This document shows, in pieces, positions 1 through 32,481 of a stretch of DNA of 32,481 nt. The notes beneath the pieces are model-generated. The model was given only the letters and a program-made list of their open reading frames with translations, was not told the DNA's origin and did no database searches. Position 1 is the stretch's first letter; every line of letters starts with the position of its first letter. The DNA comes from Alphaproteobacteria bacterium (GTDB lineage Bacteria > Pseudomonadota > Alphaproteobacteria > Rhizobiales > Aestuariivirgaceae): contig JAGWTZ010000037.1 of assembly GCA_028868695.1 (NCBI GenBank), positions 1 through 32,481 of the forward strand, read 5' to 3'. Made by a program: the position numbers and the translations under genes.

Positions 1-78
1 AGGGGCGCGCAGCTCCATGCCCGTGCGCGCATGCAATTCATCATTCAGGCTCTGGCGCAGTTCATGGTCGGTCATCAT
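1..78 (-). CDS. DUF3422-like protein, 5' fragment cut by the window edge
   Basis: Only the first 26 codons are inside the window; the gene runs off the left edge. The peptide contains ELRQSLNDELHART, which resembles the conserved start of DUF3422 proteins (an 'L...ELHARP' motif near the N-terminus). Two adjacent in-frame ATG codons (76-78 and 73-75 on the minus strand) are preceded by an AGGA-containing stretch, so either could be the start. DUF3422 proteins have no assigned biochemical role. The call rests on this short motif alone and is tentative. Confidence 0.5.
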   Translation of the reverse strand, partial: MMTDHELRQSLNDELHARTGMELRAP

Positions 79-145
79 GGCCCATCCTAGGGCGCAATCA
101 TTCCACGGGCCTGCCGCCAGCGGCAAGCCGCAACTCGGGCCCGCC

Positions 146-179
146 AAAAAAACAACCCGCCGGAGAGAGGGCGGGCTGT
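146..179 (-). terminator. Rho-independent terminator for the WecG/PGT fusion gene
   Basis: A stem of about 10 bp (152-161 with 170-179, one A-C mismatch that becomes a G-T wobble in minus-strand RNA) encloses an 8-nt loop. On the minus strand it is followed by seven consecutive T (146-152). The plus strand also reads four T after the stem (179-182). It lies about 140 nt beyond the stop codon of the minus-strand gene at 318-1685, in a stretch with no other gene. Confidence 0.7.
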
Positions 180-272
180 TTTCGTGTGGGGCGGAAACCG
201 GGCCACCACCCGGCATTGCTGCTGGGGATGTGTGGGGTGCAAGGGGCCGGATGGGCGGCCCGGTTTCCGGCG

Positions 273-305
273 CGGGGGCGGCGGTGAGGTCTTCCCCCGC
301 CCCCG
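273..305 (-). other. 3'-end stem-loop after the WecG/PGT fusion gene
   Basis: A perfect 9-bp GC stem (273-281 with 297-305, extendable by one G-T pair) with a 15-nt loop begins 12 nt beyond the stop codon of the minus-strand gene at 318-1685. No U-run follows it, so it is more likely an RNA-stabilising or pausing hairpin upstream of the true terminator at 146-179 than a terminator itself. Confidence 0.45.
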
Positions 306-317
306 TGTGGGGAAAAA

Positions 318-1685
318 TCAGTAGGCGCCGCGGCCGGAGACAACCGCGCGCACGGTGAGCATGATCATCAGCACATCGGTTAGCAGGGTGCGCGTCTTGG
401 CATAGGCGAGGTCCATGTTCACCATGCGGTCAAAGCTGATTTCGGCACGGCCGGAAACCTGCCAGGGGCCGGTGAGGCCCGGCTTCACCGCCAGGCGCGC
501 CAGCGCCTTTTGCGGATAGGCGGCCACTTCCTGTGGCAGCGCCGGGCGCGGGCCAACGATGGCCATCTCGCCCTTGAGCACATTGATGATCTGCGGCAGC
601 TCATCCAGCGAGAAGCGGCGCAGGATGCGGCCCATGCGGGTCACGCGCGGGTCATTCTTGCTCTTGAAGCACACGCCCTTGCGCTCGGAGAGATGCAGGA
701 GTGCGGCGCGGCGGGCTTCCGCGTCCTTGTACATGGAGCGGAACTTGTAAACCTTGAACAGCTCGCCATCCTTGCCCACGCGCTGCTGCGTGAAGAACAC
801 CGGGCCGGAGGATTCAAGCCTGATCGCCGCGGCGATGAGCGCAAACAGCGGCGACAGCGCCAGCAGGGCGCCGCCCGACATGGCAATGTCCAGCGCGCGG
901 CGGCTGATGCGGCCGCTGTCCAGCGCCATCTGGGAGGCAAGCCTTTCGCGCGCGGCGCGCAGGATGAAGGCCGGGTTGCCGAGAACATAGCGGCGGAACA
1001 TGCGGCGCGGCTCAATGGCGAAGCGCCAGGTCCATTCCAGCCCCAGCTTGCGCAGCAGGCCGGGGGCGCGAGACACGCGGCCGGACCAGAAATCAAACTG
1101 CGCACCCACGCCAAACACCAGTTCGGCATTCAGGCGGTGGCGGTTGCGGGCGATCCACAAATCCTGCTTCGGCACGCCCAGCGCCACCAGCACGATGCTG
1201 GCGCCGGAGGCATTGATGCGCTCGATGATGCCGTCTTCCTCGGCCGGCGTGAAAAAGCCATGGCGGGTGCCTGTCACCTTGAGGCCGGGGGCCAGGCCCT
1301 CGGCGGTCTTGGCGGCCTTCTGGGCAATGCCCGGCTGGCTGCCGAAGAAAAACACGCCAAGCCCGCGGGCGGCAGCCTCTTTCATCAGCGGTGGGAACAG
1401 GTCGGTGCCGTTCAGGTTTTCAACGAACTTGGCGCCATTCATCTTGGCGGCGAGCTGCATGCCCGAACCGTCCGGCAGGATGGCCGAAGCACGCTGCAAG
1501 GCCCAGCGGTAGGCCGGGTCCTGGGCCGCCACATTCATGCAATGGGCATTGGCGAAGGCGATGGTTTTCTTGCCCTTTTCGAACAGCCAGTCAAAAACCC
1601 GGTGGCGGGTTTCGTTGACGATGTTGAAATCGAACAGCGGCAGGGTGGCGAGGCTTTGCATCGGAAGGGTGGCGGCGTTTTGCAT
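318..1685 (-). CDS. WecG/TagA/CpsF-type glycosyltransferase fused to an initiating sugar phosphotransferase
   Basis: This 455-aa protein joins two enzymes. Residues about 20-235 are a GT26 (WecG/TagA/CpsF) glycosyltransferase, with PDGSGM (D72), LGVPKQDLWI, GVGAQFDFWSG and a GLEWTWR...EP...RY tail. Residues about 258-455 are a bacterial sugar transferase (small monotopic phosphoglycosyltransferase). They begin with a reentrant hydrophobic segment (RALDIAMSGGALLALSPL) and carry KFRSM, the catalytic Asp-Glu pair of SLDELPQ (D361/E362), VGPRP and PGLTGPWQVSGR. The PGT half would load the first sugar phosphate on undecaprenyl phosphate and the GT26 half would add the next sugar, at the cytoplasmic membrane face. 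I chose the ATG at 1685 because GGAG lies nine nt before it; an upstream ATG at 1712 has no such site. The two halves are normally separate genes. A copy of the CTATCCTTT element lies 112 nt upstream, in the same orientation. Confidence 0.9.
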   Translation of the reverse strand: MQNAATLPMQSLATLPLFDFNIVNETRHRVFDWLFEKGKKTIAFANAHCMNVAAQDPAYRWALQRASAILPDGSGMQLAAKMNGAKFVENLNGTDLFPPLMKEAAARGLGVFFFGSQPGIAQKAAKTAEGLAPGLKVTGTRHGFFTPAEEDGIIERINASGASIVLVALGVPKQDLWIARNRHRLNAELVFGVGAQFDFWSGRVSRAPGLLRKLGLEWTWRFAIEPRRMFRRYVLGNPAFILRAARERLASQMALDSGRISRRALDIAMSGGALLALSPLFALIAAAIRLESSGPVFFTQQRVGKDGELFKVYKFRSMYKDAEARRAALLHLSERKGVCFKSKNDPRVTRMGRILRRFSLDELPQIINVLKGEMAIVGPRPALPQEVAAYPQKALARLAVKPGLTGPWQVSGRAEISFDRMVNMDLAYAKTRTLLTDVLMIMLTVRAVVSGRGAY

Positions 1686-1797
1686 GGGGTGCTCCAGTGT
1701 TGGTGGCAACATGCCCCGGCAGCGCGCGCCAAAACACCGTGCAAGTGGCGCGTTTCAAACGCTTTTTGGCGGGTTGAAGGCCGCGAGGCTAGGCGCG

Positions 1798-1815
1798 CCT
1801 GTCCAAAAGGATAGG
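1798..1815 (-). promoter_or_regulatory. EPS-locus element, copy 1 (upstream of the WecG/PGT fusion)
   Basis: Read on the minus strand the sequence is CCTATCCTTTTGGACAGG. It shares the CTATCCTTT core with the elements at 2558, 8622 and 13791 and has CCTAT/ACAGG half-sites 8 bp apart. It points toward the start codon at 1685, 112 nt away. A perfect 10-bp palindrome, AGGCGCGCCT (1791-1800), adjoins it on the gene side; copy 3 has the same GCGCGCC at the same offset. Confidence 0.6.
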
Positions 1816-1868
1816 AGGCCTGTCCCTTCGCGCAGTGTGCTAGATGAATGGGGCGTTGCCGGGAATCA

Positions 1869-1912
1869 TTCAATTTGTAATTGAACAACACACTTGATTA
1901 ATCTCCAATTGG
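1869..1912. promoter_or_regulatory. AT-rich palindrome cluster upstream of the response regulator
   Basis: Three dyads sit in a 44-bp AT-rich island in otherwise GC-rich DNA. They are TTCAAT-N5-ATTGAA (1869-1885), GATTAATC (1896-1903) and CCAATTGG (1905-1912). The island ends 29 nt before the response-regulator start at 1942 and lies between two divergent genes, so it probably contains that gene's promoter and operator sites. No canonical -35/-10 pair is convincing. Confidence 0.45.
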
Positions 1913-1941
1913 TAAGCTGACCGCATCGAAAAGGCTTGGGC

Positions 1942-2556
1942 ATGAAAGTTCTACTCGCAGACGATCACGATCTGGTGCGCGACACGCTGGCGGCATATTT
2001 GATGCGCGAGCCGGGCATCGAGGTGGCCACGGTTTCGGATTTTCCGGCCGTGACCAAGCGCATCAAGGCGGAAGGCCAGTTTGACCTTGTGCTCTTGGAT
2101 TACAACATGCCGGGCATGAACGGGCTTCAAGGCCTGTCCAGGGCGCTGGAGGCGACGGGCGGCCGCCCGGTGGCCATCATCTCGGGCACTGCCAACCGCT
2201 CCGTGGCCGAAGAGGCGCTGGCGGCCGGCGCCATGGGCTTCCTGCCCAAGAGCATGGCCGCCAAGACGCTGATCCACGCCATCCGCTTCATGGCGGCAGG
2301 CGAAAAATATGCGCCTGTCGAATTCATGAACGCTAAGGACGAGGGCGCCGAGAACCCGCTCGCCTCACAGCTCACCAAGCGTGAGCTGGAAGTTCTGCGC
2401 GGCCTGATGAAGGGCCAGTCCAACAAGGAAATCGCCCGGGATGTTGAGCTGCAGGAAGTGACGGTGAAGCTGCACGTCAAAACCCTGTGCCGCAAGATCA
2501 ATGCCCGCAACCGCACTCATGCCGCGATGATCGCCAAGGAAGCCGGCCTCGAATAG
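1942..2556 (+). CDS. NarL/FixJ-family response regulator (REC + LuxR-type HTH)
   Basis: This is a 204-aa two-component transcription factor. The REC domain (about 1-120) has the acidic pair D7/D8, the phospho-acceptor D53 in LLDYNMPG, the switch residues around SGT (81-83) and K103 in FLPKS. The LuxR-type HTH (about 140-200) begins LTKRELEVLRGLMKGQSNKEIA and includes EVTVKLHVKTLCRKI. The ATG at 1942 has AAGG eight nt upstream; a TTG six nt earlier is a less likely start. It has no adjacent histidine kinase. The hybrid kinase at 14410, which ends in an HPt domain, is the nearest possible phosphodonor, which makes this a candidate regulator of the surrounding EPS genes (inference). Confidence 0.9.
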   Translation: MKVLLADDHDLVRDTLAAYLMREPGIEVATVSDFPAVTKRIKAEGQFDLVLLDYNMPGMNGLQGLSRALEATGGRPVAIISGTANRSVAEEALAAGAMGFLPKSMAAKTLIHAIRFMAAGEKYAPVEFMNAKDEGAENPLASQLTKRELEVLRGLMKGQSNKEIARDVELQEVTVKLHVKTLCRKINARNRTHAAMIAKEAGLE

Positions 2557-2557
2557 G

Positions 2558-2575
2558 CCTATCCTTTGGTATGGC
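2558..2575 (+). promoter_or_regulatory. EPS-locus element, copy 2 (upstream of the chain-length gene)
   Basis: The sequence CCTATCCTTTGGTATGGC starts just after the stop codon of the response-regulator gene and 76 nt before the chain-length gene at 2652, in the same orientation as that gene. Its 5' end also forms the perfect palindrome ATAGGCCTAT (2553-2562), which includes the upstream stop codon. Confidence 0.6.
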
Positions 2576-2651
2576 TGGTTGCGCCGAAAGACCTTGAATC
2601 TCTGCGCCCGCGCAAGCGCGGCGTAGGTGCAAGAAGAATAGAAGCAAGGCC

Positions 2652-4196
2652 ATGCAAAACCGCAATTCCATTCACGTTGGCCCGTGGCCAGATTCAAGGC
2701 CCATTCCTCTGGCCCCGCGCCGCGCCGCCAAGCCGCCCATGGCGGCTGCCGCGCTGGAAGGGCGCCGCGCATTTTTCCGTATCAAGCGCCAGCCCTTGCG
2801 GGATCTCTCGCTCGCCCGCCTGCTCAAAGGCGGCCGCCTGTCCGACAGCGGCCGCCTGGGCCGTTATGCGCTGCTGGTGGCCACCGGCGTTGCCTTCACG
2901 TGGCTGCCGGCCATCGCCTACATCAAGTTTGCCAAGCCGCAGTTCAAATCCCATTTCTCGCTGATCCTGCCGGGCGCGGGCATTGCCTCCTCGATCAATC
3001 TTGCTGATATCGGACAGGCTTCCTCAGCCGCCAATTCGGCCTATGCCAGCACCTCGATCAGCCCGACGGTGACCTACAAGAACCTCATCATGTCCGCCAA
3101 TGTGGTGGAGCAGGCCGCCGCCAAGCTGGGCCTTCCGCCCGAGGCCATGCCCGTGCCCACCATCAAGCTGGTGGATGAAACCAGCTTTATCACGGTGGAA
3201 ATGCCCGGCTATTCCGGCGAGGAGGCGCGCGACCGCGCCGCCGCCATCCAGGACGCCTTTTTCACCGAGCTGAACAAGCTGCGCGACGATGAAATCAAGC
3301 GCCGCGAAGGCTCCACCATCGACACGGTGCGTGAATATGAGCAGAAGGTGAATGCCGTGCGCGCCGAGATCAGCGCGCTGCAGGCCAAGAGCGGCCTGAA
3401 CTCGGTTGAACAGTTCAGCACCATGGTTTCCGGCGCTGACACGCTGAAAGCCCATATTGCCGAGACAGAGGCCGCGCTGGCCAAGTCTCAGCAATCCTCG
3501 GGCGCCCTGGCCGCAACGCTGAGCCTCACGCCGGCCCAGGCGGCGCTGGCCATGAAGCTGCATGCCGACCCGCAATTCCAGGCGCTGGCCGACGCCACTT
3601 CCAAGGCCCAGGCAGACTATGCCGAGGCCGGCCAGCAATATGGCGCCAACCACCCCAAGGTGGTTGAGGCCCGCACCCGCTTTGAAGGCGCGCAAGGCCA
3701 GATGATGGCCCGCGCCGCGCGCCTCACCGGCCTCAGCGCCAAGCAGTTGACTGGCAAGCTTGATTTCTCGCCAGCAGGCCAGCGCTCACCCCTGATGTCT
3801 CAGCTGGTGACGCTGGAGACAGACCGTGAGGGCCTGCAAGGCCAGCTCGCCGCCGAACATGCCGATCTCGACAAGCGCAGCGCCCAGATTGCCGGCCTTG
3901 CCGCAACGGCGGCACAGCTTGACAAGCTGAACCGTGATTTCAAGGTGGCGGAAGCGGTGTTCGCCTCGGCGCTGGCCCGCATCAACACCTCGAAGACCGA
4001 CATCTTCGCGTCTTACCCGATGGTGCAGGTGACCGAAGCGCCGGTGAAGCCGCTGCTGCCCTCCTCGCCCAACAAGAAGCTGGCGCTGATTGCCGCCGCC
4101 GCCGCCAGCCTGATGATTTTCTTCGCCGCCGGCCTTGGCTGGATCCGCCGCCCATTGATTGACAAGCTTTTGAAGAAGCAGCACGAAGGGGCATGA
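2652..4196 (+). CDS. Wzz/GumC-like polysaccharide chain-length protein without a kinase domain
   Basis: This 514-aa inner-membrane protein has a basic cytoplasmic N-terminus, a first membrane segment (about 72-92), a large periplasmic part and a second membrane segment (about 477-497) followed by a basic tail. The periplasmic part begins like a Wzz domain (FSLILPGAG, then SPTVTYKNLI) and continues with long Ala/Glu/Lys/Gln-rich coiled-coil stretches (about 200-280 and 370-440). Such proteins are polysaccharide co-polymerases that set chain length and connect to the outer-membrane exporter. There is no Walker A motif and no Tyr-rich tail, so the fused BY-kinase of Wzc-type proteins is missing. 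The ATG at 2652 has a nearby AAGG. The next gene overlaps by 4 nt (ATGA), so the two are probably translationally coupled. Confidence 0.87.
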   Translation: MQNRNSIHVGPWPDSRPIPLAPRRAAKPPMAAAALEGRRAFFRIKRQPLRDLSLARLLKGGRLSDSGRLGRYALLVATGVAFTWLPAIAYIKFAKPQFKSHFSLILPGAGIASSINLADIGQASSAANSAYASTSISPTVTYKNLIMSANVVEQAAAKLGLPPEAMPVPTIKLVDETSFITVEMPGYSGEEARDRAAAIQDAFFTELNKLRDDEIKRREGSTIDTVREYEQKVNAVRAEISALQAKSGLNSVEQFSTMVSGADTLKAHIAETEAALAKSQQSSGALAATLSLTPAQAALAMKLHADPQFQALADATSKAQADYAEAGQQYGANHPKVVEARTRFEGAQGQMMARAARLTGLSAKQLTGKLDFSPAGQRSPLMSQLVTLETDREGLQGQLAAEHADLDKRSAQIAGLAATAAQLDKLNRDFKVAEAVFASALARINTSKTDIFASYPMVQVTEAPVKPLLPSSPNKKLALIAAAAASLMIFFAAGLGWIRRPLIDKLLKKQHEGA

Positions 4197-5455
4197 CGCA
4201 ACGCACGTTGCCTGAAAACATCTGCTTCTGGGCCTTTGTTCTCACCTGGCCCTTCTATGCCATTGGCGCGCTGTTCCTTGTGGGCCCCATTCTTGCCTGG
4301 AGCCTGCTCGCGCTTGCCGGCTTTGCGGCCTATTTCGGCGAGGCGGTGCGTGATGACTTGCGCATCGCCGGGCCTCTGCCGCCGCTGGTTCTGGGCTGGA
4401 TCATTGGCATGCTCGCCATGCTTGTCGTGCTGTGGGTTGGCCACATGAACTGGGATCTGGGCCTTGGCCAGACGATCAAGTCATCGGTTGGCTGGGCCAA
4501 GGGCTGGGCGATGATCGCCATCTTCATCTGGGTGGGGGCCGTGCTGCAAATCCGCCGCGAGGTTCTGGTGCGCAGCCAGAACATCGTGGGCCTGATCACG
4601 CTGCTGCTGTTCCCGCTGATGTTTGTGGCACCCTATATCGGCCTGCCTTCGCGGCTTTATGTGTCGCCGCTGCAGGCCACCGGCGGGCCGGGGCCGGAAT
4701 ATTTCTCGGTCTATCTCTTCACCATCGACCCCGAAACCATGACGCCGCGCTGGCAATTCTATGCGCCATGGGCGCCCTTCGCCGGCCTCTTGGGCGTGAC
4801 CATGGCCATCTTTGCGCTGGAGGATGAGAAGAAGTTCTGGAAATACAGCGGCCTCTTGGCCGGTGTGCTGATGATCTATTTCTCCAAGTCACGCATGAGC
4901 CTGGTGGGCCTTGCCGCCTGCCTGATCATTCCGCGCCTGATGCCCTACCTCAAATATTCCAAGGCCTGGGTGGTGCTGGCGGGCCTCACCTCGCTGTTCG
5001 CGGTGTTCGGGCAAACGGTGCTGGGGCTGGTGAGTGATGCGGTGGAAGGCTTCCGCGCCGCCCGCATGAGCAGCACGCGAGTACGCGACACCATCCAGAG
5101 CATTGGCTATTACCGCTGGCAGACCGAGGCGCCATGGTTCGGCCACGGCACGGTGGAGCGCGGCCCCCACATCGTTGAATTCATGCCGATCGGCAGCCAC
5201 CACACCTGGTATGCGCTGCTGTTTGTCAAAGGCATCTTCGGCTTTTTCTCCTTCCTCATTCCCATGCTGTGGCATCTCCTCGCCGTGGCACTGGATGCGG
5301 TGCGCAGCCCGCGCGGCCGCCTGCCGCTGGCGCTGCTTCTGAACCTGCTGATCCTCACCTTCGGCGAGAACATCGAGATCGAGGTTTACCTTCTGTGGCC
5401 CGCCTTTGTGGCCCTCGGCATCCACACCCGCGAGATGCTGCGCCACCCGGCCTAA
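4193..5455 (+). CDS. O-antigen ligase / Wzy-type polymerase-like membrane protein
   Basis: This 420-aa polytopic membrane protein has roughly ten hydrophobic segments. Its central and C-terminal part fits the O-antigen ligase/polymerase family (PF04932). It has FSKSRMSLVGLAACLIIPRL, a periplasmic loop with STRVRDTIQSIGYYRW and WFGHG, and then PIGSHHTWYALLFVKGIFGF before further membrane helices. Members polymerise lipid-linked repeat units or ligate finished chains in the periplasm. Beside a chain-length protein, polymerase (Wzy) is the more likely role, but sequence alone does not separate the two. Its start overlaps the chain-length gene's stop by 4 nt (ATGA). It converges on the minus-strand glycosyltransferase gene at 5528. 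Confidence 0.85.
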   Translation: MTQRTLPENICFWAFVLTWPFYAIGALFLVGPILAWSLLALAGFAAYFGEAVRDDLRIAGPLPPLVLGWIIGMLAMLVVLWVGHMNWDLGLGQTIKSSVGWAKGWAMIAIFIWVGAVLQIRREVLVRSQNIVGLITLLLFPLMFVAPYIGLPSRLYVSPLQATGGPGPEYFSVYLFTIDPETMTPRWQFYAPWAPFAGLLGVTMAIFALEDEKKFWKYSGLLAGVLMIYFSKSRMSLVGLAACLIIPRLMPYLKYSKAWVVLAGLTSLFAVFGQTVLGLVSDAVEGFRAARMSSTRVRDTIQSIGYYRWQTEAPWFGHGTVERGPHIVEFMPIGSHHTWYALLFVKGIFGFFSFLIPMLWHLLAVALDAVRSPRGRLPLALLLNLLILTFGENIEIEVYLLWPAFVALGIHTREMLRHPA

Positions 5456-5456
5456 C

Positions 5457-5492
5457 AAAAAGGGCCCCTTCCTCGGGCAAGGAAGGGACCCT
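5457..5492 (-). terminator. Terminator between convergent genes, strongest on the minus strand
   Basis: A 13-bp stem with one mismatch (5461-5473 with 5480-5492) encloses a 6-nt loop, CGGGCA. Read on the minus strand it is followed by five T (5457-5461), a standard intrinsic terminator for the glycosyltransferase operon ending at 5528. The plus strand lacks a T-run, so for the 4193-5455 gene the same hairpin may only protect the 3' end. Confidence 0.8.
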
Positions 5493-5527
5493 GGGCAGGC
5501 CAGTGCCAGTGCTGGGGTAGTCCCGGC

Positions 5528-6538
5528 TCAGGCCGCCATCTGTGCAGGCGCCGTCTGGCGCGTGAGGGAGTGGGTCAAGTCGTTCCAGGCCTTGATGAAG
5601 GCCCATTCTGCGCCGGCCACGCCCGCGGAAAGCCGTAAGCCGGTGGCAACGTCGCGCTGCAGGCCATTGGCAAAGAGCGCCTTCCAGCCATCCACGGTGT
5701 TTTCCGAAATCGCAATTGCGCCGGCCGCCACATGCTGCTTCAGGCCGTCAGCGCCCGAGCAATAGACCGCGCGGCCCGCCGCCATGGCTTCCAGCGCCAC
5801 AAGGCCATAAGGCTCCCAGCGCGAAGGCATGGCCACGGCGTCCACCTCGGCCATGGCCAGGGCGGGGGCGTCGGTGTTGCCCTTGAAGATCACATTGTGA
5901 TGGCCATAGGCCTGGCGCTGCAGCTTGTCCTTCACCGGGCCGTCGCCGATCATCACCAGCTGAATGTCCCTGGGGTTGGCGGCGAGGAAGGCTTCGAGCA
6001 CGATGTCGAAGCCCTTCTGCTCATGGAAGCGGCCCATGCAGGCAAGCTTGAACGGCCCGGTTGGCCGCCGGCCCACCACGGCCATGAATGGCTCAAGGCC
6101 AACGCAGGAGGAAATCGTCACCAGCTGGTCCGGCTGGCAATAGCCGCGCCGGGCGATCCATTCGGCCTGCGGCTCGCTCACCGCCACGACACGGTCAAAC
6201 AGGCAATAGGTGAGGTTGAGGAGATCACTGAACCGGTCCCCCGCCTTCACCTTCAGTGCCGCATAGCGCTGTGAATAGGAGTGTTCGACATGCACCAGCG
6301 GCGTTTCCGGATGCGTGGCGCGCAGCGAGGTGAAGAACGGCAGGTTCTTCCAGCAGGCCGACATGTGCGAGACGATCACATCCGCCTCGATCAGCGGCGC
6401 CTTGCGCAAGCCGCGCTCCACCCGCACGATCTTGTGCTGGTCATGCGTCAGTTCACTGGCGCCCACAAGTGTTTCGAGAAGGCGGTTCACACCGCCCCAG
6501 GATGCGTCATCAACAATATGGACAACAAGATTCTTCAT
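5528..6538 (-). CDS. GT4-family glycosyltransferase
   Basis: This 336-aa GT-B fold enzyme has the acceptor-side N-terminal domain MKNLVVHIVDDASWGGVNRL, the donor-domain start FKLACMGRFHEQKGFDIVLEA and the GT4 EX7E motif in SRWEPYGLVALEAMAAG (E242 and E250). Such retaining transferases add a sugar from a nucleotide donor to the growing lipid-linked repeat unit in the cytoplasm. The specific sugar cannot be read from the sequence. A strong GGGAGG site precedes the ATG at 6538. It is the last gene of a three-gene minus-strand unit, 12 nt after its upstream neighbour, and ends before the hairpin at 5457-5492. Confidence 0.92.
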   Translation of the reverse strand: MKNLVVHIVDDASWGGVNRLLETLVGASELTHDQHKIVRVERGLRKAPLIEADVIVSHMSACWKNLPFFTSLRATHPETPLVHVEHSYSQRYAALKVKAGDRFSDLLNLTYCLFDRVVAVSEPQAEWIARRGYCQPDQLVTISSCVGLEPFMAVVGRRPTGPFKLACMGRFHEQKGFDIVLEAFLAANPRDIQLVMIGDGPVKDKLQRQAYGHHNVIFKGNTDAPALAMAEVDAVAMPSRWEPYGLVALEAMAAGRAVYCSGADGLKQHVAAGAIAISENTVDGWKALFANGLQRDVATGLRLSAGVAGAEWAFIKAWNDLTHSLTRQTAPAQMAA

Positions 6539-6550
6539 TTGGGCCTCCCT

Positions 6551-7534
6551 TTAATTGGCGTGGCTGCTGGTGAGATTGAACAGGTTCTGCGGCTTGGTTG
6601 AGAACACGCGCAGCGCAAGCGCAGCCAGCAGGGTGACGGTGGTTTTGACAGGCTCTTCGGCCAGCGGCTTCGCAGAGGTGCGCAGCGCCTGGGTCATCAG
6701 GGCCAATGCCACTTTGCCGTCGCCCATCATGAAGGCGCGGCGGGCGAGGAAGCGCAGCTGATAGGCCTCGGCCACCGGCGCCACCTTGGCGGCGAAATCC
6801 GGCGCCAGGCCGCGCACCTTGTCGCGCACCCGCTTCCAGGTTTCGTATTGCTTGGTGATGTTGGCGGAAAGCCCGCCGAAATTGATCCGGTAGCGCGTCA
6901 GCAGGCCAGGAATGCCCTCCACCTTCCAGTCGGTGGAGAGGATGAAGCGCAGCCAGGCGTCGATGTCTTCCGATTGGCGCAAGGTTTCATCGAACCACCA
7001 ATCACGCTCTTCCTCGCCAGCCGGGCGGAAGGCAATCGCGTCAAAGGCCGCCTTGCGCACCACCGGGGCAGAACCATTGCCAATCGGGTTGCGCTTGAAC
7101 ACATCGGCCGCCGTAATGCCGGAAAGCTTGGGGCGCTGGGCCACTTTCAGGAACTTGCCCGCCTCGTCAATCATCGAAGAGCCGGCATAGCTGATGCCAA
7201 CATGCGGGTTGCCATCGAGATGGGCGCAGTGCCGCTCCAGCTTTTCAGGCTCCCAGACGTCATCCGAGTCGCAGAAGGCCACATATTCGCCCTTGGCGTG
7301 ATGGAGGCCGGTGTTGCGGGCACCCGCAAGGCCGCGGTTGCGCTGGGTGATCATGCGCAGCTTGGGCGAATTGAATTCCGCCACCACGTCAGCGGTGGCG
7401 TCGGTGGCGCCGTCATTGACGACAATCACTTCGAAATCCTGCAGTGTCTGATTCAGGATTGAGCGCAGCGTCTCGCCGATGGTGGCGGCCACGTTGTAGG
7501 CGGGAACGACGACGGTGACTTTCGGGCTTTGCAT
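6551..7534 (-). CDS. GT2-family glycosyltransferase
   Basis: This 327-aa GT-A fold enzyme begins SPKVTVVVPAYNVAATIGETL and continues with VIVVNDGATDAT (donor binding) and GEYVAFCDSDDVW, whose DSDD (89-92) holds the metal-binding DXD. A later RQSEDIDAWLRF resembles the catalytic ED region of the family. It would transfer a sugar to the EPS repeat unit in the cytoplasm; the donor is unknown. I chose the ATG at 7534, with AAGGAA eight nt upstream, although the frame stays open upstream into the preceding gene. It starts 10 nt after the stop of the 7545 gene. The two GT2 proteins of this unit look related in layout and may be old duplicates. Confidence 0.92.
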   Translation of the reverse strand: MQSPKVTVVVPAYNVAATIGETLRSILNQTLQDFEVIVVNDGATDATADVVAEFNSPKLRMITQRNRGLAGARNTGLHHAKGEYVAFCDSDDVWEPEKLERHCAHLDGNPHVGISYAGSSMIDEAGKFLKVAQRPKLSGITAADVFKRNPIGNGSAPVVRKAAFDAIAFRPAGEEERDWWFDETLRQSEDIDAWLRFILSTDWKVEGIPGLLTRYRINFGGLSANITKQYETWKRVRDKVRGLAPDFAAKVAPVAEAYQLRFLARRAFMMGDGKVALALMTQALRTSAKPLAEEPVKTTVTLLAALALRVFSTKPQNLFNLTSSHAN

Positions 7535-7544
7535 GGGAAATTCC

Positions 7545-8516
7545 TTAGCGGCAAAAAACATGGGAACGGACGGCGCGCGGCAGCAATGGCGCGGCCAGCG
7601 CGCCCAGCATGGTGAAACCGCCGCGGCGCAGCGGGCTGAAAAAGGATTTGGGTGAGCGGCGCGCGCCAGCCACGGCAAGCCGCAAGGCCTCAAGGCCCGG
7701 CGCTCCGGTGCGCAGCGCGCGGCGCGCGAGATAGCGGAGGTTTCCCGCATCTGCCGCAGCAATTTCCATGGGCGACAAGGCGGCAGGCGAGGCCTGAAGC
7801 GTTTCAAGCGCCTTGTGCCAGCCCGCCCGCATCAGCCTGAGATTGGTGGAGAGGCCCGTGAGGCTGGTGCGGTAGCACACGAGGTGCTGGTCAATGCCGG
7901 CAATCTTGCCGCCAGCCGCCGCAAGGCGCACCAGCAGCTCAACATCTTCATTGTGCACGATGCTGGTGTCAAAGCCGCCAGCCTGAACAAAGGCAGCGCG
8001 GCGCAGCACCAGGTTCGACATGGTGCAGACCGGATTGTCGCGCAGGAAATCCGCCGCCACGAGGTCGCGGGTGTAAACCGTGGAATAGGTCTCCGGTGTT
8101 TCGGGCGAAACGCGGAAGAAGGAAATCTGGCCATATACGCCGCTCAGGCTTGCATCCTGGCGCAAGCGCAGCAGGCTGGCCGAAAGCTTGGCAGGCATCC
8201 ACACATCATCACTGTCGAGGAAGGCGAGGAATTCACCCTTGGCATGGCTGAGGCCGGCAAGATTGCGCGCTGCCGAGGGCCCAAGCCGTTTGGTGGCCAG
8301 CATGGTGAAGCGTGGATCAGCTTCCGCAAAGCGCGCGGCAATGGCGGGCGTGTCATCGCTGGAGCCGTCATCGACAAGGATCGCTTCCCAATCCTGGCAG
8401 GTTTGCGCCTGAAGGGACTTCAGCGTATCCGCCAGCGTGCCGGCAGCATTCCAGCAGGGAATGATCACGCTGAATTGCGGTGTCTTGCTGCGGGCCTGTT
8501 GTTTCTGGGTGCTCAT
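7545..8516 (-). CDS. GT2-family glycosyltransferase
   Basis: This 323-aa protein has the GT2 hallmarks FSVIIPCWNAAGTLADTL, ILVDDGSSDDTP, GEFLAFLDSDDVW (metal-binding DSDD at 101-104) and VHNEDVELLVRL (catalytic ED region). It is the first gene of the three-glycosyltransferase minus-strand unit (7545-8516, 6551-7534, 5528-6538), probably assembling the EPS repeat. The start is uncertain: the ATG at 8516 fits family N-termini but lacks a clear ribosome-binding site, and an ATG at 8555 would add 13 residues. The EPS element at 8622-8639 lies 105 nt upstream in the same orientation. Confidence 0.9.
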   Translation of the reverse strand: MSTQKQQARSKTPQFSVIIPCWNAAGTLADTLKSLQAQTCQDWEAILVDDGSSDDTPAIAARFAEADPRFTMLATKRLGPSAARNLAGLSHAKGEFLAFLDSDDVWMPAKLSASLLRLRQDASLSGVYGQISFFRVSPETPETYSTVYTRDLVAADFLRDNPVCTMSNLVLRRAAFVQAGGFDTSIVHNEDVELLVRLAAAGGKIAGIDQHLVCYRTSLTGLSTNLRLMRAGWHKALETLQASPAALSPMEIAAADAGNLRYLARRALRTGAPGLEALRLAVAGARRSPKSFFSPLRRGGFTMLGALAAPLLPRAVRSHVFCR

Positions 8517-8621
8517 GATTGCGGTTTGCGTTGTGTGTTGCGATGAAGCCACCATAGCCACACCCATTGCCGCAATCGCTGGCACGCCGGAACAGCCCAT
8601 GCCTGATTTGGGATGGGCGCG

Positions 8622-8639
8622 CATAACCGAAAGGATAGC
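8622..8639 (-). promoter_or_regulatory. EPS-locus element, copy 3 (upstream of the GT operon)
   Basis: Read on the minus strand the sequence is GCTATCCTTTCGGTTATG, followed by GCGCGCC at the same offset as in copy 1. It points toward the glycosyltransferase start codon at 8516, 105 nt away. The right half-site is the weakest of the five (TTATG instead of AYAGG). Confidence 0.55.
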
Positions 8640-8730
8640 GCTGCTCAGGAAGTTTGCCGGGCGGCGCGGGTTGCGACGCAGCGCGGAGGCGCAAACGCTC
8701 CGCAAAGGTGAATCGAAATTCACCACGCCA

Positions 8731-8748
8731 GCTATACTTTCGCACAGG
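8731..8748 (+). promoter_or_regulatory. EPS-locus element, copy 5 (variant, upstream of the Wza-like gene)
   Basis: The sequence GCTATACTTTCGCACAGG differs from the CTATCCTTT core at one base and then matches copy 4 closely, including the following AT. It lies 95 nt before the ATG at 8844 and has the same orientation as that gene. I found it by aligning the region with the four exact core copies. Confidence 0.5.
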
Positions 8749-8843
8749 ATTTTGCTCGCAGTAGAGCGTCCTCCTCCCCTTGCACAGATGCCCGGCCTTG
8801 TGGCGCGCAGGCATATTGCCCGGCAGAAATAAGGGGTAGTCAA

Positions 8844-10076
8844 ATGAAGTCTGTTCTCAACACCAAGTTCCGCCGCAAGGCGAATGGCGCGATCTGCGCC
8901 GCATTGATTCCGGCCTTGCTGGCCGGCTGTTCCAGCCACTCGCCCATCACCAATCTTGAGCCGGTGGCCGAAGGCCGCAGCTATCAGGCCGAATACCGCG
9001 CCCAGGGCAGCGCCAAGGATGTGCGGATCACGCCAACCTCGGCCAGCGCCGATGAAAGCCGGTGCCTTTCGCAGGCCCCGGCCACTTCGGCACCCGTGCC
9101 ATTCCTCGCCACGGAAATGCTGAACACCGGCGACCTTCTCGATGTGGCCATCGGCACGGATGTGACACTCTCGGGCAAATATGAAGTCTCCTCCGACGGC
9201 GCGGTGAAAATCCGCGATGTCGCGCCGGTGATGGCCTTTGGCCGCAGCGTTGATGACGTGGCGCGCGATATCGCCAAGGCATTGGTGAAGAGCAAGTTTT
9301 ACAATGTGGCCCCGGCCATCTCGGTGCGCCTGGCGGATTATGGTGCGGCCCGCGTGTTCGTGAGCGGCGCCGTGTTTGAGGCCGGTGACGTTGGCGTGGG
9401 CGGTTCTGCCGCCACCGACAAGGACACGGCGCGCGTTGACGCCATTGGCGCAAACACGCAAGGCCGCAGGCTGTCGCACGCCCTGCAAAATGCCGGCGGC
9501 GTGCGCCCTGATGCCGATCTCTCGCGCATTGAAGTGACGCGCGGCGCCCGCAAGATGGTGATCGACGCCCGCGCCGCGATCACCGGCGGCCGCTTCAATG
9601 ACATGATCCTGCTGGAGGGCGACCAGATCAATGTGCCCAGCCGCAATTGCTTCCAATCAGCCCTTGTCACGCCGTCTGTGGTTTCCCCGCCCGGCGCCAA
9701 GGTGTTCATGTCCAACCTCACCGAGCCTGCCACCAACAACGCCAGCTCCGCCATCAACAAGGACACGCGCGAGCTGCGTTATGGCACCCGCATGTTCCAG
9801 GCGCTGGTGGGCATGAATTGCGTGGGCGGCAGCAAGATGACCAATGCCGGCCGCACCGCCATTCTCTATTCGCGCAACCCTGAAAGTGGCAAATCCATCG
9901 TCATCGAGCGCAACATTGAAGAGCTGGTGCGCAACGCCAACCGCGATGACTATGATCCCTTCATCCTGCCGAATGATGCGCTGGCCTGCTATGACAGCGG
10001 CGCCACAGATGTGGTGAAGGTTGCCCAAAGCTTCGGCATTGTTGCCGGCGCCGTGGTCCTTGGCCGGGGGCTCTGA
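8844..10076 (+). CDS. Wza-like outer-membrane polysaccharide export lipoprotein
   Basis: This 410-aa protein has a lipoprotein signal peptide: basic start, hydrophobic stretch and lipobox LLAGC with the lipidated C29. Residues about 90-170 match the polysaccharide export domain (PF02563), with LNTGDLLDVAIG, SDGAVKIRDV and VRLADYGAARVFVSGAV. A SLBB-like segment follows (about 200-275, ALQNAGGVRPDADLSRIEV). Proteins of this kind form the outer-membrane channel through which EPS leaves the cell, together with the Wzz-like protein at 2652. AAGGGG lies nine nt before the ATG. Its stop is 1 nt before the flippase start at 10078, so it opens a three-gene unit with 10078 and 12576. The C-terminal 130 residues are not a family part I recognise. 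Confidence 0.87.
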   Translation: MKSVLNTKFRRKANGAICAALIPALLAGCSSHSPITNLEPVAEGRSYQAEYRAQGSAKDVRITPTSASADESRCLSQAPATSAPVPFLATEMLNTGDLLDVAIGTDVTLSGKYEVSSDGAVKIRDVAPVMAFGRSVDDVARDIAKALVKSKFYNVAPAISVRLADYGAARVFVSGAVFEAGDVGVGGSAATDKDTARVDAIGANTQGRRLSHALQNAGGVRPDADLSRIEVTRGARKMVIDARAAITGGRFNDMILLEGDQINVPSRNCFQSALVTPSVVSPPGAKVFMSNLTEPATNNASSAINKDTRELRYGTRMFQALVGMNCVGGSKMTNAGRTAILYSRNPESGKSIVIERNIEELVRNANRDDYDPFILPNDALACYDSGATDVVKVAQSFGIVAGAVVLGRGL

Positions 10077-10077
10077 C

Positions 10078-12579
10078 ATGCCCGCCGCCACCGCCCTTTC
10101 CTTGCCCGGCAGCAGGTTTCTTGTGAACCTGCTGCGCAAGCACCAATCCAACACCTTCTTGCGCAACCTGGGTTCCATGGGCGCTGCCCAGCTGGTGATC
10201 CGCCTGGTGCGGCTGGCCTCCACCGTGTTCATCAGCCGGCTGCTTTTGCCAGCTGATTATGGCATGGCGGCCATTGCCTTGACGGTTTACGAGCTTGTCT
10301 CGCTCTTCACCCGCAACGGCATTTCCGCCCAGGTGGTGCAGGCCGCCGATGATGAAGTTGATGCGGTGGCCATGGCGGCTTACCGCATGACCTGGATCAT
10401 CTGCCTCGCCCTGATGGGCCTGCAGATTGCCGCCGCCTGGCCCGTGGCCTGGCTCTATGGCAACGCAGGCCTTGCCGGCCCGATCGCGGCAATGAGTGTC
10501 ATCTATCTCGCGACCCCGGTCAGCAGCATTCAGGCGGCGTTCCAGTCGCGTGAATCGCGCCTTGGCCGCATTGCCATGGCGGGTGCGGCCCAGACCATTG
10601 CCGACAACCTGCTCACCATCGCCTTGGCTTATCTCGGCTATGGCTTGTGGGCGATCATCCTGCCCAAGATTCTTGTGGCCCCGCTGTGGATCTATTTCGT
10701 GCGTTACGGCCATTCCTGGCGCCCGCACAAACTGAAGCCAGGCGAACCGCGCGCCGATTGGCGCAAGCTTTTGCGCTTCAGCCGCAATGTGATGGGCGTC
10801 GAGTTGATGTCCACTCTGCAGGCCAATATCGACAATGTGCTGGTGGGCTATTTCCTTGGCGTGCATGCGCTGGGCCTTTACTTCTTCGCCTTCAACAGCG
10901 GCCTTGGCATTTCGCTTGGGCTGATCTCGGCGGCGGGCGTTGCGGTTTATCCGCACTTCTGCGAGGCGCGTGGCAACCGCAGTGAATTGCTCAACCGCCT
11001 CTCGAAAACCCGCAAGACCCTGGCCAAGACTTTCCTGCCGCTGATCCTGGCGCAGGCCGCGCTGGCACCCATCTATGTGCCGCTGGTGTTCGGCCACCGC
11101 TGGGTGGAGGCCATTCCGGTTCTTTCCGTGATCTGCCTCTCTGCGCTGGTGCGGCCCTTTGCCAATGCCTCCTCGCAGTTTCTCAAGGCCGTCGGCCGCC
11201 CGGAAATTGAATTCCGCTGGCAGAGTGTCAACCTGCTGGTGCTGGTGGCCGCGCTGGCCATCGCCGCGCAATTCAGCATCTTTGCTGTCGCTGTGGCGGT
11301 GTTCCTGGTGCAATCCTTGATGCTGGGCTCCTTTGCACTCATTGCCCCGCAACTGGCTTTGCGCGGCAAGCCCCAGCCTGCTGCCCGCAATGAAGCCCTG
11401 GTGCTTGAGATCGCTTCCGATGATGAGGCGCTTGGCCGCCTGGTCACTGATTGGAACGCCTTGTGGCTGCGCGTGCCCGGCGCCCTCGCTTCGCAAAGCT
11501 TTGGTTATTGTGATGCAGCGCTGAAAGCCGCGCAGGCCCATGGCAAGGGCAAGCTCTTCGTGCTCACGATCCGCGCGGCCGGCAAGCTGGTGGCCTTGTG
11601 GCCTTTGCTCAAGTCCCAACATGGCCTGATCACCCGGCTGTCGGCCCTCAACTCCGGCGGCACGGAATATGACGCGCTGCTGATCGACCCGGCGGCTGAC
11701 GCGGCCGCCATTGTGGCCCTCATGCATCAGGCTGTGGCCGAACAGGTGAAGGCCGATGTGCTGCATCTGCCCTTTGTCGTGGAAGGCAGCGCGCAGGACG
11801 CGCACGCCCAGGCCGGCGGCTGGATGGCAACCAGCGCAACCCTGGCTGCACCGCTGGTGGGCCTGCGTGGCTTTGCCTCTTTTGAAGACTATTGGAAGTC
11901 CCTGTCCTCCAACTTGCGCAACGGCACCAAGCGCCGCCGCCGCCGCCTGGATGAACTGGGCCCAGTTGAGATGAAGTTTGAAACCGAGGCAGGCCCGCGC
12001 CGCGAGGCCATTCTCTGGGCCCTGCAGCAGAAGGCCGATTGGCTGGCCCGCAAGAAGATGGGCAATGACTTCATCACCACGCCGCGCTTCCGCGAATTCC
12101 TGCTGGCCTATGCGCTGCAGGCTGGCCAGCACGCAGGCCTCTCGGTGCTAACGCTGCGGCTCAAGGGCGAAATCATCGCCTGCAAGGTGGGCACCTTCGA
12201 CCAAACCTGCTTTGAAGGCTTCATCACGGTTTACGACCCGGCCTATGAAAACTATTCGCCCGGCGTGCACCTGCTCCAGATGAATCTCGAATGGTGTGCC
12301 GCCACAGGCCGTGACTATGACTTCCGCATTGGCGATGAGGCTTACAAGGCCAGCTGGGCAACCGGTTCGTGCCAGCGCACCACCTATGTGCAGGCCCTCA
12401 CCCTCAAGGGCGTGGCCTTCCTGCTGGTCTCTCCCGCAGTGGCCTTCACACAGCGCTTTGCGCTGCGCGGCTGGAAATTCGCCCGCTTGCTGGCCACCCA
12501 GCCCCACGTCGCGGCGCGGCGTCTCACAGGCTTGCGCCCCGCCGCCCCGAAACTGCCCATCGCAGGAGAAATGGCATGA
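10078..12579 (+). CDS. Wzx-like flippase fused to a CelD/BcsL-type GNAT acyltransferase
   Basis: This 833-aa protein has two parts. Residues about 1-425 are a polytopic oligosaccharide flippase of the MATE-like Wzx/MOP group (FLRNLGSMGAAQLVIRLVRL, ISRLLLPADYGMAAIA and repeated membrane helices), which moves lipid-linked repeat units across the inner membrane. Residues about 435-790 are a soluble domain like CelD/BcsL GNAT proteins (PF13480): SLSSNLRNGTKRRRRRLDELG, LRLKGEIIACKVG, YDPAYENYSPGVHLLQMNLEW, then YDFRIGDEAYKASW. Such domains are proposed to transfer acyl groups to polysaccharides or related acceptors. The fusion suggests that acylation of the unit is coupled to export. The ATG at 10078 follows GGGGG and sits 1 nt after the upstream stop. 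The next gene overlaps by 4 nt. Confidence 0.85.
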   Translation: MPAATALSLPGSRFLVNLLRKHQSNTFLRNLGSMGAAQLVIRLVRLASTVFISRLLLPADYGMAAIALTVYELVSLFTRNGISAQVVQAADDEVDAVAMAAYRMTWIICLALMGLQIAAAWPVAWLYGNAGLAGPIAAMSVIYLATPVSSIQAAFQSRESRLGRIAMAGAAQTIADNLLTIALAYLGYGLWAIILPKILVAPLWIYFVRYGHSWRPHKLKPGEPRADWRKLLRFSRNVMGVELMSTLQANIDNVLVGYFLGVHALGLYFFAFNSGLGISLGLISAAGVAVYPHFCEARGNRSELLNRLSKTRKTLAKTFLPLILAQAALAPIYVPLVFGHRWVEAIPVLSVICLSALVRPFANASSQFLKAVGRPEIEFRWQSVNLLVLVAALAIAAQFSIFAVAVAVFLVQSLMLGSFALIAPQLALRGKPQPAARNEALVLEIASDDEALGRLVTDWNALWLRVPGALASQSFGYCDAALKAAQAHGKGKLFVLTIRAAGKLVALWPLLKSQHGLITRLSALNSGGTEYDALLIDPAADAAAIVALMHQAVAEQVKADVLHLPFVVEGSAQDAHAQAGGWMATSATLAAPLVGLRGFASFEDYWKSLSSNLRNGTKRRRRRLDELGPVEMKFETEAGPRREAILWALQQKADWLARKKMGNDFITTPRFREFLLAYALQAGQHAGLSVLTLRLKGEIIACKVGTFDQTCFEGFITVYDPAYENYSPGVHLLQMNLEWCAATGRDYDFRIGDEAYKASWATGSCQRTTYVQALTLKGVAFLLVSPAVAFTQRFALRGWKFARLLATQPHVAARRLTGLRPAAPKLPIAGEMA

Positions 12580-13766
12580 CACTTTCTGTTCTCTTTGTTG
12601 CCCTTGAAGATGGCCGCTGGGGCCCCGCACGCCTGCCGCAGGAATTTGCCCGCCTGGGTGCTGATGTGGCCGCGCTGTGCCCGGCCGGCAATCCCATCCT
12701 GGCGTCCTCTCATGTGGGCCGGAAATTCGTCATCGCCAACCCAAAGTCAGCACGCAGTTTTGCGCAAGGATTGCGCAAAGCCATGGATGAGGCAGGCCCC
12801 AGCCTTATTGTTCCCGGTGATGAGCAGGCCGTGGTGGCACTGCACTATCAGTTGCGCCGTGGCCGCTTGCCCGCCCGGCATCTTGAAGTGCTCGGCGCCT
12901 CGCTGGGCCGGGCCGACCGGCTGGATACGCTGTTGATGAAGGACCAGTGCCTCGCTCTCGCTGCGGCTATCGGCATTCCCGTGCCGCCCAGCATTACGGT
13001 GGCCGATCAGGCTTCGCTGGCCGTGGCTGGGGAAAAGCTCGGCTTCCCCCTGTTTGTGAAATCGTCTTTCAGTTGGGCCGGGCTTGGCACCATTCCTTGC
13101 AAGGACCAGGGTGAAGCGGCCCAGGCGTTCCGGGACCTTTCCCCCCGCCAGGCGCGCAGCCCGCTGAAGGCGCTGGCCAAGAAGCTGCTGGCCAGGGATT
13201 GGTATCCGAAATCATCCGCCATTCAGCTGCAAAGGCCTGTGGCCGGTGTGCCCGCCATGTTCTGCGCCGTGGCCTGGAAGGGCCGTTATCTCGGCGGCTT
13301 TGCCGGCCTTGCCACGCAGACTTCCGGCGCCACCGGGCCCAGCACGCGCGTGCTGGTTGGCCCCAACGCCATCTTCGAAAGGCATTCCGCCGCGCTGATC
13401 GAGGCCACCGGCGCCTCCGGTTTCCTCGGCTTTGATTTCATGTGGGATGAAGAAACCCAGACGGCAACCTTGCTGGAATGCAACCCGCGGCCCATCCAGA
13501 TCTGCCATCTTGGCGACAGGATCGGCGCTGACTTGTGCGCCCTTCTGGCTGATGCCTTGGCTGGAAAGCCCGGCCAGCCGCACGCGCCCCGCCAATCCCG
13601 TGACGTGACCCTGTTCCCCCAGGCCTGGTTTGCCGGGCAGGCGGGCGGCCTCATCAAGGCCGGAAAACTCGACGCGCCGGTTGGGGACACGGGCCTGTGG
13701 CAATTCATGCTCGAGGCGGGGGCGCACCGTGGCCTGCCACCCCTGAAATTCGAGGTTCTGCGCTAA
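12576..13766 (+). CDS. ATP-grasp domain enzyme of the EPS locus
   Basis: This 396-aa protein has an ATP-grasp fold. It shows an N-terminal domain (1-110), a lid region with GFPLFVKSSFSWAGLGT (K162 is the likely ATP-binding lysine) and the metal-binding end FLGFDFMWDEETQTATLLECNPRP (E301, N303). ATP-grasp enzymes usually join a carboxylate to an amine or thiol through an acyl phosphate, so it may add an amino acid or similar substituent to an EPS sugar or make a precursor of one. The substrate cannot be inferred. The ATG at 12576 overlaps the flippase stop (ATGA) and follows AGGAGA, so both proteins are probably made in step. Confidence 0.82.
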   Translation: MTLSVLFVALEDGRWGPARLPQEFARLGADVAALCPAGNPILASSHVGRKFVIANPKSARSFAQGLRKAMDEAGPSLIVPGDEQAVVALHYQLRRGRLPARHLEVLGASLGRADRLDTLLMKDQCLALAAAIGIPVPPSITVADQASLAVAGEKLGFPLFVKSSFSWAGLGTIPCKDQGEAAQAFRDLSPRQARSPLKALAKKLLARDWYPKSSAIQLQRPVAGVPAMFCAVAWKGRYLGGFAGLATQTSGATGPSTRVLVGPNAIFERHSAALIEATGASGFLGFDFMWDEETQTATLLECNPRPIQICHLGDRIGADLCALLADALAGKPGQPHAPRQSRDVTLFPQAWFAGQAGGLIKAGKLDAPVGDTGLWQFMLEAGAHRGLPPLKFEVLR

Positions 13767-13790
13767 GCCAACGCCAACCGGACAGAGCCA

Positions 13791-13818
13791 CCTATCCTTT
13801 CGTATAGGATCATATACG
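13791..13818 (+). promoter_or_regulatory. EPS-locus element, copy 4, with a second overlapping dyad
   Basis: The sequence CCTATCCTTTCGTATAGG (13791-13808) is the best dyad of the five: CCTAT-N8-ATAGG is perfect. A second perfect inverted repeat, CGTATA-N6-TATACG (13801-13818), overlaps its right half. The element is 79 nt before the start at 13888, in the same orientation, and thus upstream of the SUOX-fold protein/hybrid kinase unit. Confidence 0.62.
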
Positions 13819-13887
13819 GCTGCCATGATGCCAGCGGCCCAGTGCTGCTGTAACTCAGGCAGAATTGTTAGAAATGGGGGATTGAAG

Positions 13888-14400
13888 ATGTTGAACTCTG
13901 TTATGAAACTTGCCGCGGGCCTGGCCATCGCGGCTGCCACCGTCACTGCCGCCTTCGCGGCTGACTTGGCGGCGCCAAAGGGCGATGTGGTGTTGAGCCT
14001 CACAGGCGCCATCACCCAGACCAACGCCAAGGCCACCGCCAACTTCGACATGGACATGCTGAAGGCCATGCCGGCCGTCACCTTCAAGACCGCCACCAAC
14101 TGGACCAAGGGCGAAACCACCTTCACTGGCGTTTCCCTCAAGGCACTGTTGGCTGCCGTGGGCGCCAAGGGCAAGAACCTCCATTCCATCGCCCTCAATG
14201 ACTATGCCGTGGACATTCCAGTTGCCGACGCCGTGGATGGCGGCCCGATTGTCGCCTATCTGATGGATGGCAAGCCCATGTCTCCGCGTGACAAGGGCCC
14301 GCTCTGGGTTGTTTACCCTTTTGACTCCAATGCCGCTTATAAGACCGAGGAAGTCTACTCGCGCGCCATCTGGCAGCTGAGCAGGATCGACGTCCAATAA
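13888..14400 (+). CDS. Secreted SUOX-fold (molybdopterin-binding-like) protein lacking cysteine
   Basis: This 170-aa protein has a Sec signal peptide (cleavage likely after AFA at 22-24). The mature part matches the short periplasmic proteins annotated as molybdopterin-dependent oxidoreductases (PF00174): FTGVSLKALLAAVGAKG, ALNDYAVDIPV, RDKGPLWVVYPFD and the tail RAIWQLSRIDV. The whole protein contains no cysteine, so the Mo-ligating Cys of sulfite-oxidase-type enzymes cannot be present. A binding or sensing role fits better than catalysis (inference). The ATG at 13888 follows GGGGG. It ends 9 nt before the hybrid kinase gene, which has a periplasmic sensor region, so the two proteins may work together. 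Confidence 0.82.
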   Translation: MLNSVMKLAAGLAIAAATVTAAFAADLAAPKGDVVLSLTGAITQTNAKATANFDMDMLKAMPAVTFKTATNWTKGETTFTGVSLKALLAAVGAKGKNLHSIALNDYAVDIPVADAVDGGPIVAYLMDGKPMSPRDKGPLWVVYPFDSNAAYKTEEVYSRAIWQLSRIDVQ

Positions 14401-14409
14401 GCGGTATGA

Positions 14410-17001
14410 ATGTCTGAAACCAGTCCAGCGGAATCCTTGGTGGAAGAGCCGAGAATGATCGGTTCAACGCGCTGGCTGCTATTCATCTTTGTCATTCTGA
14501 CCTCGGTTGTCGCGGTTGTCTATCTGGGCGCCCGCGTCGCCGAGCGCATGGCCGCCTTGCAGGCCGCACCGCAGGACAATGTGCAATGGTCTCTGGCCCA
14601 GCTTGATGTTGAGCTGCTGGCCCTTGAGGTGGCGGCGCAAAATGCTTCCGGCGGCTCGGCTGAATCGCTGCAGGAGATGCGCCGCCGGTTCAATGTTTTC
14701 TACAGCCGCACCAACACCATTTCGGCCCTGCCGGTCTTCCGGGTGAAAGGGCTTTCGCAAAACTACGAGTCCAGCCTCTATCTCATCACCTGGCAGCTTC
14801 AGGACATGGCGCCGGACTTTGACGCGCCGGATGATGTGTTGAAGACCAAGGTGCCGAAGATCATTGACGAGATCGAGAAGATGCGTCCGGCAGCGCGCAA
14901 GATCACGCTGGAAGGCGTCAAGCAATATTCCGCAGACGCCGACCGCTCGCGCGGTGAATTCGCCCGCTTGTTGCAGCAAACCGCCCTCGTCAACACCATC
15001 CTCATTGTTGCCATTGGTGCGGCCCTGTTGTTCCTGTTCCGCCAAATCAGGATTTCACGGCTGCGCGCCGCCGAGATCGAGGCTGGCAGCGCCCGCAACG
15101 CCAGCACGGTGAGCGCATCGCTCGATGCCATCATCGTCATCAACATGGATGGCAAGGTGGTGGAGTTCAACCCGGCCGCCGTGCAAACCTTCGGCTATTC
15201 GCGCAACGCCGCGGTGGGTGCCGCACTTGAGGACCTGATCATTCCGCCGCGCCACCGCGCTGCCCACCGCAGGGGTGTGGAGCGGCTGCGCAGCACCGGC
15301 CAGCAGAAGGTCGTGGGCATGGGCCGCGTGGAAATGGCTGCGCTGCGCTCGGATGGCACGGAATTTCCGGTCGAAATGTCTTTGGCCCTGAGTGACTCCC
15401 CCGAGGGCCGCATTGTCACGGCCTTCCTGCGCGACATTTCCCAGCGCGTGAAATATGAGGATGACCTGCGCCGCGCCCGCGACGAGGCCTTGCAGGCCGC
15501 CCATGCCAAATCGCAATTCCTTGCGGTGATGAGCCATGAAATGCGCACGCCGCTCAATGGCGTGATGGCGCTGCTTGACCTTCTGGCCGGAACCCGCCTC
15601 ACCCACAAGCAGCTGTCCTATGTGAAAACGGCGGCCACCTCAGCCGAGATATTGAAGCAGCATGTGGATGACGTGCTGGATCTCACCCGCATCCAGGCGG
15701 GCAAGATGGAGCTTTTCCCGCGCGCGCTCAATCTCGTGGAGCTGCTCGAAGAGGTGCAGAGCCTGAACCTCGCCACCGCCGCCAAGCGCGGCAACCGGAT
15801 CAAGCTCAACGTCGACATGCCGCAACCCTATTTCGTGGCCGACCGCAAGCGCCTGCACCAGGTGCTCACCAATCTGGCCAGCAACGCCATCAAGTTCACG
15901 GAAAATGGCAGCATCGATATCAGTGCCCGCTTCACCGGCGTGCGCGCCGACACGGTTGACGTGCTCTTCGAGGTGTCGGACACGGGCATCGGCATCGCGC
16001 CCGAGCATCTCGACAAGATCTTCGAGGAATTCGTCACACTGGATACCTCCCTGCAGCGCAATGCCTCCGGTGCGGGTCTTGGCCTGCCCATCTGCAAGCA
16101 GATTGTTGACAGCATGGGCGGAACCATTGGCGTTGAAAGTGAGCCGGGCAAGGGCACGCGCTTCTGGTTCCGCGTGCCGCTCAAGGCGGCTTTCCCCGAA
16201 AAGCAGGAAGCCCCGGCCAGCGCCGCGCCCGGCCGCCAAAAGAAAGACAAGTTCAAGCTCGACGTGCTGGTGGTTGAGGACAACGAGACCAACCGCTTCG
16301 TGGCGCAGGAATTGCTGGCCTCGCTGGGCTGCCATGTCACCCTCGCCAATGATGGCGCGCAAGGCGTTCAGGCGGCGCGCGCCGGGGCCTTTGACCTGAT
16401 CCTGATGGATATCTCCATGCCGGTGATGAACGGCTGGGACGCGGCCCGCGCCATCCGCGTTGGCGATGGCAAGTCGGCGGTGGCAAGAATTCTGGCGCTG
16501 ACGGCCCATGTCATCCCCGATGCCCAGAACCTGCTCGACGACAGCGGCATCGACGGCATCTTGCTGAAGCCCTTGCGCCGCGATGAAATCCGCGCCGAGA
16601 TTGAAGCCTTCGCGAACATGAAAAAGCCCAGCCCGGTTGCGGCAAAGCCTGCTGCCGTTGCGGCCAGGACGGGCAGCGCTCTCGTCGATTTCACGCAAGC
16701 CGCGGAACTGGCCGAACTCCTGGGCCGTGATGGTTTTGAGGCCCGGCTCGGCCAGTTCGAAACGGAAATGCATGACGGGCTGGCCCGCCTGCATGAACTG
16801 GCACAAGGCGAAAAGCTGCGTGAGTTTGGCGACCTTGCGCACAAATTGAAGGGCTCGGCCGGGGTTTTTGGCGCCTTGGCGCTGGGTGCTCGCCTTGACG
16901 AGTTGCAGCTTGCCGCCAAATCCCGCCACATCCCCAGGCGCACGCTGCAGAAGGCGCGGGAACTGCTGGCGCCCACTTGTGCAAGGCTGCGCGAAGTCTG
17001 A
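14410..17001 (+). CDS. Hybrid sensor histidine kinase (TM-sensor-TM-PAS-HisKA-HATPase-REC-HPt)
   Basis: This 863-aa membrane kinase has a first membrane helix (about 18-40), a periplasmic region of about 150 residues with no family I recognise and a second helix (about 193-213). These are followed by a PAS domain (about 235-350, DAIIVINMDGKVVEFNPAA), HisKA with H376 in VMSHEMRTPLNG and HATPase (about 470-595; NLASNAIKFT, VSDTGIGIAP, GAGLGLPIC). Next come a REC domain with phospho-acceptor D667 in LILMDISMPVMNG and a C-terminal HPt with H811 in LAHKLKGSAGVFG. All residues for a four-step phosphorelay are present, so an external response regulator should be the output. The NarL-type protein at 1942 is the only one in the window. 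It forms a unit with the SUOX-fold gene 9 nt upstream. Confidence 0.93.
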   Translation: MSETSPAESLVEEPRMIGSTRWLLFIFVILTSVVAVVYLGARVAERMAALQAAPQDNVQWSLAQLDVELLALEVAAQNASGGSAESLQEMRRRFNVFYSRTNTISALPVFRVKGLSQNYESSLYLITWQLQDMAPDFDAPDDVLKTKVPKIIDEIEKMRPAARKITLEGVKQYSADADRSRGEFARLLQQTALVNTILIVAIGAALLFLFRQIRISRLRAAEIEAGSARNASTVSASLDAIIVINMDGKVVEFNPAAVQTFGYSRNAAVGAALEDLIIPPRHRAAHRRGVERLRSTGQQKVVGMGRVEMAALRSDGTEFPVEMSLALSDSPEGRIVTAFLRDISQRVKYEDDLRRARDEALQAAHAKSQFLAVMSHEMRTPLNGVMALLDLLAGTRLTHKQLSYVKTAATSAEILKQHVDDVLDLTRIQAGKMELFPRALNLVELLEEVQSLNLATAAKRGNRIKLNVDMPQPYFVADRKRLHQVLTNLASNAIKFTENGSIDISARFTGVRADTVDVLFEVSDTGIGIAPEHLDKIFEEFVTLDTSLQRNASGAGLGLPICKQIVDSMGGTIGVESEPGKGTRFWFRVPLKAAFPEKQEAPASAAPGRQKKDKFKLDVLVVEDNETNRFVAQELLASLGCHVTLANDGAQGVQAARAGAFDLILMDISMPVMNGWDAARAIRVGDGKSAVARILALTAHVIPDAQNLLDDSGIDGILLKPLRRDEIRAEIEAFANMKKPSPVAAKPAAVAARTGSALVDFTQAAELAELLGRDGFEARLGQFETEMHDGLARLHELAQGEKLREFGDLAHKLKGSAGVFGALALGARLDELQLAAKSRHIPRRTLQKARELLAPTCARLREV

Positions 17002-17160
17002 TCCTTCGCGGGCCACCTCGCCGGCTGAAGGCCACCCCTGTTAATTCTGTCGGCAATCTGCTGTGAAATGTCGCCGCCGCGGCTGATTGTGATCTCAACC
17101 AATGACGAATTGGCATGAGCCAGCGCGCGCTGTGCCAAGGCCGCAGGGAGGAAGCAACGC

Positions 17161-17814
17161 ATGAAACGGGCCATTAGATGTGACGTGGCGGCAGCCATGA
17201 TTCCCGACGGCGCAACCGTGCTGATCGGCGGCTTCATGGGTGTGGGCACGCCGGAGCGGCTGGTTGACGCGCTGGTGGCGCGCAAGGCGAGGGACCTTTG
17301 CATCGTGGCCAATGACACGGCCAAGGCCGGCCGCGGCATTGGCAAGCTGATCACCGCAGGCTGTGTTTCGCGCCTTGTCGTGTCCCACATCGGCCTCAAC
17401 CCCGAAACCCAGGCCAAGATGATTGCTGGCGAAATCGCCGTGGAGCTTGTGCCGCAAGGAACGCTGGTGGAGCGCATTCGCGCTGGCGGCGTGGGCCTTG
17501 GCGGCATCCTGACGCCGACCGGCCTTGGCACCGAGGCACAAGAAGGCAAGCAGGTGATTGAAACACCGCAGGGCCGCTTTCTGCTTGAACTTCCGATCCG
17601 CGGCGATTTTGCTTTGCTGGCCGCCTATCAGGCTGATTATGCAGGCAACCTGACTTATTCGCTCACCGCGCAGAACTTCAACCCCATCATGGCGCTGGCC
17701 GCGACAACGGTGATTGCCGAGCCGGAGGCGATCATGCCGATCGGCGCCATCCCGCCCGATGGCGTCAAGACGCCGGGCGTGCTGGTGGACCACGTGATCG
17801 AACGCGCAGCTTGA
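17161..17814 (+). CDS. atoD: Acetate/acetoacetate CoA-transferase, alpha subunit (AtoD-like)
   Basis: This 217-aa protein aligns by eye with E. coli AtoD over its full length: GGFMGVGTPERLVDAL, IVANDTAKAGRGIGKLI, VSHIGLNPETQ, LVPQGTLVERIRAGG, ILTPTGLGT and GNLTYSLTAQNFNP. With AtoA it moves CoA between acetyl-CoA and short-chain acids such as acetoacetate in the cytoplasm. A good GGGAGG site lies about ten nt before the ATG at 17161. The beta-subunit gene begins 10 nt after its stop. The 159-nt gap after the kinase gene (17002-17160) separates it from the EPS region and presumably holds its promoter, which I cannot place. Confidence 0.92.
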   Translation: MKRAIRCDVAAAMIPDGATVLIGGFMGVGTPERLVDALVARKARDLCIVANDTAKAGRGIGKLITAGCVSRLVVSHIGLNPETQAKMIAGEIAVELVPQGTLVERIRAGGVGLGGILTPTGLGTEAQEGKQVIETPQGRFLLELPIRGDFALLAAYQADYAGNLTYSLTAQNFNPIMALAATTVIAEPEAIMPIGAIPPDGVKTPGVLVDHVIERAA

Positions 17815-17824
17815 GGGACAGGAC

Positions 17825-18475
17825 ATGGACGCCAAGGAAATCATCGCCCGCCGCGTGGCCCAGGAAATCACTTCAGGCATGCTGGTCAATCTCGGCATTG
17901 GCTTGCCCAGCCTGGTGGCCAATTACGTGCCGTCCGGGCGCGGTGTGTTCTTTCAGGCCGAAAACGGCGTCATTGGCCTCGGCGCCAGGCCGCCCGAAGG
18001 CATGCAGGACCCGCATTTGACTGACGCTGGCGGCGGCTTTGTCACGGCCGTGCCAGGGGCGGCTTCGATCGACAGCGCCATGAGCTTCGGCATCATCCGC
18101 GGCGGCCATTTGGACATGACGGTGCTGGGCGGCCTTCAGGTGGATGAGCAGGGCCAGCTCGCCAACTGGAAGGTGCCGGGCAAGATGGTGCCGGGCATGG
18201 GTGGTGCCATGGATCTGGTGACCGGCGCCAAGCGCGTGGTGGTGGCCATGCAGCACGCAGCGAAGGGCGAGAGCAAGATCGTGCCACGCTGTACCTTGCC
18301 GCTGACATCGCTGCGCCCGGTGAACCTGATCGTGACTGACCTCGCCGTGCTGCGCTTTGAAAATGGCGGCCTCGCATTGGTGGAGCGTGCGCCGGGCGTT
18401 TCGGTGGAAGATGTTCTTGCCGCCACAACGGCGCGGCTCGCCGTGCCAGACGTTGTTCCGGAAATGGCCCTCTAG
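17825..18475 (+). CDS. atoA: Acetate/acetoacetate CoA-transferase, beta subunit (AtoA-like)
   Basis: This 216-aa protein matches AtoA: RRVAQEI, NLGIGLPSLVANYVP, the active-site motif ENGVIGLG with the catalytic Glu at E46, DSAMSFGIIRGGH, LGGLQVDEQGQLANWKVPGK and GMGGAMDLVTGAKRV. The glutamate forms the gamma-glutamyl-CoA intermediate of family I CoA-transferases. It sits 10 nt after the alpha subunit, as expected for subunits of one complex. A short GCTGCG/CGCAGC hairpin (18480-18495) right after the stop has no T-run and is at most a weak 3' end. Confidence 0.93.
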   Translation: MDAKEIIARRVAQEITSGMLVNLGIGLPSLVANYVPSGRGVFFQAENGVIGLGARPPEGMQDPHLTDAGGGFVTAVPGAASIDSAMSFGIIRGGHLDMTVLGGLQVDEQGQLANWKVPGKMVPGMGGAMDLVTGAKRVVVAMQHAAKGESKIVPRCTLPLTSLRPVNLIVTDLAVLRFENGGLALVERAPGVSVEDVLAATTARLAVPDVVPEMAL

Positions 18476-18664
18476 CGCGGCTGCGCTTTCGCAGCAGCAA
18501 GCGGCCACATTGCTGGCAAAATAGCAGCCAGCACATCGCTTTGATCAGAATGTCGTTGACGCGCGCCACCGCCTTCGCGATGAAATGGCACTTATGGCTG
18601 TTTCATGCGCGTTGGAAAATCTGAGCATCGCAACCGGGTTTTTGCCTGCAGGCCCGCGCGCATC

Positions 18665-19828
18665 ATGAGCTCCGTTCTGCTCACGCTCAATGCCGGGTCT
18701 TCATCGCTGAAATTCGCGGTGTTCGCGGCGCAAGGCGATGTGCCTTTGGCCACCGGCCTTGCCGACCGCATTGGCGCGAATGGCACCATCACCCTGCGCG
18801 ATGGCAAGGGCGATACGGTGCCGCAGGCAGGCGCTGCCGATGTCTCATCCCATCAGGCGGCGCTGTTGAGCATTTTGGGCCAGCTGCGCGCGCGGCTGGG
18901 TGAGCTGGATGTGGCGGCAGTGGGCCACCGCATTGTCCATGGCGGCATATCCTTTGTGGCCCCCACGCTTCTGGATGCAAACACGCTGCAGGCGCTTGAG
19001 GCGCTGGTTCCCTTTGCCCCGCTTCACCAGCCGCACAATCTGGCGGGCGTGAGGGCAGCGATCGCCGCTTTTCCCAAGGCGAGGCAGGTGGCCTGCTTCG
19101 ACACCGCCTTCCACCGCAACCACCCATTCGTGAACGACACTTTCGCCCTGCCACGCGTGTTCTATGAAAAAGGCGTGCGCCGCTATGGCTTCCATGGGCT
19201 GAGCTATGAATTCATCGCCAGCGAGTTGCACCGCATTGCACCGCGCCTGGCCGAAGGCCGGGTGATTGTGGCCCATCTCGGCAATGGCGCATCGGTCTGC
19301 GCGCTGCATCATGGCCGCTCGATTGCTTCCACCATGGGCTTCACCGCGCTGGACGGCCTGCCCATGGGCACGCGCTGTGGCCAGCTGGACCCCGGCGTGG
19401 TGCTCTACCTGATGGATCAGGAAAAGCTCTCCGCCGCCCAGATCTCGGATTTGCTGTACAAGCACTCCGGCCTTCTGGGCCTCTCCGGCCTGTCCAATGA
19501 CATGCGTGAACTGGAGGCAGCGGGAACGCCTGAGGCGGCGCAAGCCATTGACTACTTTGTGTTCCGGGTGCAGCGCGAATTCGGCGCCATGGCGGCCGCG
19601 CTTGGTGGCGTGGATGCCATTGTGTTTTGTGGCGGCATTGGCGAGAACGCAAAGGCCATCCGCGCCCGCGTGTGCGAGCGGCTGGCCTGGATGGGCGTGG
19701 AGCTGGACCACGCCCGCAACAGCCAGAACGCCCTGGTGGTGAGCAGCGAGCTTTCCCGCGCCCAGGTGATGGTGATCAAGACCAATGAGGAACTGGTGAT
19801 CGCCCGCGCACTGCGCGGCTTCAACTGA
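18665..19828 (+). CDS. ackA: Acetate kinase
   Basis: This 387-aa kinase has the ASKHA signatures LTLNAGSSSLKF at the N-terminus, GFHGLSYEFIA, HLGNGASVCALHHGRSIAS, MGTRCGQLDPGV and FCGGIGENA. It interconverts acetate plus ATP with acetyl phosphate plus ADP. I place the start at the ATG at 18665, so that NAGSSS falls where the family has it; an upstream ATG (18605) would add 20 atypical residues. The usual partner phosphotransacetylase (pta) is not nearby; the CoA-transferase genes are. The 189-nt gap before it (18476-18664) holds no gene. Its last 8 nt overlap the end of the convergent DUF2177 gene. Confidence 0.93.
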   Translation: MSSVLLTLNAGSSSLKFAVFAAQGDVPLATGLADRIGANGTITLRDGKGDTVPQAGAADVSSHQAALLSILGQLRARLGELDVAAVGHRIVHGGISFVAPTLLDANTLQALEALVPFAPLHQPHNLAGVRAAIAAFPKARQVACFDTAFHRNHPFVNDTFALPRVFYEKGVRRYGFHGLSYEFIASELHRIAPRLAEGRVIVAHLGNGASVCALHHGRSIASTMGFTALDGLPMGTRCGQLDPGVVLYLMDQEKLSAAQISDLLYKHSGLLGLSGLSNDMRELEAAGTPEAAQAIDYFVFRVQREFGAMAAALGGVDAIVFCGGIGENAKAIRARVCERLAWMGVELDHARNSQNALVVSSELSRAQVMVIKTNEELVIARALRGFN

Positions 19829-20222
19829 GCGAAAGGCAGATCTTGGCCGCAAGCCAGGCAACGGTGGCCGAAAGCAGGCTGCCCCAGACCATGTCGATCA
19901 GCGCAATCTTCAGGGTGAAGCCGTTGATCACCGCAAGGTTGGTGAGGTCATAGGTGGCATAGGCGACAAGGCCGAACAGCGCCCCCTGCAGCAGCGCCTG
20001 GGCAGGGTTGGCCGAGAGCAGCGCGCCTTGCACCGCAAAGAACACCAGCCCCGCGGCATAGAGCAGATAGAAGGCGATGGCCGCGGGCAGGTTCGGGTTG
20101 GCGCGCATCAGCCCGCCGATCTCCGCCACATACAACGGCCGCCCCGGCCCCAGCAGCCAGACCATGTCAATGCCGACAAACAGCGGAACGGCAACGAGAT
20201 AGGCAAGAACAACAGGATTCAT
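19821..20222 (-). CDS. DUF2177 family inner-membrane protein
   Basis: This 133-aa protein is almost entirely membrane-embedded, with four hydrophobic segments. It has the DUF2177 features DMVWLLGPGRPLY near the N-terminus, a central AYATYDLTNLAVINGF and the end IDMVWGSLLSATVAWLAAK. No biochemical function is established. It is the last gene of the three-gene minus-strand unit with DUF1365 and the FAD protein; its ATG overlaps the DUF1365 stop by 4 nt. Its 3' end overlaps ackA by 8 nt, tail to tail. Confidence 0.85.
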   Translation of the reverse strand: MNPVVLAYLVAVPLFVGIDMVWLLGPGRPLYVAEIGGLMRANPNLPAAIAFYLLYAAGLVFFAVQGALLSANPAQALLQGALFGLVAYATYDLTNLAVINGFTLKIALIDMVWGSLLSATVAWLAAKICLSLS

Positions 20223-20989
20223 GGTTTGACCTTCGGAAGTGAAACGGAAAACTTGGCATGGGCCGGGCGGGGCTGCGGGCGCAGGCCCTTGAGGTAAAGC
20301 TTCAGCGCTTCCCAATGGATGCCGGCAATGATCTTGAGCGGCTGCAGCGCCAAAGAGAAGAGGCTGCGCAGCAACACTTTGTCCTGCAACTCCTGCCGCT
20401 GGCCTTCAAAGCGGGCGCAAAGCTTCAAATCCCGCCCTTCAAACAGCGCGATATTGAGACGCAAGTGGTCCTGCTCGATGGCGCAGCTGAAATGATATTC
20501 GCCCTCTGCCGGATTGAAGGGAGAGACATAAAAGGTCTTCTCCGCGGCGTGTGGCGCCTGGCCATCAACGGCCATAGCATAGCTGTGGCGCTGGCCAAAG
20601 GTGTTGTTGACCTCATAGACCACGGCGCAAAGCTGCCCTTCATCATCAAACCCGAAATAGACAGTCAGCGGATTGAACACCCGGCCCAGCACGGCCGGAT
20701 AGCAGAACATGAAAATCCGCCCGACGGGTTTGGCAACCGGCAGCTCAGCCATCAGGCTGCGCACATGCTGCGCCACTGGCGTTCCATCGCCGGGGCCGTG
20801 GTTCCGGTCCTGCACGCTGAACAGCGCCTTGCGGCCATAGCCAAACAGCCAAGAGCGCCGGCTGATTTCCGGCAGTTCATCGACATCGATGAACAGGTTG
20901 GTCACGTCATAGCGCAATTCATGGCGCCTGGGCCTGTAACGCCGGTGCAGCAGCGAGCCGGAATAGAGCGCTGAGGAAACCCGTGTCAT
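20219..20989 (-). CDS. DUF1365 family protein
   Basis: This protein of about 256 aa matches DUF1365: SALYSGSLLHRRYRPRRHELRY at the start, then LFIDVDELPE, FNPLTVYFGFDDEG, YEVNNTFGQRHSY and KTFYVSPFNPAEGEYHF. The family has no proven reaction but regularly sits with FAD-dependent amine-oxidase-like proteins and fatty-acid methyltransferases in sigmaE/ChrR stress regulons, which suggests lipid modification. I placed the start at the ATG at 20989, which overlaps the upstream stop (ATGA). The frame runs further upstream, but the longer N-terminus would lie inside the preceding gene. Confidence 0.87.
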   Translation of the reverse strand: MTRVSSALYSGSLLHRRYRPRRHELRYDVTNLFIDVDELPEISRRSWLFGYGRKALFSVQDRNHGPGDGTPVAQHVRSLMAELPVAKPVGRIFMFCYPAVLGRVFNPLTVYFGFDDEGQLCAVVYEVNNTFGQRHSYAMAVDGQAPHAAEKTFYVSPFNPAEGEYHFSCAIEQDHLRLNIALFEGRDLKLCARFEGQRQELQDKVLLRSLFSLALQPLKIIAGIHWEALKLYLKGLRPQPRPAHAKFSVSLPKVKP

Positions 20990-22296
20990 TCGGCGGCAAT
21001 CCATTCTGGCACCGTGCTTGCGGCGTGAATGCGCCCTGATGGTGCGCTGACATTCCACGGCCGACGCACGCCACCCAATTGCTCCGCCACGGCAAGGCCC
21101 GCCTGCAACCCGTCTTCATGGAAGCCCGCGCCAAAATAAGCCCCGCAGAACCAGCTGTTCTGCTTGCCTTGCAGCTGCCAAAGCTGGCGCTGTGCCTTCA
21201 GCGTTTCACTTGAGAAGATCGGATGCGTGCATTCAAAGGAAAGTTCGGTGAGCTCGCCCTTCGGCAATTTGGGCGGATTGAGCGAAACGAAGATCTGCTC
21301 TGGCGTTTGCAGGTTTTGCAGGCTGTTCATCCAATAGGTCACGCCGCAATCGCTGGAGGCGGATTCGCCAATATAGTTCCAGCTGGACCAATGCCGTCGC
21401 CGCTTTGGCATGAGGGCCACATCACGGTGCACCACCACCTGGTTGTTGGAATAGTGAAAAGGGCCGAGCAGGGCACGCTCTTCGGGGCTTGGGCTCTCGA
21501 GCAGGCGCAAGGTCTGGTCGGCATGGGTGGCGAACACCACATGATCGAAGTGATCGGCAAGGCCGGAACGGCGCTGCACCGTCACGCCATCCGGGCTGCG
21601 GGTCACGCGCTCCACCGCATCGCCGGACTTCAGCACGATGCCGCTTTCCAACATGCGCCGCACATAGGCCTTTGAGCCACCCTGCACGGTGCGCCACTTT
21701 TCGCGCGAGCCGAGGTTGAGAAGCTGGTGATTGTCAAAAAACTCAATGAAGGCCTTGGCAGGGTAAGCCAGCATCAAGCCGGGGTGGGAAGACCAGATGG
21801 CCGCCGCCATGGGAATGAGATGGCGCTCAACAAAGGCCTTGCCGAACTTGTGCTGCTGCAGGAACGCGCCGAGAGATACATCATCACCCAGCTTGCTGCT
21901 CAGGCTTTTCGCCGTGCGGTAAAACCGCGCCAGGTCCGACAGCATAGCCCAATGGCTGCGCGACATGGCATTGCGCGGTGAGCCCACGAGCTGCGCCAGG
22001 CTGCCGCCAGAATATTCAAACCGGCCATTTTCGAGCGAGACTGAAAATCCCATCTCAGTCTCGGCCGTGGCAACGCCAAGGTGCCGGAACAGGGCGGTGA
22101 GGTTGGGATAGGTCTTCTCGTTGAATACGATGAAGCCCACATCCACCGGCACGCCGGCAAAGGTTTCGGTGTGGGCATGGCCGCCAAAGCGCGCATCGGC
22201 TTCGAACAGTGTGACGTCATGCGCCTTGGAGAGGAGCCAGGCGCTGGAAAGCCCTGAAATGCCCGAACCGATGACCGCGATTTTATGTCTTTTCAT
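20986..22296 (-). CDS. FAD-dependent amine-oxidase-like oxidoreductase
   Basis: This 436-aa flavoprotein has the N-terminal dinucleotide-binding motif IAVIGSGISGLSSAW (GxGxxG at 10-15), FEADARFGGHAHT, a middle substrate domain and the C-terminal flavin-contact region WFCGAYFGAGFHEDGLQAGL. It belongs to the amine-oxidase/phytoene-desaturase-like group usually found beside DUF1365. In Rhodobacter sphaeroides, proteins of the sigmaE/ChrR regulon include fatty-acid-modifying flavoproteins, so a role with unsaturated membrane lipids is plausible but unproven. It is the first gene of the three-gene minus-strand unit. It is expressed from the ECF-type promoter at 22319-22347, about 16 nt upstream of its ATG by my estimate. 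Confidence 0.87.
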   Translation of the reverse strand: MKRHKIAVIGSGISGLSSAWLLSKAHDVTLFEADARFGGHAHTETFAGVPVDVGFIVFNEKTYPNLTALFRHLGVATAETEMGFSVSLENGRFEYSGGSLAQLVGSPRNAMSRSHWAMLSDLARFYRTAKSLSSKLGDDVSLGAFLQQHKFGKAFVERHLIPMAAAIWSSHPGLMLAYPAKAFIEFFDNHQLLNLGSREKWRTVQGGSKAYVRRMLESGIVLKSGDAVERVTRSPDGVTVQRRSGLADHFDHVVFATHADQTLRLLESPSPEERALLGPFHYSNNQVVVHRDVALMPKRRRHWSSWNYIGESASSDCGVTYWMNSLQNLQTPEQIFVSLNPPKLPKGELTELSFECTHPIFSSETLKAQRQLWQLQGKQNSWFCGAYFGAGFHEDGLQAGLAVAEQLGGVRRPWNVSAPSGRIHAASTVPEWIAAE

Positions 22297-22318
22297 GTGG
22301 CTTTCTTGCGTTTGGACA

Positions 22319-22347
22319 GATTACGCGGCCGCAGGCCCGGCGGATCA
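22319..22347 (-). promoter_or_regulatory. SigmaE (ECF11)-type promoter for the FAD/DUF1365/DUF2177 operon
   Basis: On the minus strand, TGATCC (22347-22342) is followed by exactly 18 nt and then TAATC (22323-22319). This fits the TGATCC-N18-TA pattern described for R. sphaeroides RpoE promoters. Its -35 box is one arm of the inverted repeat GGATCA-CCGA-TGATCC (22342-22357), shared with the divergent promoter. Confidence 0.75.
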
Positions 22348-22351
22348 CCGA

Positions 22352-22380
22352 TGATCCAAATGCCACCGCCCCGCGTATTC
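22352..22380 (+). promoter_or_regulatory. SigmaE (ECF11)-type promoter for rpoE-chrR-SDR
   Basis: TGATCC (22352-22357) is followed by exactly 18 nt and then TATTC (22376-22380). It has the same architecture as the divergent promoter four nt away and would make rpoE autoregulated. Transcription would begin near 22386, giving a leader of roughly 70 nt to the start at 22459. The start placement at 22393 would leave almost no leader. Confidence 0.75.
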
Positions 22381-22458
22381 CCTTCGCAAGCCATGAAAAA
22401 CCAGCCTACCATAGTGTCTGACAGCAACCGGCGGGGCCCAGCCCACGCAAGGAACATG

Positions 22459-23007
22459 ATGGACGAACAACGGCTTAACCACCTGATGCGGCAGGTGGCG
22501 CAGAATCTTGACCGGGCGGCTTTCGCCGAGCTTTTTGACATTCTGGCCCCGCGCGTGAAGGCCAGTCTGATGAAGGCCGGGCTGGATTCCGCCACTGCCG
22601 ATGACGTGCTGCAGGATGCCATGATCAGCGTGTGGACCAAGGCAGGCTTGTTTGATCCTGCCCGTGGCGGCGTGTTCTCCTGGGTGTTCACCATTGCCCG
22701 CAACGCCCGCATCGACAGGGCGCGCCGCGCCAAGCCGCTGGCTCCGCTCGATCTGATGGATTGGGAGCCTGCTGACGAGGCAGACACCTCTGAAGAGCAA
22801 ATGGTGAAGGCATCCGAAACCGAAATCCTGCGCCAGGCGCTTCTGACCATTGCGCCCGAGCAGAAGGAAATCATTGAACTCGCCTTCGTGCAGGAACTGA
22901 CGCAGGCGGAAATCGCCAGCCGGCTGGGCCTGCCGCTGGGCACTGTGAAATCGCGCATGCGCCTGGCCTATGCGCATCTGAAGAAATTCTTGGAGCAAAA
23001 ATCGTGA
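22459..23007 (+). CDS. rpoE: ECF sigma factor RpoE (ChrR-controlled, singlet-oxygen type)
   Basis: This 182-aa group 4 sigma factor has region 2 (about 15-90: AFAELFDILAPRVKASL, TADDVLQDAMISVWT, FSWVFTIARNARIDRARR) and region 4 (about 122-178: LRQALLTIAPEQKEIIELAF, then the helix-turn-helix LTQAEIASRLGLPLGTVKSR). It directs RNA polymerase to stress promoters such as the two just upstream. Two adjacent ATGs exist (22456 and 22459); AAGGA spacing favours 22459. A longer form from 22393 would begin at about the transcription start. Its stop overlaps the anti-sigma GTG start, so the pair is translationally coupled. The pairing with a ChrR-type protein places it in the ECF11 group. Confidence 0.92.
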   Translation: MDEQRLNHLMRQVAQNLDRAAFAELFDILAPRVKASLMKAGLDSATADDVLQDAMISVWTKAGLFDPARGGVFSWVFTIARNARIDRARRAKPLAPLDLMDWEPADEADTSEEQMVKASETEILRQALLTIAPEQKEIIELAFVQELTQAEIASRLGLPLGTVKSRMRLAYAHLKKFLEQKS

Positions 23008-23660
23008 GTGTGTCCCACCATCTTGATGATGCAACCTTGCTGTCCCATGCGGCAGGAACCCTGCCGCGCACCCTGGCGCTGGTCGTGGATGCACATCTGG
23101 AAATGTGCCCGCATTGCCGCGCCGCGCTGAAGGCGGCCAACGCCATCGGCGGCGCCCTGCTGTCTGACCTTTCGCCTGCACCCGTCAGTTCCAGTTTGAA
23201 GGATGCTGTGATGGGGCGCATCGGCTCTGCCACCATCCACCGCCTGCCCCGTGCCCAGGCGGCGAGGCAGGGCGGCGTGCCGCTGGCGCTGCAGCGGGTT
23301 CTGCGCCTTGACAGCCTTGATGACATTCCCTGGCGGAAATCGGCGCCGGGCGTGCATATCCACAAGCTGCCCAAGGAGGCAGGCGAGGCGGGGTTCTTCG
23401 GCCTGCTCAAGATTGCGCCGGGTGCGGCCATGCCTGAACACGGCCACGGCGGCAGCGAGCTGACGCTGATCCTGCAAGGGGCTTATCATGATGAGCTCGG
23501 CCACTTTGGCGAAGGCGACATTGCCGATCATGACGAGAGCGTTGATCACACGCCGGTGGCGGAAGGCGAACAACCCTGCATTTGCCTTGTGGCCACACAG
23601 GCGCCCACGCGTTTCCGCTCCTGGCCGGCGCGCGTGATGCAGAAGTTCATCGGCATTTGA
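23004..23660 (+). CDS. chrR: ChrR-type zinc/cupin anti-sigma factor
   Basis: This 218-aa protein has the two-domain ChrR layout. The N-terminal anti-sigma domain carries H6, H31, C35 and C38 (HLEMCPHC), identical in spacing and number to the zinc ligands of R. sphaeroides ChrR. The C-terminal cupin carries H146, H148, E152 and H182 (PEHGHGGSE, VDHTP), which keep the spacing of the ChrR cupin metal ligands (H141, H143, E147, H177). It holds RpoE inactive in the cytoplasm and releases it on singlet-oxygen stress. The start is a GTG whose last two bases are shared with the rpoE stop, preceded by GGAG. All known metal ligands are kept, so it should be functional. Confidence 0.93.
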   Translation: MSVSHHLDDATLLSHAAGTLPRTLALVVDAHLEMCPHCRAALKAANAIGGALLSDLSPAPVSSSLKDAVMGRIGSATIHRLPRAQAARQGGVPLALQRVLRLDSLDDIPWRKSAPGVHIHKLPKEAGEAGFFGLLKIAPGAAMPEHGHGGSELTLILQGAYHDELGHFGEGDIADHDESVDHTPVAEGEQPCICLVATQAPTRFRSWPARVMQKFIGI

Positions 23661-24403
23661 GCGCGCAGCTTCCCTGGCGGGTGGCCTGGGTCACGGGTGC
23701 ATCCAGCGGCATTGGCCTGGGTGTCGCCCGCCAACTGGCCGGGGCCGGGGTGAAGGTGGCGGTGTCTTCACGCCGCCCGCCGGAAGGGTTGCAGCATCCA
23801 AATATCACGTTCTTTCCGCTGGATGTGACCAATGAGGCCGCGGTGGCCGCTTGCGTTGCTGAAATCGAAGCGGCGCTCGGCCCCATTGATCTCGCTGTTC
23901 TGGCAGCGGGCCGCTATGAGCCATTCACGGCGGAGGCGCTTTCGGCCGGATGGTTCACCGCCATCAATGCCGCCAACTATCTTGGCGTCACGCATTGCAT
24001 CAGCGCCCTTGCGCCGCGGATGATCAGCCGTGGCCAAGGGCATCTCAGCTGGTTTGCCTCAGTGGCAGGCTATCGCGGCCTGCCGAAGGCTGCCTATTAC
24101 GGGCCCACCAAGGCCGCATTGATCAACCTTGCTGAGTGCCTGAAGCTCGATCTTGAACCGCATGGCCTCGGCATCAGCGTCATCAACCCCGGCTTTGTCG
24201 AAACCCCCATGACAGCCGTGAATGATTTCAGCATGCCCTTCCTGATGAAGCCGGAAGCCGCGGCGGCGGCCACCATCAATGGCCTTGCCAAGGGCAAGTT
24301 CGAAGTGGCTTACCCAGCACCCTTCGTGCTGCTCCTCAAGCTGCTGCGGCTTCTGCCCTATCCCCTGTATTTCGCCTTGGCCCGCAGAACCCGCCAAGCC
24401 TGA
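23657..24403 (+). CDS. Short-chain dehydrogenase/reductase of the sigmaE/ChrR operon
   Basis: This 248-aa classical SDR has the nucleotide-binding TGASSGIG (13-20), LAAG in place of NNAG and the catalytic S135, Y148 and K152 (AYYGPTKAAL). The C-terminal part ends in a hydrophobic, basic tail (VLLLKLLRLLPYPLYFALARR) that may bind membrane. It probably reduces or oxidises a lipid- or aldehyde-like substrate; SDR genes are common in ChrR regulons. No ATG fits. I chose the TTG at 23657, which overlaps the chrR stop (TTGA), matching the coupled style of this operon; a GTG at 23690 is the fallback. It converges on the beta-galactosidase gene with a 5-nt gap and no visible terminator. Confidence 0.85.
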   Translation: MSAQLPWRVAWVTGASSGIGLGVARQLAGAGVKVAVSSRRPPEGLQHPNITFFPLDVTNEAAVAACVAEIEAALGPIDLAVLAAGRYEPFTAEALSAGWFTAINAANYLGVTHCISALAPRMISRGQGHLSWFASVAGYRGLPKAAYYGPTKAALINLAECLKLDLEPHGLGISVINPGFVETPMTAVNDFSMPFLMKPEAAAAATINGLAKGKFEVAYPAPFVLLLKLLRLLPYPLYFALARRTRQA

Positions 24404-24408
24404 CGGCC

Positions 24409-26349
24409 TCAGCCTGGCCCAGCTTTCCAGATCGCCAGCTCTTGCGCCTTCAGTGTTTTGCTGCCCAGCAAGGGCTTGGCGCCCTTGGGCAGTGGCCAGG
24501 CCTTTGGCCCATAGTTGAAGGCAAAGACCCAATCACCCCGCCGCCGCAAGCGGATGTGCGGTGGCAATGCCAATGTTTTCAGCTTGGCGGCCTTGGCGGC
24601 GCGGCCAATCAGGCCCTGCAGCAGCTTCTCATCCGGCCAGCAGGCGAGATAGAAGCATTGGCCGTTTTGCACCACCGCGGGTTTGCCGTCGGCGAACTTG
24701 CCCAGCACCTTGGCGCCTGTTTCCAAGTGCTCGGCCCAGCGCGTGGCCGTTCCGGAAATGGCGCCTGTCACCTTGCTGGACAGGCCGGGCCGCAATGAGG
24801 AAACTTCGATCACCCGCAGGCCAAGCTGCTTTTGCAGCGGGCCTGGCGGCAAGTTGCCGGGAATTTGATAGTGCCGGGTTTTGGAGCCGCTGCGCGGGCC
24901 GAACATCAAAACGCCCTCGGCTGCCGCAAACGCACGCTCGGCTGCCTCACTCACAATGGGCAGGGAAGGCGCCACCACCAGCTTGTATCCCTTGAGGGAT
25001 GCGCCGGGCCGCACGATATCAACATCCAGCCCCAGGCGGCGCAGCGCTTCATAGAAGCGGAAGCACAGTTCACCATGGCGGAAATCCTTGCCTTGCGGCT
25101 GGATGTCCAGCACCCACTGGGCCTCATAGTCATAGACCAGTGCCACATCACCTTGGCCGCTCTTGGGCAATGCTCCGAGGCGCGCCAGCTCTTCGCCCAC
25201 CTGCCGGGCCTCCTTGCCGCCGGGCGAAAGCTCGTGAAGCCCCGGCAGGTTCAGGCCGGCATGCATCTGTTCTTGCGCGAAGGGCGCTTGCCGCCAGCGG
25301 AAATAGCTCACCACCTCGGCGCCATGGGCCAGCGCTTCCCATGTCCACAGCCGCACCATGCCGGGCTTGGGCACCGGGTTCCAGGGCGCCCAGTTCACTG
25401 GCCCCGGCTGCTGCTCCATCACCCAGAAGCGGCCCTTGCCGATGGCGCGGTAAAGATCATGGTTGAAGGGCGAGATGTCCGGATGCGCGGTTTCAGCCCA
25501 GCGCACATGCTCTTCCTCGCTGAAGGGCAGGCGCTCGGTGAAGCCGACGGGATAGGCATCCCAAGACGGGAAATCCAGATGCTCGCCCAGGGGCCAATGG
25601 TCATATTCGGTGAAGAAACCCATCATGTTGTGGGTGATAAACCGCCCCGGCGAATGGGCGCGCAGGATATCCACCTGCATCTTGTCATAGGCCGCCACCT
25701 GCGAGGATTGGAAACGCCGGAAATCCAGCTGGGCCGCCGGGTTGGCTTCAGTCACCGTCAGGTTGGGCAGGCTCACCTGATCGAAGCTCTGCACTTCCAT
25801 TGACCAGAACACATTGCCCCAAGCCTCGTTCAACTGGTCCGGCGATTGATATTGGCGGCGCAGCCATTGCCGGAACTCGCGCAGGTCTTCCGGCCCATAG
25901 GACATCACCGTGTCGTGGCAGCCATATTCATTGTCGGTCTGCCAGCCGGCAACGCCGGGGTGCTTGCCATAGCGCAGCGCGATGGCCTCGGTGATGCGGC
26001 GGCTTTCAAGGAGATAGGTGGCGGAGGAGAAGGTATAGTGGCGGCGCGAGCCGAAGCCCCGCACCATGCCATCCGGCCCCACGGGCAGAATGTCAGGGTG
26101 GGCATCAACCAGCCATTTGGGCGGGGCAGTGGTGGGCGTGCACAACACCACCTTCAAGCCCGCCGCATGCAGCACATCAAGTGCGCGGTCCAGCCAGCCC
26201 CAATCAAACACGCCCGCCTGTGGCTCCATGCGTGACCATGCAAATTCACCGATGCGCACAAAGCCAATCCCCATGGCCTTCATGCGCCGCGCGTCCTCGG
26301 CCCACCAGCTTTCCGGCCAATGTTCAGGGTAATAGCAGACACCAAGCAT
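24409..26349 (-). CDS. Beta-galactosidase, glycoside hydrolase family 42
   Basis: This 646-aa GH42 enzyme starts MLGVCYYPEHWPESWW and keeps the family core: TPTTAPPKWL, GWQTDNEYG with the acid/base E141, WDAYPVGF and FWVMEQQPGPVNW with the nucleophile E312. The remainder forms the trimerisation/Rossmann-like domain and a C-terminal beta domain (about 600-646). It hydrolyses terminal beta-galactosides. It has no signal peptide, so it acts in the cytoplasm on imported sugars. Its ATG overlaps the stop of the ABC ATPase gene by 1 nt (TGATG), making it the last gene of the transport operon and pointing to galactosides as the imported substrate. Confidence 0.95.
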   Translation of the reverse strand: MLGVCYYPEHWPESWWAEDARRMKAMGIGFVRIGEFAWSRMEPQAGVFDWGWLDRALDVLHAAGLKVVLCTPTTAPPKWLVDAHPDILPVGPDGMVRGFGSRRHYTFSSATYLLESRRITEAIALRYGKHPGVAGWQTDNEYGCHDTVMSYGPEDLREFRQWLRRQYQSPDQLNEAWGNVFWSMEVQSFDQVSLPNLTVTEANPAAQLDFRRFQSSQVAAYDKMQVDILRAHSPGRFITHNMMGFFTEYDHWPLGEHLDFPSWDAYPVGFTERLPFSEEEHVRWAETAHPDISPFNHDLYRAIGKGRFWVMEQQPGPVNWAPWNPVPKPGMVRLWTWEALAHGAEVVSYFRWRQAPFAQEQMHAGLNLPGLHELSPGGKEARQVGEELARLGALPKSGQGDVALVYDYEAQWVLDIQPQGKDFRHGELCFRFYEALRRLGLDVDIVRPGASLKGYKLVVAPSLPIVSEAAERAFAAAEGVLMFGPRSGSKTRHYQIPGNLPPGPLQKQLGLRVIEVSSLRPGLSSKVTGAISGTATRWAEHLETGAKVLGKFADGKPAVVQNGQCFYLACWPDEKLLQGLIGRAAKAAKLKTLALPPHIRLRRRGDWVFAFNYGPKAWPLPKGAKPLLGSKTLKAQELAIWKAGPG

Positions 26350-27443
26350 CAGCGGGAAAGGTCTCCGTTGTGAATCGCGCGGCCTGCGCCATCAAACAAA
26401 TGGCAGGCCTTGGGCGGCGCCGTCAAATTGAGAGTGGCGCCGATCTCCGCCTTGGCGAGGCCGTCGGCCTTGGCGGCCACATCGGTGCCATCTTCCAGCG
26501 TCGCGTAGAACATGGTTTCCGAGCCGAGATATTCGGCCACGCGCAGCTTGGCGGCCAGATTGGCCTTGGACTTGTCGGTCAACATAATATGCTCCGGCCG
26601 CACGCCAAGCGTCACCTTGTCACCCCGCTTCAGGGCGGTGGCGGCGGCTATCTTCACCGTGCCCCCCGGCAATGCCAGCTCAACTTCCTTTGCAGTGGCC
26701 GAAACCACGCTGGCCGGAATGAAGTTCATCTTGGGCGAGCCAATGAAGCCAGCCACAAACTGGTTGCAGGGCCGGTGGTAAAGCTCAAGCGGAGAGCCCA
26801 CCTGTTCGATGCGCCCGGCACTCAGCACCACGATCTTGTTGGCCATGGTCATGGCTTCCACCTGATCGTGGGTGACATAGATCATCGTGGCCTTCAGGTC
26901 CTGGTGCAGCTTGGCGATTTCAATGCGCATTTGCACGCGCAGCGCTGCATCGAGGTTGGAGAGCGGCTCATCGAACAGGAACACTTCCGGCTCACGCACA
27001 ATGGCCCGGCCGATGGCCACCCGCTGGCGCTGCCCGCCGGAAAGCTGCGAAGGCTTGCGCTCCAGCAGCGGCCCCAGCTGCAGCATTTGTGCCGCGCGCG
27101 CCGTGCGGGCCGCGATGTCGGCGCGGTCATGGCCTGTCATGCGCAGGCCAAAGCCGATATTGTCGCGCACCGTCATGTGCGGATAGAGCGCGTAGGATTG
27201 GAACACCATGGCCACGCCGCGGTCAGCCGGCTCCACATTGGTCATGCTTTGTCCGCCAATGTCGAGTTCGCCCGAGGAAATTTCCTCCAGCCCGGCGATC
27301 ATCCGCAGTAGGGTGGATTTGCCGCAGCCCGAAGGGCCGACAAACACGCAGAACTCGCCATCATCCACCATCAGGTCCACGCCCTTGATGATATCGACGG
27401 TGCCGAAGCTCTTTTTCACGTTTCGGAGGGTGACTTGCGCCAT
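26349..27443 (-). CDS. Sugar ABC transporter ATPase (MalK/UgpC/MsmK group)
   Basis: This 364-aa ATPase has Walker A GPSGCGKST, the Q-loop in VFQSYALYPHMTVRDNI, the signature LSGGQRQRVAIGRA, Walker B VFLFDEPLSNLD and the switch H in YVTHDQVEAM. Beyond about residue 235 come MalK-like TOBE/OB domains (SPKMNFIPASVV, LGVRPEHIML). It powers uptake by the two permeases encoded directly upstream. Members of this group often serve several sugar porters. It follows the MalG-type gene after 48 nt and overlaps the GH42 gene by 1 nt. Confidence 0.95.
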   Translation of the reverse strand: MAQVTLRNVKKSFGTVDIIKGVDLMVDDGEFCVFVGPSGCGKSTLLRMIAGLEEISSGELDIGGQSMTNVEPADRGVAMVFQSYALYPHMTVRDNIGFGLRMTGHDRADIAARTARAAQMLQLGPLLERKPSQLSGGQRQRVAIGRAIVREPEVFLFDEPLSNLDAALRVQMRIEIAKLHQDLKATMIYVTHDQVEAMTMANKIVVLSAGRIEQVGSPLELYHRPCNQFVAGFIGSPKMNFIPASVVSATAKEVELALPGGTVKIAAATALKRGDKVTLGVRPEHIMLTDKSKANLAAKLRVAEYLGSETMFYATLEDGTDVAAKADGLAKAEIGATLNLTAPPKACHLFDGAGRAIHNGDLSR

Positions 27444-27491
27444 GGGCCTATCCCTTGCTCGGTTTGAATTGGAATGTCATTGTTGCCTGCC

Positions 27492-28343
27492 TCATCCCTT
27501 GGTGGCCCCAAGGGTGAGGCCCGCGATGAAATGCTTCTGCATGAGAAAGAACATGGCGACAGGCGGCAGCGCGGCAACGATGGCGGCTGCGGAAATCAGC
27601 TCCCAGGCCACCTTGTATTGGCCTTTGAGCTCATTCATGCCGGCCGTCACGGGCCGCACGTCGACCGATTGGGCCATGACCGTGGCCCAGAAATAGTCGT
27701 TCCAGATGAAGGTGAAGATCAGCACCGCCAGCGCCGCAATGGCCGGGCGCATCAGCGGCAGCACGATGCGGCTGAAAATCTTCCATTCGCTCACCCCTTC
27801 CACCCGCGCCGATTCAATCAGCGCGAAGGGCAGGGCCTTGATGAAGTTGCGCATGAACAGCGTGCAGAAGCCGGTCTGGAACGCGATGTGGAACAGCACC
27901 AGCCCGGTGGTGGTGTTGTAAAGGCCAAGCTGGGTGGTAAGGTCGCGCACCGGAATGGCCAGGATCTGGAATGGCACAAAATTGCCCGCCACGAACAGGA
28001 AAAACACCACGAGGTTGCCGCGGAACCTGTAGACCGCAAGCGCAAAGCCAGTGAGGCAGGAAAGCCCAACCGCGCCAATCACCGTCGGGATCGTCACCCG
28101 GAAGCTGTTGATGATGTACCAGCCGATGTTGCTGTTCTTGAACACCGAGGAATAGTTCTCAACGCCCGCGAAGCTGGAGGGCATGCCGAAATAGTTTCCG
28201 GCTGCCAGGTCCGAAGCCGGACGGATCGAGGTGATGGCGATGCCGATCAGCGGCAGCAGCCAGATGAACAGCGCCACCGGCAGCATGATCTTGTAGCTGG
28301 TTTGCACCCAGGGGCTGGCCTTGGCGATGGGGGTGGGAAACAT
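27492..28343 (-). CDS. Sugar ABC transporter permease (MalG type)
   Basis: This 283-aa inner-membrane protein has six predicted helices. It carries the EAA loop ALIESARVEGVSEWKIFSRIVLPLMRP, which docks on the ATPase, and the C-terminal end IAGLTLGATKG typical of MalG-type subunits (the family ends in a G-rich tail near the ATPase). Its ATG overlaps the stop of the MalF-type gene by 1 nt (TGATG), and a purine-rich AGGAAAGGA lies about 10-15 nt upstream. It works with 28343-29245 as the translocation pore. Confidence 0.94.
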   Translation of the reverse strand: MFPTPIAKASPWVQTSYKIMLPVALFIWLLPLIGIAITSIRPASDLAAGNYFGMPSSFAGVENYSSVFKNSNIGWYIINSFRVTIPTVIGAVGLSCLTGFALAVYRFRGNLVVFFLFVAGNFVPFQILAIPVRDLTTQLGLYNTTTGLVLFHIAFQTGFCTLFMRNFIKALPFALIESARVEGVSEWKIFSRIVLPLMRPAIAALAVLIFTFIWNDYFWATVMAQSVDVRPVTAGMNELKGQYKVAWELISAAAIVAALPPVAMFFLMQKHFIAGLTLGATKG

Positions 28344-29245
28344 CAGGCAGTCCTTTCCTGGGAAAGCATGCGCACAATGAACAGCGTGATGAACACCAGC
28401 ATGATGGCGAACAGCACCACGGCAATCGCCGCGCCATAGCCCATGGCCGTGCCATATTCCGAAAGCGCCTGCTCATACATGAAGTATGAAAGCACCCGCG
28501 ATGAGCCGAACGGCCCGCCCACCGTCATGATCGAGATCAGGTCGAAGGAGCGCAGCGCGCCGATCACCGTCACCACCACCGCGATGAAAGTTGCGGGCCG
28601 CAATTGCGGGATGATGATGTGCCACAGCATGTAAATGCCCTTGGCATTGTCCATGCGCGCCGCCTCCACCTGCTCGGGGTTAATGTTGTTGAGGCCCGTG
28701 AGATAGAGGATCATGCAATAGGCGATTTGCGGCCAAAGGCCCGCGGCGATGATGCCATAGGTGGCATATTTGGCCTCGGCCAGAACTGCGATTTCGTGGC
28801 CAGTGAGAATCTTGAAGATGTGCGGCAACAGGCCAAAGCCCGGCGCATAGAACCACGAGAAGATCAGCCCCACCACAACCTGGCTGATGACGAAGGGGAA
28901 AAAGAACAGCGATTTATAAAGCCTGATGCCTGCAACAGTCTGGTTCAGGAACAGCGCCACACCCAGCCCGGCAGGCACCGCCAGCATGTAAAGAACAAGC
29001 CAGATCAGGTTGTTCTTGAGCGACATGTAGAACGAGTCATCGTCCAGCAGGTTGCGGTAGTTGTCCAGCCCCGCCCAGGTCTTGGGCCCCAGCCCATCCC
29101 AGTCATAAAAGCTGATCCAGATCGACTGGAAAATCGGAATGATCACATAGATCATGAAGACCAGAAGGCCTGGTGCCAGGAACAGCCATGGCGCGAGGCT
29201 GCGCTGGTTGCGCTTCCAGAATCCGGCTTGGGGCGTGGCGGCCAT
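28343..29245 (-). CDS. Sugar ABC transporter permease (MalF type)
   Basis: This 300-aa permease has about six membrane helices starting with WLFLAPGLLVFMIYVIIPIF, and an EAA loop EQVEAARMDNAKGIYMLWHIIIPQLRP. It forms the heterodimeric channel with the MalG-type protein. Of three candidate ATGs I chose 29245, nine nt after AAGG. The one at 29251 would be too close to the site, and the longer reading frame runs back into the hairpin-rich gap. It is separated from the binding-protein gene by 175 nt that hold two hairpins. Confidence 0.93.
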   Translation of the reverse strand: MAATPQAGFWKRNQRSLAPWLFLAPGLLVFMIYVIIPIFQSIWISFYDWDGLGPKTWAGLDNYRNLLDDDSFYMSLKNNLIWLVLYMLAVPAGLGVALFLNQTVAGIRLYKSLFFFPFVISQVVVGLIFSWFYAPGFGLLPHIFKILTGHEIAVLAEAKYATYGIIAAGLWPQIAYCMILYLTGLNNINPEQVEAARMDNAKGIYMLWHIIIPQLRPATFIAVVVTVIGALRSFDLISIMTVGGPFGSSRVLSYFMYEQALSEYGTAMGYGAAIAVVLFAIMLVFITLFIVRMLSQERTA

Positions 29246-29272
29246 GTGCATCACCTTTTTGCGATGTCGGGC

Positions 29273-29302
29273 GCCGGGCGGGGTTGAACCGGCCCGCCCG
29301 GC
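29273..29302 (-). other. GC-rich stem-loop between binding-protein and permease genes
   Basis: GCCGGGCGGG (29273-29282) pairs perfectly with CCCGCCCGGC (29293-29302) around a 10-nt loop. No T-run follows, so it is more likely an RNA-stability or attenuating element than a full terminator. In many sugar ABC operons a hairpin at this place gives more binding protein than permease. A second hairpin, CGCTGC-GCGAA-GCAGCG (29371-29387), lies nearer the binding-protein stop. Confidence 0.6.
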
Positions 29303-29420
29303 TTGCACAGGCCCCGCCATGACACTGCATGGCCGGGCCGGCGCGTCTGCAAGTTGGGGTATGCGCCAGCCACGCTGCGCGAAGCAGCGGGCCGGGCATG
29401 CCCCCGTGTTCTGGGAGGAA

Positions 29421-30650
29421 CTACTTGTAGACTTTCTGGCGCGTTTTCTCGAGGCTGTCGAGGATGGCCGGCAGGTCAGCCGGGTTCGACATGAAGTGCT
29501 GGAAGCCTTCCATGCCGGCCTTGGCCATGTCGGCAGGCGCGTCACGGTCGAAGAACTGGGCGAGCGCATAGGCGCTGGACAGTTCCTTGAAGCCGGCCTG
29601 GATGAACGGATCATCGCCGACTTGCGCCTTGTTGTTCACAGGCAGCTGGCCGAGGGTCTTGTTCATTGCGGTCTGGGCATCAGCCGAAGCCACATAGGCG
29701 AGGAACTTCTTGGCTTCGTCCTTGTGCTTGGCGCCAGCTGTCATGTGGAAGGTGTCGGTCGGCGCTTCTTCGGCGCGCGGCAGGCCCTTGGTGATTTCCG
29801 GGAACAGCATGAAGCCCAGCGTGTCATTGGTGAGGCCACCCTTCTTGAAGGTGTCCACGGCGAAGTTGCCCATCACATAGTTGGCAGCCTTGCCCTGCGA
29901 GAGAAGGGCGGCGGCGTCCTGCCAGTCGATGGCGGCGGCGTTTGCCGTCATGTAGGGAACAACCTTGGCCCACTGGTCAAACACGGCTTTCACCTTCGGG
30001 TCGGTCCACGGCACTTTGCCGGCGGTGAGGTCCATGTGGAACTCATAGCCATTGGTGCGCATGTCGAGATAATCGAAGATGCCAGCGCCAGGCCACAGGG
30101 CCTTGGTGCCGGTGGTCAGGCAGTCAGCGCCAGCGGCCTTGATCTTTTCGCAGTTGGCGATGAACTCATCCCAGGTTTTCGGCTCGGCGGTGATGCCGGC
30201 CTTCTTGTAGACGTCCTTGTTGTAATAGACGCCCCACTGGTAATAGGTGTAGGGCACGCCCCACTTCTTGCCATCCATGGTCATCGAGGCGGCGGCAGAC
30301 TTCAGGCTGTCATCCAGCCCATTGGCCTTCCACACATCCGTCACATCAGCAAACAGGCCGGCTTTGACATAGGGCGCCATGCGGTTGCCGGCATACCAGG
30401 CCGCCACATCCGGCGGGTCAGCCGTCAGGAAGTTGCGGATGGCAGCCTTGTAGCCTTCATGGTCGAAGTTGTTCCACTTCACCTTGATGTCGGGGTTGGC
30501 CTTTTCGAAACCGGCGATCAGTTCTTCCATCGCCTTCTTCGGCGCGGGGTCGGATTGGTCGGAGTTGATGACCAGATCACCCGCCAAAGCGGTGCTGGCC
30601 AGCAGGCCGAATCCCAAAGTGAAGCCTGTCAAGGCTTTCAAAAGTCTCAT
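29421..30650 (-). CDS. Sugar ABC transporter periplasmic binding protein
   Basis: This 409-aa protein starts with a signal peptide (MRLLKALTGFTLGFGLLASTALA, cleavage before GDL). The mature part is a family-1 extracellular solute-binding protein: FEKANPDIKVKWNNFDHEGYKAAI, AGNRMAPYVKAGLFADVTDVW, GVPYTYYQWGVYYNKDVYKKAG and NYVMGNFAVDTF. It captures the sugar in the periplasm and hands it to the permeases. GGGAGGAAAAC directly before the ATG is the strongest ribosome-binding site in the operon, suiting the need for excess binding protein. It is the first gene of the operon, divergent from the AraC-type regulator, with a 146-nt shared control region. The co-encoded GH42 enzyme suggests a beta-galactoside ligand. 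Confidence 0.95.
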   Translation of the reverse strand: MRLLKALTGFTLGFGLLASTALAGDLVINSDQSDPAPKKAMEELIAGFEKANPDIKVKWNNFDHEGYKAAIRNFLTADPPDVAAWYAGNRMAPYVKAGLFADVTDVWKANGLDDSLKSAAASMTMDGKKWGVPYTYYQWGVYYNKDVYKKAGITAEPKTWDEFIANCEKIKAAGADCLTTGTKALWPGAGIFDYLDMRTNGYEFHMDLTAGKVPWTDPKVKAVFDQWAKVVPYMTANAAAIDWQDAAALLSQGKAANYVMGNFAVDTFKKGGLTNDTLGFMLFPEITKGLPRAEEAPTDTFHMTAGAKHKDEAKKFLAYVASADAQTAMNKTLGQLPVNNKAQVGDDPFIQAGFKELSSAYALAQFFDRDAPADMAKAGMEGFQHFMSNPADLPAILDSLEKTRQKVYK

Positions 30651-30749
30651 GTTTTCCTCCCTTGTGCCGCACCACTATGGCAGCGGCTCAGACACTGGCC
30701 ATGTTCATTCTGGCCCTTGCTGCTTGACGTTGCCTTGGATTTCCGCAAA

Positions 30750-30779
30750 TTTCTTCCGTGCTGGAATAATTTTCTTCCG
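30750..30779 (+). promoter_or_regulatory. Two in-phase direct repeats, probable AraC/MelR-type operator
   Basis: TTTCTTCCG occurs at 30750-30758 and again at 30771-30779, exactly 21 bp (two helical turns) apart, a spacing typical of direct-repeat operators of AraC-family proteins. The pair lies 17 nt before the AraC-type start codon (30797) and about 100 nt upstream of the divergent binding-protein start. This position would allow both autoregulation and activation of the transport operon. Confidence 0.6.
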
Positions 30780-30796
30780 GAAAAATAAGGTTTCGC

Positions 30797-31726
30797 ATGA
30801 GCAGGCTGCAGAATCCCGGCTGGCCGGACTATGTGGATGAGAGCGTGCCGGTGCACCCCGAAATGCCCGGCGGCTATCCTGTCGTGGTGTTTGGCGACCA
30901 CCGGCTGTGTGCCGGCCATTCCACACGCGTGCAGAAAATGCCGGGCCCCCACATGCACAGCCAGATTGAGTTCAACCTCGTCAGCAAGGGCCGCATGACC
31001 TATTGGTTTGACGGCCATCAGGTCACGCTGGGCGAAGGGCAGATGGGCGTGTTCTGGGGCATGATCCCCCACCAGGTGACGGACTGCGCCGAAAACACCG
31101 AATTCATCGTTCTCTATGTTCCGATGTCGGCCTTCCTACAGTTTTCAGACCTGGATGGGTTGCGCCAGAAGATCTTTTCAGGCGGCTTTCTCGAAGGCAA
31201 TGGCTTCAAGGCCCATGATTTCGGAAGCTTCGCCCTGTGGCGCGATGACCTGATCTCCGGCGATGAAATGCTGGAGCCCTTGGTGAGGGATGAATTGACC
31301 GCCCGCCTGCGCCGCATGGACCGCGATGGCTGGCGCGACCTGCGCGGGCAATGGCCCCTCGGCGCCATGGCCTTTCATCACGACCATGACCAGGAGCGCG
31401 CCCGCAAGGTGGAGGAGATGTCGCGCTTCATTGGCGAGAATGCCCTTGAGCTGATCGACGTTGCCGATGTGGCCCGCAGGGTGAATTTGCACCCCAACTA
31501 TGCCATGGCGTTGTTCAAGCGCACCATGGGCCTCACCATCAAGCAGGCGGTGACGCGCCACCGGCTTGATTCCGCCCGCTCCATGCTCATTGCCACCGAT
31601 GCGCCAGTCTCGCGCATTGCCTTTGATTGCGGCTTTGGCTCGATCTCAAGTTTCTATGAGGCGTTTGAAAAGCGTTTCCGCAAGAGCCCGGCCGCCTTCC
31701 GCAAAATCGCAGTCACACGCCAATGA
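30797..31726 (+). CDS. AraC-family regulator with cupin sensor domain (MelR-like)
   Basis: This 309-aa transcription factor has an N-terminal cupin-type sugar-binding domain (about 30-115, PHMHSQIEFNLVSKGRMTYWF, GVFWGMIPHQVTDC). This resembles E. coli MelR, including the 'FW...PHQ' pattern. It has a C-terminal double helix-turn-helix (about 205-303: IDVADVARRVNLHPNYAMALFKRTMG and ISSFYEAFEKRFRKSPAAFRK). By family analogy it activates the divergent transport/GH42 operon when an alpha- or beta-galactoside is bound. AAGG lies about ten nt before the ATG. It converges on the aldo/keto reductase-RidA gene with 13 nt between the stops. Confidence 0.92.
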   Translation: MSRLQNPGWPDYVDESVPVHPEMPGGYPVVVFGDHRLCAGHSTRVQKMPGPHMHSQIEFNLVSKGRMTYWFDGHQVTLGEGQMGVFWGMIPHQVTDCAENTEFIVLYVPMSAFLQFSDLDGLRQKIFSGGFLEGNGFKAHDFGSFALWRDDLISGDEMLEPLVRDELTARLRRMDRDGWRDLRGQWPLGAMAFHHDHDQERARKVEEMSRFIGENALELIDVADVARRVNLHPNYAMALFKRTMGLTIKQAVTRHRLDSARSMLIATDAPVSRIAFDCGFGSISSFYEAFEKRFRKSPAAFRKIAVTRQ

Positions 31727-31739
31727 AAGAGATTGGCCG

Positions 31740-32481
31740 TTAAGGCACAATCGCCTCGGCCTCGATTTCCACTTCATAGCCGCCGATCAGTCCGCCCGCC
31801 ACGATCAGCGTGTTGGCGGGCCGCAGCGTGCCAAACACCCGGCCATGGGCGCGTGAAACCACTTCGCAATCACTTTCGCGGCGCAGGTAAATGCGGGTGC
31901 GCACCACATCTTCGATTTTGCCGCCAGCAGCTGAAATGGCCCCGCCGATCTTGTCGAGAATATAGGTGGCTTGCCCGCCGGCATCGCCCGGGGCCACACA
32001 GCGGTTGTTGCCATGGGTGGCCGTGGTGCCGGACACATGAATGGCGTTCCCGACGCGGATGGCGCGGCAATAGCCGGCAATGGGCTCCCACTTGCTGCCA
32101 GAAGAAACACGCAGGCCCGCGCGGTGGGGCAAGGGCTCAGCCGCATAGGCCGATGGGATGGCGCTCAAATGGTGGCTCAAGTCGCCCGATGCGGTGAGGA
32201 ACGGCGGCTTGCGGTATTCATCACCGCAATCACCGGGAATGGGCTGCATGCGCGCGAAAACATCTTCCAGCGCGGCACGGTCCTCGGCAGAGAGCGCAAA
32301 GCCAAACACCTGCCGGTTGCTCTCGTGATGGGCATTTTCGCCAAGCCGCGCACCGATGATCACGGCAGCGACGCCGGGCTGCTCCAGCACCCAGCGTGTT
32401 GCAACATTCGATAGCGCCACGCCATGGCGCCGCGCGATCCCAGCCAGCGTCGCAAGCAACTCCTGATAAATGGCCCAGCCG
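31740..32481 (-). CDS. Aldo/keto reductase fused to a RidA/YjgF domain (5' part beyond the window)
   Basis: The reading frame is open to the right edge, so about the first 200 residues are outside. The first about 100 visible residues are an aldo/keto reductase C-terminus: ARRHGVALSNVATRWVLEQP, VAAVIIGARLGENAHH and an LSAEDRAALEDV end helix, which in the family lines the NADPH site. A linker leads into a full RidA/YjgF domain (about 120 residues): SSGSKWEPIAGYCRAIRVGN, HVSGTTATHG, ATYILDKIGGAISAAGGKIEDVVRTRIYL and GGYEVEIEAEAIVP. RidA proteins hydrolyse reactive enamines/imines or bind related metabolites. A single stop at the end of both domains and no internal stop support a true fusion. 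Confidence 0.85.
   Translation of the reverse strand, partial: GWAIYQELLATLAGIARRHGVALSNVATRWVLEQPGVAAVIIGARLGENAHHESNRQVFGFALSAEDRAALEDVFARMQPIPGDCGDEYRKPPFLTASGDLSHHLSAIPSAYAAEPLPHRAGLRVSSGSKWEPIAGYCRAIRVGNAIHVSGTTATHGNNRCVAPGDAGGQATYILDKIGGAISAAGGKIEDVVRTRIYLRRESDCEVVSRAHGRVFGTLRPANTLIVAGGLIGGYEVEIEAEAIVP

Follow-up and report, generated by a model that had tools for sequence, protein, structure and literature searches.

An 18-bp palindrome before exopolysaccharide and PruR-type sensor genes as the candidate operator of a linked NarL-type response regulator

Five similar 18-bp elements are found between the genes of an alphaproteobacterial exopolysaccharide locus, in the part 1798-13818 of the window (here and below, the window is the whole stretch of DNA that was analysed, 32,481 nucleotides). 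The locus raises the question whether these elements are regulatory sites and, if so, which protein would act on them, in which direction and in answer to which signal. The original prediction had placed the exopolysaccharide and sensor operons under the response regulator (RR) encoded at 1942-2556. Our results support this regulon, while binding by the RR is something that we infer; the genes most often linked to the RR are those of a PruR-type protein and a hybrid kinase. We are confident that this is a genuine, conserved element with the pattern of a regulatory site. The element, its palindromic form and its conservation before the same gene classes can be read directly from the sequences, as can the families of the PruR-type protein, the kinase and the RR. 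On the same grounds we find it quite probable that a PruR/hybrid-kinase/RR phosphorelay operates here, in which the RR would bind the element as its operator and activate the sensor and exopolysaccharide operons.

The element and its neighbouring genes

The four exact copies of the core CTATCCTTT that had been described were found at 1806-1814 (minus strand), 2559-2567 (plus), 8630-8638 (minus) and 13792-13800 (plus), and the fifth copy, with one mismatch to the core, at 8732-8740 (plus). None of the five full elements overlaps a called gene, and only 6.9% of the window is intergenic. The stated distance of 76-112 nt to the next gene start agrees with the measured values (112, 76, 105, 95 and 79 nt), which were taken to the called gene starts and, for wzc, to the upstream ATG (2652). 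With up to one mismatch allowed, the core has nine matches in the window against 2.09 expected, a number reached in none of 100 shuffles. Genome-wide (3.09 Mb) there are eight exact cores, where composition predicts 8.2; four of the eight fall within this 12-kb span (p = 1.6e-8, for a span picked post hoc), and exact-core sites are also present on contigs C38, C58, C60 and C63. The half-sites had been proposed to be CCTAT-N8-AYAGG. The repeat architecture was borne out, but its exact form had to be corrected to the 18-bp palindrome CCTATCC-N4-GGATAGG, from which the five copies differ at 1, 3, 3, 4 and 1 of 14 positions (the 4 was read from the sequence).

The best-scoring copy (matrix described below) is site 5 (13791-13808, plus strand, CCTATCCTTTCGTATAGG; score 24.1, rank 1), 79 bp before the PruR-type gene. 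Site 1 (1798-1815, minus strand, on which it reads CCTATCCTTTTGGACAGG; score 20.6, rank 2) lies 112 bp before the start of a WecG/TagA-type glycosyltransferase fused to a polyprenyl sugar-1-phosphate transferase (318-1685, minus strand; family matches, start from gene calling) and 126 bp before the divergent start of the RR. Site 2 (2558-2575, plus strand; score 16.2, rank 3) begins one base after the RR stop codon and stands 76 bp before a Wzc-like chain-length determinant (2652-4196, plus strand). This protein has no Pfam match; its assignment draws on weak chain-length NCBIfam matches below the cut-off and on the upstream sites of its counterparts in relatives. It is followed by a ligase-like membrane protein (4193-5455, plus strand), a label kept from the original prediction, for which no family match was found. 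Site 3 (8622-8639, minus strand; score 15.6, rank 4) precedes by 105 bp a three-gene glycosyltransferase operon (5528-8516, minus strand; family matches and gene calling). Site 4 (8731-8748, plus strand; score 10.5, rank 5), the most degenerate with 4 of 14 mismatches, stands 95 bp before the gene of a Wza-type export protein (8844-10076, plus strand; family match), after which come a flippase fused to a GNAT-type acetyltransferase (10078-12579, plus strand; family matches and gene calling) and a weak ATP-grasp-like match (12576-13766, plus strand). We note that the window has two fusions, i.e. the WecG-type glycosyltransferase with its sugar-1-phosphate transferase (318-1685) and the flippase with its acetyltransferase (10078-12579).

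According to its domain matches (REC and GerE), the protein encoded at 1942-2556 (plus strand), the proposed binder of the sites, is a NarL/FixJ-type RR. It matched 89 NCBIfam models, and the 25 shown all stay below their cut-offs. Conservation is strong in the recognition-helix region when 82 sequences of at least 55% identity are compared.

The palindrome in related genomes

Relatives of the RR were collected by a scan of genome contigs. The best 80 of 416 were kept (58-67% identical); by title these are mostly Rhodobacteraceae, plus genera such as Notoacmeibacter, Oricola and Acuticoccus. Around the 80 RR relatives the element takes the form CCTATCC-N4-GGATAGG, i.e. a 7-4-7 geometry. The spacing is sharply defined: CTAT-N8-ATAG occurs 53 times in the 80 loci, and each of 13 other spacings 0-7 times. 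The dependence on the seed of the original prediction was removed by a search in which every 4-mer/gap/4-mer was counted in the stretches of up to 200 bp that precede the PruR-type genes of 58 relatives; the top dyad was again CTAT-N8-ATAG, in 21 of the 58 upstream regions, against a maximum of 6 in 20 shuffled sets.

A symmetric matrix was then built from the 80 related loci alone, leaving out the window, using sites with at most one mismatch to CTATC-N6-GATAG. The five best positions in the window are the five sites (24.1, 20.6, 16.2, 15.6 and 10.5), and the next best scores 7.4 and lies inside the kinase gene. The same five sites come first with a matrix limited to PruR sites and with one limited to non-PruR sites. 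Elsewhere in the same genome, a position at C91:16465 scores 12.4 and is found in a 101-bp gap before an acyltransferase-family gene, and one at C74:375 scores 8.1.

Two checks had been named with the original prediction, namely whether the motif avoids the inside of genes and whether it is conserved before orthologous genes, and both came out in its favour. Genes were called by a codon-usage script, and 91 of 100 sites scoring at least 16 in loci L014-L117 (seven of which, L100-L106, were fetched for their sites) are intergenic although 87.5% of the related-locus DNA was called coding. In other families, too, the sites stand upstream of orthologous genes. We counted sites of at least 15 within 250 bp upstream of genes in 81 loci (the window and L020-L099), dropping genes within 120 bp of an upstream contig end. 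Sites precede 36 of 59 PruR-type genes, 10/11 wza, 10/13 wzc and 10/12 flippase genes, 7/14 genes of UDP-glucose/GDP-mannose dehydrogenases, 4/6 pyruvyl transferase and 4/11 HlyD-like genes, and fewer of the WecG-PGT (3/13), GalU-like (1/13) and ManC-like (1/11) genes. The controls were 0/69 for kinase genes and 12/872 for all other genes. A cross-check with the non-PruR matrix, the window being left out, gave 35/58 PruR genes against 27/899 others and 0/68 kinases. The distance from site to PruR start is 71-86 bp in 28 of 41 cases. On the other hand, 21 of the 59 PruR genes score below 13 upstream, several of them being devoid of any trace of a site.

The RR gene itself had been thought to have no site, which is not secure: site 1 lies in its divergent gap, 126 bp before its start, and 14 of the 81 RR genes have a site within 250 bp upstream. 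The RR gene may thus share the site at 1798. Downstream of the RR, 19 of 80 related loci have a site 6-28 nt after the last matched base (threshold 13), much as site 2 in the window.

Could the element be a chance similarity or a local repeat without regulatory meaning? The counts by themselves would allow it: composition accounts for the number of cores in the genome, and there is no surplus of palindromes. With up to two mismatches the palindrome was found 7 times in the window genome and its reversed control 7 times, and there was no excess in congeners either; with up to three mismatches the numbers were 59 and 82. A mild excess (137 against 96, up to two mismatches) was seen when the counts were summed over 12 RR-positive genomes, those of 12 of the 80 relatives. 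It is the conservation across families, positions and gene classes that makes chance hardly credible to us. A genome scan for upstream enrichment had been proposed along with the original prediction: the enrichment is present in related loci, but over whole genomes the motif does not stand out by its number. Since there is no clear genome-wide excess over the reversed control, it is position and not count that carries the signal.

In 20 RR-positive genomes that were chosen for having sites, 42 palindromes with at most one mismatch were found against 8 for the reversed control; the RR locus accounts for 29 of the 42 and for 12 of the 15 that are perfect. Across 289 genomes of the class, in each of which at most 10 RR candidates were scored, a palindrome with at most one mismatch is present in 8 of the 11 with an RR hit and in 49 of the 278 without; this survey is weak evidence since 6 of the 8 that have both carry the palindrome somewhere other than at the RR locus.

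The co-occurrence of site and RR can also be followed closer to home. PruR genes are present in 16 of 61 genomes searched, with 19 PruR loci of the window's order. Where the genome has an RR orthologue, 4 of 5 PruR loci carry a site of at least 15 (both loci of the window genome, that of G051 and one of the two in G053, the second PruR of which has no site, best 8.4); where it has none, 1 of 14 does (L136, 17.0; Fisher 0.006). Among four genomes with a Wza match, sites precede wza in the window genome and in the congener G036, whereas no site was found within 400 bp upstream of wza in the two lacking the RR, G003 and G054 (best -3.7 and -2.3). G036 is the only one of 36 congeners with an RR at 1e-30; its RR is 78% and its Wza 64% identical to those of the window. 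Two degenerate sites (15.8 and 13.7) precede its wza, but no PruR was found at 1e-12 and no good site near the RR (best 8.6). Near this wza (L122:654-3435) there are separate Hpt and REC-Hpt proteins, the Hpt gene being preceded by a site of 17.2. The arrangement suggests that G036 has a rearranged relay. At larger distance, 7 of 8 RR loci (L110-L117, 45-54% identical) are without a site of 15.

The sensor pair and the proposed phosphorelay

The gene preceded by the strongest site (13888-14400, plus strand) had been labelled SUOX. It is a homologue of the PruR-type periplasmic pterin-binding proteins, with pterin binding itself being a prediction. The protein matches the PruR structures 7kos (E = 1.2e-35) and 7kp2 (6.6e-26), which come from Agrobacterium and Vibrio cholerae, respectively (PMC13259868). 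It is 170 aa long, and its N-terminus, MLNSVMKLAAGLAIAAATVTAAFA, was read by eye as a signal peptide. Tyr106 is present in 66 of 66 family members and Trp162 in 65 (one gap); there is no conserved Cys, and no window column has a Cys in more than 10. According to a review of these systems, PruR proteins have a Trp in place of the Moco-ligating Cys and a conserved Tyr of the pterin pocket (PMC13259868), a description that the window protein fits.

The kinase gene (14410-17001, plus strand) follows directly, after a gap of 9 bp. By domain matches the product is a hybrid histidine kinase (PAS-HisKA-HATPase-REC-Hpt), probably of the DTB type, i.e. DcpA-TorS-BaeS. Its best NCBIfam model is TorS (2.5e-107, 360 bits, below the model's cut-off of 676.5). 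It has the WX7E motif, as W60-X7-E, and the region between its hydrophobic stretches is about 150 aa by eye, where the DTB class has about 190 periplasmic residues. WX7E is found in the first 140 aa in 43 of 75 clustered kinases of at least 600 aa, against 49 of 631 other proteins. The order of genes and domains (a PruR-type gene, then a kinase with WX7E region, PAS, HisKA, HATPase and REC) resembles that of the published PruR-DTB class, into which the window kinase appears to fit; the review also has an example from the Rhodobacterales, Ruegeria pomeroyi (PMC13259868). The term "response regulator" is absent from the main text of that review. In the window system an RR linked to the sensor pair, an operator and candidate target genes come in addition. 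The PruR-DcpA system of Agrobacterium tumefaciens has a homologous periplasmic PruR and an output in surface polysaccharide and attachment; DcpA, however, acts via c-di-GMP (PMC13259868). In the window, PruR is paired with a phosphorelay kinase, and a DNA-binding RR is linked to it.

The sensor genes are more often linked to the RR than the exopolysaccharide genes are. Of the 80 RR loci, 59 have a PruR match close to the RR, 70 have a kinase match there and 3-14 the exopolysaccharide genes of the window, so that the sensor-kinase-RR trio is the most conserved unit. Sixty of the 70 kinase matches score at least 250 bits; some of the 10 below may be other kinases, and others are cut by the locus end.

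From these data the following mechanism can be proposed. The hybrid kinase (14410-17001) would receive the signal of a ligand, probably a pterin, from the periplasmic PruR-type protein (13888-14400). Within the kinase, phosphate would pass from His to Asp to Hpt, and from there to the RR. That the kinase feeds the RR of the window is likewise a prediction. The RR (1942-2556, NarL-type) would dimerise on the palindrome, the five 18-bp inverted repeats being its operators, and would activate its own sensor operon together with the operons of exopolysaccharide assembly and export. As to the signal, we give the pterin an even chance. Relays from HisKA-REC-Hpt proteins to a GerE-type RR are known from BvgAS, EvgAS, BarA-UvrY and RcsCDB, and exopolysaccharide is under RcsB-type control; compared to these, the window system would differ in its periplasmic PruR partner and its operator.

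Candidate binding proteins and the direction of control

The promoters of 40 relatives' PruR genes were aligned on the palindrome (positions 1-18). Conserved columns continue beyond it, namely T23 (31/40), A24 (26/40), T25 (25/40) and C27 (40/40), followed by T39 (26/40), G40 (28/40), T58 (25/40), G59 (26/40) and A62 (29/40). The window promoter retains TATAC at 23-27, ATG at 38-40 and TA at 61-62. Columns 23-27 would represent a third half-site (TATAC, 13813-13817, plus strand) about two helix turns from the first, and the later columns a candidate -35 (ATGCCA, 13828-13833) and -10 (TAACTC, 13851-13856) of the pruR promoter (13828-13856, plus strand). In our reading, the palindrome is where an activator would bind, with its centre about 63 bp ahead of the putative start, and a -35 and an extended -10 follow. 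An upstream placing of this kind is the position of class I activators.

With the site centre near -63 from the predicted start, the RR is likely to activate through its sites. The opposite, i.e. that the RR represses through them, has something to commend it, since PruR-DcpA signalling keeps polysaccharide production in check in Agrobacterium (PMC13259868) and the distances from site to start vary between target genes. In the PruR promoters, however, the palindrome lies upstream of the predicted -35, and we regard repression as unlikely.

The neighbouring RR probably binds the element. Sequence similarity alone does not identify the binder, and one competitor is an autoinducer-responsive LuxR-type regulator (from a quorum sensing system or a LuxR solo), to which the RR locus would merely be one target. 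The palindrome resembles lux boxes, and the 7-4-7 palindromic geometry is typical of LuxR-type sites. The tra and lux boxes of TraR and RpaR are inverted repeats of 18-20 bp recognised by GerE domains, as is proposed for the window element, and the RpaR half-site, which we take to be CCTGTCC-like, resembles that of the window. Each of the 30 genomes scanned has at least one Autoind_bind match. For the window genome (99.67% complete), the Autoind_bind scan gave no GerE protein with an autoinducer-binding domain, which sets it apart from the TraR and RpaR systems; the only match is a 179-aa protein (contig C77, L163:1478-2017) that has neither GerE nor any other DNA-binding domain. We note that the frame with an Autoind_bind match in G036 is about as long (181 aa).

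The distant class member G318 speaks for this competitor; as a blind test, it had been selected only for its palindromes. Two near-perfect palindromes lie 7 kb apart in one 20-kb stretch (L155:5783-5800 and 13025-13042), and one of them stands between the gene of an autoinducer-type LuxR protein (Autoind_bind-GerE) and a YfiR/HmsC-like gene, preceding the latter. No PruR/RR locus was found in the stretches fetched from G318, nor any RR hit at 1e-45 among the candidates scored, of which there were at most 10 per genome. It is for this reason that the sequence by itself cannot name the binder; likeness to lux boxes and the case of G318 mean that similar DNA may serve other GerE proteins. In Rhodopseudomonas, moreover, quorum sensing raises exopolysaccharide and lux-box-like repeats precede rpaI (PMC10305029), but in Ruegeria sp. 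KLH11 the sequence needed for activation of ssaI by SsaR is reported not to be an inverted repeat (PMC3907830). As the sites track the RR/PruR locus (the 29 of 42 near-perfect sites in genomes chosen for sites), we consider a LuxR-type binder improbable.

Another regulator of the same genome might bind instead, for example the RR of a second PruR system (RR2, G000:C45) or another GerE protein, and the two PruR systems would then share targets. The second PruR-kinase-RR operon lies on contig C45 (L006:2798-5663), with a strong site (L006:5865-5882; 21.8) about 200 bp upstream, and a first look gave 37 candidates for RR relatives in this genome. RR2, however, is just 27% identical to the RR of the window, and in relatives the sites are found around relatives of the latter, which leaves this reading slightly less probable still than that of a LuxR-type protein. 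With the window RR as the preferred binder, the second operon may be controlled by the first system.

A wider generalisation is that PruR-DTB systems have a direct transcriptional output: the periplasmic pterin sensor would drive a phosphorelay to an RR that binds CCTATCC-N4-GGATAGG, and in the Rhodobacterales and relatives this RR would control the export of exopolysaccharide together with large adhesins and alginate-like genes, by-passing c-di-GMP. We think that this might equally well be right or wrong. It would give the PruR-DTB kinases, for which the review names no RR in its main text (PMC13259868), a concrete target sequence and gene list, and it hints at how marine members of the Alphaproteobacteria might let an extracellular, probably redox-active signal govern the building of a polysaccharide coat or biofilm. 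A literature search on titles and the openings of abstracts returned no report of this operator or RR.

Away from the RR locus, sites precede a gene fragment of a BapA-like adhesin (L100), an AlgF gene (L105) and a sugar transferase gene (L144). Others make no sense as members of the regulon and were set aside: those inside genes (L104, L145, L153, L154), one between convergent genes (L103), and those before the genes of an acetyltransferase (L147), a DUF1868 protein (L150), a protein without family (L151) and a transthyretin-like protein (L152). In three genomes (L101, L146, L149) the palindrome adjoins the gene of a zinc-dependent dehydrogenase, and in two of these (L146 and L149) the gene divergent from it encodes a small HTH_3 regulator. 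The window itself also holds, at 22285-23660, a gene pair for an ECF sigma factor and a ChrR-type cupin anti-sigma factor, which is apparently ordinary.
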